DNA from: Romanomermis culicivorax
Taxonomy: Eukaryota > Nematoda > Enoplea > Mermithida > Mermithidae
Reading direction: 5' to 3'
Assembly: GCA_963922205.1 (NCBI GenBank)
Contig: CAWUHX010000171.1
Coordinates: 1 to 64,000 of the forward strand
DNA length: 64,000 nt
Shown: positions 1 through 64,000 of the stretch, piece by piece
How positions within the stretch are numbered: the first letter of the stretch is position 1
How the letters are laid out: every line of letters starts with the position of its first letter
The notes under the pieces: model-generated
The model's input: only the letters and a program-made list of their open reading frames with translations
The model's database searches: none
What the model was told of the DNA's origin: nothing
Position numbers and translations under genes: made by a program

Positions 1-215
1 TAATAATGATTATTAAAGTTACAATCGGCGCGAAGCGCCGGAAAATTTTGAGATTATGACCTTCTAAAATGCACGAAAATGCATCTTTTCTGTATCCGAT
101 CCCCAAAATTTTTCTTCCCCAAATGGGGAAAAGAGCCCAAAATTTTTTTCCCCTTTCCGAATTTTTTTTCCCGAAAAAGCACGATTTGGGGAAAAAAAAA
201 CAGTGCTGGCTGGGG
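1..215 (-). repeat. Partial MITE copy, cut by the window edge
   Basis: This stretch is the reverse complement of the interior of the element at 37,863-38,345: the same order of oddly repetitive blocks (TAATAATGATTATTAAAG, a GCGC hairpin, then CCCCAAA/TTTGGGG-type palindromic tracts) is seen. The outer terminal repeat lies left of the window. The conceptual 92-residue ORF here is a low-complexity by-product of the palindromes, not a gene. Confidence 0.7.
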
Positions 216-960
216 CGACTAGAATTTTTCTCACTCGGTAATGACAGTCAATCTTATCAGATTCACTACTATTTAGTGACAGTAGGGTCTCACTTTTTTT
301 TATTCAACTTGGATGCATATAAACCGTATCCGACTGCTTCGGAATAGACAAACTATGTTTAAAGTCTAACCAAGAGATTCATTGGTAAAGAAGTGGATTT
401 TCATCTGTTCATACAAAGTAATGCTTTCAGCAATGCGTTTCTTTCCATTTTATTTTAAAAAACAACTGAACTATAGCGTCACATTAGACGAAAACTGTAG
501 CCATGTCACAGTAAGTAGAATTGTGGCCAATCAAATTGATGGGAAAACCCATACCATATTGGTAGGAAAATACGGCCATGTCACTGTGAGTGACATGCCA
601 TGACCCCGTGTGCTGGCTCACTTATTTTCGTTTTGGGAACCTGACCCAGCTGGTACTGGCTAGGAAGGCCTATAGGGTACTATGGTGCTGTCCTGGGGTT
701 CTGTGGACAATGCCGCCAGGTCAGGGGTGGCAATCCCTGGTCCCATTCAGTTTTGAATGATGGACAAGGTCACTCCTAGACTGACCTGATGTAGGGGACC
801 TCATTGTAAACCTGAATCCCCTTTTTAGCCCTAACCCAAGAGGTATAAGGGCTCCTCTACTTGAGGGGAATCTCAAGGGAAGACCAACTTAGGAAAGGGT
901 TCCCCAAAATACACCCTCAACAATAATAATCCCCTGAGAAGACTTACCTAGTCCTGTTCT
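216..960. other. No gene; GC-richer stretch, possible old LTR relic
   Basis: No ORF looks coding. 480-600 carries two near copies of GCCATGTCAC followed by AGTAAGT or TGTGAGT. From about 600 to 960 the base composition is clearly richer in G+C than the flanks. 866-912 (GGAATCTCAAGGG ... GGGTTCCCCAAAA) loosely resembles part of the Gypsy LTR at 12,666-12,720 (GGAATCCCCTCAGGG ... GGTTTCCCAAAA). It may be a very old LTR of a related family, but this is only a resemblance by eye. Confidence 0.3.
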
Positions 961-990
961 CAAGTATGAGTTAGTAGTCAGGCTGGCCCG

Positions 991-1640
991 TATAGGTCAT
1001 ATGGTTAAGGATACCCTTATCTTTTGTGTACGACCTATAATTTGTCACTTTTGGCCGATTTATAGGTCATACAGCAAACAAATATGGTCGATTTTTCATC
1101 CATTTATTGGTTGTATGGTAAAGGATACAATTTCTAGAGTTACTGTAATAGTAGAATTACGATAATATTTTGATTATGGTAATAGTGGAATTAGGGTAAT
1201 AGGTGTGTTACTATAGGTGGAAAAGGAAAATTGATGATGAATGGAAAATGGAAAACGAAAATATATGTGGAAAAAATGGACATACAGTAAGCATGTACAG
1301 CACAAAAAGTAAGGCAAAAATCGATCTGAGTAGTAAGGCCGGACTGTATAGGTCATATGGTTAAGGATACCCCTATCTTTTGTGTATGACCTACAATTTG
1401 TCATTTTTGGTCGATTTATAGGTCATATGGTAAGCATATATGGTCGATTTTTCGTCGATTTATAGGTTATATGGTTAAGGATACAGGATCTAGAGTTACC
1501 AATAATAGTGGCATTACAGTAATATTTTGATTATGGTAATAGTCGAATTAGGGTAATAGGTGTGTTACTGTAGGTAGAAAAGGAAAATTGATGATGAATG
1601 GAAAATGGAAAAAGGAAAACTAAAGTGAACAAAAAATGGA
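991..1640. repeat. Tandem pair of ~356-bp units, Maverick subterminal region
   Basis: The unit begins TATAGGTCATATGGTTAAGG at 991 and again at 1,347, giving a period of 356 bp. Both copies then run through matching CTTTTGTGTA, ATTTATAGGTCATA, GAGTTAC, GGTAATAGTGGAATTAGGG and TTGATGATGAATGG blocks; the second ends near 1,640. A diverged third version lies at about 60,660-60,830, next to the second polymerase copy. That shared position suggests terminal or subterminal repeats of the Maverick. Exact element ends could not be placed. Confidence 0.75.
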
Positions 1641-2128
1641 AAAGAAATAAAAAGAGATTGTGTATAAAAACGGCTTCCCCGTGGGCAGAGGAAGCCTTTC
1701 AAAAAATCTGCGCCCTTGGACCCCCTTTGACAAAAGGGCACCACCTGCAGGCGTAAATATGTTTGGAGGTCCCATTCCTGAATGATCGTTCAAGTCAATA
1801 AATGTCAGAATGGTCAAATCGGTCAGTAATGGAGTGTTTAATGAGTAAAATCACGAGAGAGTCAATACGCCATGAAACATTATCCTTATGGGTGCATGCT
1901 TATAAAGTTTGATTGTCTGCCAAATTGACCAAGGAGGTCTTTTATAAAAATGAGCAGAGCGAGCTGACCAAAAAAAGCATGTAGACAAATAAGGTCTTTT
2001 ATAGAAAAATGACCAGAAGGAGTTGGTTGTAAAAAGCATGTAGAAAATTTGGAGGGTTGAAAAATCTTTACATATCAAAAAAGAAAAAAATTTTTAATTC
2101 GATGCAACATTCTAGTTTATTGTAAAAA

Positions 2129-5100
2129 TCATTTAGTCCAACCATAAGGAAATGTACAAAAATTATGTTTCAAAATACGTTCATCATATTCTACACGAAA
2201 TTTTTTCAAAGTTTTACGAGTAACAACTTTAGGATCTTGCTGATGCTCTATACAGAGACTATGTACATTTACTTCTTCTTTTCCATTGTTTTTTACAAAA
2301 GCAAAAACCATTTGATGAAGTGAATAAAAATTAACTTTTTTCATAGTATCTGATGACAAAGTGATACCACAGACTTTGATTACGTGATGGTATTGGTCTG
2401 TAGATGGGCTGTACAACCTGTAAGCGTAATTTTTAGGACCTCCACTGACGAATTCGGTAATGTAAGATCCAGAACCATATTCACGTAACTCCTCAGTCAT
2501 TTCACCAAGGCACCAACCAGTGGGTACCTGATATTGTTGTTTGTCAACTGTTGACAGGTAAATAATACTATCCGTGTCAAAATACAATACTCGACTTTTT
2601 AATTGCTCAATGTAAGAATATAACTTTAGTCGAGCTTGAGCAGTTGTATAAGCTGCAATAACAGCATTATTATTCCCCATGACTTCCGCAAGATCATCAT
2701 GTTGACAATATGTTGTTGACACCAATTGTTCATTGATTAGTCTAACATTCTTAATAATGTTGGCCGCATTCATCACAAGTTCAAAATATTCTTTGGGAGC
2801 ATTGTGCATAACAGTCTTATCCATATGGTTTCATTGACCAAACTAAAAAACATAAAAAGAATTAAATAAAATACAAAAACTATGCAAAGTTGCCTTTCCC
2901 CAGAAAGAATTTAGCACTAATTTCACCAAAGCCCTCTTTCCAGGATTTTTTAAAATTTTTGAAGGATCCAATGAAATATTCTCACGATTGTAGACCTCCA
3001 TCTCGTATTCACGTTTTTGCTCAGCTGTCTGAGCTTTAGCAGGGTAACTTACTCTCCTATAAAATTACAATCAAATTCTGTCACATTTACATAATAATAC
3101 AAAACTTACTAGTTTCATTTTCATAAAGGTATTGACATATTGAGTAAATAAACCACCAGTGGGGTTTTTGGTTGGATGATATTGCTCAATATTATCATAA
3201 TGCCAAACCTCAAAAATCTTGAGGATCTGAAACAAAAATAATATACATAGGAAAAAAGAACCATTACCGTAACAATATACCTTGTATCCCTTCTCTAAGG
3301 CTTTGTATAATTCTATCGTAACCCATGTACCATCTAATGCTCTGTCTTGGTCATTATGCTCACATGTGGTCTTTTGTGAATCATGTGTGCAAGTTTTGTA
3401 TAAAAGATACAATAATTTACCACCGTGTCGATACGGTAGAACAGGATGTAAGAGTTTGGGAGGTGGTAAAACCATACACTTGATTAACCCCTCATAAGGT
3501 TGGGAAGTTGAGCTGACCTCTTCAAAATCTTCAGTAAAGATTTTTGGATGGCCTGTAGGGTATTTCCCATATTTGTTGACAAATGGGTATAAACTGCATA
3601 CATCTACATAATTGATCTTTTCTGCAGGTGTACCATCTTCATTGTACTTAATTTTGTGATACAATTTTACAGCATTAGTGTGACCGCCGAAGAAAGCTAA
3701 AACAAGAAAACTTTTGACAAAATGAAAAAAAAAACAATTCAAGATTTTACCTTCTCGAGGATTTGTAGGTTCAGGTATTTTGACTGTATCAAAAAATGTT
3801 TTCATTCCATGATCCGAGTGAAGTTGTTGTAAGAGTTCGCATTTCCACATTTCAACTATGCTATAACCGAGTGATTGAAGTTCCATAGCCCGATCAAAAG
3901 TGCATTCATATGCATCGACTGCTTTTGTATCATTATCGGCTGTTAATTGATGTCTATTTTTCATACATTTAGGGCAACCATGCCAATAACAACCGTAAAA
4001 TTCATAAATTGTGGTGCCTTAATGAACAAACAAACATATAGATATTAAAATTTCAAAAATTTAAACAAAATTACCTGATAAACCATCAACTTTGTATTTT
4101 CCAATTTGAACTTCACCACAGTTAAGTTTATGTGGAATATACAGTTTTTCATTTTTATGGGATAACCATTTCATCTATTTTAAGGCTATAACAAACTGTC
4201 TTTCTTCTTTACCATAACCTTTGTATGGTATTATACCAATACTATTTGGCTTCAAAAATAAATGTTGGAAAACTAAGTTGCAAGCACTAGCAATGGTTAT
4301 CGAATTTTCAAGAGGATCGACATTTTTTTTTCCATAAAAATATTGTGAAATTTCATGCAACATTGTCCTAAAACCTGCACATCGCTAGGACAGTAGTCAA
4401 GTAACTCATTATCAAAATTAAATTGACACCCCTAAACAATGACGCATTTAAATGCAAAACTTTATACTTTTGCAAACTTACTGCTTCAAGCTTTCCATTA
4501 TACCACTCCAGAAATGTGGCATGAGCTGCAGGTTTCATAGCATTGTAACCGTACATGTTGGGTGAAGGATATGGGCCAATATAGTCGTAATTTTCTTTTA
4601 TATTAAAGAAATGTGGGAAATATCCTTTACATATTTCACTTATTCCAAATGTTTTTGGTAAAGCCGCCAAAGGCATCGGAAGGAAGTTCAGAGAATCAAT
4701 AATTTTTATTGATCCTACTTTGATACACATCAACTCTAAACCTAAAATAAATAAATAAATGAAAATGAAAAAACTATAAACAATTTACTAATTCACCCTT
4801 ATTAATGATATGTAGTTTATGATGTCCATTACGATACAAAAACTGCATTATAAATTGTCCATCCAATCCTCGAGAATTATGCGCTATTGCTGTAATGTTT
4901 TTCATACCTTTTGCAAAAAGGTATCCACAGAAATCATTTAGACATATAAAGCCTTTGAAAATAGGCTCGCGTTGACCGCATGTATCGCAGCAAAAATTTC
5001 CCTCGCTTTGACGACACTGATCGCATACAGTATGGACAACGCATAAATTTGGTTCATGTTCAAACACATCCCCTAATTCCGTTTGTCGTAGAATTTTTTC

Positions 5101-6983
5101 CTGCGTAGTCTCAAAATCATAAAAAACAAATTTTTGATTAACAGGACACTTATCGGTAATTCCTGTTTCAATTATCAACTAGACACTCATCCTCATCAAC
5201 ATTTGTTTCAAATATATCCTCTTCCTCTTCAATTTGTTTGCCACCAACAGGTTGCATAAAACATAAATGTCCTAAAATTAAAAATTTCCATATAAAATAA
5301 AATAAAATAAAATAATTATACCATATCTAGTACCTTTTTTAGGTACACTTTTATTGCATGTTTTGCATCCAAAATAACTGCAATTATGAGGTTTAGAATG
5401 TGCTCGTCGAATCAGTGTATCACATTGCTCCCACAGTTTGAAAGGGTCACAAATAGATACCCCAGTTTTTTGACGTTTGGATTGACCTCTTTGAGTAAAA
5501 ACAAACTTGTGTGGAGCAAAACACTCCTCATTTTTAAAATATCGCAGACAATCTTTGCATTTTTGAGCATTAAATTGATTACATGGGGGTGTATTGTAAC
5601 ACAAAGGGCATTTTGTTATTGTAGGCTAGATGGCAATGAGGACAAAAGTAGCCACGGTCAAAAAAACCAGGCATCTTTGTAATGACGGAGTAATGGTTAT
5701 CATGGTGGTAAATATTCAAAACATGCATTGCTTCAGGTCCTTAAAAATCTAAATACATACACAATAACAGAAAAATAAATAAAAAACTCTAACCTCTAAA
5801 TATTAAATCTTCAAATCATTCTTTGATAAAAACTTTGATTTGATAATTGGGTAATAAAACAGCTTGCAGTTGTTCCCACTAATGAAAACCACAAGCCCTT
5901 TGATGATTAGCCAATCCTGCCAAGGTCATCAGTTCTTTAGCACCCTTTGCTTGCAGGAGATGTGGCTTGTCAGACTTTCCAATACTTTCCCATTTGTGCT
6001 CAGCGTTCCTATCTTTTCTATGAATGTAAGCTCTAGCAACAACTAGAACTCTAGCAAAACATAATTCATCAGTATTGTTGATTTGAATAATACAGCGTTT
6101 ATCTTTCAGAAAATCATTATGTTTTAAATATTCATGAGCATTGTGAATACCTTAAATTAAAATAAATAAATAAATAAAAATAAAACCTTACATAAGTAAT
6201 TTTAATTAGCTTACCAATACCCTCAGGTGGTGTTACAACAATGGTACAAATTGTAGCTTGACAGCTATCAATTTGTATTTGCTCATTTGATTGAAGAACA
6301 GCATTAAGAGTGTTTACAATCAGATCTCCAGTCAAAGCATGTTTTGGTCTAAAAGGTATCAAAACACGACCTTTCATCAAATCTGGATGGTCAAAGGAAA
6401 ACTCTATAAAGGCATTATCAGCGACATTCTCAGAAATTCGCTCTACTATACGTTGAAACGTTGGCACTATTTGAGCATTTAAATCATCCATATGTTCAGT
6501 ATTACGAAAGTTCACAGAGTACTCGCGACCTTCAGTATTAAAACACCTAATATTTACGGTACTGGGTTGACGTAGTTTGAAAAAATCATCCGCAACAAAA
6601 GATGCATTCGTTACACCTCCACTACCCCCAACACAACCACCACCAATTTGAGCTGCTTCGTAAATTTCTTCCTCATCAGAACTGTAAGGCGTATAACTTT
6701 TGCATTGATCATCTTCATCATCATCATAATCTAAAACAGTTCCTTCTTCTTCTTCTTCCGAAATATTATTATTATCAAGTGTTTCTTCTTCTTTCTCAGA
6801 GGTAATATTCTCTGAAGCATCATCCACAATCATTTCATCGTCTTCATCAGAAGTAATATCTTCAAAAATTTCCATAGGCATATCGTCTTCATCCGAAGTA
6901 ATATCTTCTAAAATTTCCATAGGCATGTCGTCTTCATCGGAAGTAATATCCTCGTAAATAGGTTTCATTATAAAATTATCCAA
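2129..6983 (-). pseudogene. Maverick/Polinton protein-primed DNA polymerase B, decayed
   Basis: Read right to left this is a multi-exon family-B polymerase of Polinton type, which replicates the element. Order seen: an acidic N-terminus with a threefold 15-residue repeat (EDITSDEDDMPMEI type, 6,830-6,983), the conserved pre-exonuclease domain (6,200-6,600), a cysteine-rich segment (5,330-5,700), exonuclease motifs YDFETT and NSRGLDGQF (4,790-5,130) and YCPSDVQVL (about 4,380), polymerase motif A DVCSLYP (about 3,590), motif B NPGKRALVKLVLNSFWGK (2,890-2,960) and motif C YFDTDS (about 2,575), ending PYGW at 2,129. Short introns separate exons, for example around 3,715, 3,255 and 3,085. In-frame stops at 5,879-5,881 (TAG), 5,816-5,818 (TGA) and 4,175-4,177 (TAG), plus frame changes near 5,615 and 4,375, show it is broken although the polymerase motifs themselves are intact. 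Confidence 0.93.
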
Positions 6984-7760
6984 ACTAGAAAATAGAAAAA
7001 CTATAAATTAGAAAAATAGAAAACACCCTACTCATCAAAACTTATACAGTAATAATAGAAAATTTGTATAAATTAACAAAAACTATTAATTTTATGGTAG
7101 AGATTTAATTATTGTTTACGAGCTTATTGTAGTACTTTTCTTTTTTATGATGGGAAAGCTTTAAAGACTTCTATAACTCATGAACACGTGCCCATATCAT
7201 TTCTTTAGCTTATTTTATTAGTATATAACCAGATAAAACCAGCTGAAAAACCTGTTTTACTGTACAACCCTAGTATTTTTGTTTTGATTCTTGAAGCTGT
7301 AAAAGAACTGTAATAACTGTTTATAACCCTGTTGCACCATCTTTTCTTTTTATGTGGGAAAGCTTTAAAGACCGTTATAACTCATGCGTGCGTGGCTATA
7401 TTGCTTCTATAGCTTTGACCTTGATAATTTCTATAACACTTAAAACACATATTTTCTCTCACGTTGACCTCAAACGCTACTATATCACATAAACACATTT
7501 TATTTTATTTTGTAGAACCTCTTACATACTTGTCAGAATAGTAGAATACTGTAGGATATATGTCTTGAATATTTATTATGCTTATAACTCCCCCTCTTAC
7601 ATCTATAAGCTATATATCCTTGTTTTTTTATTATAGTTATAACCTCCTTTTACTCTAAAATTTTGAACACTTTATACATCTATCTGTTTTGTTGCTACAA
7701 AAACTACTCATTTCTTTTTCTCTCTCTCTCTTTGGTATATTTCTTCAAGAATTTTCAAAA
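6984..7760. promoter_or_regulatory. Divergent spacer of the Maverick with a direct repeat pair
   Basis: This spacer separates the minus-strand polymerase from the plus-strand virion-type genes, so it should hold promoters for both directions. A block of about 46 bp, with core GGGAAAGCTTTAAAGAC and ending ATAACTCATG, occurs at 7,136-7,182 and again at 7,342-7,386 in the same orientation. No coding ORF is seen. The regulatory role is inferred from position. Confidence 0.45.
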
Positions 7761-8069
7761 ATGGAACACCAGTTCACGTTAGACAAAAACTTGGCATTAT
7801 TTGCAGTGGTTGAGGGTAGATACGTGTCAATTTATTTTCATAACATCGACCCAAAAACAAAAGAGGCCTACGGTCGGGGATTAAAGCTCATTTTACCACA
7901 ATACGGTATACTAGGCGGCAATGTCAAGATTATTGGAAAGACATTTTCACATGGAGAGGTCAATGCGGCATCAACCTTGGTTATAAGATGCAGGTCGAGA
8001 GCGATGGGGTTACAGTATGATTTAACAATTTGTTTAATGGAAGGACATGGAGTTTATCTAAAGAAGTGA
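7761..8069 (+). CDS. Small Maverick-encoded protein, unrecognised
   Basis: The first in-frame ATG at 7,761 gives 102 residues beginning MEHQFTLDKN and ending in GVYLKK; the open frame extends back to 7,689 without a better ATG. It is first in the plus-strand gene block opposite the polymerase. The composition is mixed beta-like with no membrane span, signal peptide or catalytic motif that I recognise. It is uninterrupted while neighbours are broken, which may simply reflect its short length. Maverick elements carry several such lineage-specific small ORFs. A pyrimidine microsatellite follows at once. Confidence 0.5.
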   Translation: MEHQFTLDKNLALFAVVEGRYVSIYFHNIDPKTKEAYGRGLKLILPQYGILGGNVKIIGKTFSHGEVNAASTLVIRCRSRAMGLQYDLTICLMEGHGVYLKK

Positions 8070-8083
8070 GCTGATATATGAAT

Positions 8084-8344
<261 letters not shown>

Positions 8345-8452
8345 AATATATAATGTTTTATCCTTTAGCAATTTTGGTGTTGGAGCAATATGATACATGA
8401 GATAGCCCCAGCTATTTCAAACGAGTACAATGCTTTAGCAGTAAAACACTAA

Positions 8453-9220
8453 TTAGCGATAAAATGCAAAACAAACAAAAACGACTATGACACAGCTGGA
8501 AAAGATGATTCTACCACAAAAATCGTTAAAGAAGAAGAAGAAGTCGCTGATGCTAAGAAAATTATTAAAGAAGAAGGGGTTCATGATACAAAATTCGCCG
8601 GAGAACAGAGCTGCGCTAGTAAAGATCATAAGGTAGCTAGCGTTCAAATGACATTTGTTAATGATCTCTTCATCAACTGTTTCAATGATAATGACTATGA
8701 TTCAATGTTGGATAACAGTTCGTTGGATGCCGAAACCAAGCATATTTGTGAGTTACATGTTCCTGGTTTAGATATTCCATGGTTTTTTGATGAGCAAGTA
8801 GTAAAAGGTGAAAAATTATTTATAATTATATGTGCTGAGCTAGTTATACAAGACATCTTTAATGGGTGTATTTTTGATTGTTATTGCGTGAAAGAGGTAT
8901 GAATTGTTGAGGATCATCATTGTCCAGCTCATAATTCCATATATAATATTGCAATTAGTCCAACAGTTAATTTTTTATATGAAAAGATGGGACTTATCAT
9001 TGACTGCTTTGAATGTGTTATAGGTGAAGTTCAAGGTTATTATTGTCTTCGCGCTTTTAAACAGATGATTGACATATTTAGATGTATACCACTTACAAGT
9101 ACTGGTCGTAAAATTCTTAAGTATACTGTAGCTTGTTTTATTGATGAAGGTTATCATTATGATTTTGATGATGCTGTTGTTATCAAAACACTACGCGAGT
9201 TTATTAACAGTAAATTGTAA
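8453..9220 (+). pseudogene. Maverick ORF of unknown function, one internal stop
   Basis: A frame opening after a TAA near 8,450 runs to a TAA at 9,218-9,220, interrupted only by TGA at 8,900-8,902. The first part is lysine/glutamate rich (KEEEEVADAKK type) and has no ATG before 8,648. The parts after that are ordinary globular sequence rich in cysteine and aromatic residues (LHVPGLDIPWFF; later GLIIDCFECVIGEVQGYYC). I do not recognise the family. I looked for an adenain-type cysteine protease His-Asp-Cys arrangement, expected in this part of a Maverick, and could not identify it with confidence. The single stop suggests recent inactivation. Confidence 0.5.
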
Positions 9221-9547
9221 AAAGTTTTGCTTACATTCATTATAGTCTTGCTTACATTGATTCATTATAGTTTTGTATGTTTTAATTAGCTATAGTTTGC
9301 TTGCTTATGTGTTTGCTTATGTATTTGCTTGTTATATAATTTCATACATATATTGCGCGTATATTTTTGCATACAGTAATGTTATTCTATTTTATATAAT
9401 CATCTATCTTTATATTTTACATCTGTACTGTTATATTATATTGTAATTTTGATAATTATAGATAGCAGTTTGTTTAAAACAATAATAAAATCATTTTAAA
9501 AATTGTTCAAGTAAAAAGAGGTTGGTTTTAGTTGTTGTGAAAAAGAG

Positions 9548-10200
9548 ATGTCAAATGATGATGAAAAGTTTTATATATGAAAACATCCATTTAACTGCAT
9601 AGTTTCTGCTCCAACAAAATCAGGAAAAAGACAATTGTTAAAAAACTTGTAATTTTTGCTAAAGAAATGCTTCACCTTGCTCCTATGAAAATTTATTGGT
9701 GTTATTCGGAATGGCAAGAAGCTTACAATGAATTAGTTCAGAAATGTTCTTATGTAGAATTTATTCAAGGTTTGCCTGACTTGGATGAACTTCAGAAAAG
9801 TAAAGATACACCTAAATTATTAATTATGGATGATATGATGCAAGAGATGAAGAATGATCAAGGTTTAACTCAATTTTTTACTAAAGGATCGCATTACTAG
9901 AATATATCAATTATACATATAGTTCAGAATGCCTTTTTTGATGGAATGCGTATGAGTAGGATAAACGCCCAATATTTAATTCTTTTAAAAAACCCTAGGG
10001 ATAGATTGCAAGTCCGCACACTGGCTCGACAGATTTTTCCAACTACTTCAAATTATTTCATTGAGGTGTATGAGGATGCTACTAGTGAACCATACGGTTA
10101 TTTATTAATAGATCTTACACAGACATGTCCTGAAAAATATCGACTTAGATCTAATATATTTTCCGACAATGATCACATGATTTTGTATACACCTAAATGA
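9548..10200 (+). pseudogene. Maverick packaging-type ATPase (A32/FtsK-HerA like), broken
   Basis: Begins MSNDDEKFYI at the ATG at 9,548 and reaches a degenerate Walker A, APTKSGKRQLL (about 9,610-9,642), where the usual Thr/Ser after GK is Arg. The frame then shifts; the next frame (9,667-10,200) has Walker B LLIMDD (about 9,825) and the conserved segment ISIIHIVQNAF (about 9,905) and ends near the C-terminus of the family. In-frame stops are at 9,578-9,580 (TGA) and 9,898-9,900 (TAG). The family pumps DNA into capsids in related viruses and is a Maverick hallmark. Identity rests on Walker A/B order and on position among Maverick genes. Confidence 0.8.
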
Positions 10201-10296
10201 TTCATCATTTTTACAAAAAACCTTATACAAGTTAGTCGGATCCAATTATTTTAGCGATATGATATACAGTAAATACATTTTTTTAATACTCTCACA

Positions 10297-10674
10297 GTGA
10301 TTCTTTTCATAGCTGTTTTTATTGTATGGGTACAATACCTTTTTCAATTTCATGAAAATGAAGAAACTGAAAATGTTACAGATTTTACAATACCAAATAC
10401 AAAAAATGTTACAGATCGGAAATTATTATTACGGGAAAATTATAAATTACATATAACACCCTTACTACATTATGTAGAAAAAATTTTACATTGTCCTCAG
10501 AATGACGGACAATTTATGCAATTACGAGCCTGTTTCAAAATATATATTTTCAATCCTGTCGTATTTTCTTCTTATATTCGTACCAGTAAATTTCAAAACT
10601 TGTACATCAATGGAACTAGATTACGATATATTGATATGGTAGACTTATTACATAATCAGAAAAAAATATTATAA
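10297..10674 (+). CDS. Small Maverick ORF with an N-terminal membrane span
   Basis: The frame opens with a strongly hydrophobic stretch (ILFIAVFIVWVQYLF) followed by a polar region with several Asn-x-Thr sites and a folded-looking tail ending LLHNQKKIL. There is no ATG at the start; the codon at 10,297 is GTG. CTCACAG lies immediately upstream and could be a splice acceptor, so an upstream exon is possible. Family not recognised. A small membrane or virion protein of the Maverick is plausible from position only. Confidence 0.4.
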   Translation: MILFIAVFIVWVQYLFQFHENEETENVTDFTIPNTKNVTDRKLLLRENYKLHITPLLHYVEKILHCPQNDGQFMQLRACFKIYIFNPVVFSSYIRTSKFQNLYINGTRLRYIDMVDLLHNQKKIL

Positions 10675-10749
10675 CCTACATCAGTCTACTCGAGAATTTT
10701 GAAGAGGTTGGTCGTTTTTCTATAATTCGTTTGTTTTGTCACAATTACG

Positions 10750-11226
10750 ATGTCAGCTGCATTTGAAGTTTTTGTCAGAATGGTGCAAAATAAAGTAAAA
10801 GGTAAAAATTTTATATCTCTTCTTTAGCTAGTTATTAAACTATAGTATTTTTTTATTTAAGGTAAAATACTAAACAACAAACAGAAATGCGAAATAGCTG
10901 ATTTGTTTTGGACTCGTTTCTCACCCGTAGCCAAGATTTTTTACAAAGACATAGCTAAGACTTGCAACCATTTATGTCGTGAAGTTGGTTTACCCATGGG
11001 ATGTAAAAAAGTTACACAATTTTGTGGTTTTGCTAGATCATTACTGACGGAATTGGATATGATCGAAACTTGTGCTATTTTTGTAGAAGATCTTTTTTTA
11101 ATGCTAGATACAGTTCATAAACTATTTTTTATGAATATGAATAACTTGTATGCTTTTTCTAGATGTGAAGAGTTGAATATTGTCATAAAAATGAAGCTTC
11201 ATTACTATCTTAATGTAATACATTAA
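10750..11226 (+). CDS. Spliced small Maverick protein, 138 residues, unrecognised
   Basis: Two exons, 10,750-10,801 and 10,862-11,226, fit in phase across a 60-bp intron that starts GTAAAA and ends TTTAAG. The product begins MSAAFEVFVRMVQNKVK and ends YYLNVIH. It looks all-helical and is fairly rich in cysteine (CNHLCREVGLPMGC). It has no stop or frame change, unlike the ATPase before it. No family assigned; likely one of the Maverick's accessory or virion proteins because it sits between the ATPase and the core-like protein gene. Confidence 0.5.
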
Positions 11227-11295
11227 ATATTTCAATGTTTATTCATCATTTGGTTATTATTGTAAAATTTTTCTGTACTGTACTGTCTGTTTTGT

Positions 11296-11648
11296 ATGGC
11301 TTCTAGATTAAAGAAATATATTCACAAGCTCAATGTGTTGAAAAATTCAAATCGTGTTCAAAGACGTGCTTTTCTTCAACATTCTTCCCCCGATTTGATC
11401 TGTTGTATATGTGAAATTTGTTTGAACATTTTGAACGGTAATATTCCTTTTAATTCAAACTTAAAAAAGAAATTGGCGAAACATAAATTATTGCTCAGAG
11501 GTTTAGCTACAAGACACGAAAAAACAAGAAAAAAGATTTACATAATAAACGTGTAAGAATTGTTCAAAGTGGTGGAGCATTTTTACCTCTAGTACTACCC
11601 GTTTTATTATCCACATTAGCAAGTTTTGTTACAGAGAAATTATTATAG
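11296..11648 (+). pseudogene. Maverick core-like (PX-type) small basic protein, frameshifted
   Basis: From ATG 11,296 a basic protein reads MASRLKKYIHKLNVLKNSNR..., contains the segment SSPDLICCICEICLNILNGN and a lysine-rich stretch, and stops at 11,556 in the main frame. The expected glycine/leucine-rich tail (QSGGAFLPLVLPVLLS) is present in a different frame, from about 11,540 to the TAG at 11,646-11,648, with the break near an A-run at 11,527-11,535. I recall this arrangement (basic helix, SxDLIxCxCE, then GG and a hydrophobic tail) as a recurrent unnamed Maverick/adintovirus protein, likely virion-associated; that is memory, not a search. Confidence 0.6.
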
Positions 11649-12396
11649 AGTGAAATTTGCTAGTAAATTTGCTCTTATACCTCAGGAGGTTCTGAATAAG
11701 TTGAATAACTCTCAGGCTTCTTCTTCTTCGACGAGTGCAAGTGAAAAGACAGGTATAGCTAAGCGAGTTGACATGTATCGTAATGAGTTAGAGCCCATTT
11801 TGAAAGATAATACATTAACACCCGAAGAACAATACAAAATGTACTCGCAAATATTTTCACAATATTTTACTTTTGAACATGAAAAGGCTCAACCTTCTAC
11901 AGTGATTTTAAAACAAAAAGTTATTGATGATAATGAAGAAGATGAGAATGATAGTGATGATTTGAAACAAAAGGAAAAAAATTGGCTGAATGATGAAAAG
12001 TTACTTAGTGGTATTCCTAAACAGTTTAAATGCTCAGCATCCTTATTATTGGAACATGTGCAATGTAACCCTAGTATAAATGTTAATAAGCAAGGTGAAG
12101 TATTAATTGATGGAAAATTAATTGAAGGATCACATATTATTGATTTATTACATGATTTGTCTCGTAAATGTTCAAAAATTACGCAAACGGTTGGAGTAGA
12201 CGAGTTTGTTAATGCTTTGAAAAAATATAATGTACCCTTAGAGACTATAGGAAACCTTTTACATAAAATGTTATTCACTTTACCTCGGAAACTCTCCTAC
12301 CATACACCTCCAGAAGAATCAGATGATCAGACAGTTACACGCCATTCCTACACTGTACGCAAAGCAGCCATCAATGGGCATGACTCATGCGTATAG
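11626..12396 (+). CDS. Maverick-conserved protein of unknown function
   Basis: The frame runs to TAG at 12,394-12,396. Near its start is VKFASKFALIPQEVL, then a Ser-rich linker, a helical stretch, an acidic patch (DDNEEDENDSDD), and a conserved-looking C-terminal module with GEVLIDGKLIEGSHIIDLLHD. I recognise this pattern as one repeatedly found beside Maverick/adintovirus core-type genes, but no function is established to my knowledge. The track start is TTG; the first in-frame ATG is at 11,773, so the true start, perhaps after the TTACAG at 11,628-11,633, is unresolved. It is the last Maverick gene before the Gypsy element; capsid genes that normally follow are absent. Confidence 0.6.
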   Translation: MLQRNYYRVKFASKFALIPQEVLNKLNNSQASSSSTSASEKTGIAKRVDMYRNELEPILKDNTLTPEEQYKMYSQIFSQYFTFEHEKAQPSTVILKQKVIDDNEEDENDSDDLKQKEKNWLNDEKLLSGIPKQFKCSASLLLEHVQCNPSINVNKQGEVLIDGKLIEGSHIIDLLHDLSRKCSKITQTVGVDEFVNALKKYNVPLETIGNLLHKMLFTLPRKLSYHTPPEESDDQTVTRHSYTVRKAAINGHDSCV

Positions 12397-12469
12397 AAAA
12401 CATATAGCAATTTTCTATTAGAAATTTTGCGATAACTAATAGGACAATTTTTTTTAAAAATTAGCCAAG

Positions 12470-13088
12470 TGTTGTGCAGGTCTTTCCTTAAGAGGCGTAA
12501 GAAAAGATTGGGTCTGAACTGACCTGTTAGAACTGATACCTTGGCTAAGCCTCGGTGATTAGTGCAACAGTCTGGTTATCCCCAGACCTACAACAACAAA
12601 GATAAACCTTGTTCTAAATACGGGGGCCTTACCAAGGACCTCCGCAGTCTCCTAGATGAGACAAGGAATCCCCTCAGGGATAAACTTACTTGGGTATAAC
12701 CCGAAAGGGGTTTCCCAAAACTTACTTGACGTACGCCGGCGCCTGGGCCTCTGGCCCTCTGCCTTCGTCGATCGCTAATAATATCTAAATAAACAAACGA
12801 ATATATTAAGCTATATGTCCGGCGAAATATGTAAAAAGAATGTGGGTATACCACAGTGCAATACTCATAAAGAACACAAGTTGCTGGGAAAATTGTATTT
12901 GGGGACGCCAGCAAAAATGTCAAGAAATATAATAAACAACGATATAAAGTGAAGAATGAATTTCACTATCTTTTTTGGTCTTTTGGTGGCCCTCCATTCT
13001 ATGCAAATGTCTGCGCCGCTGGTCGTCCCTTTCGTCGATTTGCATGTCGATTTCCCCACACGAATTGGCATCAACAGGGTGCCCAACA
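12470..13088 (-). repeat. 3' LTR of the first Gypsy element
   Basis: 619 bp, beginning TGTTGTGCAGG and ending CCCAACA on the plus strand, so TG...CA on either strand. Compared with the copy at 26,496-27,114 I count about seven single-base differences, roughly 99% identity, indicating a recent insertion. Short ORFs inside it are shared by both LTRs and are not genes. Confidence 0.96.
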
Positions 13089-13857
13089 TCCCTCGCGCGT
13101 CAAAACCGACCTACGGGAGGTAGAAAAAAAAACTTTTGGCCGGGTTAACCCGGCATTAAAAAGAATTAATCAAAAAAAAAAAATCTACAATTCCGGCTGA
13201 CTCCTGATAAACAGTTTGTCTCACTCGGATTCCCTTTTCACAGTCTGTCCTACTAGAACTCCTGTGCTGGTCGTTGGACACAACGAATACCAAGGGCTTC
13301 CCCGCAATGGCTGGCAAGTGACGCCCATTTTGACCTCGGTGTTGATGGAATAACCTCCTGCCCTAAGGAGTATGACGTAAACGTCAGTGCCGAATGTGGC
13401 CGGTTTCGGGCTCGGCCGCTCGGTCTGCATGCTGTGTCAATTCGTTGGCCGTGGGTCTAACCGCATGCAAATCGATTTCCCGCGTCTCTATTTTTTCTAA
13501 ATTAAACTAAAATACGAGATTATATGGCGATACAAAAAGACGACGCGGGAATGTAAGGATATCACAAAATAAAAATGCGCTAAAATTGAGCAAAAATGTG
13601 GCCAAAAGTTTTAAAATATTTTTGCGGTTGCGTTTTGCACCGGTTTTGTCAAAAAAGAAATTTTTGATGGCCAGCAGCACCGAAAATAATGTTTTTGGAT
13701 TTTTTGTTTTATGATTTTTTTGGATTTTTGTGATTTTATTAGTGTTTTTGGGTTTTGTGTTTTATGAAATAAGTAAAAATATATGTACGAAAAAGAAATT
13801 TTTGGGCCAAAATTTTGCGGCTATTTACTGCTGCTGCCCGCCGCCTCGGTAGCCTCC
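13089..13857 (-). other. 3' untranslated region between ORF3 and the 3' LTR
   Basis: No coding ORF. Contains an A-rich run near 13,170 and a very T-rich, repetitive TTTTTGG/TTTTTGTG section at 13,600-13,810 on the plus strand. A distinct polypurine tract just inside the LTR is not obvious; the minus-strand sequence next to the LTR reads GCGAGGGA. Confidence 0.5.
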
Positions 13858-16800
13858 TCAAGGTCTACCTTGATAGTACCCCCTCTGACCTGGTTGGCCT
13901 CGGGTATGACCTCCATCTTGGCCTCGATTTTGGCCTTGTTGGCTCCCGCCGCGTCTACCTAGCGGCATAAAATTCGGATTATGGAATTGAGCATCCGGGT
14001 CTTGACCTTGGTGTTGCCAGGTTCCTCGGCCTCCGTAGGGTCGCTGAGGGCGCCCTCTGAAGCCTCCTCTGGGTTGACCTTGGTCATACCCCGGTCTAGC
14101 CCTATACGGGGCCGGGTTTGAGAACATATCGTCTCTCCCCTGCTGCCTTTGACCACTGCTAGTGGAGCTGCTGCGTTGTGGTTTTTGTGTCCGGTAAGTT
14201 GAATTAAGAGATTTTGATGAAATTGATTTTGACCGAGAAAGCGGACTTTTGTAAGAAGTGCTAGCAGCTTCACTATATGACCTCTGGCTGGTCGTAGCCG
14301 ATGATTGTTGTATCATCGGTGGTTGTTTCTTAGCCGGAGGGAGTCTAGGCACTTTAAACTTACTTGGGCTCTTGGCAGCCGTTCGCTGATATTTATCAGC
14401 TTGCGACTTGTCATCGCCTGGTGCCTTCCTCTTAACACCCATCTGGTTTAACCTTTGCGAGCCCATAAAAATATATTGATTAAAGGCTGCAATGTAGACA
14501 TCGTCTACGGGGTTTCCCTGGGCCTCAACGACTAGTTGTCTGTTCGCAAACGAACACGCCTGGGCATACCACCTACCAATTGCCGTTGGCGTGATCGGAG
14601 CGAAGTCCAACTGTAGAAAAATCATTAGGGTCACATACCTAATGGCCGTAAAGACGTCTGAGGCATCGTAGTCCTGAAGCCATCTGGGGATGAGAATTAA
14701 GATGATCCATTCCCAGATCTCCTCAGGGATGCGCTCTCCGTCAAACATAAATCGGCCCTGCATTTCGAATTGCTGGCGGTAATTTTCGTGAATCTCGGCC
14801 ATAGCGTCATTGACCATTCTGTAAATTATCGGCCGTTCTTGCCGATCAAAGGCGAAATAATTGGTGACCTCTGGATTTTCAAATGAGATCGGCCCAATTA
14901 AGCGCCTTTGTTCCCGTTGCCACTCCCAATAATCAATCAGAGTTTCAGCTAATTGACCCGGAGTGACAAACTGCTGTGGTTCCCTTTGGGGTCTACTAGC
15001 TACCACATTCAGTTTGACCTTCTTGATCAATTTCTCCTCCGATTCAAGATCGGGCTTCACCAATACGCTTCCCCCAGGTTTGCTACATCTTGCGGTATAG
15101 CTGGAGGGCACCGATTTGCTTTTGCCAGATGAAGTACTAACCTCTCCGCCGGTTTTCGATACCGTTCGCGTCTGAGTGTACGAAGTTGTCGCAGTGGACC
15201 CTGTTGTCCTATCCGATTTTGTCTGGCCTATGGAGGTCTCCATTCGCGTCTGACTTTTTGAAGTCTCCGTTCTCGTCTGACTCTTTGAAGTCTCCGATCT
15301 CCACTTTTGGCTCGTCGAGTATTGTGGGGTCGTTGTTTCTTCGGCCGTATCGTAGGCGTCGTTTTCGGATCCGGTGGCGGCCGCTCCTTGTTGCTGCTGT
15401 CCTTGAGCTGCAAGTCTGCGTCGCTTGGCCTTACCTATCCTCTTTCTGCGCCTTACCTTTTCCTTGGCCAGGTGTCGGATAAATTTTTCCGACATACCTT
15501 CAGCTAACATCTGCTGAACTTTGTCTGGGGAATAAATTCCAGGAATACCTTCCTCGGCAATTCTTCCCCTCCTCATCAGCTCTGTCGCTGCAATGGCTGA
15601 ATCTGAGCTATCGTCGGCTAGTGCCTGCTCCTTCAGCTTCCTTTGGATTGCCCTCTGATGCAGGAATTCCTGCTGCGTCAGCCTTCTCTGTTCTTGAATT
15701 TTGGCCTGTAGGGCCTCTTGCTTCGCTTGTCGGTCATGATCCTTAGGATCTTTGGCCTTCACAGGTATCTCCTGGGATGCTTCCTGCATCTTCTCCAGTC
15801 TGACATCGATCCCTGACATTTTAGTGACTGCTTCGTCAATTTGAGTCTGGATTTTTTCCTCCTCAAGAGCCTGTTTCTGAGTCTTGGCCTCCATCGCATC
15901 CTTATTCTCTGATGTCTGGCCCTCAGATTCCAGAATTTCACCCTCTTCTTCTTCTTCAACATCCTCCTCTGAACTGGACTCAGAGTCTGAATTTCGTATC
16001 TTCGGCAGGAGCTGTTTTACTTTAGCTGGTAACACAGCTGGTGCCGGAGGTACAGACTGCATGATGGTGACAACCTCTGGCTCAGGCTCCGCCGGTTGCT
16101 GTACTTGAGGTACTTGAGTCAGCTGTGCCACCGCTGGTTGGATTGGCGGCGGCACCACGACAACTACTGCAGCTGCCTGCGTAGCAGCAGTGTCCAAAGC
16201 TGGTGTGGCTTTGACCACTGGGGCTAGCGCCTGCGGCTGCGCTTTAACCTGTCCCGTCCCTCCGGCTTGCGCCGTTTGGGAAGTTGAGAGACGATTTACC
16301 GGTACCTTAGATATTAACTCACCGGCTGGGGTATATGTTAATGTATACCCGGGCATTTCCGAAGCGATTGTTCTCTCCCGGAAGCTTTTGCTGACAAACT
16401 CCGGTCTGAGCTCGAGCGGATTTCTTGGTGCGTAGGTAATTGGGTAATCGGTCGGCGATGCGTCTTCCGTCATGGGATAACGCAGTCCTGGCGTCAAAGT
16501 CTCGAAGCCTACGTAGTAAAAAGTTACATAAAAATAAGGATTTACCTTGTAGGCTCCGTCCTTCAATAACGATTTGTCGTCGCCAATTTGTAGGATTTCC
16601 TCGGCTTCTCGAAATCGTAGCAGGACAAATCCGAACCGATTCTGCCATGCGTATACCCCTTTTTTAGATGGAAAGCAGGGTTCCGACGGCGGTAGCGTCG
16701 CTGCTAACTCTAAATAGTAAGCCAGGCGGTCGCCTGACTTCCAGGACATTTTCTTTATCATTTCCTGGCCTTCTTTAGTATAACTATTTAGAAAGTTATA

Positions 16801-19138
16801 GTTCAGCAGAGCGCTAGTTTCATAATCGCACTCCGCTCTGGAATGAGGCCATGCCAAATGATAGGCCAACGGCATAAATTTGCAGATGACCTCTAACTCT
16901 GGAAAGTTTCGCTCATCTAGCATACCTGAAATTTTTGCCAAGTTTGGCGTATAAAAATTGGTCTTGTAGGCCTGTCTATGACCCTCGATACCCACTGGGT
17001 AGTGGTTATTTGCTGAAAACACCTCTTCAGGTATTTGATCGGGCTTCCCGGCTTGTTGCCAGTATAGCTTGGTGTTTTCGTATAAAGTCAAAAAAATTTT
17101 CCCGTCTAAATCCCAATAGGTTCCACCTGACTTGAGATTTTCCAGGATATCTTTTGAAATGTTAACCCAGTCTGGTATCTGGACGTCCTGGATTTCGTCG
17201 GGATCACTATCTGTAGTGTATCCATCGTCCTTCATTGGTTTGTTATCTTTTGGAAGCAGTGGATTGAAGCCACTTGGCAGCTGAACTCCCTGAGGACGAA
17301 CTGGATTACACTCCGTGGGCGCGGTATAATAACCTGTGTTATTTCCCTGCATCTGTACAGCCCAACGGTTATACATTTCACACTTCATCATGTGATAGAC
17401 CATATTCGGCTGTACCTGATCGGTTTCCATAACTGGGGTACCTAGCCCCATTTCTCGATTCACGTTGCCCGGGATCATTAGATATTGTTGATAAAAGTGT
17501 AGGGCAACGGTGTTGATCTGTTTGGGATCCACCTTGTCATGGTCGAAAATCTGCATTTGCATAAGCAGTTGATCGGCCATGCCATAGTGAATGGCGGCAA
17601 ACATGACCAATAAGGAGTAGTATGCGTCTAGAGCGGCGTACCTTAGCTCTTCCGGCAATATACCCCTTTTGGCAAACCGATCACGGTTCGCCTTTAATGA
17701 AAAGTCATACTGGTAGGGGCCCACGTCTATCAGGTAGAATTCCGTGAACAGTCCCTTTAACCGAAAGGTTTCGGGACAGATACCTGTCTGAAAGCATTTT
17801 TTCTCCAGGTTTACCCCTACCATGGTGAGGGCGAAACGGTCTAAGTCAAAGTATCGACCCTTGGTCTTTCTTAGAAATTCCCGTAAGGGGACAGTTTTGT
17901 CCCTGTCCTTATTATCTCGCCCTGCACCACATACGTTATAGATACTTACCAGGTCCTCCAGTACGGAATATCCGGCGAAGAGCATATCGGAGTTCAAGAA
18001 GTCGTGGAGGCTGGTCCACTCTTTGAGCATCATCGACGTTGTATCAATAACGTAGGTTTGACCATTCGTTAGCGCGAAGCTGACATATCGGGCAAACTGC
18101 TTTCCCATTGGATTGTCGACCTCCCTTGTTTTGAACAAGGCGGCGACCTTATCCTGGTTGACTTTTTCAACGTCGAAGCCACAAACTGGTTGTCCTCTGA
18201 AGATTGATACTTCTCGGATAAAATGGAGTGTCTGGCTGACTTTCCCGATGTCTACCAATTTTGGTTCCTTGGGATTAGCCGGCCAGTACCCAAATGTGGC
18301 TTTAAACCACTGATCCAGTTCGTGGATTCGTACGGCCCGTTTGACGTTATAATCTAAACATAAGGTACTATTAATTTTAGTGTTTATTCCCCTTTTTCCA
18401 GCACATTTTCGGGTCTATACTACACCAGCACCACAACACCAAGCGGGTTAAGTTTCGCAGAAATTAAATTTAGTGCAGGTTGTTAGGTGAGCCACTGATA
18501 TACAAACATTGAGCTGGTAGGCAACTAACACCTTACCAAATCTTACCCTTGCTACCTCTATATGTTGGGGAGGGTAGACCTGATCCGATTGTCCACCACT
18601 TGATCGGACACCAATCTCTGACCAGCTGCTACGCTCCATTTATGGCGCTGTATTTACAATTTTTATAGCGCTCCAGATTGATAATTTTTACTGAATTTGA
18701 TATCGAAAAAGTGATATGATTTGATTTGAAAATAAATAATTTTTGATAAATTTTTGAATGATAAAACTTTAAAACGGGCTGAACCCAAGGTTCTAGGTTT
18801 CCCTTGAATCGTATAGCTCTCGATGGTATCAGGTATATTTCCAAATTGGAAATTCCCTGCTTGGCTTTGAGCTTCCGCTTCTCAGTACTCCCATTTTTCG
18901 TTCCCTCTAAGTTCTAACCTCGTCTGCCCTTTGGGGCGCCGAGCTGGTCTTCCAGTGACTTCTGGGCATTACCTGCGGTTTCCAAGAATATTTGATAAAA
19001 ATAAGTTCGAAACTTACCGTCGATGAAGAAAAAACGGTTGTCTTGGCGGTGCTGGGCCCTGCCATATTCGACGTGGCGCTCTGTGTGCGACCACTCGCGC
19101 GTCGGAGCTTGTTGGCGGTTCCGCGCGCCCTTTCCCAT
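13858..19138 (-). CDS. Spliced ORF3 of the Gypsy element: DEDDy 3'-5' exonuclease-like protein
   Basis: The main exon is open from 18,414 down to 13,858 without an early ATG. A 40-codon upstream ORF from ATG 19,138 ends at a consensus donor (G|GTAAGT, 19,018/19,017), and the main frame has an acceptor TTTAG at 18,354-18,358. Joining 19,138-19,018 to 18,353-13,858 is in phase and gives about 1,538 residues. The N-terminal domain matches RNase D/WRN-type exonucleases: GFDVE (Asp and Glu at 18,174 and 18,168), GYSVLED (Asp at 17,955) and [11 protein letters not shown] (Tyr at 17,640, Asp at 17,628), so all DEDDy residues are present. Next come a helical segment, a Pro/Gln/Val linker, an acidic patch ([16 protein letters not shown]), a coiled coil, a basic NLS-like RRRKR...KRRR, a second helical domain, and an Arg/Gly-rich tail. 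It occupies the place where env lies in retroviruses. A cellular exonuclease was probably captured. Confidence 0.85.
18354..19017 (-). other. Predicted ORF3 intron
   Basis: On the minus strand it starts GTAAGTTT and ends ATGTTTAG, 664 bp. The split codon is completed correctly (G from exon 1, AT from exon 2). No continuous coding frame crosses it. The donor lies downstream of the pol stop, so this is a local intron; reaching the upstream ATG as first start codon would need a further splice from the LTR leader or an internal promoter, neither of which I can see. Confidence 0.6.
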
Positions 19139-19562
19139 CTCTTTTCGTTTCGAAATTTTTGTTTTCGAATAATAAATTTATAAATTTATTTAAAATTTCT
19201 GAACGCTGAAAAAAGTTTAATCTAGCAGTTCTGCTAATTTCCTTTTTATCACGGTTCGGGGAATGTTTTACTTCTTCCTTCCGATGGAAGTTTAGAATTC
19301 AGATAAGCGGGGGCAGCTATAGTTTGATATTGGAAAAATGAAAAATTTGAAAATTAATTTTTTGGAAAAAATGTCGGAAATATTTTGGGTTGTCACTTTG
19401 GTCTAAAATTCCGAAGAATTTTTCCCAAAGTCTGAAATAAATATGAAAAATTTACAAAATTAATACGAATAATACATAAACGCGATAAATATTACAAATT
19501 AATACATTTTTAATTAAAATTAGTACTTACACGCGCGAGATATGTACACAAAATAAAAAAAA

Positions 19563-22500
19563 TCAGCGCGAGATCGCGCATAGATTCGCCTTGAGCGAAT
19601 TTTCAAATGATTTCATTTGATTTGGCGCTCCAGTCGTAACTGTTTGTGCCATATTGGAAAGTGACGTATTTTCGTCACGTGGCGCGTCCTGATTGGCTCG
19701 CGCTATTCGCGGCAAGACCCTAGTGGTCTCGTAACGAAAATGTTTCAACCTGCTGATTGAAACAGTTTGGCGATTTAGCGGGTTGTCCCAATTTACAATG
19801 GTGACAACGTTCTCTGCTTCTCGCGAAATGTCCGTAACTATGAACGGACCGGACCATGGTAGTCCTAGTTTTTTCTGCTTGTCTACTTTGAGCAGAACCC
19901 AATCCTTTTCTTTAAATCCATTTTGTTTGGACTTTTTATCGAAGTATTTCTTCGATTTTTCGGCAGCACTCTGGATATTTTTGGCAATATCCTCGTAAAG
20001 GTTGACTAAATGATTGGTCAACACAAATTTGTATGCCTCAGCATTGCTGTCCGGCATTACAATATCATATGCTTTTGATAAGTTTAACCCGAAGGTTGCC
20101 TCATGACCTCTAAGCAACGAAAATGGGGATTGCCCCGTCGCTGCGTGTGGTGTGGCATTGTAAGCAAACACCACAGCTCTCAAGTATCTTGGCCAGTTAT
20201 CCTTTTCCTCGATGGCCACCTTTCTGAGCTGTTTGATGAGTGTCTGATTGAACCTTTCTACCATACCATTTCCTTGTGGATGGTAGGCTGTTGTAAAAAT
20301 TTTCTGACACTCTAATAACTTGCAGATATCTTTCATTAGATCTGAGGTAAAACAACCTCCTCTATCGCTGAGTAATCTCCGTGGAGTCCCGTGCCTAAAT
20401 ACAATAGCTTGTAGAAAAGTATCTACAACGGTGCTAGCTGACTGATCTGGGATCAGTTCAGCTTCAACCCACTTTGTAAAATAGTCTTGAAAGACTATGA
20501 CATACGGTCTCTTCTCACTGAGTGGAGAAATACCCACGATATCCACTGATACTATATCAAAAGGACCTTGTGGAATAATTGGTATCAGCGGCGGAATTTC
20601 TGTGTTTCCCTGATTAGCCATTTTACAAACTGGACAAAACTTGATCCAGTGCCTGACATCCTTTTCAATTCCAGGCCACCAGAACCGTTTTTTTATCATA
20701 GCAAGGGTCCGTTTGAACCCCTGATGAGTCATCATCACGGCACCGTGGTACTGGTGCAAAGTATTGTCCCTAAGGCAGGATGGGACGACCACCTGATCAT
20801 CTGATCCCTGTCCGGCTTCGCGGTATAACACTTCATTCTGGATATTAAATCCACTATGATACTTGGTTGTCCCATTTGGACCCAATCTATCGAAGTATGG
20901 TCGTAGTACCTCATCTTTTCTCTGCAAGAGGGCCATGAGATCATCTCTAATTAGCCCTTTTGGCAATTCATCTTCTTTGGGGTCTGCCAAAGTAAACTCC
21001 TGTTCTTTTTCAGGGTATAACCAGGTTACTCTTTTTTCCTTACCTTTGTCCTGGTTTCCCCTATTTACGTTTTCGTTGACCTGATTGCCGTCAGGCTGGA
21101 TCTGAGCCTGATTACTCTTCTCCGCTTCCTTCGCCATGCTCCTTGTAGTTACGGCATTCACCAAGTCTGCAGGCGAGTTTGATTCTGGATCACCCTCAGA
21201 ATCTTCTGGATAAATCTGGGTGAATCTCGGACTCATACCAGTCCTCTGATTCCTCTTACCTTTTGGCTCCGGATATAACGGAGTACCGTCTTCAGGATTC
21301 GGATCTGTCAGAATTCTGAATCTCTTCACCAAATTGAGATGCTTTTTCTCAATTAGCTGCGCCTCAAGATCTTTCAAATTTTCGGACTCTCGTTTATCCT
21401 TTGAGAACATGTGTTCCCATTTTGGCGGTATCTTTTCCGCTTGATCGTCTGGTTCATCCATCCTGGACAAAAAGTCTGCCATGGCATTTTGTTTTCCAGG
21501 CACATACTCTAATTTATGGTTGAACTGAGAGATGAATGAGTACCATCTCTTCAACTTACCATTGGTCATGGCGTTGACCTTCATAGACAACAAAGGTTTG
21601 TGATCAGTTCTTATGATCACTTTATGACCTATTAAGTGGTGCTTGTATAACTTCAAGCCATACACAATTGCCAAGCCCTCCCTTTCCGTGGCTGACCACT
21701 TTTTCTCATCCGCCTTTAAAATTCTGCTATTATAAGCAATTACCCAGCGGTCTGACTTGGTCTCCTGATAAAGGGCTGCTCCTAGTGCCGTTCCGCTGGC
21801 ATCTGTCTGAAGGACAAAGTCCGCCGACCCGTCCAAAACCGGATACCTAAGGAATGGCACAGACAATAGTGCTTCTTTCAGGCTCCTAAAAGCCTGATGG
21901 TGAACCTCCGTGACTTCCCAAACACAGTTCTTCCCAGTTAATTTATACAACGGTTCAGCGTGTTTAGCCAAACCCGGTATGAACTTTTTACACCACTGCA
22001 ACATACCTAAAAACCTTTGCAGTTTACGTTTAGACTCTGGGAATGGGAAATCATTTATAGCTTTGACCTTTTTCGGATCTGGGGAAACTCCATCCGAATT
22101 TAAGATATGTCCTAAAAAATGAACTCTCTCAGGCAGGAATTCACACTTCTCCGGCTTCAAGGTCAAATGAGCCTTTCTGAGAGCCTGCAGGACTAGCTCT
22201 AGATTAATTAGGTGTTCCTCAAACGTATTTGAGAACACAATTATATCGTCTATGTAGACTAGACAGATTTTCCAAACATATGGATGCAAAACTCTTTCCA
22301 TCATACGCTGGAATTCGGCTGGCGCATTTTTTAGGCCAAAGGGCATGACTTTAAATTGATAAAGCCCTTCTTGGCATATGAAAGCAGTTTTTTCCTTGCT
22401 TTCTTCATCCATTGGCACTTGCCAATATCCTGATTTGAGATCTAAGGTAGTATAAAACTTGGCCTTACCTAAACAGTCTAGATAGTCATCCATTCTAGGA

Positions 22501-24752
22501 ATGGGATACTTATCATCCTTGGTAACGTCATTTATACCCCTAAAGTCCACTACTGGTCGCTTGGTACCATCCTTTTTACCCACAAGGAATAACGGAGCTG
22601 CCCAAGGCGACTTTGATGGCTCAATTACACCCTTTCTGAGCATATCTTGCACATGCTCACGAACATGTGGCCGTAAATTTATAGCAGTCCTGTGGTACCT
22701 TTTTGCCACAGGGGCTGCATCGCCTGTATTGATTTTACATGTCAGGTAGGGTGTAGTAGTTGGAGGATCATTGGGCAAGCTGAACACGTCTCTATATTTT
22801 GCGAGACATCGTAGAGCTTGTTCCAATTGTTCAGATGGTATGTTGGATTTAGCCAGCATATTGTACAAGGCTTCCTTGAACTCTTTCTCATCCAATTGAG
22901 TCGAATCAGGTCTAGCCTGGACTGCACAAGTTTGCAGCTTCTCCAGATCCTCAACTATTTTCCCCTTAAGTTGATCTTGGTTATCAGTATCGCACAACAC
23001 TGAATTAGTATGGCCAATTATTTGATTTCTTTTCAAATGGCATCCTGATCCTGTGTTGTTGGATACCATAACAACAAAATCATCTTTTGTACCATCTACT
23101 ATGGTACTATCAATGTGGAACCTTTCTTCGTTCTCTTCAGACTCTATTATGATTCCATTAAGGCGATTTTCGCCTACCTTATCCCAAAGCTTTGCCCTCA
23201 GAAGTATATCAGTACCACTTGGTAAGTAGATGGGATTCACACTCACCACTGGCACCGAAACCTTTAGCAGGCAAATCTTTGGCTGGTATTGGTCGGCGGT
23301 GCTCATTGTGGATTCCGCGGCGCTCGTGGTCATGACCTCTCCACAATTCGATTGGGGCTGGTCCGGCCTCACGTATATCGGTTGTTGACGGTTGTTAAGC
23401 GTCATCGTCCTATTCCTGAAATCTATTATGGCTCCTACCTGAGGATGAGCCAAAAAGTCTGTTCCTACAATAACATTTTCACCTGCTTCAGGAATTACAA
23501 TTGCTTTAACGGGGAACTGTCCACACAATGTATCCATCCTAAATTGGATATACCCATGGGCTTGGACTGTCTTACCGTTGGCTACAGTAACATTTAATAT
23601 CCTCGGATATTCAGTGTAATCCGGGCCCAAAGTTTCTTTCAGAAACTTAGCGGACATGACAGTGCACTGAGCTCCTGTGTCAATTAAAGCCATTGTCTTA
23701 GGACCTCCTATAACAACCTCAATGTGGAATGGGGCTGTTCTGGGGTACGTATCCAGCAAATGTTGTTCCTGGGGACTAGCTGGTGTGCCTCTCCTTATTA
23801 CTTGTATTGATGGTACTACAGGTTGTGGTGCAATTGCATTCATTTGCACAATACTACCTAATACAACATTTGGGCAACTCACTCTCTGATTTACTTCACC
23901 TAAAGGACTCATTTGAGATTGCCTTGCAACCATAACACTCGAATAATCCTTCTGAGGTGGCTGATTTGTGAATTGACCCTGTTGCAGAGTCTGAGTCGGA
24001 CCCATAATCGCCTGAGGAGGCTGAGGATGCTGTAATGCAGCTTGCTGTTGGTATTGCTGCATCTGTTGGAACTGCTTCTGCAGCTCCTTCTGCTTTTTAA
24101 ACTCCAGAAATTCATTATAATCTGAATTCTGTTGGTAACTCTCCTGGCTATCCTGATAACCTGAATAGCCTATATTATAAGCACCTCTGCCTCTGCTATT
24201 AAAGTTGGCATTTGGGTAACCTCCTCTACCTCTATAGCTACCTCTAGCAAAATTGTTGAAGCCTCCCCTGTTGAAACTAGGGAAGCTGGCTCTGCCTCTG
24301 CTCCTGCGCTCGGACAATACTCTCAATGTCCTGCAGTCTGCAGTATTATGTGTTATGTTCTTGTGGAACTCACACCATGGCTTTGTCGGATCTCGGGAAA
24401 CTTGACCTCCCTGACTGGTACTAGGTATGGCCACATCAGACCGATTTTCCGCTTGCCTGTTATCAACCTTTTGCTGGAGTTGGTCGAACCTTTCGACCAG
24501 TTGTACCATCTCTTTAGAGATTTTCAATAGAAGAGATTCTTTCATACCTTTTTCGGTCTGAGCCCTAGGGGCTTCCCGAACTGGAATCTCCTCTATTTCA
24601 GGAGAATCACTCCTTGACCTTTGGGTTTGGGCCTGTACCTGATTACCTACGGTTTGGTATGGTTGCCGAAACCTTTGCCTCTGGCCTTGTTGATATCCTT
24701 CTGACTGGTTCCTAGCAACTACGGCAATTTCAGGATCATGCCCACTAGGCAT
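19563..24752 (-). CDS. Pol polyprotein of the first Gypsy element
   Basis: 1,729 residues from an internal ATG at 24,752; the frame is open upstream to the TAG at 24,864-24,866 that ends gag. Order: a Cys-His-His-Cys knuckle (CEFHKNITHNTADC, residues 127-140), a Gln-rich segment, aspartic protease IDTGA (about residue 357), reverse transcriptase with LPFGLKNAPAEFQ-like motif and YIDD (about 832), RNase H TDASGTALGAAL (about 980), integrase zinc-binding HHCC (about 1,330-1,375) and catalytic DDE core (VDIVG, DRGG, NGMVERFNQ), then a GPF-like C-terminal module. No stop inside, catalytic residues present; likely functional. The zinc knuckle belongs with Gag, which bears on how the gag stop is interpreted. 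Confidence 0.95.
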   Translation of the reverse strand: MPSGHDPEIAVVARNQSEGYQQGQRQRFRQPYQTVGNQVQAQTQRSRSDSPEIEEIPVREAPRAQTEKGMKESLLLKISKEMVQLVERFDQLQQKVDNRQAENRSDVAIPSTSQGGQVSRDPTKPWCEFHKNITHNTADCRTLRVLSERRSRGRASFPSFNRGGFNNFARGSYRGRGGYPNANFNSRGRGAYNIGYSGYQDSQESYQQNSDYNEFLEFKKQKELQKQFQQMQQYQQQAALQHPQPPQAIMGPTQTLQQGQFTNQPPQKDYSSVMVARQSQMSPLGEVNQRVSCPNVVLGSIVQMNAIAPQPVVPSIQVIRRGTPASPQEQHLLDTYPRTAPFHIEVVIGGPKTMALIDTGAQCTVMSAKFLKETLGPDYTEYPRILNVTVANGKTVQAHGYIQFRMDTLCGQFPVKAIVIPEAGENVIVGTDFLAHPQVGAIIDFRNRTMTLNNRQQPIYVRPDQPQSNCGEVMTTSAAESTMSTADQYQPKICLLKVSVPVVSVNPIYLPSGTDILLRAKLWDKVGENRLNGIIIESEENEERFHIDSTIVDGTKDDFVVMVSNNTGSGCHLKRNQIIGHTNSVLCDTDNQDQLKGKIVEDLEKLQTCAVQARPDSTQLDEKEFKEALYNMLAKSNIPSEQLEQALRCLAKYRDVFSLPNDPPTTTPYLTCKINTGDAAPVAKRYHRTAINLRPHVREHVQDMLRKGVIEPSKSPWAAPLFLVGKKDGTKRPVVDFRGINDVTKDDKYPIPRMDDYLDCLGKAKFYTTLDLKSGYWQVPMDEESKEKTAFICQEGLYQFKVMPFGLKNAPAEFQRMMERVLHPYVWKICLVYIDDIIVFSNTFEEHLINLELVLQALRKAHLTLKPEKCEFLPERVHFLGHILNSDGVSPDPKKVKAINDFPFPESKRKLQRFLGMLQWCKKFIPGLAKHAEPLYKLTGKNCVWEVTEVHHQAFRSLKEALLSVPFLRYPVLDGSADFVLQTDASGTALGAALYQETKSDRWVIAYNSRILKADEKKWSATEREGLAIVYGLKLYKHHLIGHKVIIRTDHKPLLSMKVNAMTNGKLKRWYSFISQFNHKLEYVPGKQNAMADFLSRMDEPDDQAEKIPPKWEHMFSKDKRESENLKDLEAQLIEKKHLNLVKRFRILTDPNPEDGTPLYPEPKGKRNQRTGMSPRFTQIYPEDSEGDPESNSPADLVNAVTTRSMAKEAEKSNQAQIQPDGNQVNENVNRGNQDKGKEKRVTWLYPEKEQEFTLADPKEDELPKGLIRDDLMALLQRKDEVLRPYFDRLGPNGTTKYHSGFNIQNEVLYREAGQGSDDQVVVPSCLRDNTLHQYHGAVMMTHQGFKRTLAMIKKRFWWPGIEKDVRHWIKFCPVCKMANQGNTEIPPLIPIIPQGPFDIVSVDIVGISPLSEKRPYVIVFQDYFTKWVEAELIPDQSASTVVDTFLQAIVFRHGTPRRLLSDRGGCFTSDLMKDICKLLECQKIFTTAYHPQGNGMVERFNQTLIKQLRKVAIEEKDNWPRYLRAVVFAYNATPHAATGQSPFSLLRGHEATFGLNLSKAYDIVMPDSNAEAYKFVLTNHLVNLYEDIAKNIQSAAEKSKKYFDKKSKQNGFKEKDWVLLKVDKQKKLGLPWSGPFIVTDISREAENVVTIVNWDNPLNRQTVSISRLKHFRYETTRVLPRIARANQDAPRDENTSLSNMAQTVTTGAPNQMKSFENSLKANLCAISR

Positions 24753-24863
24753 ACCTACTTCATTAATTACAATAGGATCCTGTTGTGTACCCTTGGGTCC
24801 ATATCTCTGGAAGGCATTCCTATATCTACGTTCAATGTCATGAACTTCAACTGCTAGATCATA

Positions 24864-26399
24864 CTAAGTTCTAAAGGTATGCTTCGAATTCTTAAGTTCA
24901 GACTGGAAGGTGGGGTCACTCTTATATATGAAGGTGTCAATGATCAGTCTCTGTTTAGACTGGTAGTCCAAATCACCTTTAACTAGTTCCACTAATATAC
25001 TGACCCTTTTTAAAAACTCTACGGCCTGTTCATTGGGTCTTTGTTGGATCTCAAATAACTCCCTGGTTAACATTTCCAGGTTACATTCAGGTGCAAAGAC
25101 ATTAATGATGGCTCTCCTGGCCTCCCTATAGGTCATGTTGTCTCCTGCAACAGCCTTCGGTCTACCTTTAGAAAGCCTCAGCAGTGCTTCATACTTAGCT
25201 GCTTCGGGTGTATCCCTACGGAATTCCCCTTCAAGTGCTGTTAAGAAGCTAAGCACCTGCTGATTTACCATACCCTCATCTAAAAGTTTGGGTAACACAC
25301 CTTTAACGATATTCCTGACTACAATCTCTTGTGCCAAATTATTTGATGGCACTTCCCTCTGATCATAAGCTGCTGTTAATACTGGATCAAGATCAGAGTT
25401 CAGGGATTGCAGCATGACTCTATTTGGATCTCGTTGAGGTGGTACACCTCCTTGATATGATGGCATATTGTCTTTGTCAAACCTGTAATCCCTATATGGG
25501 AAACATGCCAATTGATCTGGTCTAAGGGTATTTGGATCAACTATATTTCCTCTACCATCATAGACCACTCTAGTTAAAGTTGGATGCTGCGAAGCTATCT
25601 GACTTTGATTCCTGAAGTCTGCCGATTGCTCAGCTCCTTCGAATCGAAGATCTCTAGCTGGACCTTTCCAACTTTTGGGCTCAAAGTTAAGCCTTTGCCT
25701 TTCATCAACATCAGGCCTATTACTAGGCCCTGCGCCTGCATTCATTTCAGCAACGAGACGGTTGTCTCTTTCTGCACCCCTATTACATGGTCTAACCTGT
25801 CTATCCGGCTCCTGTCGGCGCCTGTCAGCTTCCCTTTTGTTGTCCTCTGTGGCGGCATTCGCGATTATGTCGAACAAGGCTTCGACGGTCCCTTTCAACT
25901 CGCGTAGCTGCGTCGCCAACTCTTGATTGGACATCTCGGGAGCTCTTTCCTGCGGTTGGAATCGCTCTTGTTCCTGGGGAATCCTCTCTAATCTTTGATC
26001 GATTTCGGGGTCCCTTTCTTCCAAATTCGGTCGATTTTTGGGCGTAACGACGTCCCTTTTTGGTCCTGCTAATTCGACCTTTGGCGGCGGTGACCTTTTG
26101 AAATTTTGCTGCGGCGGTCCATCGGCGTCTGGGTTCGGATTCGCCGGGCCTGCCTCCTGCGGATCGATGGCAATCGCTGGTGGTCGGTCAATTGGTACGC
26201 CTGCATCTTGAGGCGTAAAATGCATTGCATTCTGCTGCAATGGTTGAACCCTCGCGGGAGTTTGATCTGGGATCACTGGGTCAGGAGCAGCATGCCGTTG
26301 CTGATCTCCGTCTCCCAAATTGACTAGATTCCCAGCACTCGCCACTCTGGGTGGTGATCTAGGTAAAGTATTACCTCTCAGTATCCTTTCGTTAGGCAT
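24864..26399 (-). CDS. Gag (capsid part) of the first Gypsy element
   Basis: 511 residues from ATG 26,399. A proline-rich N-terminus and an Arg/Glu-rich middle lead to a retrotransposon-gag capsid-like helical region (about 360-505) containing FLTALEGEF and [18 protein letters not shown]. It ends at TAG 24,864-24,866. The next 111 nt stay open in the same frame and lead into the zinc knuckle and protease, so gag and pol differ by this one stop codon. Either the stop is read through in a fraction of translations or it is a nonsense mutation in an originally single gag-pol frame; its place before the nucleocapsid-type knuckle favours mutation. Confidence 0.88.
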
Positions 26400-26495
26400 T
26401 TTAAATCCTGCTAACTTTCTGTAGAAACCTGGAGGATTTTCTTTTCTCCTAGTCTGACTACGAAGTTCCGTGGTAAGGAGTTAAAAGCCACCACT

Positions 26496-27114
26496 TGTTG
26501 TGCAGGTCTTTCCTTAAGAGGCGTAAGAAAAGATTGGGTCTGAACTGACCTGTTAGAACTGATACCTTGGCTAAGCCTCGGTGATTAGTGCAACAGTTGG
26601 GTTATCCCCAGACCTACAACAACAAAGATAAACCTTGTTCTAAATACGGGGGCCTTACCAAGGACCTCCGCAGTCTCCTAGATGAGACAAGGAATCCCCT
26701 CAGGGATAAACTTACTTGGGTATAACCCGAAAGGGGTTTCCCAAAACTTACTTGACGTACGCCGGCGCCTGGGCCTCTGGCCCTCTGCCTTTGTCGATCG
26801 CTAATAATATCTAAATAAACAAACGAATATATTAAGCTATATGTCCGGCCAAATATGTAAAAAGAATGTGGGTATACCACAGTGCAATACTCATAAAGAA
26901 CACAAGTTGCTGGGAAAATTGTATTTGGGGACGCCAGCAAAAATGTCAAGAAATATAATAAACAACGATATAAAGTGAAGAATGAATTTCACTATCTTTT
27001 TTGGTCTTTTGGTGGCGCTCCATTCTATGCAAATGTCTGCGCCGCTGGTCGTCCCTTTCGTCAATTTGCATGTCGATTTCCCCACACGAATTGGCATCAA
27101 CAGGGTGCCCAACA
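26496..27114 (-). repeat. 5' LTR of the first Gypsy element
   Basis: 619 bp, identical in ends and length to 12,470-13,088. Differences from the other LTR include GTCTGG versus GTTGGG near 26,598, TTCG versus TTTG near 26,790, and CCCTCC versus CGCTCC near 27,018. The element is transcribed right to left from here. Confidence 0.96.
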
Positions 27115-27494
27115 CATGTAAATAATTTTTGAAGGGCTATCAACTGTCCTACGCGTTTTGTCTGAATTTCCCCAGGGCGTTTGTGTCTTTTAAATCTAGA
27201 AAAGGAGCGTGGTTTGCATTATATCTCGATTTTTCCGCTAAATCGTAGCCTACTGTAGAAACATTCACATTGTCATCCTCTCAAACTATTTCGATTTTTT
27301 TTGCATTTATCAAAAACTTATACGATTTTGGGCTATGTGTTTCTAGTCTTTTGAACTTCAAAGTATTTCTGTTGAGATAAGATTTATTTCTGGTTGAAAT
27401 TTCGTCAAATCACAAATTTATCAACTGAATTTTGAATTTCTCTTCAAAAATTTTGATTAGAGTTGAGTGAGTAGATTAGGTTATCATTTCGAAA

Positions 27495-27746
27495 ATGAGC
27501 GATGGTGGCAAAAAACGATTGCCATGGATGAAAAAGCGAAACAAGTCATTGCAAATGTTAGTCGCACATCAAGCTAAGTAAGAAATAAAATTGAACTATT
27601 TTGATTCGTTAAAACTGAATCAAAACCACGTTTTTTTTGTCAGATTGGTGGTTTCTGTGAAGAAACCTGAAACACAAAATAATTTGGGCTCTTTTGCACA
27701 ATGGCGAAAAGATTTTGAGGGTTTGGAGTTGGAAAATTGCATTTGA
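27495..27746 (+). CDS. Two-exon micro-ORF, 61 residues, possible transposase 5' remnant
   Basis: Exon 27,495-27,577 and exon 27,644-27,746 join in phase across a 66-bp intron (GTAAGA ... TTTTGTCAG, a textbook acceptor). The product starts MSDGGKKRLPWMKKRNK and ends FEGLELENCI. A start with the similar context MSDEGG occurs at 30,856, upstream of the large transposase-like gene, and each is close to a copy of the TAAGTGAAGTAGACATGC terminal motif. It may therefore be the 5' end of a truncated copy of that gene. It could also be a short host gene; no family recognised. Confidence 0.4.
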
Positions 27747-30480
27747 TGCATTTTAAGATGGCAATAGATCATAATTTTCTAGTGCTCTGCATCAGTGGTG
27801 ATTATATAATTACCATTTTTTGCTATAACTGAGCAAAGCAGCGACCCTTTGCATGTCTACTTCACTTAACAGTTAACATTCATTTGTTGTCACCACTATC
27901 ATGTCATCATTCAGCTTGGGATCTTTGGATATCCTGTCTTAGTAGTTTGCTGAAAATCAAGATTTTTTCGATTATTTTCACAGAATATTTTGTGGTCTTT
28001 GGAGATTTTTGAACTCTGTGAAGATGATTTTTTTGCATTCAAAAAATTATCGAATTATCATCAGTTTGAGACAGTTACATAAGTTTTTTCTGATTGAAAA
28101 ATCCAAATTTTAGTTGCTTGTCTGATTTTTCAAACTTGACTGCATGCCATCGATATAACTTTTTTGCATTTTACCCTGATAGAAGAAGATTTTACTGCAA
28201 AATTTACTGCAAACATCCAAGAAATAAATTTTGAAAAGATTCATTTTCCAACTAGAATATCAAAAATGAAAAAAAGTCGGCAATTTGTCCTGAAAGTATA
28301 TCTATGAAATTTGTTATTTTTGCACGAATTTATGTAATATCATTGACTTCCAGCTGACTTTCTAGCTGTTTAGCTGATTTAAAACTTCAGCTCTTTGCTG
28401 AAGTCTGAACATCATGCTTGATCGAAAATTTAATCCATAATGGAATAAGTGTTGAAAATATTAATTTTCTAGAATTCTAGAATATAGATATCTGAGAGGA
28501 TAAATCACATGCAGTCTATAATTCTTTACTTTGGCTGATCACAGAGATGTCAGCCGTCGAATTTATGGGCAATTCAGTTTTTTTCACTTCAGTTTTTTTC
28601 GCTTCTTAGCTATCATTAATTTTGATATATTTGTAACATAATCTGACCTAATACTCGAAAATGTTCGAATTTTCTTTATTTTTTGAAAATTAGTGACTCA
28701 AGGAGCATGAGAATGTTCCAATCACTATTTTTTGCAGAGACCCTTCCACCGTCTGGGGATCCAGGTCAAATCTTTTTTGTCATTTTCGCCATATCGTTTT
28801 TTGCTCAAAAGTGCCACCATATGCTTTATTTATGCTTTCTTGAGCTTTTCGGAACATATTCATGCTTCCGCAGTCAGTATTTTGCCAAAAATGAAGAAAG
28901 AAGTTTTTACTTTTTGGTCACATTAGGATAAAAATACAGGGTGAGCCAAAAAAGGCGACTGGTGCTGACTTTCATAACTTTCGAGCAGATGTAGCTTTTC
29001 CAATGCCGATTTCTGCAATAGAATGCCCTTTTTGTCTTTTTTAAAAGGGCCACATTTTATGCTTTTAGCATTTATGGTTACTGTGCAAACAGAAATTTAG
29101 TAACAGTGGTCATTTTTCAAAAAGTAAAAGTTGTGAAGTCAAAGTAAAAGTTGCCTATTGTGCAATAAGTTTTGTAAAGCTGTTTACATGCAATAGTACT
29201 TTAAAATCCGTCAGATTTGTAAGTTACAGTTAATTTAAATTCATTGACTTCTTGTATTAAAATGGGCAAATTTCGCCAAAATCAAGAGCTTTTGTTTTTA
29301 AATTTGAAAAAAGCAAAATCAATTCTGTCATTGACCAGGTCAACAAACGATAAAAATTATTGGTGAAACAGAAAGTAGGACACGCTGAAATGCTCTCTTG
29401 TTGTTTCCAGCTGTTATATAGTTCTCATGATTGGATCTATTGTACTTATCTGTTGTGAAACATGTTGATTTTGTCAATTTTTCAAAATTTATTTGCAAGA
29501 GTCAACATTTAGTATTTTTAATTTTAGTCAATCAATATTCGAGCAATCTGGCTGTAACTTTGCAGTTTGTACAAGATGTTTTATCTACGGAAAACAGGAA
29601 ATCAAATTAAAAAAGCTTCACCCATATAAAGCTGTGAAAGTCATTACCATTCGCCTTTTATTAGACAAAGTGATAAAAACCTGAATTGCATGAAAATTTG
29701 ACTGCTGATCACATATTTTAGCTTGGCCAAGATGAAGAATCATAAATTGCACTTGAATCATTCTTACTTCCAGCCATACATTTAACGAAGCCCCTAGCTC
29801 TGGGGGGTCAGTAATTCCCAAAATTTTGGGTGGGGAGGCCTCTCAAAGAAAAAAATCGGTTTTTTTCACGAAAAAAGTCCGAAAAATAGTTTAAAAATGG
29901 TAATTTTCTTCTAGAAAGACCGAAAAAATGTATCCATGGCATGAAGGCCGCAGAAAATTCACATTTTTGACCTATTTTATTCAAAAATTGGCATTTCTCA
30001 TCAAAAAATTGAAATTTTCCAGTATTTTTCCGACCAAAAGTATTGGAGTTCCTATGGCTACTATTGGGCTAGCTATAGGATTGGAAAATCCTAGGGGGCA
30101 GTCCCACAATGGCTAGCCACGGTTTCTGGGGGGGGGGGGGTTCCCATAGCACTCCTCCCAATTACATGTATGCTTCGGGCAAGGATCACAGGAAAAATTT
30201 TCAGGATCCTGATTCTCTAGAATGTTGGAAAATGAGTCTTTTTAAAACTTATTTCTTGATTTGAATTTTTGATTTTTGAGGCCTAATAATTTGCAGGCTT
30301 GAACAACGTGCAGATGTTCTCAGTTGGCTAAACAATCAGCTTGAAGTCAAGAATGTCTCATAAATTTGGTCCAAACCCAAAAATTTATAAACAGACTTCT
30401 GGCATGGAGCAACAACATTTTTTTGGATTTTTGATATTCTAGAATGCTAGAGAATGAATCCTTTCGACGATTATCTCCAA
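27747..30480. other. No gene; AT-rich repeats and transposon ends
   Basis: 27,851-27,868 is one copy of the inverted terminal motif (see separate entry). The rest is AT-rich with no ORF of coding character; 29,800-30,150 has G-runs and short inverted repeats around CCTAG/CTAGG and a 13-base G tract near 30,127-30,140. Confidence 0.5.
27851..27868 (-). repeat. Transposon end motif, right-end orientation
   Basis: GCATGTCTACTTCACTTA, exact reverse complement of 30,786-30,803. The flanking inward sequence (left of it) also resembles the inward flank of the other copies. By polarity of the two-ended copies at 37.9 and 55.8 kb this is the right end of an element lying to its left, whose other end I do not see. 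Confidence 0.6.
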
Positions 30481-30488
30481 TCAATTAT

Positions 30489-30657
30489 CAAGTGCAGATT
30501 TAGGGGGGCGGGGGGCGGCCGCCCCCCAAACCTTTTGAAATACGATATTTTTTCAGTATACCTATTGGAAATTTGAAAATTTTTTGAAGTTTTTGGGAAA
30601 AATACTTAATTTTGAGCACCGACCCCCCCCTGAAAAAAATTTATGGGTCTGCCACTG
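30489..30657. mobile_element. hAT-type MITE with 8-bp target duplication
   Basis: A 169-bp element flanked by identical 8-bp duplications TCAATTAT (30,481-30,488 and 30,658-30,665). Ends are CAAGTGCAGATTTAGGGGGG on the left and, reading inward from the right, CAGTGGCAGACCC. The interior is G-rich then C-rich and can fold back. An 8-bp duplication with CAGTGGC-type ends is the signature of the hAT superfamily; there is no coding capacity. Confidence 0.85.
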
Positions 30658-30785
30658 TCAATTATCCCTTAAAATTTTGTGAAAATAACGATTTTCATCA
30701 AATACTTGGGCCTGATATCAAAGATAAACTGGTTTGATCACAGGATGAGAAATTCTGGTGTCAACATCTATCGAAGACAAACTAA

Positions 30786-30803
30786 TAAGTGAAGTAGACA
30801 TGC
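30786..30803 (+). repeat. Transposon end motif, left-end orientation
   Basis: TAAGTGAAGTAGACATGC followed inward by ACAGTCGCGCCACGGCTAA, closely matching the left end of the element at 55.8 kb. It lies about 190 bp upstream of the ATG of the transposase-like gene, so it may be that transposon's left end. No matching right end was found between 35.2 and 37.8 kb. Confidence 0.65.
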
Positions 30804-30977
30804 TTACAGTCGCGCCACGGCTAAATTATAGCAACAAATCATTAAAATAATCATTATGTCTGATGAAGGTGGTCAAATTTTTTTGCATTTCAAATATTTT
30901 TTCTCATTTAAAACACCAGATTGGCGGAAAATGCAGTAGTTCCAATATGCTTATGCATTAGTATTTTCGAGCAAAAA

Positions 30978-33900
30978 ATGGCGGAAAAGTTTGGCTTCTT
31001 CCGCCATAAGGTGAAAAAGTCCATGCAAAAACTGATTAAAACAACAGAAAAAACACCTCGAGCATACAACATGACTCAAATTTCAAGAAAAACCATTCAA
31101 ATATTGTATCCAAATTTGATGCCATTATTGTGCAGAGAGATAATATGCTCTCCATTGCTAAATTTGAGCCACTATTTCAAACAAAGAACGAGTTTCGAGT
31201 TCCATCTCAAAGTCTTATAATTTTTTCAAATTATTACTATTTTTAGGGCTCAGAGAAGTGCTCAATCGAGTCTGGGAAATTTATCTACAGATGGCGATGA
31301 CACTGGCCCTGATTGCCAGAATAGATCAAGTATATTTAAACATATAATTTTCTTCTGTTTGCTGAAGTTATCTCTCATTTTCTATATTTTTGTTCCCTTT
31401 TTCGATCAAATTTTACATGTCTTTATTTTCATCTCATATTTTTCATCTTTTAATTTGTTTTGATGAACAGCAGGCACTAACAGTGAACCACTGGATATTA
31501 GCGATATCCCCCAACTTATTCCACGAGAGACCCAAAATGAATTTTTATCTCCAGTCAAGAAACGTAAGCAACAATGAACTGTTTTTCACACTCTCATTTA
31601 AGGCACAATTTTTATGTAGGCGCCAGTATCACTCATTCTACGCCTCTCCAAACCAACTCCAATTTGAAATCTATGCAAATCGCATTGAAAGCAAATCAAA
31701 GAATCGAAAATTTGTCGTTAGAATTGACAATAGTATCCAAAGAATTGGCAGACGTGAAAGCTAAGTTACTTTTTTCTGAAAACTCTATTTCTGACCTGAA
31801 AAAAGAAAATTTATCCAAAGATTTAGTGATTTACAATCAAAAAGAAAAAATTTCAAAACTTGAAGCACTCTTGTTGCAGCAAAAAGTCTCAGATCATGAT
31901 TATGTTTTTAAGAATACTCAGTCAACTAATAATATTCTAGTAGAATTTCAGAATGACAGGAAATTGGCCACTATCAGCACTAAGTTGGAAAAAGGTTTTC
32001 ACTCAACGCTAGAGCCAGAAAAAGCATATTCAATGCTTACACACAGACGTGACAAAAACTACCATTTGGAATTGCTAAAGAATTTTCTAATCCATATCTG
32101 CAAAGGCGATATCATGCCAGATGTTGGACTTTGCTTAGGTGAGCATGGAGAACTGAAGTTGCAAATTAATACTAAGTTGTATTGTAGGAAATTCTTCATT
32201 CCTTTGATGAGTCAAGGTATTTTCCACAGATATGCTCTATTACAAATTATTTGAAGAATTATTAATTTCTGTGGTCAGTGTCTTGTGCTGGACAATAATT
32301 GATTTATTATTTCTTGCCATTTTATACATGTCTCAATAGTTTTGCATAAATTGTTAAATTATCAGTCAAGATATATTTCTGAATGGGCGATTTTTTTCGC
32401 TTTTGTTCCACAATTGTCTATCCTTCTAAATGACTTCTTTCATTGATTTAGCTGATTTTTTGCGCCAAAATTACCCGATTATGGAATATTTGAGCACTAC
32501 ATTTGGAAAAGTATCCAAGTTACGTCTTGATCCATCAGATTCGTTGGATTTCAAACTTTGCTTAGGTAAGCAGTACTTAGTTAATGAAATAATTCAACCC
32601 TATGGAATACAAAGAGGGCCACTCATGAAAAATTGTTATCTCCAACCAAAAAATTTTTTGTGGATTGTGCTTGGAGCCTCCAAGCATGATGCACAACATT
32701 TTTTCTAATGCATCACAAAAATTTCAAGCAAAAATTTCCCTACCTGCTCAGAAACCTGATGCCATTATTGATTTTATTTTATTCTCTATATCCTCTAGAT
32801 CTCAGTTTCTGGAATAATTATATTCACAATGAAATTTTCATTTCAAAATTGTCAACATTCTGTGGATTTATAGGGCTTTCGTGGGGCGATTACAGGAAAA
32901 TCAAATGTTTCATGTCAAAAATTGATTACGATTTCCTTGCTCCCACCAACAAGGCGATTGAAGAGACAGCTGAACGAAAGGTCAAGTCAGAATTGAAGTT
33001 TTCTTTCATTTCTCTCTGCGAGAAATATGAGAATGTCGAGAGACCTCTTTTGATTGTATCTGAGTTAATAGATTTCATTGAGGAATCATGGGCAGAGATT
33101 GTTAGCAGAGGCGAAGTTATTGATGATGAAAGATTTGGCGGAAAAATTTGGATTGCCATTGGTGGCGACAATGGTGGAGGAACAACAAAATTGACACTAA
33201 GCTTTATAAATGTTTCTAAGCCAAACAGTGTGCATAATACTAAGCTAATTGGTTTTTTTGAGGGATCTGATAAGGCTGACAACCTTCGAATCGCCTTCAG
33301 CCGATTGTCGCCTGCAATTCAAAGAATCAGTGATTCCCTAACTTTACCATTCCAAGAATCCAATCAGACAATAGAGCAAAGAAAAGTCGAATTATTTTTA
33401 GTCGGCGACACCATGTTCCTCTCATATTTCAATGGTCATCAAGGTCCAGCGTCATCGTTCCCTTGTTTATTTTGCCATATTCAACTCAGCGACCTGAAGA
33501 AGACTGGCTATGATAAGATAAGTTCTTTAAACCAAAATTTCAAAGTTAGAGATATCTTCCCAAAAAAACTGGCTCATTCTCAAATTCAGTATCCTTTGTT
33601 TCCCATTAAATTAGAAAACATTGTTCCACCTGTTTTACATATTCCTCTTGGCTTGTTTAATGATTTTTTCAAGCAAATTCGAATTTTGTGCAAAAAAATC
33701 GACTTGAGATCAGAATTCAATTTTCCATGCAAAAACGACGATGTAATGAAGAAGGAAAGTTCAGTTCAATCTTTAGCAGGTTAGTACCTAATTTAGCTTA
33801 TGATTAGATTTCAAAGTAGAAAGGGATTTTTAAACTTTGGCATATGAAAATCAAGAATTTGATATTTCACTAAAAACTTTGAAGTTCAATACAGTATTTG

Positions 33901-35224
33901 AGACATTGAGAAACAAGTTGAGCAGCTGGTCTTTCTGAAAAAGCTTATAATTTGACAAAAAATTTCATTTAGTGGCTATTATGGATCATATTGAAGCGCA
34001 AAAGCTCGAAATTCGAAATTTAGAGGAGGACATTTGTGTTTACAAACGACTCGAAACAATGATCAAAACGTGCTTGGAATCAAAAGCTAAGCCTGTTAAA
34101 ATATCTAGGCTCTGCAGTTCTAATTTTTGCTTTTCCAGTTTTCCACTTTTCAAAGAATATTGCGACAGTTTCAATTACTGCAGTCAGTGCCAAAATATGA
34201 TGCACATTGTGTGTTCCCTTGTTTTGACAAAAAATCAAATGGCATTATCCAATTCTGCGAAATCGGGCGATTTCATTTGTTTTGACTGCAAAGGTCAAAA
34301 TGATATAGCAGCTATTTTGGAAGTAAGACTGTTTGTGCTTTCCTTAATCATTTTAACAGGAGGCACTAAAAAACTTCAATATTTTCAAAGTCTTCAAGTG
34401 AAAATTTCCATGAGAAATCAAATGAATTACATTAATTTTTGGTTTTCTTCCAGATGTGTTCGAATAAATTAGCCGATTTCAATAATCAATTAACAACAAT
34501 GATAACGATTTATGAGGAGAATAGAATCAAATCAGATAAGCAAAATAAAAAATTGGAGAGTTTTCAGGGTACTCATGAAAAAAATCTTTTTTGTGCCTTA
34601 GAATCGTTGGGAGTTGATTTACAAGCCTACCATTCTGGTAGCTTCGTCGGCAATCATGTTTTTAAAATGCTGAAGGTCACTGATAAAATCAATGGACCCC
34701 GATTATTAACGAAATGTCTGGAGAACACCAATTACGAAAAATTATTCTACAATGGTTTAGTCCTTTTGGGCCAGATATTCGAATTGACCACAAAGACTGG
34801 ATTCCTTACTGATGATGAAATTATCGATCTAGACAAATATTGTCGTTGCCTCAAAGAAATGATGGCCAGAGACTTCCCGGACTGGACAACAACTGTAAAA
34901 TTACACATGCTTACGAACCATGTACCCGAATTTGCCAGGAGACATCAATCATGCGGCTCATTTTCAGAGCAAGGAATTGAAAGTCTACACGCTCAGATGA
35001 ATAAGATTCGTCGTCTATTTGTCATGCGTGGTGCAAATATATACATGCCTCTAATTTTTCAGCATCACCACCTGCTGGCATCCGTCAAAGATAGTGAACG
35101 CTTCTTGCCGATAAGGCGGAAAATGAAGAAACTTGTTGAAAATGAAGGGGAAAGAAAGACTGCTGACGGAAAATGTGATCAAGATAACCGGTTTAGTGAT
35201 GACGATTTCGAAGTAGAGTTCTGA
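30978..35224 (+). CDS. Eight-exon transposase-like gene, apparently intact
   Basis: Exons 30,978-31,105; 31,247-31,329; 31,471-31,563; 31,620-32,138; 32,452-32,565; 32,874-33,779; 33,973-34,322; 34,454-35,224. Every junction is in phase and the total (2,964 nt) has no stop, giving about 987 residues; the first exon and its weak GTATCC donor are least certain. Content: a basic N-terminus, a coiled coil (residues about 110-200), a core with IGGDNGGGTTK (Asp 411), ELFLVGDTMFLS (Asp 491) and an FPCLFC motif, a PHD-like Cys/His cluster (CSQC...HIVC...CFDC, about 675-715), then GSFVGNHVFK, KLHMLTNHVPEF and FSEQGIESLHAQMNK (Glu 903 or 907). The spaced Asp, Asp, Glu and the HxxxNK ending fit a DDE transposase. 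I recall similar unnamed proteins in many invertebrates but cannot name the superfamily. Domestication is an alternative. Confidence 0.7.
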
Positions 35225-37862
35225 GTGAGTTGTGTTAAAGTTTTAGTCATTTTAGTATCATTTCTGTTTTTTGTCAAGAAATCTTAAAGAATCAAAAAAA
35301 ATTAAAAAACAAAAAATGTTAAAAAAAATTAATTTGTTTGTACAGCGTTTCTTTATTCTTTGTGCCAAAGTTCGTGCTGTTAGTTTATGTCTAATCTCAT
35401 TCATATTTTGGGATTTCATTATGTGTGCAATATTTTTTGGATTGCCTCTCGATCTAATTTTGACCCAGTTAAAAGTTATTTTCGCCATATTATGTGTCAT
35501 GTACTTACATTCTTTTGTTGTATTGTATTCAGTTGGCTCTATGTCTACCATGACTAGAGCCCCACATTTACCGTATCATTGACAATATTTATAATTATCG
35601 ATGGAGCTCATTTGGCGATCTCGAATTGTTTTACACAGCATCCCTAATAACCAAGAATCGGCAAATGTGGTTGCAATCACTCTTTGGCTGTTTTGCAGAA
35701 AGCACATAGAAAAGTTCAGCCAATCAGTGTTTGTGACTTCAGTTGGCCAGATTATTCTTCAATAATAATCATTTACTTTATGGTGTGCCATTTATCGATT
35801 ATATTAATTTATTCTCATCCTGGTGGTAAGTCGAGGTAAGTTTTATATGCTTCAGCTAAGATTTATACTCAAATCTTGCACAGAGGGAAAAGTGACCTTC
35901 CAATTGGACATTAGATATTCCAAAATGTTGAATTTCATGCTATGCCATATACCCATTTTTTGCATTTACACAATTTTCCATCATTTTCATCTAAAAATCG
36001 CAAATTTTTTACATTTTTCAGAGCTGAAGAATTTTCTTCCCACCACAATCCATCTAAAGTCAACTTTAGATGCCCAATCCAGCTCCTTATTTAGTGTTGG
36101 ATGTGGGAAAAATAAAATTTTCGCAAAACAATAGATTTTATCTTTTAATCCTTTTTCATGTATCTATCTAAACTCAACTTATATATATCCAATGCAGCTA
36201 TTTATGTTAATTTGGTGTCCGGGAAAAAATTCCAAAATTTTTATTTTTTGGTGTTTGGAATAATGATCAATTTTTAGCCAAAAATCGTCAATTTTCACAG
36301 TTTTGAGTCAGAAATTCAAATTTCTACAGGAAAAAAATTGCACACTCAATTTTGGACATATCGAATTCAAATATTTATGTTGATTTAAAGTCTGAGAGAA
36401 CAGGACATTTTGTGTTTGGAATTACAATAAATTTTTAGCAAAAACATCGTTAATTTTCTCAAAACCAAAAATAATAATTTCTGTTCCTAATAGCAAATCC
36501 CTCTCACTGAAAACAGGGAGTTCGAAATTGATATTCACGTATCAGTCATTGCCAGTATAAAACAAAATACTATCCTGTAGGGATGGGACGAATACTGGAT
36601 TCACATTCAGCTAGATTCGGTCTTTTTTTCTGGATTCAGATTTGGACTCGACTACACTGATTTTCCAGATTCGGATTCAGTAGTCTCGCCCAAAATTTTA
36701 GACTGAATTCAAATCCATTCTTAATCTGAGGTATGTTGGTAAAAATGACTGGTTTCATTGAAAAATGTCAGATTAGCCAAAAAATAGTAACTCCATTCAT
36801 CCCATCCAATGTCTGGTCCCCTATATCTCACCCCCAGATAAAGATCAATTAAGAATAGCCGCGCCAAAAGCAATGGCTAAATTTTTTTTGCCAAAAAAAT
36901 AAATTTTTATAGGACAGATTTAAATTTCGTCTGAAAACTTTTGGTTATAATAAATTACATTTTCCGTCAGGCCATATGTCCAGAGATGGAGATAGGGGGA
37001 AAATATTCGAGCTATTAACTAGGCCTTCACATGGTTAAACACGCGTAAATAAACTACTTAGAAACACAAAAAGTCGATACGAGCTATAGGAATATTTAAA
37101 TAATAAATTGATGAACTATTGGTCAAATCTCTATAATCAAGAACACATCTATCGCTGATTATTGTCATGAAAAGCGTTATGATGTGTGCAAGACTACGAA
37201 GACGTCCATAAGGAAGTTCAATCAAATACAATAAATGGATTAATAATGCGAAATACGGATTAATAGCGCGAGACAAATAACCAAATTACAGACGATAAAC
37301 ATACATACTCTCAAGATGCAAAATAACAACAACAATTATAAAAGAACAGAAGGAATAAGAACAGGAACTGTTCTCACACAAAACCGTGACTTTTCAGTTT
37401 TCAGAAACATTTTTTGAGTAAAAGGACTTTGCGGATTTTATACACGATTACAAAAGATAGAAGCAGATTTGGGTCTGACTGAGTGGGGAATCTCCCCAGT
37501 GTTTTTTTTGCACGAGCTGTTTTGCACCGTGCAAAAAAGTCACAAAAAAAGTTTTGCACGCCAAAAAATTTCTTGTACGTATTTTATTTGTAATTTATTT
37601 GTAAACTCTCATGAACTTGGCCGAAATGATATGAGTAAGAAAAGTAGAAATGTCCGAAAACTACTTCCATACAGCTTTTGAATTGATTTTATGTTAAGAA
37701 AGGATTAATCGCTTCAAAAAGTTTACAGACTTGACGTATTGATCCTTATCAAAATATATGTCAGAGAACAAATGTGAATCTTCATTAAATATCAGGATAA
37801 AATATTGAAGATTACCAATTAAAACATGAGATAATACGTTTAGGATGATGAAAATAGATTAA
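35225..37862. other. No gene recognised; AT-rich spacer
   Basis: ORFs here are short, AT-rich and overlap on both strands (for example 35,258-35,582), which argues against coding. 36,855-36,890 (AGCCGCGCC...GGCTAAAT) resembles the inward flank of the transposon end motif and may be a worn copy. No TIR pairing with 30,786 is visible. Confidence 0.5.
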
Positions 37863-38345
37863 GTGATAAGTGAAGGTAGACATGCTAGAAGCTGCGCCTG
37901 AGCTAGGAAATAAATAATAAATAAATAATAATTCTACTTGAGTCAAACACTTAAAATAAGGATTCATTTTTCTGATAGCAGATCTCATTCAATAAACATA
38001 GGAAGTTCAAATTTCTTATACGTCTCATTCATTATTGTCAACCTATGATTCTACAAACATGCTCTTTGACAAAAATGTCCTGACATTCTGGAGAAATAAG
38101 AGCACTGTTTTTTCCCCCAAATCGTGCTTTTTGTGGGAAAAATTCGGAGAAGGGAAAAAATTTTGGGCTATTTCCCACTTGAGGAAGAAAATTTTGGGGA
38201 TCGGATACAGAGGAGATGCATTTTGGTACATTTTAGAAGGCCAGAATCTTGAAAATTTCCAGCGCTCCACACGGGTCAAGACTTTAATAATCATCACTAT
38301 TCCTAGCTCAGGAGCGGCTCTTAAGATGTCTACCTTCACTTATCA
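37863..38345 (+). mobile_element. MITE with 19-bp perfect inverted ends
   Basis: Left GATAAGTGAAGGTAGACAT (37,865-37,883) and right ATGTCTACCTTCACTTATC (38,326-38,344) are exact reverse complements; a further inverted match is AGCTAGG/CCTAGCT-type sequence just inside. TTAA flanks both sides (37,859-37,862 and 38,346-38,349), compatible with a TTAA duplication. No coding capacity; inner palindromic tracts match 1-215. The ends match the motif beside the transposase-like gene. Confidence 0.85.
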
Positions 38346-40367
38346 TTAAAAAGATTAAATTTTGATCTTTAATAGTTTATATCATCTTAAACACATTATT
38401 TTATGCTTTAATTGGTAATGTTCAACATTTTATCTTGATATTTAATAAAGTACCGCATTTTTTCCTTGACACATTTTTTGAGAATGTACGTCAAGTCTCT
38501 AAACTTTTTGAGGCGATTCTTTCTTTCTTAACGTAAAATCAATTCGAAAGCTTCATGGAAATAGTTAGGGGAAATTTCTACTCATCTTACTCACATCTTT
38601 TTGGTTAAGTTCATGAAAGTTTACGAATAAATTAAATACTTGTTTTTAAAATTTTTCAAATAATAAAATTGCGGAAATTACGAATTTTGAACAGAAAATT
38701 CGAATTCAATTCACGAAATAAATGTTTGGAAAATTAATTTTCCAGCATCCCAGAATGTCAATACCCAAAAAAATTTTCCAGCGCAATGCAAGGCGCTGGA
38801 AACATTAGCATCTTTTTTGGGCTTTCACTTGTCATCACAAAAGACTTGACCGTGGATTTATCATCTAATGCAAAGTCAGAGTGCTCTTGGACAGCTTTCT
38901 GGAAAATTTGTTCCACAATGCTTGTAAATTAGACTTCAAACCTCAATTTTTCATAATTTCAATGAATTAACAGCTCTAAAAACACCAGAAGGTTTGAAAA
39001 AGATCAAAAACACTTAACTTATGAGCATTTTTAAGCTAAAAAAACGACTATGGGAAAATGGAGGAAAAATTTTGACCCCTCTCCCGATTTAATGAAAAGG
39101 CCCAGGGGAAAAACGATGAATAATAGTAGTTGATATTATGTTGATTGACTCGGTGCGCTGACCGAGTGCCGAGAAAATTGTGCATTTTAAGCCGCTAAAA
39201 TGACTAAAAATCAAGGAAATTTAGCCTTATCAGTCAAAAAATTTGTACCAACAAGCAAAAACACTCAACATTTTTTGTGCTATTCTGAATTTTTTTTTGC
39301 CAAAACCCATTCTTTTGCACAAAAAACAGTTTCTACCCACCGTTTTTTTCCTCAAATGAGGTCTTTTGAGGAAAAAATTTGGAAATGAAAAAAATTTTGG
39401 GTATAAGTAGTTCTCATTGTGGAAAAAATCTTTGAGGAAAAAACGGTGTTTCTACCTCTAATAAATCCTCAAATTTTGAACTAAATAATGGCGAAGCAGC
39501 CCAAAATTTTCTTCACCAAAAGCTGTTCTTGACGGAATAAACAGCAAACAGGGGATAAAAACAATATAAACTGGAAATTAGCTATTTGACTCTTGAAAGA
39601 TAACCCTTTGAAAGTTCCTAATGAGTAAACAAAGCGGGATGGAAGAGCAGTTGGTGCTCAAATTCTGATACAATTTTCGGCTACAGTATACTCTAAAAAA
39701 GATCCGAAGGAATTAACAAGTGTGGAAATTTATCGATTTTTCGACAGGCAGTGTTGTCAAGCCCAAATGGCTCCAGTGAAAACGCCGTGAGCATTCAAAC
39801 TCATTCCTATAACCATAAATTTGTTATGTGTGATCACAAATCATAATCATATCATTCTTACGATTTCTCCCATTCCAACATATAATCTTGACAAAAGAAC
39901 ACGGGCAAAAACAATGAATAGACACGTTATGCTGTAGTAAAAACCACTGAATGTTCAGAAAAAGCTATTGTCACAAAAAAGAGATCAAGACCCGAGTTTC
40001 TGGTATGTTATAGAGCTTTTATTGCTGAGCTAGAATCTATCATTTGTTTTCAATGCAGTCAAGTTGAGCCTGAGTTATACGCACACATACAAAATTGTCA
40101 TGATCACTGTAGTTGTTTGAATGTTGAGCATAGATAATAAAAGCTGAGTTTGGCTGCATCCATTCATTGTTCATATTGTCACAATATTCAGTTTACTACA
40201 ATTTTTTTAAATGTCATTTAAAAATGTCATTTCCTTCTATATCTCTATGATGCCCCAGTCAAACTGTTGAATGTCATCATCACATTGATATTTTTTCTGA
40301 AAGATAAATATCCCGATGGTATTTCTTGTAACCAGCATATTGGTGAAATCTATTGTTAGTGTTAGTC
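38346..40367. other. No gene; AT-rich, palindromic tracts
   Basis: 39,100-39,480 holds a hairpin-rich block (CTCGGTGCGCTGACCGAG near 39,150; AAACGG/CCGTTT arms at 39,338-39,450) that looks like another eroded palindromic element. I see no ORF with coding character and no RNA gene. Confidence 0.5.
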
Positions 40368-40371
40368 TGAT

Positions 40372-41266
40372 TGTAACGTACCTGCTAAAACAGTACTGTA
40401 AATATGTAGCATACTGTATGTGATAGACATTTATTAGATATTATTTTATTTTCACATTTTATCGTCTCAAGGGTGTCTGGGATTCACACCCAAATATTCC
40501 TACAAAATTACATGAAGTACTTTATTTTGATCCGTTCACACCCCAGTAGCCCAATTAAGATGCCCCAATTAATTTGCACAAACAGCAGCTGTTCCCCAGA
40601 ACCTACACTAAACTACACATTCCACAGCTACCGTAATCCCCCGTAAAAATCGTAAACAACACCTGCACACAGTAAAATACATAGAAGCCCCGCCATACAG
40701 TAGTCTCAAGTGTAACGGTAGCGGCGGCCCCACAAAACATGTGTATACAGAGAAACCGATACAGGAAGCATGCACAAAAGCTCAAAGGTGTGGCCAAGCC
40801 CACCGTAGAAAGCAAGCGAAGCACTGAAAGCATACAGTACCAGGAAAGCATTAGAGAGGCGTAACTAAGTAAGCATAAAAAGCGTAGCAGGAAACGACGA
40901 TTGGCGGAAGAAGATGGACAGAAGCTCGACCTCCCGTGACGCCCAGGGAGTGGCCAAAAACGTCGTATAAAAGAAGAAGCAAAGCATGATTTAATTATTC
41001 TTGTAGTTATTATTTTGTGAATTTTGATCCGCGGCCGTTCGTATTTTATTTGCAAGCTACCGTCTTCGAAAGCAATTAAACCGTATCGTCTATTTTATTT
41101 GCAAGCAAACGCGCCATCCATTTGTGTCATTCGACGTTCAAGCGACTGTCAATCATTCGTGTATTTTCGTATTATCGTACCGCCCGCGCCCCGTCCCGTT
41201 ATTCCATCCCCGCCGTATCCACCGTTGGTTGAAAGTAAAGTACCTCACACAAATCTGGTCTTTACA
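40372..41266 (+). repeat. 5' LTR of the second Gypsy element
   Basis: 895 bp, TGTAACG ... TTTACA. It matches 48,724-49,618 and, more loosely, the solo LTR at 52,962-53,774. The antisense ORF of 150 codons here recurs in the other LTR with several substitutions and is not a gene. Confidence 0.96.
40966..40973 (+). promoter_or_regulatory. LTR TATA box
   Basis: TATAAAAG is conserved in all three LTRs of this family, at 40,966, 49,318 and 53,532, although sequence around it in the solo LTR has diverged. This is the likely core promoter for the genomic RNA, which would start roughly 25-35 bp downstream. Confidence 0.7.
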
Positions 41267-41287
41267 TATTTTGGTGACCGTACCGTT

Positions 41288-43249
41288 ATGTTAACCACTG
41301 GAACTCCCTGCCCCCAATTAGGTGTACTCTTATCCGGGCATTTAGAAGCATTAGATAATACAGTAGTAATCATTTCCTACAGTAAGACAGTATTCGTAGA
41401 AAGCAAGCTGGAAATCGCCCCCAACGAAACATTAAGCGATACGATACAGAAATCCCAGCGTAAACCAAGAATGACCCACCAAACGCAAGATCATTTAGGA
41501 GAAATCGTTAGAGAACAGATAATTGATTTATTTTCAGAACATTTTTGTATCCTACGCACACAATTGAATCAGAATACAGTAAACCCTACCCTAATAGACG
41601 ATCTAAGAACAGCAAACATTCTTAATAACATGGCAAATAATTTCTACGCGAAACCTACAGTATTCACGGGCGGTGTAACCCAACATTTTGGTGAATGGAA
41701 CAAAAGATTAGAACAATTCATGGCACTCCAACGCATGAAAGATACAGACGTACAGTTAAAGTTGGCATGTTTAGAAATTCATTTAGGAGGAGCTGCGTTA
41801 GCAAAATTCAAAAGTTTAGCAAATTCCGAAAACCCTCCCCACACATACGAGCAGTATAAAGTGGCATTACAGGCAATTTTCCCAAACAATCGAGATAATG
41901 AGCTACATCAACAATTTTTACGCGAAAGAAAGCAAAAGCGATCAGAAACAGTAACGGAATTCTTATTTGATCTAGAACATCTCGCAAACCTCGCCTACCC
42001 TAACTTTAACACAGACGCACGAGAAATGATCATAAAACCCCTCTTTGTAGAAGGCATGCAAAACGAAATCAGGGAAGCAATTAAGTATAGACAATTCCCG
42101 ACTCTAAAAGAAATGTCAGACGAAGCAGCTTACATTGAACAGCAAATTCTTAGAAATGAGTTAAAATCTAATGCCCTTCCATTTAAACCCCTAAAACCCG
42201 AACCCATCTTTTCCCTAACCAAAAATACAGACCAACAGGATCTTTTGCATCAGTTAGAACAACAAGTAAAAGATTTACAGTTGCAGATCAAACAAAAACC
42301 CCAAACCCCACAACAGAGTAGCTACAACAATTTCAGTAACAATACTTTCAGCTGGAATAATGCTTACAGGAACAATACCACCCCTAGGCAACCCACATGC
42401 TTCCAGTGTGAACAAATTGGACACGTAGCTGGTAATTGTAAATCAGTAGGCACCCCAAAATCATGTGAAATCTGTTTTCGTAATAATCACAGTACGCCTG
42501 ATTGTAAAAGCCGATGCATCCACTGCTCCCAAACAGGACATAGATCTGATAATTGCCTTTCGAAACCCTACTCCAATTTTCAATGTTTTCTATGCAAGCA
42601 GAGAGGTCATACAAGCAGGTACTGTCCGAATCAACAGAGTCGTAATATTCAAAATTGCATTGAGTACAGGCAACCCCAACCCCTCATGGACATTGATGAC
42701 CCCACATTTTACTCAAAATTACCCACCATAAATAACGGCCCTCAGACTACTTTAGGAACTATCATGCCCAACACCCACCGCCGTAGTGACGAATACGTCT
42801 TCGACCTGGACGTACCCGATTGGTGCGCCATGTCACCACCCCCCACGCCTGAAGCCGCAAAAACCGAAAAATCGCCGCCCACCATCCCCGTAGGCTACAA
42901 GATCCCCCGAAAGCAAGACACCACACCGCCCACCGCCCCGGAAACCCTGTTGAAAACAGGCCGCAACTTGTTATCCCTTCTCCATGGCCTGACCCCCGAA
43001 CCCTACCAATTTCGCCCCCTCCAAACACTTCTACCAACCCCCACAAGTAAGCAAGTCCAAACCCCATCCCATGACTCAACTTCTAAAGTTTTACAGACCG
43101 TTCAGATTGCAAACCGGCCACCCCCTCAGCCCAAAACCGAACAACACCAAAAGCCGCCACGCCAAACCGGCCAGAACAAAAATATACAGTACCGGCCGCC
43201 TCCACTAAAACACTATATTGGCTGTTGTATTGTATATTTTTATGCATAA
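41288..43249 (+). CDS. Gag of the second Gypsy element, four zinc knuckles
   Basis: The frame is open from inside the LTR; the first ATG after the LTR is 41,288 (653 residues), with another at 41,471 (MTHQTQDHLGEIV). A retrotransposon-gag capsid domain (about residues 130-310, with FGEWNKRLEQFMAL and EFLFDLEHLANLAYP) is followed by four CCHC knuckles: CFQCEQIGHVAGNC, CEICFRNNHSTPDC, CIHCSQTGHRSDNC and CFLCKQRGHTSRYC (42,400-42,650). One or two is usual in Gypsy elements. A proline-rich tail ends at TAA 43,249. The next frame is open from 43,087, an overlap of about 160 nt in the -1 register; no canonical slippery heptamer is obvious. Confidence 0.92.
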   Translation: MLTTGTPCPQLGVLLSGHLEALDNTVVIISYSKTVFVESKLEIAPNETLSDTIQKSQRKPRMTHQTQDHLGEIVREQIIDLFSEHFCILRTQLNQNTVNPTLIDDLRTANILNNMANNFYAKPTVFTGGVTQHFGEWNKRLEQFMALQRMKDTDVQLKLACLEIHLGGAALAKFKSLANSENPPHTYEQYKVALQAIFPNNRDNELHQQFLRERKQKRSETVTEFLFDLEHLANLAYPNFNTDAREMIIKPLFVEGMQNEIREAIKYRQFPTLKEMSDEAAYIEQQILRNELKSNALPFKPLKPEPIFSLTKNTDQQDLLHQLEQQVKDLQLQIKQKPQTPQQSSYNNFSNNTFSWNNAYRNNTTPRQPTCFQCEQIGHVAGNCKSVGTPKSCEICFRNNHSTPDCKSRCIHCSQTGHRSDNCLSKPYSNFQCFLCKQRGHTSRYCPNQQSRNIQNCIEYRQPQPLMDIDDPTFYSKLPTINNGPQTTLGTIMPNTHRRSDEYVFDLDVPDWCAMSPPPTPEAAKTEKSPPTIPVGYKIPRKQDTTPPTAPETLLKTGRNLLSLLHGLTPEPYQFRPLQTLLPTPTSKQVQTPSHDSTSKVLQTVQIANRPPPQPKTEQHQKPPRQTGQNKNIQYRPPPLKHYIGCCIVYFYA

Positions 43250-46200
43250 TAATCCCCACATTGTGTAGTGCCCAATTTCAGATGTGTGGAACTTCATTGA
43301 GTGGTCACTCAGTCAGCATACCAAAACTCGTGTCATGCATGCCCCCTTCCACAGTAGACAAACCCGTTCAGACATTCGGAAAAATCTATATCCCCTCCAC
43401 TAAGCCCCACATTACAGATGCATACAAATGCAGTGTTCGCAAATGCAAAATTTGTACTAATACAGGATTTTTTGGATCAAAAGGTATTGTATTCGACCAA
43501 ACCGAAATGCAAAATCTAACCCCACATGTTTGTAAGGCAATCGTTATACACAAAGAACACAACGGTCAAAAATTACACGAAACCCAACCAGGATTTTGGT
43601 CAACAAATAACTCCCTAAGCGTAGAATACACATGGTGTTGTACAGACCATTGTACCTCGGTCACTAACGTCATCATAGAAATAGGACAAATAGCATCTTG
43701 GAATGGAAAATCTATGACAGGTACATTAGGTGACCTAGGGTCATGCAAACCGACATCAGGTCATTGTGTCACAGCTGACGGATCCATTATCTGGAATGAA
43801 ACAGCATTCGAAAACTTATGCCCCTTCGAATACAAAAATACACATCCCATCAAACTCACGCAAACTCACATGATAATAGAAGAGCTACAAGGTGCACTCT
43901 CGGTTAAAAACACGGTCTTTTCGAACCCCAATTGCCCAGAAATCCAAGACAGCATTCTAACCGAACAAGGCATTATTGTACAACTAGACAAAAGCACACC
44001 ACATCGTATCACATTTTTAACCCCAAAAACCAATGACACCCATACTGCACTATACGATTTTGATGATTTTGAACCCATTAATGCGAAACTAAACTATCTA
44101 GCAGACAAAATACAGGAATTCGAAATTCAAAATTTCAAAAACGTATGGAGTGAATTATGCAGACAGGCACAGCGTCACCTTGATCTCGTATGGCAAATTT
44201 TGCACCTTGATGCAACCCTTGGGGCCCGTGCATTCCTACAGCGAATGGACATCATAGCAGAATTCACAGGAGAAGCTCTCACCGTCTGGCCCTGCAAGCA
44301 GGTAAATGCATCTAAAATCTTTTACAACCATAAAATCAACCAAACATGCTGCAAACTTTTGCCCATTCTGGTAGGAACCGAACTCATGTTTTCAAATCCA
44401 GGAGGCAACGATTTGACCCCTTTTTCACAAAGTGTTGACTGCCATCACATGCATGTAGTCCTTTACAAACAGAATAATACATGGGTCAGTGAAACAGGAT
44501 CCCCGCATGTCACAAATTTACCTTTAGAAATCGTCTGGAACCAAAATATCTCCCTTTTCCATTTTAATACACCCACCATTTTTCATGATCAACTTGCAAC
44601 TATTTCAACCAACTTACTCTTTTTAAAACAATACATTTACAAAACTCACACACTAGAAAACGTTGTCAAAAAACTCTTCAATTACACCGCCCAAATGTCT
44701 CTCAATTCGGATACAGTTTACAACATGATCTCAGGCACTGGCCAAGCACTCGGAAATACCCTCTCTGGCCCCGGTCAAGGCATAGAACATGTAATAACCG
44801 GTACCACCCAAAGCCTCACAGACAGATTAAACAATTTACTCAAAGGACCCCTGCAAATCATTATCAATCTAGCCGTTATTACTGTAGTTATTGCAAGCGT
44901 CTTTTACTCTTTTCTCGTTCTTCGAAAGTATTTCCCTTCTTCTAAGCCTCATGCCACAAATGAACATGGGTATGAAATACCATCCAACAATAGACATTTA
45001 CATGAATCCATTCCCCCATCATTCTGCCATGCCCTCTTAGAACTAGCTAATCATCGTGGGGCACAAACGCAGCAGAAATACGTCCTTGTCGATATTGATA
45101 ACCCCCAAACCCCTGCAATCGAACTCATTAATCAAATTCACCAATCTGCATCAAATAAGCCACCCCAAAATGTACCTGAAAAACATACCCCTCATATTCC
45201 AATCACACCTAACGGCAAATTAATCACAAAAGGCATGATTGACACTGGAGCAGTCTATTCACTCATTGATTCCCGAATCGCTCAAATCTTGCAGTTAGAC
45301 ATGAAACCCCCGCTAGTCCAAGCAAAAGCAGAAAATAATCTCCCAATTCACTTTGTAGGAACCACTTTTGTCACTGTGACAGCCCAAACAATCCAGGAAA
45401 CAATCATGGTCCATGTCCAAAAAGATTGCACAGCAGACATCCTTCTAGGCAAAAACTTTCTCAGTCGATTTTTGGAATACACTATCAACAATCAAAAATC
45501 TCAGGTCAAATTTGGCAATGTCATACTACCTTGTGACGGCCTAGAATACAGCCCACTTTCGACCCGTGGTGGAACTTATCTAGACGAGAAATTAGAATTA
45601 CCACCCCGTACAGTAACCGAATTTACTGTCCCCTTGCCCAAATTGTACTTACAGGTCAAACAGCTTGAATTCACCCCGAAACCCAAACAGAATCCCAAAG
45701 TCCATTTCGCAGCTTGTATCTCTGAAAACCAAAACAGTCGCATACGCATATCGGTCCTAAACACACAAGAAACAGCTCAAATTCTTTACCCCGGAACATG
45801 CATTGGTACAGTCTCCTGTTACATTCCAAAACAAAATGCTCCCGTTAACATGCCCCCCTCCACGCAAAACCAGCCCAACCGTTTTGATACATTCACATGG
45901 TTAAAAGAAAACGTTAATTTAACCTCCAGTGACCTGACAGAACCAGAAAAAACACAACTCCTACGCGCCCTATCGAAGTATCCTACATTATATGCTAAAT
46001 CTAAAATGGACGTAGGTAGAACCACCCTCATTTCACATACAATTGACACCAATGGCTCCCAACCCCTACGTAGACGACTTTATCGGGCTTCCCCGAAAGA
46101 AAAGCAAATCATACAAGCAGAAGTTGAGCAACTCACAGCAGCAGGTGTCATAAGCCAAAGCAACTCCCCATGGTGTACCAACACAGTTTTAGTCCCCAAA

Positions 46201-47310
46201 AAAGATGGAGGCCATCGTTTATGCATTGATTTTAGAGGCCTCAACAAAGTCACCAAAAAAGATACCTACCCCTTACCCCGTATAGACGAAATTCTAGACA
46301 CCCTGCGTGGAATGAAATATTTTAGGTCCCTTGACCAATCCAATGCATATTATTCCATTCCCATAGCACAAGCAGACAGAGAAAAAACGGCCTTTAATTT
46401 CTCAGCCGGCCAGTATCAATTCAATTACCTCCCTTTTGGACTCATTAATGCCCCAGCCACATTCCAAAGGTTAATGGATGTTATCCTCTCGGGATTGCAA
46501 TGGAACACATGCCTTGTATATCTCGACGATGTCTTGGTATTCGCAGACTCCCATGCCCAAATGCTCGAACGTTTAGACACTATTCTTGCCCGATTCTCAC
46601 AAGCAGGCCTTAAGCTAAACATACAAAAATGCAAATTCTGCCAGCCCCAAGTTCAATACCTAGGCCATGTCATTTCTCAGCAAGGCATTTCACCAGATCC
46701 CCATAAGGTGCAGGCCATCTATGACATACCCACACCCAAAAGCTCAAAAGAAGTTAAGTCATTCCTTGGCCTACCCTCGTATTATCGCAGATTCATCCCA
46801 AATTGCTCTCAAGTTTCTAGCCCACTCACATCACTACTCAAAAAGAATTCGGAATTTTCCTGGGGCCCTGAACAGCAAAACGCATTCACTAAACTCAAAG
46901 AATTGTTAATTCATGCCCCAATACTGCAGCATCCCGATTTCACAAAACTGTTTATTCTGCAAACCGACACCTCAAAACTCAGAATCAGTGCCATTCTCAG
47001 TCAGCTAGATAGTAAAGGTCAGGATCGTCCCATTGTCTTTGGGAGCCGCACATTGAAACCTGCAGAACGCAACTACCCCATAACTGAGTTGGATACCCTT
47101 GCAGTAGTTGAGTTCGTCAAGTATTTCCGCCCCTACCTTTTCCAGCAACATGTTATTGTACACACTGACCATACAGCAGTTCAGGCAGTCTTACAAAAGG
47201 AAAACCCATCCCCTCGCATTACCCATTGGGGATTAGCCCTCTCCGGAATTCAGCTAGACATTCGCCCTAAGAAAGGCACTGCTAACCGCAACGCAGATGC
47301 AGTTTCTTGA
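43087..47310 (+). CDS. Envelope-like glycoprotein fused to protease, RT and RNase H
   Basis: One frame, open from 43,087, with no ATG until after the signal peptide. It codes for a hydrophobic signal-like stretch ending TLCSA (about 43,215-43,272), a cysteine-rich ectodomain of about 520 residues with some nine Asn-x-Ser/Thr sites, one membrane span (IIINLAVITVVIASVFYSFLV, about 44,857-44,920), a linker, protease IDTGAVYSLID (about 45,240), RT with LPFGLINAPATFQ and YLDD (46,519-46,530), and RNase H (TDTS, about 46,964), then TGA at 47,308. By topology Pol would be the cytoplasmic tail of a type I membrane protein. Expression could be by -1 frameshift or by splicing into an acceptor such as ATACAG at about 43,183-43,188. 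The glycoprotein family is not identified; a class III-type (chuvirus-, rhabdovirus- or herpesvirus-gB-like) origin is only a guess. Confidence 0.8.
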   Translation, partial: SFTDRSDCKPATPSAQNRTTPKAATPNRPEQKYTVPAASTKTLYWLLYCIFLCIIIPTLCSAQFQMCGTSLSGHSVSIPKLVSCMPPSTVDKPVQTFGKIYIPSTKPHITDAYKCSVRKCKICTNTGFFGSKGIVFDQTEMQNLTPHVCKAIVIHKEHNGQKLHETQPGFWSTNNSLSVEYTWCCTDHCTSVTNVIIEIGQIASWNGKSMTGTLGDLGSCKPTSGHCVTADGSIIWNETAFENLCPFEYKNTHPIKLTQTHMIIEELQGALSVKNTVFSNPNCPEIQDSILTEQGIIVQLDKSTPHRITFLTPKTNDTHTALYDFDDFEPINAKLNYLADKIQEFEIQNFKNVWSELCRQAQRHLDLVWQILHLDATLGARAFLQRMDIIAEFTGEALTVWPCKQVNASKIFYNHKINQTCCKLLPILVGTELMFSNPGGNDLTPFSQSVDCHHMHVVLYKQNNTWVSETGSPHVTNLPLEIVWNQNISLFHFNTPTIFHDQLATISTNLLFLKQYIYKTHTLENVVKKLFNYTAQMSLNSDTVYNMISGTGQALGNTLSGPGQGIEHVITGTTQSLTDRLNNLLKGPLQIIINLAVITVVIASVFYSFLVLRKYFPSSKPHATNEHGYEIPSNNRHLHESIPPSFCHALLELANHRGAQTQQKYVLVDIDNPQTPAIELINQIHQSASNKPPQNVPEKHTPHIPITPNGKLITKGMIDTGAVYSLIDSRIAQILQLDMKPPLVQAKAENNLPIHFVGTTFVTVTAQTIQETIMVHVQKDCTADILLGKNFLSRFLEYTINNQKSQVKFGNVILPCDGLEYSPLSTRGGTYLDEKLELPPRTVTEFTVPLPKLYLQVKQLEFTPKPKQNPKVHFAACISENQNSRIRISVLNTQETAQILYPGTCIGTVSCYIPKQNAPVNMPPSTQNQPNRFDTFTWLKENVNLTSSDLTEPEKTQLLRALSKYPTLYAKSKMDVGRTTLISHTIDTNGSQPLRRRLYRASPKEKQIIQAEVEQLTAAGVISQSNSPWCTNTVLVPKKDGGHRLCIDFRGLNKVTKKDTYPLPRIDEILDTLRGMKYFRSLDQSNAYYSIPIAQADREKTAFNFSAGQYQFNYLPFGLINAPATFQRLMDVILSGLQWNTCLVYLDDVLVFADSHAQMLERLDTILARFSQAGLKLNIQKCKFCQPQVQYLGHVISQQGISPDPHKVQAIYDIPTPKSSKEVKSFLGLPSYYRRFIPNCSQVSSPLTSLLKKNSEFSWGPEQQNAFTKLKELLIHAPILQHPDFTKLFILQTDTSKLRISAILSQLDSKGQDRPIVFGSRTLKPAERNYPITELDTLAVVEFVKYFRPYLFQQHVIVHTDHTAVQAVLQKENPSPRITHWGLALSGIQLDIRPKKGTANRNADAVS

Positions 47311-48693
47311 TTCCCCTCACAGACAGCAAAACAATCCTTTGATATTGAGCAATTAGAAACCCACCCCGAAATATCCACTATCAATTCCGTTTTGGAAGCT
47401 GAAGCAACTGAACAAGAATAGCAACAGAAAAATTTAGCCGAACTCCAACACACTGATCCAACTGTCAAAAGTATTTTAGCAAATATCGCCCAAAAACACC
47501 CCCTTACTCTGATAAAATTTGCAGTGCATCAAAACATCCTCTTTCGTATAGTCGACAAACAAGCAAAACTATACATTCCCAAGTCGCAAGTACAGCATCT
47601 CATTGCCTCACATCATGACAGCAAGTTCACAGGTCATTTTGCAGCCCGAAAAACTTTACACTTGCTCAGACAAAAATATTTTTGGCCCCAAATGAGCCGT
47701 GATATCAAACGTTACTGCAAAACTTGCCACCCATGCCAGACACAGAAAGCCCTCCGACACAAGATACATGCAAATCTCGTACCAATTCAGCCGACTGGCC
47801 CATTTGATAGAGTCGGTGTTGATTGCATGGGACTGTTACCCCTCACTGGAGACGGCAACCGATTCATTGTCGTTTTCATCGATTATTTCACAAAGTATGT
47901 AGAGGCATTCCCAACCCCTGATATCACTGCAGCCACTATTGCCAAGCTATTCGTAACCAAAATTGTTTGCCGTCATGGGTCCCCAAAAATCATCCATTGT
48001 GATCGTGGCTCCGATTTTGTCTCCGATCTCTTCTCAGGGATAACTAGTTTATGCAACACTCAGAAAATTCATACCACCCCATATCATCCCATTGTGAATG
48101 GGGAAGTTGAGCGTTGCAACCAAACCCTAGCCACCCATATCCGCATGTACATCAATTCAAATCACACTGATTGGGATACTTATCTCCCATATGCCGTTTT
48201 TCCGATCAACATTCATAAAAATGATAGCACTTCGTATCCCCCATTCGAATTACTCCATGGTAGGCAAGCAAATCTGCCATCAGACGCAGCCTTAAACTTT
48301 TTCCCCACGTCCTACATGGTTGATTTAGACGATTACGCCCTTCGTGTAAAATCACATTTTACAGAAGCACTCTCAACCGTGCAGAAAAGTTTACAAAAAG
48401 CTCAAGACCACTATACCCGGCAGTATAACAAGCATGCTCAGAACATACATTACAAGGCAGGTGATCTTATTCTTTATAAAAATCATTCGTGTAAACAAGG
48501 GTTGACTCCCAAATTCCTCCCTCGCCAAAACGGCCCCTATACAGTTACAAATTTCATGTACCCCAACGTTACACTCAAACACCCCCATAAGAACACCACA
48601 TTTACGGTGCATGTAAATGAGACAACCCCTTTCTACCCTCACAAAGCAACTAGCGAATCTACCCCGACCCCTCCTCAACCTCGAAAGCCTTGA
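47311..48693 (+). pseudogene. Integrase part of Pol, cut off by two in-frame stops
   Basis: Same frame as the preceding region but separated by TGA 47,308-47,310 and TAG 47,419-47,421. It carries the integrase HHCC zinc-binding motif (about 47,610-47,745), a DDE core with VGVDCMGLLP, HCDRGSDF and NGEVERCNQ (47,815-48,115) and a C-terminal GPYTV-type module, ending TGA 48,691-48,693. The domain itself has no other break. With two stops within 110 nt and nothing resembling a programmed readthrough context, loss of function in this copy is likelier than regulated readthrough. Confidence 0.85.
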
Positions 48694-48723
48694 ACGAGGA
48701 CGTTAACTCCGGAAGGAGGGAAA

Positions 48724-49618
48724 TGTAACGTACCTGCTAAAACAGTACTGTAAATATGTAGCATGCTGTATGTGATAGAAATTTATTAGATATTATTTTA
48801 TTTTCACATTTTATTGTCTCAAGGGTGTCTGGGATTCACACCCAAACATTCCTACAAAATTACATGAAGTACTTTATTTTGATCCGTTCACACCCCAGTA
48901 GCCCAATTAAGATGCCCCAATTAATTTGCACAAACAGCAGCTGTTCCCCAGAACCTACACTAAACTACACATTCCACAGCTACCGTAATCCCCCGTAAAA
49001 ATCGTAAACAACACCTGCACACAGTAAAATACATAGAAGCCCCGCCATACAGTAGTCTCAAGTGTAATGGTAGCGGCGGCCCCACAAAACATGTGTATAC
49101 AGAGAAACCGATACAGGAAGCATGCACAGAAGCACAAAGGTGTGGCCAAGCCCACCATAGAAAGCAAGCGAAGCACTGGAAGCATACAGCACCAGGAAAG
49201 CATTAGAGAGGCGTAACTAAGTAAGCATAAAAAGCGATGCAGGAAACGACGATTGGCGGAAGAAGATGGACAGAAGCTCGACCTCCCGCGACGCCCAGGG
49301 AGTGGCCAAAAACGTCGTATAAAAGAAGAAGCAAAGCGTGATTTAATTATTCTTGTAGTTATTATTTTGTGAATTTTGATCCGCGGCTGTTCGTATTTTA
49401 TTTGCAAGCTACCCTCTTCGAAAGCAATTAAACCGTATCGTCTATTTTATTTGCAAGCAAACGTGCCATCCATTTGTGTTATTCGACGTTCAAGCGACTG
49501 TCGATCATTCGTGTATTTTCGTATTATCGTGCCGCCTGTGCCCCGTCCCGTTATTCCGTCCCTGCCATATCGACTGTTGGTTGAAAGTAAAGTACCTCAC
49601 ACAAATCTGGTCGTTAAA
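48724..49618 (+). repeat. 3' LTR of the second Gypsy element
   Basis: 895 bp, starting TGTAACG directly after the purine tract GGAAGGAGGGAAA. Ends GTTAAA where the 5' LTR has TTTACA, so the terminal CA has been lost by substitution. Confidence 0.95.
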
Positions 49619-50072
49619 TGATCACCATCGCACCTTTGAAAAAATTTTACAGCCACCATCATGATGATCAACTTTTCCATTTCTGCACATTTCAGCAACA
49701 AACTCCTGTAAGAAACCACTTTCTTCCTGGCATTCTTTAGTAAGAATAAATTAGTTCTCGAATAATTTGACACCACAGATTATTTCAATCTGAATTTTAC
49801 AGTTTGGTGCAATCTTTTTTTTCTGACGTTGTTCCCTGTGTTATTCAAGAATGCATTTGGCAAACTTTCAAGCTACATCCGAAACTACTTAGATATTATA
49901 ATTTATGTTTTTTTGTTTTATTTGGTATTTTATTTAATGCACTTTTAAGATACAACAGTTTTTGTTTTGCGACTTGATAATTTGATTAAATGATTATATT
50001 TTGTGTTGTGTATGGAAAAGATGCCTCATTTTTAGGTGTAATACACTGCTATCAAGGCTTTGAATGCTTTGA

Positions 50073-50622
50073 ATGATAACCAATCAACATCTCCAACTAA
50101 CAGCATGGACATCAAAATCCAAAATTACAAACTTTCATGAAGCAGCATTGTTATTGTGGTCAAAATATAAAAAATTATCCATGCTGCCTATTCTGGAGTA
50201 TATGCAAAAACTTGACAGTTTGTTCGAGATCAGTAAAACCATTGTCCAAAGCTCTGAGGATGTTCGAAATTGCACAATGACAATTAATAGGCAGTATATG
50301 GAGTAAGAAACAGGAGCAGTTATTTTCAAGGTTCAAAAAGCACTCATGTCCTGAAGAAACATCTATTATGCCAGTAAATTGGAGAAATATTTAACCCTGC
50401 ACATGGAAAAATTCGAAATTGATGGTATGCTGGTTTGGTGAAGAGAAATCAAATAAATTTTCTTGAATTGGAGATTTTTGTGTGAAGCATTTTATCGATT
50501 CCAACCTTAGTCCTGCTAGTGAATGTTGTTTCAACATGGCTGGACATATTGCCATGGATTTAATCAATCCTGGGAAAGTTGATGATGTGTTATTTTTACA
50601 TGGTAATTTGGACTTGCTATGA
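50073..50622 (+). pseudogene. hAT transposase C-terminal relic
   Basis: 50,488-50,622 encodes the hAT dimerisation signature: SPASECCFNMAGHIAMDL followed by NPGKVDDVLFLHGNL, then a stop, which fits the family's conserved SSERxFSxAG ... VxxLxFLxxNL ending. Just upstream, DGMLVW and nearby codons (50,422-50,470) match the preceding D-x-L-x-WW segment but in other frames and with stops. The ORF from 50,073 (WSKYKKLSMLPILEYMQKL) is probably the middle of the same gene. Broken by several frame changes. Related non-autonomous hAT-type elements lie at 30.5 and 54.0 kb. Confidence 0.7.
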
Positions 50623-50671
50623 TTGTCGTATGCTCAAATCTACATGGTCGGCACGTCAGAAATATAATGGA

Positions 50672-50743
50672 CAGTGAGGGGCTCAAACACTCGACCTTCG
50701 GCATACGAGGCAGATGGGCTATCAACTGCGCTAACCAAGCCAC
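50672..50743 (-). pseudogene. tRNA-like sequence (tRNA pseudogene or SINE head)
   Basis: Read on the minus strand it has an A-box-like GGTTAGCGCAGTTGATAG, an anticodon arm TCTGC-CTCGTAT-GCCGA with one mismatch (loop would give CGT, threonine), and a B-box-like GTGTTTGAGCCC. The acceptor stem does not pair (GTGGCTT against ACTGTCC) and the T stem has a mismatch. So it is a decayed tRNA gene or the tRNA-derived head of a SINE; no A-rich tail was found to decide. Confidence 0.5.
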
Positions 50744-51569
50744 TTGGTTCAGAAATTTTGGTTGTAGTGGTGGTGGTGAGTGCGGCGCATGCTGCGTAAT
50801 GGACAGCTCGATGCAGCATTACAACATAATTCTATTATGCAATTTTTATTTTGAAGGATATAGTATTTCTGAGTTTCAGAAGATGGGCTTTTGCAGACTG
50901 GGCTGGGATTTTTTTTGGCTCATTCAAGTTGAGTTGGTCTGCATTTTTTGCACCCATGCAGACCCTTCTTCAAGCATATGGGCCTCCAAAGGGAAGCATG
51001 ATTTTTTTAGAAAGCAATAAATTAGGTATCTACCCAAAAAAATGATTTAGAATGTTGTAGTTTAGTGGTTATGAGTGTTTAAAATAAGCTCTGAACTCGG
51101 AGAAATATGTGAAAAATTGATATACATCAACTTGAATCATTTTTAAAAATGCAACTCGATGAGGTCTGTTGATTGATATCAAATTTCTGGAATTTGGAAG
51201 TGAAAAGTTCTGTCCAGTCAAAACAGAAGTCTCCCTTTTCAGGTTCCTACATCCTCCTACTTTACTTGATAGACAATGTATAAAACAATGACAATATCCC
51301 ATTGACAACATGGGCTTCCATTTCCTGCATCAATTTGGGAACCTATAAATTTGGGAACCTATTTGGGAACCCTTTGGGAACCTATAAGAAAAGTTTTCTA
51401 ATGCAGTAAGATGACAGAGGTGATCTGGATGTTCCAAAACTAAGAAAGTCCAATATAGAATGTATTATGTCTGGCATTGCACACTTGTGGACCTGGTGGG
51501 TTACTGTGTGTTGTTAAAACAGCTGCTTGCACCAAAAACCATTCTTACTGTATAAATTTTGGCGCAACT

Positions 51570-51847
51570 TTAGACCATGAATTGTACAACTTTGATGATA
51601 TTTTTGTTATTGCTCAATTGTTTGTTGACTTGTTTATTGGACGTAGACAGTCGGAGAATATTCGGGCTGAAAATTGTAGCCAAATTGTGAGTGTTCATTT
51701 TATTCCCTGCCTTCTGAAAAACATATGGAGAAAATTTTTTTGCAGTAAAATAGCAGGATATTTTTCTTCCAATTTCTTGATCTACTGTATCCTTGGAATG
51801 TTGAGAAACTTGACACAAAAACTGTAACAATATGAGCAGGGTGTCTT
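51570..51847 (-). pseudogene. RhoGAP-domain exon pair, probable host gene fragment
   Basis: On the minus strand, exon 51,847-51,786 (LLILLQFLCQVSQHSKDT) and exon 51,713-51,570 (AGNKMNTHNLATIFSPNILR ... NIIKVVQFMV) flank a 72-bp segment with a good TTTTTCAG acceptor and a GTAGAT donor, in phase. The LLxFLxxVxxHS and NKMxxHNLATxFxPNILR pattern is the conserved end of RhoGAP domains, which activate GTP hydrolysis by Rho GTPases; an ARHGAP6-like type is possible from memory. The catalytic arginine-finger part is not visible in the window. The 72-bp segment has no stop and could be retained. Fragment or part of a larger gene, undecided. Confidence 0.55.
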
Positions 51848-52957
51848 GATTGGTGATAGGGAGTAAAAATGTCAAATTGCTTATGCTGATTAGCATATTT
51901 TTGTCATTGAGTTATAAAAAAGAGAATTTTTGGGGAGGAACAATGATGAGACAATACAGTACACCAGTTTAGATTACTGTAACCTGTAGTCATTCCACAA
52001 TGTCATACAATTTTTCATCGTAGTAAGCTCCTGTAATATTCAAACTGCACTCAGATTTAACTATACTCATTTCAGCCATCTGATCCCTAAATCCATTTAG
52101 TAATTTATTTCTCACATGCAGTACCCATCAACCAACAATCTGCTCAGGCCATACATGCACATATTCGGGGCAGAGGGAGTAGACCCCCATACCTGAGACC
52201 CAGGCCACCTCCCCTGACCCAGAAATATCGTCAAATACCCCCTGAACCTTTTCCAAGACTGCTTTTTAGAGGATTTTTGTGCATATTTTGTATGAAAAAC
52301 AAACTTGCAGAACTTTTATTTTTTTTGCTCGCCCACCCCCTTCGCCTGGATAAAAAGTCCAAGGACCCAACCCCCTGAAAAATTCTTGTCATATCTTTTT
52401 CAGTCACCCTTTTCCACACACAAACCCTATTTTGTTTCAGCCACCGTTTTTCACACAGAGTGTCAATTTAGCCACTGATATCTTTTCAAATTTATCCAAT
52501 TAATTCAATTACTCGCTTTTATTAATTAATTTTTAAGTAGACTATCGATCGGGACACTGTATCCTCCCGGCCATTGAAATGGCAAAGTTTCCGTCCCTCA
52601 CACAGAGTGCCATTTTAGCCACTAATTTGCATATTTGCTTGTTTGAGCTACTGTATCATTGCATTGGCACTACCGTGGTGTTGCAGCTAAACAAATAATC
52701 TGGCAATAATTTTTACTGTAGTGTCACCTCAGTCACCGATTTCTTCAATCCCAGTGGATTTATACCATCTTTTTACATATTATATGGTAGGGCCTTTGCT
52801 TCATTGTATCAGATTCATTTCCGCCTCTTGAGTGGACTGAGCTATTCACTCATTTTACCCGGGGTATCACTTCTACATCGCTACATCAACTCAAACAACG
52901 TTTTTCATACATAAAGTATTGATTCAGGTACTGTTAAATTGGGCAAATAAATCAGAC
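51848..52957. other. No gene recognised
   Basis: No coding-quality ORF. 52,430-52,640 has two loose copies of a TTTTTCACACAGAGTG...CATTTTAGCCACTGAT-type sequence, suggesting an old repeat. 50,744-51,569, before the RhoGAP-like exons, is likewise without recognisable genes, apart from a threefold TTTGGGAACC repeat at about 51,335-51,385. Confidence 0.45.
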
Positions 52958-52961
52958 CACG

Positions 52962-53774
52962 TGTAACGTACCTGCTAATGCAGTACTGTAAATATATATA
53001 GCATACTGTATATGATAGACATTTATTGAATAATATTTCATTTTCCTATTTTATCGTCTCAAGGGTGTCTGGAATTCACACCCAAATATTCTTATAAATT
53101 TATATGAAGCACTTTGTTTTGATCATCCCACACCCCATTGACCCAATTAAAGACGGACATAATGATTTCCACATTGGCACCTGGCCCTCGTAATGCACAT
53201 GAAGATACACATTCTGTAGGTACAATAATCCCCTCCAAAACGTGTAAACACACCTGCCCATGTAGAAAGTACAGAAATCCCGACCCAGACAGAATATTTA
53301 AGAGGAATGCATGGAAAACCGAAAAACACATGAAAAACAAAAAAACATAGGTGGCAAAGCATACTGTAGGTTGAAAGGCATGTGAGCGTGGAGATTAAGA
53401 GTAAATTAAAGCAAGAGGCGTGGCGACAGAAGCATACAGTAGGCAGAAACAGGTAAGCCAAGCAGCGATTGGTTAGGCGAGCCCACGGAAGCGGACCTCC
53501 CACAATGCGAGCACGTGGATCAAAGAACCAGTATAAAAGACAGGAAAACGAGGAAAAAGAGGGATTTTTATGCAGATTTTGTTGGCGATTCCATATATTT
53601 TTATGCGAGCCTAAATCGTGGTTTAGTGTGACGCCTTTGTGTATTTATCGAGGAGGAAAGCAATCGTCGATTTTGTGTTTATTTTATTGTGGCCCTAGTC
53701 ATATCTCGCCCCATTTGTCCGCCGAACCCTTCTTTAGGATCAAGTAAAGTACAGTAGAGAAACTGGTTGTTACA
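52962..53774 (+). repeat. Solo LTR of the second Gypsy family
   Basis: Begins TGTAACGTACCTGCTAA and ends GTTGTTACA; flanked by CACG on both sides (52,958-52,961 and 53,775-53,778), a 4-bp duplication like that of the full element. The first 200 bp match the other LTRs closely, the middle is strongly diverged, and the TATA box is kept (53,532). It records an older or different subfamily insertion followed by LTR-LTR recombination. Confidence 0.88.
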
Positions 53775-53908
53775 CACGTACAGTGTTCGTTCCTATTGTT
53801 GAAGGGCGAAACCACATTGGACAATGGCATTTCGTGACCCCGGAATGCTGAAAAATCAAATATTGCCAATATTTATTATCAGCACAAGCTGACTTGCATA
53901 ATATAAAC

Positions 53909-54102
53909 CATACCTGTACTTGGGGGGGGGTTGGGGGGTCCCCCCCCCAGTACCCAAAATCATTTCCCCCCAACCCCCACCAGTTAGGAAAAAATTAAAA
54001 AAATTTGCCAAAAAGTGTATGTTTTTTGGCCTTTTTTTCCTACCCCCCCCCAAAATTTCGTATTTACCCCCCCTTCAACTGGTCGGAGGTCTTACAGGTA
54101 TG
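53909..54102. mobile_element. hAT-type MITE with G/C-run palindrome
   Basis: 194 bp, flanked by perfect 8-bp duplications ATATAAAC (53,901-53,908 and 54,103-54,110). The terminal inverted repeat is CATACCTGTA / TACAGGTATG, 10 bp. Just inside are long G and C runs that pair with each other. The 8-bp duplication points to the hAT superfamily. The ends differ from the 30.5-kb element, so it is a separate family. Confidence 0.85.
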
Positions 54103-54110
54103 ATATAAAC

Positions 54111-55800
54111 ATAAATTGAAGAACATAAAAACTGCTGCGCACAGAATATAAATATAGTATATCAATCGAGCATTCTTTGCATTCAGCCAATTGCAATTCA
54201 ACATTCAACAGGAGGAGAAAATTTGGTTGCATATATAAATTTTTGGTTCCACACACCAAAACTGGAATAGTTTTTCATTTTTACGAAAACAGACATTTGT
54301 AACAGGCATAGCCTATAACTAGGATTTTTCTCTAGGAAAAAGTGATTGTAACTCAATCAAAAATCAGGTTAGAGCATTAGAAATGCTATTGTTGAACTTT
54401 TTTGGGCGATATTTAGTATTTTTCCGTCTATTCAGTTCAGAGAAAATGAAAAATTAATGTGAGGAATGTATGAACTTTTTTTTTGAAAATGCATAGAAAT
54501 GCTAATGCATCTCTGAACCGGAACATCTACAGCTTCATTGAGAAAATTGATCAGTCTTAAGCTGTATTATTATGTAACTTAGGCCAAAAAAGTTGGCTGC
54601 ACATGGGTCAAAATTTAGTGTAGCAAAATGCAGAAATGAAAATTTGATCTGAACTTGAGAAAATATGGGTGGTAATCACTATTTTCTCACATGAACTTTT
54701 TAGAGGCCAAAATTCTTTGAGTCATTCTTGTCGAGTTGTTTTTTGGCTTAAAAGCATCTGCATATGCTTCATTTATACTTTTTGGAGCTTGTTTGAATGC
54801 AGTCACTAATTTACAAAAAATGAAAAAAAAGTAAATTCTCAAGTGATGGATAACAAAAAATTACAAAACTGCAGCAAAAAAACCCAATTAGTCTAGAAAT
54901 TAGTGACCATTTTGGCTGAGGTGAACAGACTGTTCAGTGATCATTTTGGCTGATGAGGTGAACAGACTGCACAGGACCTACATACCCTCTCTTCTGGCAC
55001 CAAGCCCGGGAAAAATTTTCAGATTTACTCAACATAAAAACAATGTTGGAAAATAAATCTTGCCAACACACTTTCCATGATTCAAGGTTGAATTTTTCAG
55101 CTTAGAATGATGCTAAGACTTGAGAAATGAGCTGATATTTTGAGTCAGTTAACCAGCTAGAAAATTAGTTTGAAGTTAATGCAGTCTCAAAGTTTAGAAC
55201 AAAAAAGTGAGAATCATAGAACTAATTTTGGCATGGAGTAAAATTTTTTTTAGATATTTTAGGACGCAGGAAAAATGAATTATTTTGACATTTATTTTCT
55301 AGGCATCATAATTTTTCAGTCAATACAATCATTTTCCTTACTGACTCAAAATGCAAAAATCATATATGAAGCATACAATTAAAATTCGAAAGCAACAAAT
55401 ATTTTGTATCCTTCAACACAGCTATAATTGAGGGATTGGAGGGATTGCCAGATTGCCCCGACCTGGTGCCCAAATTTGGGGACTCTCCCCTCAACTCCGA
55501 CAATTGGGCAAAAAATAGTTTTTTGGCCTTTTTCGGTAAAATTTTCTAAATTTTGGGCTTTTTTACTTCTTTAAGACCCCAGGATTTAGGGAAAAACATG
55601 TACCCTAACCCCATGAATGTAGGTTTACCTCGTAAATGATGTCTTCCAAGTGGCAAAAACTTCAGCCACTGGTCACATACAAAGATGTTTTGATCATTTT
55701 CCAGATGTAGAGTTTATGTTCATAAAATTCAAAAATTATGAAAGACCACAAAAAGATTTTTTCAAATTCTAGATGGCATCAACTATTAAATGCTAACTAT
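54111..55800. other. No gene; AT-rich
   Basis: No ORF of coding character. 54,905-54,970 contains a short tandem duplication of TGAACAGACTG-type sequence. Nothing else recognised. Confidence 0.5.
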
Positions 55801-56183
55801 TGGGTGATGTGGACATGCTAACAGTCGCGCCTCGGCTGCATTACAGCAAAAAGATCCATTATAATAATAATTATTGACACTGGATAATATATAAGTTTTG
55901 ACCTCCCAAAACCTTACTTTTTAAATTCTAACTGCCAACATTTTTTGCCATTTAGCAAAAAAGCTCAACATTTTTTTCTCCATTTCCGATTTTTTAAAAT
56001 TAGAAACACTGTTTTCCCCATTTGGGGCAAGAAAATTTCGGAGATTGAAAGGAGAATTGCATTTTGGTGCATTTTAGAGGGACCGAATATCGAAATTTTT
56101 GATGCGGTTATCCCCTCAATAATTATTGTTCTCTATTACCTAGCTGAGGCGTGACTTTTAACATGTCTACCTTCATTTATCAT
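55801..56183 (+). mobile_element. MITE of the transposase-linked family
   Basis: Left end GTGGACATGCTAACAGTCGC with GCCTCGGCTG inside; right end TAGCTGAGGCGTGAC ... ACATGTCTACCTTCATTTA. Reverse complementing the right arm gives the same order of blocks as the left arm and as the sequence at 30,786. Interior blocks (ACACTGTTTTCCCC..., GCATTTTGGTGCATTTTAGA) match the elements at 37.9 kb and 1-215. No coding capacity. Confidence 0.75.
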
Positions 56184-56870
56184 TTAATCTTTAATAGTTT
56201 TAATCATTCTCTCATGTTTTTAGTAATCTTCTCTTTATATATCTTATCCTCATCTTCATCTTTATACTTAATTTTTATTTTATTTTTACATTTAATGAAG
56301 ATCCGCAGATTCTCCGTGTTACATTCTTTAGCGACGTCAACAGATCAACTTTCTAAACTTTTTGAAGCAATCACTCCTTTCTCAGCATTAATTGAATTCA
56401 TAAGTTTCATGAAAGTATTTTTGGAAAATTTCTACTCTTCTTACTCATAGCCTTTGGGTAAAATTTACGAAAGTTTAGGAATAAAAAAATTTTCTTGCAG
56501 TCCGCATCACACTGGAAAAATCAACATTTTTGGGCTCTCACTTGTCATCGTAGAGGCTTTAATGCTCGATTTCTCATATAACTCAAAGTCAATTTACTAA
56601 TGAATAGTTGGCCCAGGGATTTTGGGATTTTTAAAGTTTATGGGATTTCTGCATTTTTGCCAAATTTGGCCATTTTGGGTTTTTTGATGATGGAGAACAT
56701 CATAAAAACATCAATTTTCCATGGGGAAAAAACTTTTGAACCAAAAAAAATAAAATTTTTGAAAAAAAAATTTTTCGGCTCAAAATTTGTTTTTCCATTA
56801 AAAATTGATGTTTTCATGACATTTTCCATCAGCAAAAACCTCAAAACGATCAAATTTGGCAACAGCGAAG

Positions 56871-57070
56871 CACTTTCCTAAGCCTAAACCTAAGCCAAAA
56901 CACTAAAATGACCAAATTTACGAAACACTTTCCTAAGCCTAAGCCTAAGCCAAAACACTAAAATGACCAAATTTACGAAGCACTTTCCTAAGCCTAAGCC
57001 TGAGCCAAAATACTAAAATGACCAAATTTACAAAGCACTTTCCTAAGCCTAAGCCTAAGCCAAAACAGGT
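56871..57070 (+). repeat. 55-bp minisatellite containing telomere-like GCCTAA hexamers
   Basis: CACTTTCC recurs at 56,871, 56,926, 56,981 and 57,036, an exact 55-bp period with about four units. Each has CCTAAGCCTAAGCCTAAGCC or a one-base variant, i.e. two to three copies of GCCTAA, then CAAAACACTAAAATGACC and AAATTTACGAA. GCCTAA is the complement of the nematode telomere repeat TTAGGC. Confidence 0.95.
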
Positions 57071-57703
57071 AAAATATAGACTCACCTAACTTGACTCTTC
57101 AGCTTCATCATCTGTATCCTGATCATCATCCAAACTGGGCATATCTTTGCCAGATTGCAATTTTGTTTATTTTTCAAACCCCCACAACTTTCCTCCTACT
57201 GAAAATCCCCATGGAATTCCAAACGTATAATAGGTTTTAAACATCAGAGAATCAGAATTTATAATCGGTAAGTCTGTATCTAAATCTCCCATAAACTTAA
57301 TATTACCCGAACTGTTCTAGCAACATCAGAATGTTTTTAAAAGCTAAAAAACACTTGAATAAAGCGTCTATGATCATTTTTAAGCAAAAAACAACTTGGG
57401 AGGTTTAGGAGATAATATTGACCCCATCTCCACTTGGGTAAAAGACAGGCAGGGGAAAAACGGTGATTTGCGATTAGAATTTAGAAACGATTTGGGCGAG
57501 AAAACAGTGGTGGGAATTCTGAAAAAATTTGTTTCATTTGGTTCACGACTCATTACCATGAACTCACGAAGATCTTATACATTCTAATCTAAATAAAAGA
57601 GCAGTTTAACAATGACATAAAAATATTTACAAATACAATGTCTTACATGAGGGAATGAGAAAAACAAATGGTGCTGGTGCTGGAAAAAAGGAACCTCAGT
57701 GAA
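57071..57703. other. No gene assigned; possible short acidic minus-strand exon at its left edge
   Basis: Minus strand 57,085-57,160 reads LQSGKDMPSLDDDQDTDDEA and ends in a TAG that is also the AG of an AG|GTGAGT donor-like site. It might be the end of a gene but nothing upstream supports it. The rest is non-coding. Confidence 0.3.
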
Positions 57704-57916
57704 TTACAGTAATTTTTGCCCCAGCGCGGAGTTCAACAGCCAGAACTCCATCTGCAGTTTGATGAGGGAGACAATATTTTCAAACAGAATTTCGTTCAAT
57801 TCTGCATCACGAGAGCTTTCGATTGATGTATTTTTATCAAAACTGTACAGACGGTTATCGAGAAAATTCTCATGAAAGAAAGTTATATGTTTTCCATTAG
57901 ATGATGTCAAACACAT
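57704..57916 (-). CDS. Candidate last exon of an unknown gene
   Basis: 70 codons ending at a stop at 57,704, with ordinary protein composition: GKHITFFHENFLDNRLYSFD, then DAELNEILFENIVSLIKLQM and a final NSALGQKLL. The neighbouring DNA is AT-rich and does not show this character, which is why I keep it. No domain recognised, and upstream (higher coordinates) lies satellite DNA, so any remaining exons are elsewhere or lost. Confidence 0.3.
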   Translation of the reverse strand: MCLTSSNGKHITFFHENFLDNRLYSFDKNTSIESSRDAELNEILFENIVSLIKLQMEFWLLNSALGQKLL

Positions 57917-57955
57917 AGATGGTCGCGTATAACACAGAGTGGGAATGCCATGGTT

Positions 57956-60628
57956 GAGCTCTTATTTGATATGGTACTTGAATGGGCCATTTGATGATGA
58001 TGGGATTTGGTCCATTTGTCTCCAGATCGGTCTGCTTCCAGTATGTCCGGTTTTTCTAGCTCTATCTAAAACTTTGAAGATTTTGTCTATAGGATGGGGC
58101 TAACTAGCTAACAGAGGCTAAAAAGTCCAATTATTGCCTTGACACTAGAATTTTGACCATTCCAAGGTACCTTGTTCCTAGAGTCTGATTGAAGTGAGTC
58201 AAGTTTTGTTAATTTCATTATGTAGAAATTTTTATGCTGTATCTAATGGTATAAAGAAGAGTTCTTAGGCAGCATTAGGTTAAGAGTTATTCTTGATTCA
58301 AGTGTTAAGCTCTTATTCAATATGGTACTTGAATAGGCCATTTGATTGTCATAGGATTTGGTTTATTTGTCTCGAAATGGGTCAGTTTTCATTGTGTCCA
58401 GTTTTTTAGCTCTATCTAAAAGTGTGAAGATTTTCTCTATACAATGTAGGGTTAACTAGCTATCAGAGGCTAAAAAGTCCAATTACTGCCTTGACATTAG
58501 AATTTTTACCATTCCAAGGTACCTTATCCCTAGAGTCTGATTGAAGTGAGTCAAGTTTTGTTAATTTTCATTATGTAGAGTTTTTTTATGCTGTTTCTAA
58601 TGGTGTAAAGAAGAGTTCTTAGGCAGCATTAGGTTAAGAATTATTCTTGGTTCATGTGTTGAGCTCTTATTTGATATGGTAATTGAATGGGCCATTTGAT
58701 GATTATGGGATTTGGTCCATTTGTCTCCAGATCGGTCTGCTTCCAGTATGTCCAGTTTTTCTAGCTCTATCTAAAAGTTTGAAGATTTTGTCTATAGAAT
58801 GGGGCTAACTAGCTAACAGAGGCTAAAAAGTCCAATTATTGCCTTGACACTAGAATTTTGACCATTCCAAGGTACCTTGTTCCTAGAGTCTGATTGAAGT
58901 GAGTCAAGTTTTGTTAATTTTCATTATGTATTGTTTTTTCTGCTCTATCTAATGGTATAAAGAAGAGTTCTTAGGCAGCATTAGGTTAAGAGTTATTCTT
59001 GATTCATTTGTTAAGCTCTTATTCAATATGGTACTTGAATAGGCCATTTGATTGTCATAGGATTTGGTTTATTTGTCTCGAAATGTTTCAGTTTTCATTG
59101 TGTCCAGTTTTTTAGCTCTATCTAAAAGTGTGAAGATTTTCTCTATACAATGTGGGGTTAACTAGCTATCAGAGGCTAAAAAGTCCAATTACTGCCTTGA
59201 CATTAGAATTTTTACCATTCCAAGGTACCTTATCCCTAGAGTCTGATTGAAGTGAGTCAAGTTTTGTTAATTTTCATTATGTAGAGTTTTTTTATGCTGT
59301 TTCTAATGGTGTAAAGAAGAGTTCTTAGGCAGCATTAGGTTAAGAATTATTCTTGGTTCATGTGTTGAGCTCTTATTTGATATGGTAATTGAATGGGCCA
59401 TTTGATGATTATGGGATTTGGTCCATTTGTCTCCAGATCGGTCTGCTTCCAGTATGTCCAGTTTTTCTAGCTCTATCTAAAAGTTTGAAGATTTTGTCTA
59501 TAGAATGGGGCTAACTAGCTAACAGAGGCTAAAAAGTCCAATTACTGCCTTGACATTAGAATTTTTACCATTCCAAGGTACCTTATCCCTAGAGTCTGAT
59601 TGAAGTGAGTCAAGTTTTGTTAATTTTCATTCTGTAGAGTTTTTTTATGCTGTTTCTAATGGTGTAAAGAAGAGTTCTTAGGCAGCATTAGGTTAAAAAT
59701 TATTCTTGATTCATGTGTTAAGCTCTTATTCAATATGGTACTTGAATAGGCCATTTGATTGTCATAGGATTTGGTTTATTTGTCTCGAAATGGGTCAGTT
59801 TTCATTGTGTCCAGTTTTTTAGCTCTATCTAAAAGTGTGAAGATTTTCTCTATACAATGTGGGGTTAACTAGCTATCAGAGGCTAAAAAGTCCAATTACT
59901 GCCTTGACATTAGAATTTTTACCATTCCAAGGTACCTTATCCCTAGACTCTGATTGAAGTGAGTCAAGTTTTGTTAATTTTCATTATGTAGAGTTTTTTA
60001 TGCTGTTTCTAATGGTGTAAAGAAGAGTTCTTAGGCAGCATTAGGTTAAGAATTATTCTTGGTTCATGTGTTGAGCTCTTATTTGATATGGTAATTGAAT
60101 GGGCCATTTGATGATTATGGGATTTGGTCCATTTGTCTCCAGATCGGTCTGCTTCCAGTATGTCCAGTTTTTCTAGCTCTATCTAAAAGTTTGAAGATTT
60201 TGTCTATAGAATGGGGCTAACTAGCTAACAGAGGCTAAAAAGTCCAATTATTGCCTTGACACTAGAATTTTGACCATTCCAAGGTACCTTGTTCCTAGAG
60301 TCTGATTGAAGTGAGTCAAGTTTTGTTAATTTTCATTATGTATCGTTTTTTATGCTCTATCTAATGGTATAAAGAAGAGTTCTTAGGCAGCATTAGGTTG
60401 AAAATTATTCTTAATTTATGTGTTGAGCTCTTACCTGATATGGTACTTGAATGGGCCATTTGATGATTATGGGATTTGGTTCATTTATCTTCAGATCAGT
60501 CTGTTTCCAGTATGTCCAGTTTTTCTAGCTCTATCTAAAAGTGTGAAGATTTTCTCTATAGGATGTGGCGTTAACCAGCTATCAGAGACTAAAAAGTCCA
60601 ATTATTGCCTTGACACTAGAATATTGAC
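57956..60628 (+). repeat. Satellite array, ~353-bp monomers in an alternating A/B arrangement
   Basis: Monomers start (GAGCTCTTAT or AAGCTCTTAT) at 57,956, 58,307, 58,661, 59,013, 59,367, 59,720, 60,073 and 60,425, a spacing of 351-354 bp; the last is truncated near 60,628. Type A has GATCGGTCTGCTTCC and TGGGGCTAACTAGCTAACAG, type B has GAAATGGGTCAG and GGGTTAACTAGCTATCAG. The order is A-B-A-B-A-B-A-hybrid, so the repeating unit is a dimer of about 706 bp. Monomer 5 is A in its first half and B-like in its second; monomer 8 is likewise mixed. Confidence 0.95.
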
Positions 60629-60649
60629 GTATTAAGCAATCACATGTGT

Positions 60650-63005
60650 AGCAGCTGAGAATATCTCTATCTTTTGTGTGCACCCTGTAATATGTCATTT
60701 TTGGTCAATTTGTACAGTGCACTGTTAAGCATGCAGGTTTAAAGCTGTTTCGAGTTACTGTAATAGTTGAGTTATGGTAATAGTTGTGTTACTGTAGATC
60801 ATAAGAGGAGAGGTTTACTATACATTGTATGGAAAAACAAACATTGATGTGCAAGTAGTGTACGATTGTGAAAAGGTAAGGTAAAAAGGAAAACTGATTT
60901 AGAACAAAAAATGGATGCACAATATGCATGTACTGTATAATGGTGAACCAGAAACAAAAATCGATCTGAAAAAAACTGGGCCACACCATGCATGTAGTGT
61001 ACAATGGTAAAAGGTAAGGCATAAAAAACGAAAATGGACATACAATATACATGTAGTGTACAGAGGTAAGACCTTTTCAGGGTTAGTGTGGGTTGCATAC
61101 AAGCGAAAATTGATCTTGAAGAAAAAGTGGACAAACAATGTGCGTACTGTACAAAAGTAAGAATAGGTAAGTAAGAATGAAAATCATTCTGGAGAAAAAG
61201 TGGACATACAGAGCACATATAGCATACAGAAGACAAAAAATGCATAGAAAACATTATCCATCTGAAGAGAGCATGCATGCTGGGGATGTAGCCAATTGCG
61301 CTTTTGCCAATTGTGTCGATCCAAATGCGCCAGATGTCATATGCATCATTCTCATATGCCCTATTAGCAAATGCGCCATGTGTTAAATGCACCGTTTGCA
61401 AATGCACATTGTTCATTGGCACCATAATTCTAATTGGACACTGAAAAGATAGTATCAAATGAGAAATGTAATCATTATTGAAGACAAAACAAACTAGGCA
61501 AAAACAGCATTGTAAATTATAGTACAATCATACAGAACCACACAGCTAGTCACATAGCCACAGATAAATTATGTCACATTTGGAACTTCAAAATTTTTAC
61601 ACTCAAACTACAGTATGATCAGGGTGAAATTAGTGCTATTGATTTTATGAGCGGCATAGCTCATAATTTGGCTGATCCTTCGGCGTGTTAAATAATGTAA
61701 CTATACATTCTTGCTTATTTTGACTTTCGAACTCAAGTGGTAAGATCTGGAGCAAATGTTTTTTTGCTGCTTCTGAACAAATTCGAATTATGAAGGTGCT
61801 GGTCACAGGATTATCTGATCATAGAATCATGATCGGATCATAGAATCATTTACATTAGATAAACTCTGATATAGATTAAGTACATAAGTCTGAGAAAAAT
61901 AAACATACTGCAAAAATTTCGGATGGGAAAAATTTTGTACAAAAAATGCTGCCTGAACAATTTCTGGAGACAATAGTCATCTTTGTTTCTTTTTTTATTA
62001 CGGGTCTTATCATTGCCTTTTCTATGATGAATTGAAAGACCAAGGGGCATTTGCAAAAAGCACAATTGCAGTTGGCGCATTATGCTTTTGGTGCAAATGC
62101 ATAGGGGGCATATAAAAATGGTGCACTTGAAAATCGGCGCAATGGGCTAGGGCGCAAATGGGAAAGTGCAATTGACATTGGCCCATATGGCTACAAACCC
62201 CATACTGTGCTATTGAAAATCGAGCCTGCAAAAAGAAAGGTCTGCAGAAACAATATTGACCACAAGCCATACAGGGGGCAGGTAAAATGCATAGAAAGGG
62301 GCACACCTCATAATAGGTAGTGCTTTATACAGAAAAATGCTTGATTTTGCAGGTTGACAGTTTTCCAGAACAATCATAAAGGAGGGTGAACTGCTAAAGC
62401 TCTACAGTGTACATGTAGTAGACAGAGGCAAAAACCTTTTGAGGAGTACTATAAATTGCATAAAAACCAAGATTGATCTGGAAAAAGTGGACCTACAGAG
62501 TGCATATATTGTACAAAAGTAAAAAAGGTAATGTGAAAAAAAACAAAATCAATCTGGAAGAAAAAATGAACAAAGCAAAAGGAGCATGTCCAATGGGCAT
62601 TAGAGAAAGGGCATGTAGAAAAGGTTATAGATTTGAAAGAAAGTATGTAAGGGGCAAGGAAAAAATAGCACTCTTAGTGAACATAAAAGAGAAGACCTAC
62701 AGAAAAAAATGTTATTGACCTAAAAACAGAACATGTAGCCACCAGGGAAGAGCACCTGTACTTGACAATGGAAATTCATCACTGAATGACTTTTCAAAAA
62801 TCCAAAACATTGGTTTGTTTTTATTACAAAATAATCTTATTTACTTCATGGTTGAGGACTACTCTAAGTTGCCTAGATGAAGGAAGGGATGAACCTTAGA
62901 AGGTAATGTGTGAAAAACAAAAATTGATCAGTAGAGAATATGTAGTGGGCAGAGAAGTTCTATGTTTTGAATTTATTTATGAAAAAATTATACATGTACT
63001 GATGA
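60650..63005. repeat. Subterminal region of the second Maverick copy with degenerate tandem motif
   Basis: 60,660-60,830 repeats the ATCTTTTGTGTG, GTCATTTTTGGTC, GAGTTACTGTAATAGT and GTTACTGTAG blocks seen at 991-1,640. 60,890-61,230 and 62,460-62,530 hold loose tandem units (GATCTG, AAAAAGTGGACATACA, CATGTAGTGTACA, GTAAG) also present at 1,250-1,330. 61,290-61,430 and 62,040-62,190 are dense in GCAAATGCGCC-like words. The 242-codon minus-strand ORF here (60,799-61,527) is produced by these repeats and is not a gene. Confidence 0.65.
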
Positions 63006-64000
63006 TATAAAAACGATGTCCATCCATAAGGATATGTACAAAAATTGGTTTTCAAAATATGCTTATCATACACAATTCTAAATGTTTTCAACGTTTCTCT
63101 GGTGACAACTTTTTGATCTTGCTGGTCTTGAATTCGTAGGTTATGTACATTTACTTCTTCTTGTCAATTATTTTTTACAAAAGCAAAAACCAGTCATCCA
63201 AGTGAATCGAAATTCACTTTTCTCATTGCATCTGATGACAGAGTAATCCCCCAAACCTTGATGACATGATGGTATTGCTCAGTAGATGGACTGTACACTT
63301 TGTAAGCATAATTCTTTGGACCTCCACTAACAAATTCCATAATATAAGATCCAGGACTGTATTCACATAATTCATATGTCATTTCACCTAGACACCAACC
63401 TGTCTGTACTTGATATTGTTGCTTGTCAATTGTTGACAGGTAAATAATACTGTTTGTATCAAAATATAATACTCGACTTTTTAATCCATCAATGTAAGAA
63501 TATAACTTCAGTCGAGCCTGAGCTGTCATATAAGCTGCAATAATGGGGTTAGTATTCCCCATAACCTCAGCAAAATCATCATGCTGGTAGTATGTCAATG
63601 ATATCATCAAATCATTGATCATATTTATTGCTTTGACAATATTGGATGGTTCTATAGCCAGCTCAAAAAATTCTTTGGGGTTGTTCAGAATAACAGTTTT
63701 ATCCATGTTGTTTCATTGACCAAACTGAAAAAGCATAAAATAAGTCAAATACATACAAAATTATTAGGTAAAAGTACCTTTTCCCAGAAAGAATTTAGCA
63801 TTAATTTGGCCAAAGCCCTCTTTCCAGGATTTTTCAAAATTTCTAAAGGGTCCAATGAAATATTCTTGCAACTGTAGACATCCATTTCATATTCACGTTT
63901 TTGCTCATCTGTCTGAGCTCTAGCAGGGTAACCTTCACTCTCCTATAAAAATTACAATCAAATTCTGTCACATTTACATAATATAAAACTTACTAGTTTC
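63006..64000 (-). pseudogene. Second Maverick DNA polymerase B copy, 3' part, inactivated
   Basis: Same orientation and intron positions as 2,120-3,120. Visible are motif B (NPGKRALAKLMLNSFWEK, about 63,790-63,845, with Glu in place of the final Gly) and motif C reading YFDTNS at about 63,449-63,466, where the second catalytic Asp is Asn (codon 63,452-63,454). A stop follows the frame at 63,194 and the C-terminal part to PYGW (about 63,020) lies in other frames. The remainder continues beyond the window. It cannot encode an active polymerase. Confidence 0.9.

Follow-up and report, generated by a model that had tools for sequence, protein, structure and literature searches.

The window (i.e., the 64,000-nt stretch of DNA analyzed here) very probably carries a member of a Ty3/Gypsy lineage that was active recently in a probable nematode and whose env position is occupied by an auxiliary protein gene predicted to be spliced (ORF3), with an apparently intact N-terminal DEDDy exonuclease. 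This assessment covers the identity of the element and its ORF3 and excludes the substrate.

The element is oriented along the minus strand of the window, on which all features below are placed. Its 5' LTR (26496 to 27114; 619 bp; TGTT...AACA ends) and 3' LTR (12470 to 13088) are identical at 613 of 619 positions, have TG...CA termini, and enclose Gag and Pol. The Gag ORF (24864 to 26480; 538 codons from stop to stop) directly follows the 5' LTR and exhibited a weak match to Retrotrans_gag (E = 0.0088), which lies under the Pfam cut-off. The Pol ORF (19563 to 24863) encodes protease, reverse transcriptase, RNase H, and integrase (Pfam matches, RVT_1, 5e-39; RT_RNaseH, 6.5e-28; Integrase_H2C2, 2.5e-17; rve, 1.3e-14; gag-asp_proteas, 1.3e-9). 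These domains (PR, 381 to 473; RT, 762 to 921; RH, 985 to 1114; IN, 1360 to 1529; Pfam boundaries) are in the PR-RT-RH-IN order by which Ty3/Gypsy elements are recognized. Gag and Pol share one frame, with a single stop codon between them (24864 to 24866). The flanks outside the LTRs (CCAAG and CATGT) gave no clean match when a target-site duplication of 4 to 6 bp was sought, and the window had 0 matches in scans for Rfam families and tRNAs.

The main frame of ORF3 extends from 13858 to 18414 (1,518 codons from stop to stop), and the gene is predicted to be spliced. A predicted exon 1 (19018 to 19138; 121 nt; ATG at 19138) is followed by a predicted intron (18354 to 19017; 664 nt; GT...AG in 8 of 8 copies) and by exon 2 (13858 to 18353, coordinates that include the stop codon), an open frame of 1,498 codons. 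The predicted signals are a GTAAGT donor after 19018 and a TTTAG acceptor ending at 18354; the ATG, donor, and acceptor are present in all eight aligned copies, the window copy among these. All six copies of a sister family likewise contain a short counterpart of exon 1 and an intron at the corresponding place and phase (phase judged by eye). A search for SL1 gave no match, and control genomes likewise gave none.

The putative DEDDy exonuclease domain (modeled fragment, 17446 to 18354; core, about residues 29 to 268, residue 1 being the start of the translation of window positions 13858 to 18354) carries the motifs GFDVE (D61/E63), GYSVLED (D134), and YAALD (Y239/D243). The D, E, D, Y, and D catalytic residues are in register and intact in the window and seven sister rows; the exceptions in the 28-row alignment are a single row with Q for E63 and three rows in which the tyrosine is replaced (once by H, twice by S). 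Two families of relatives pass the PF01612 cut-off of 23.6 bits (family E, 32.5; family B, 53.2). A profile of the window and eight sister sequences scored 76.5 against family E (maximum of 200 column shuffles, 11.3) and 33.95 against family B (shuffle maximum, 15.3), and the window family matched family E in hhalign (97.1%) and BLAST (58.2 bits). The profile match to DEDD exonucleases proposed as a check in the preliminary description was obtained by this route, from the window-plus-sister profile to PF01612-positive family E, and failed for the window protein alone. By itself, the window ORF3 had no PF01612 match up to an E value of 10 and so fell short of the cut-off, had no exonuclease match in Pfam, NCBIfam, or PDB sequences, and reached only 5.9% against family B. 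No exonuclease was found among the PDB sequence matches of the window-plus-sister profile, and hhalign gave no match between families E and B. The window family also had no hhalign match to an RNase D profile, which is narrow and enterobacterial (built from an E. coli RNase D search; at least 120 proteins, the names shown being enterobacterial). When ORF3 residues 1 to 500 were compared with 5.8 billion proteins, 0 of 2,998 candidates scored at E values of 10 or less, and neither ORF3 nor Pol had a relative in scans of viral contigs. We file ORF3 under the DEDDy exonucleases on the basis of homology and fold, since a fixed single-sequence cut-off is a weak criterion.

A model supports the adoption of a DEDDy exonuclease fold by the ORF3 N terminus. 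AlphaFold predicted an RNase H-like exonuclease fold for the fragment at 17446 to 18354 (pLDDT, 74; pTM, 0.77) from an alignment that included the PF01612-positive families, while residues 1 to 660 with seven sister sequences gave no usable fold (pLDDT, 32). The fold matches of the model include WRN, Nibbler, RNase D, EXD1, the DNA polymerase I exonuclease, and Egalitarian-BicD-RNA structures; its closeness to WRN, Nibbler, and RNase D supports the DEDDy reading of this domain. The ORF3 domain shares 16 to 17% identity with the WRN exonuclease and E. coli RNase D, and the spacing between the ExoII and ExoIII aspartates is 109 here versus 70 in RNase D (i.e., 39 residues more).

Exon 2 had 31 full-length matches in the genome, the window itself included, 29 of which lack an internal stop, and the genome contains at least four divergent ORF3 families. 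The pN/pS set consisted of the eight copies that were the best protein matches, a choice that lowers the ratio. As judged from sequence comparison, ORF3 is homologous to PF01612 families, with apparently intact catalytic residues, conserved predicted splice signals, multiple copies, and purifying selection. A DEDDy ORF in the env position of a young Gypsy element, as first described, is supported by the five intact residues and the modeled fold. The failure of the lone ORF3 sequence in the profile libraries tried would be expected of a chance motif match or of a passenger ORF in a single copy; such an origin is scarcely credible, and we rejected it on the basis of the transitive homology, the structural model, the selection, and the many copies. 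The sister family stands mostly at 64 to 68% in Pol and at 44 to 47% in the exonuclease domain, and family E stands at 46% in the integrase and at 17 to 21% in the exonuclease domain. The two regions diverge together, which fits co-divergence without proving it.

The layout of the ORF3 protein appears to run from the N-terminal exonuclease through a conserved middle, a poorly conserved low-complexity linker, and a further conserved, hydrophobic-rich region to an RGG tail. The exon 2 protein has 10 RG dipeptides, 7 of which fall within this low-complexity, RG/RGG-rich C-terminal tail (13861 to 14460; last 200 residues); an RGG-rich tail likewise closes the sister-family protein of L041. The placement of ORF3 after Pol and its predicted splicing would suit an envelope-like function, as many env genes are spliced. 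However, hydropathy revealed no convincing transmembrane segment (highest 19-residue mean, 1.53, in low-complexity sequence; 1.50 at residues 1234 to 1252), and ORF3 had no envelope match in Pfam. On these two grounds an env protein was rejected, and an envelope-like role is very improbable.

The genome contains 25,431 exact (TTAGGC)5 repeats (reversed-pattern controls, 0 and 7) versus 0 exact (TGTGGG)5 repeats. TTAGGC repeats mark nematodes and TGTGGG repeats mark bdelloids; these counts point to a nematode as the probable host. No nematode appeared in the names shown among the 120 Pol relatives listed, which neither strengthens nor weakens this host assignment. Small-RNA silencing in nematodes is well studied and itself uses a DEDDy exonuclease, MUT-7; because the probable host group has such a system, the reason why retroelements keep an exonuclease becomes testable. 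MUT-7 and Nibbler are cellular genes for small-RNA trimming, whereas the exonuclease domain here lies within a retroelement ORF.

The statement that no Gypsy family had been described with such an ORF does not stand. Rodriguez, Kenefick, and Arkhipova (2017; PMC5408684) reported RNase D-like DEDDy ORF3s from the bdelloid LTR elements Juno and Vesta and also from Athena/Terminon. Compared by description, Juno and Vesta share with the present element the Gag-Pol-ORF3 order, the RNase D-like DEDDy ORF3, near-identical LTRs, TG/CA ends, and the occurrence of several families. They differ in LTR length (159 to 551 bp versus 619 bp here), in the motif (DEED versus DEDD here), and in a dUTPase between PR and RT in all Juno, Vesta, and TelKA members, for which Pol here had no Pfam match up to an E value of 10. 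The host repeats differ as well (TTAGGC here versus TGTGGG for bdelloid hosts). Exon 2 of the present ORF3 spans 1,498 codons and includes additional conserved regions and the RGG tail. The Penelope-like Athena/Terminon elements carry the same exonuclease type as an accessory ORF (PMC5408684 and PMC6431247) but have another reverse transcriptase class and are not LTR elements. In the open-access PMC literature, we found no earlier description of the present element. Exonuclease-bearing LTR retrotransposons are thereby extended from bdelloid rotifers to an apparent nematode, in a single genome of which they occur in many copies and as several divergent families, and what was an oddity of one group begins to resemble a strategy that recurs among retroelements.

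The ORF3 domain would be a metal-dependent 3'-5' exonuclease, which the RGG tail would bring to the ribonucleoprotein and which would act on RNA 3' ends, i.e., those of the element's own transcripts or of small RNAs silencing the element. We lean toward RNA as the main substrate and, within RNA, make no firm choice between processing of element RNA and counter-silencing. That ORF3 trims or destroys siRNA- or piRNA-type guides or precursors, opposing host pathways of the MUT-7/Nibbler type, is a tentative proposal: Nibbler and EXD1 are near the modeled fold, many copies keep open frames, and the TTAGGC repeats indicate a probable nematode host (nematodes have strong small-RNA silencing), but the DEDD fold is put to many RNA and DNA uses that are unrelated to one another. 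More speculative is the fuller scenario that nematode Gypsy elements have kept and diversified a DEDDy exonuclease (at least four ORF3 families; RGG tail in the family of the window) that counters small-RNA silencing, whereas in MUT-7 and Nibbler this fold works on the side of silencing. According to PMC5408684, the rotifer DEDDy ORFs have no unambiguous link to copy number, which argues against counter-silencing, and show no significant departure from neutrality within one rotifer genome; that paper had already considered a role like that of mut-7 as well as processing of RNA 3' ends.

Action on DNA, in which untemplated nucleotides or a primer remnant would be removed from reverse transcription products before integration, accords with the fold comparison, in which the exonuclease domains of WRN and DNA polymerase I, both acting on DNA, rank among the best matches, yet we consider it unlikely. 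To our knowledge, Gypsy elements in general manage without an exonuclease and Penelope-like elements have no LTR cDNA ends, both of which count against such processing. The bdelloid ORF is found in Penelope-like elements too, according to PMC5408684. Less likely again is an RNA-binding adaptor that uses the exonuclease fold for RNA recognition or localization, as Egalitarian or EXD1 does, together with the RGG tail. Egalitarian-BicD-RNA structures among the fold matches and an RGG tail in two families would fit such an adaptor, but the window and seven sister rows retain the complete set of five catalytic residues, unlike EXD1, which is described as catalytically inactive (PMC5408684).

The ORF3 intron also contains a 199-nt block (18469 to 18667) with zero substitutions across eight copies. 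RNA folding of positions 18430 to 18680 left a structured RNA unsupported (z-score, -0.35). No blastn match to the sister family overlapped the block; a 22-nt match (E = 0.22) falls elsewhere in this intron. A 13-nt stretch of the block is missing from the window copy and present in the other seven.

The window ORF3 protein, encoded in the env position of a Ty3/Gypsy element, has on its own no exonuclease match in Pfam, NCBIfam, or PDB sequences. Its relatives were found through a search of the same genome (359 Mb; 595 contigs) with PF01612, the family of DEDDy 3'-5' exonucleases (E up to 10; family cut-off, 23.6 bits). The search listed 119 places, by our count 95 of them above the cut-off (6 of these only together with neighbours in frame); the window ORF3 is absent from the 119. 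At seven of its nine loci, a sister family (L040 to L048) exhibited 30 to 31% identity to the window ORF3 over approximately 1,300 to 1,380 residues; L044 showed 38% over 709 residues, and the match of L048 was broken into pieces. For the N-terminal exonuclease domain, the identity was 44 to 47%, and two members scored just under the PF01612 cut-off (L040, 1.5e-4, 22.1 bits; L041, 6e-4, 20.1 bits). Three of the four members of a second related family (family E) exceeded it (L052, L053, L054, and L063; 9.4e-8, 2.2e-7, 9.8e-6, and 6e-4), and this family matched the window domain by BLAST (best, 58.2 bits and 7.5e-14, the search set being just four sequences) as well as by hhalign (97.1%). A third, family B (L010 versus PF01612, 4e-14), could be aligned to the window family, and the three Exo motifs all fell into register (score, 33.95, versus a maximum of 15.3 over 200 shuffles); the single window sequence gave only 5.9% against family B, and the alignment of family E to family B failed. 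With regard to the profile search proposed in the preliminary description, a 28-domain profile matched WRN (8.8e-7) and mosquito Nibbler, a homologue of mut-7 (1.3e-5); a window-plus-sister profile matched no exonuclease among PDB sequences.

The complete DEDDy set noted in that description is indeed present: the window and all seven sister rows retain D61, E63, D134, Y239, and D243 (counted from residue 1 of 13858-18354). In the 28-row domain alignment, with gaps set apart, the residues are D in 25/25, E in 24/25, D in 28/28, Y in 25/28 (H once, S twice), and D in 28/28 rows, respectively. Two members of a further ORF3 family (L051 and L057) retain D, E, D, and D, with S at the tyrosine position. 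Structure prediction agreed with the exonuclease assignment: the AlphaFold model of the window domain based on the 28 domains (pLDDT, 74; pTM, 0.77) has fold matches that include the WRN and DNA polymerase I exonucleases, Nibbler, EXD1, RNase D, and Egalitarian. A 660-residue run with seven sister sequences only gave a pLDDT of 32.

The earlier impression that no Gypsy family has been described with such an ORF does not hold. Rodriguez, Kenefick, and Arkhipova (2017; PMC5408684) described DEDDy ORF3s not only in Athena elements but also in the Juno and Vesta LTR elements of bdelloids; passages of that paper report at least two acquisitions by LTR elements and already propose that the ORF processes RNA 3' ends or acts in a mut-7-like manner. 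A passage in a 2019 paper (PMC6338049), citing this work among others, counts a DnaQ-like 3'-5' exonuclease among the well-known accessory domains of LTR elements. In titles, abstracts, and selected passages of the open-access papers listed by our searches, we found no report of an exonuclease-bearing ORF3 outside rotifers. The window element differs from the bdelloid elements in its host (a probable nematode), in having no detectable dUTPase, in its motif (DEDD rather than DEED), and in an ORF3 of approximately 1,500 residues with further regions conserved in the sister family (e.g., 44% identity to L041 at residues 501 to 600 and approximately 33% at 1101 to 1300); both proteins have an RGG-rich end.

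Flanking DNA was examined for 42 of the 119 places (the 30 best scoring and 12 chosen mostly for long open frames). At 38 of them, including 26 of the 30 best scoring, the same strand carries an upstream Gypsy integrase; the others (L012, L013, L032, and L039) are family-B sequences with only 1.5 kb of upstream DNA each. At a 43rd place, which belongs to family E, the integrase is frame broken and 46% identical to that of the window (L064 beside L052). Thus, in a single genome Gypsy Pol is followed by ORF3s of no fewer than four divergent types (window/sister, E, B, and L051). With 43 of 119 places covered for context, the remaining 76 may include host genes.

Among 6,249 candidates, 31 full-length ORF3 matches were scored (i.e., the window at 100% and 30 others at 97 to 98%), 29 without an internal stop. 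The domain-only search yielded at least 130 matches at 97 to 100%, window included, a lower bound because 130 of 3,226 candidates were scored; the domain is stop-free in 124. The pN/pS values among eight copies (0.061 for ORF3; 0.062 for the exonuclease) are biased downward because these copies are the best protein matches. Six sister-family copies, selected by PF01612 score or frame length, gave 0.17 and 0.15, and partial Pol from four of the six gave 0.19; ORF3 constraint in this family is about equal to that of Pol. In contrast, a passage of PMC5408684 reports no significant departure from neutrality for its own ORFs.

The intact catalytic residues together with this constraint suggest enzymatic activity. 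A role in RNA binding only is improbable. ORFs of this type are also present in Penelope-like elements, which are not known to have LTR cDNA ends; this is a mild argument for an RNA role and against the trimming of DNA ends, which we regard as unlikely. RNA is somewhat favored as the main substrate; this reading covers both processing of the element's RNA and counter-silencing, which are not separable here.

The minus-strand element is bounded by LTRs at 12470-13088 and 26496-27114 (TGTT...AACA ends); 613 of 619 bases are identical between them, in agreement with the divergence of approximately 1% noted earlier. The flanks show no clean target-site duplication (CCAAG versus CATGT). Gag (26480-24864) is followed in the same frame by Pol (24863-19563) after a single stop codon (24864-24866), which may be a read-through site or specific to this copy. 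A CX2HX4HX4C-like motif is visible by eye within the Pol frame. No nematode is among the names shown for the 120 Pol relatives listed. ORF3, starting approximately 0.4 kb past Pol, has a predicted 121-nt first exon (ATG at 19138), a predicted 664-nt intron (GTAAGT...TTTAG), and a predicted main exon (18353-13858). The ATG, donor, and acceptor are kept in 8/8 aligned copies (window included), and the end of a short first exon falls at the equivalent position in 6/6 sister-family copies, with the same intron phase by eye. Since an extra acceptor-like TTTTTCAG occurs approximately 68 nt upstream of the ATG in 8/8 copies, the ORF3 mRNA may in turn be derived by splicing from upstream sequence. Within the intron, 199 nt (18469-18667, minus) are substitution-free across the eight copies, whereas ORF3 synonymous sites differ by approximately 9%; folding revealed no unusual RNA stability in this block, which may serve as a promoter or in splicing or export.

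Exact (TTAGGC)5, the nematode repeat, occurs 12,229 plus 13,202 times in the genome (reversed-pattern controls, 0 and 7), while (TTAGGG)5 and the bdelloid (TGTGGG)5 each occur 0 times. Many listed sites among these >25,000 30-mers are distant from contig ends; telomere-type repeats are widespread at interstitial positions. A second retroelement (41021-48693, plus) has a Gag ORF and, after it, an ORF whose initial part (640 residues) matches Monjiviricetes_fusion (PF24664; 2.6e-16), with protease/RT-like sequence recognized by eye downstream; its predicted fusion-glycoprotein-like domain lies between Gag and Pol. PF24664 was also found in 5 of the 120 Pol relatives listed (P0150, P0157, P0175, P0193, and P0210). 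Approximately 8 kb from the Gypsy element is a DNA polymerase type B fragment (3071-4018, minus; PF03175, 1.4e-13), presumably Polinton-like. The window also contains DUF1280 (32690-33784, plus; PF06918, 2.8e-23), which a passage of PMC3985635 names as one of the newly identified RNase H-like families located near transposases.
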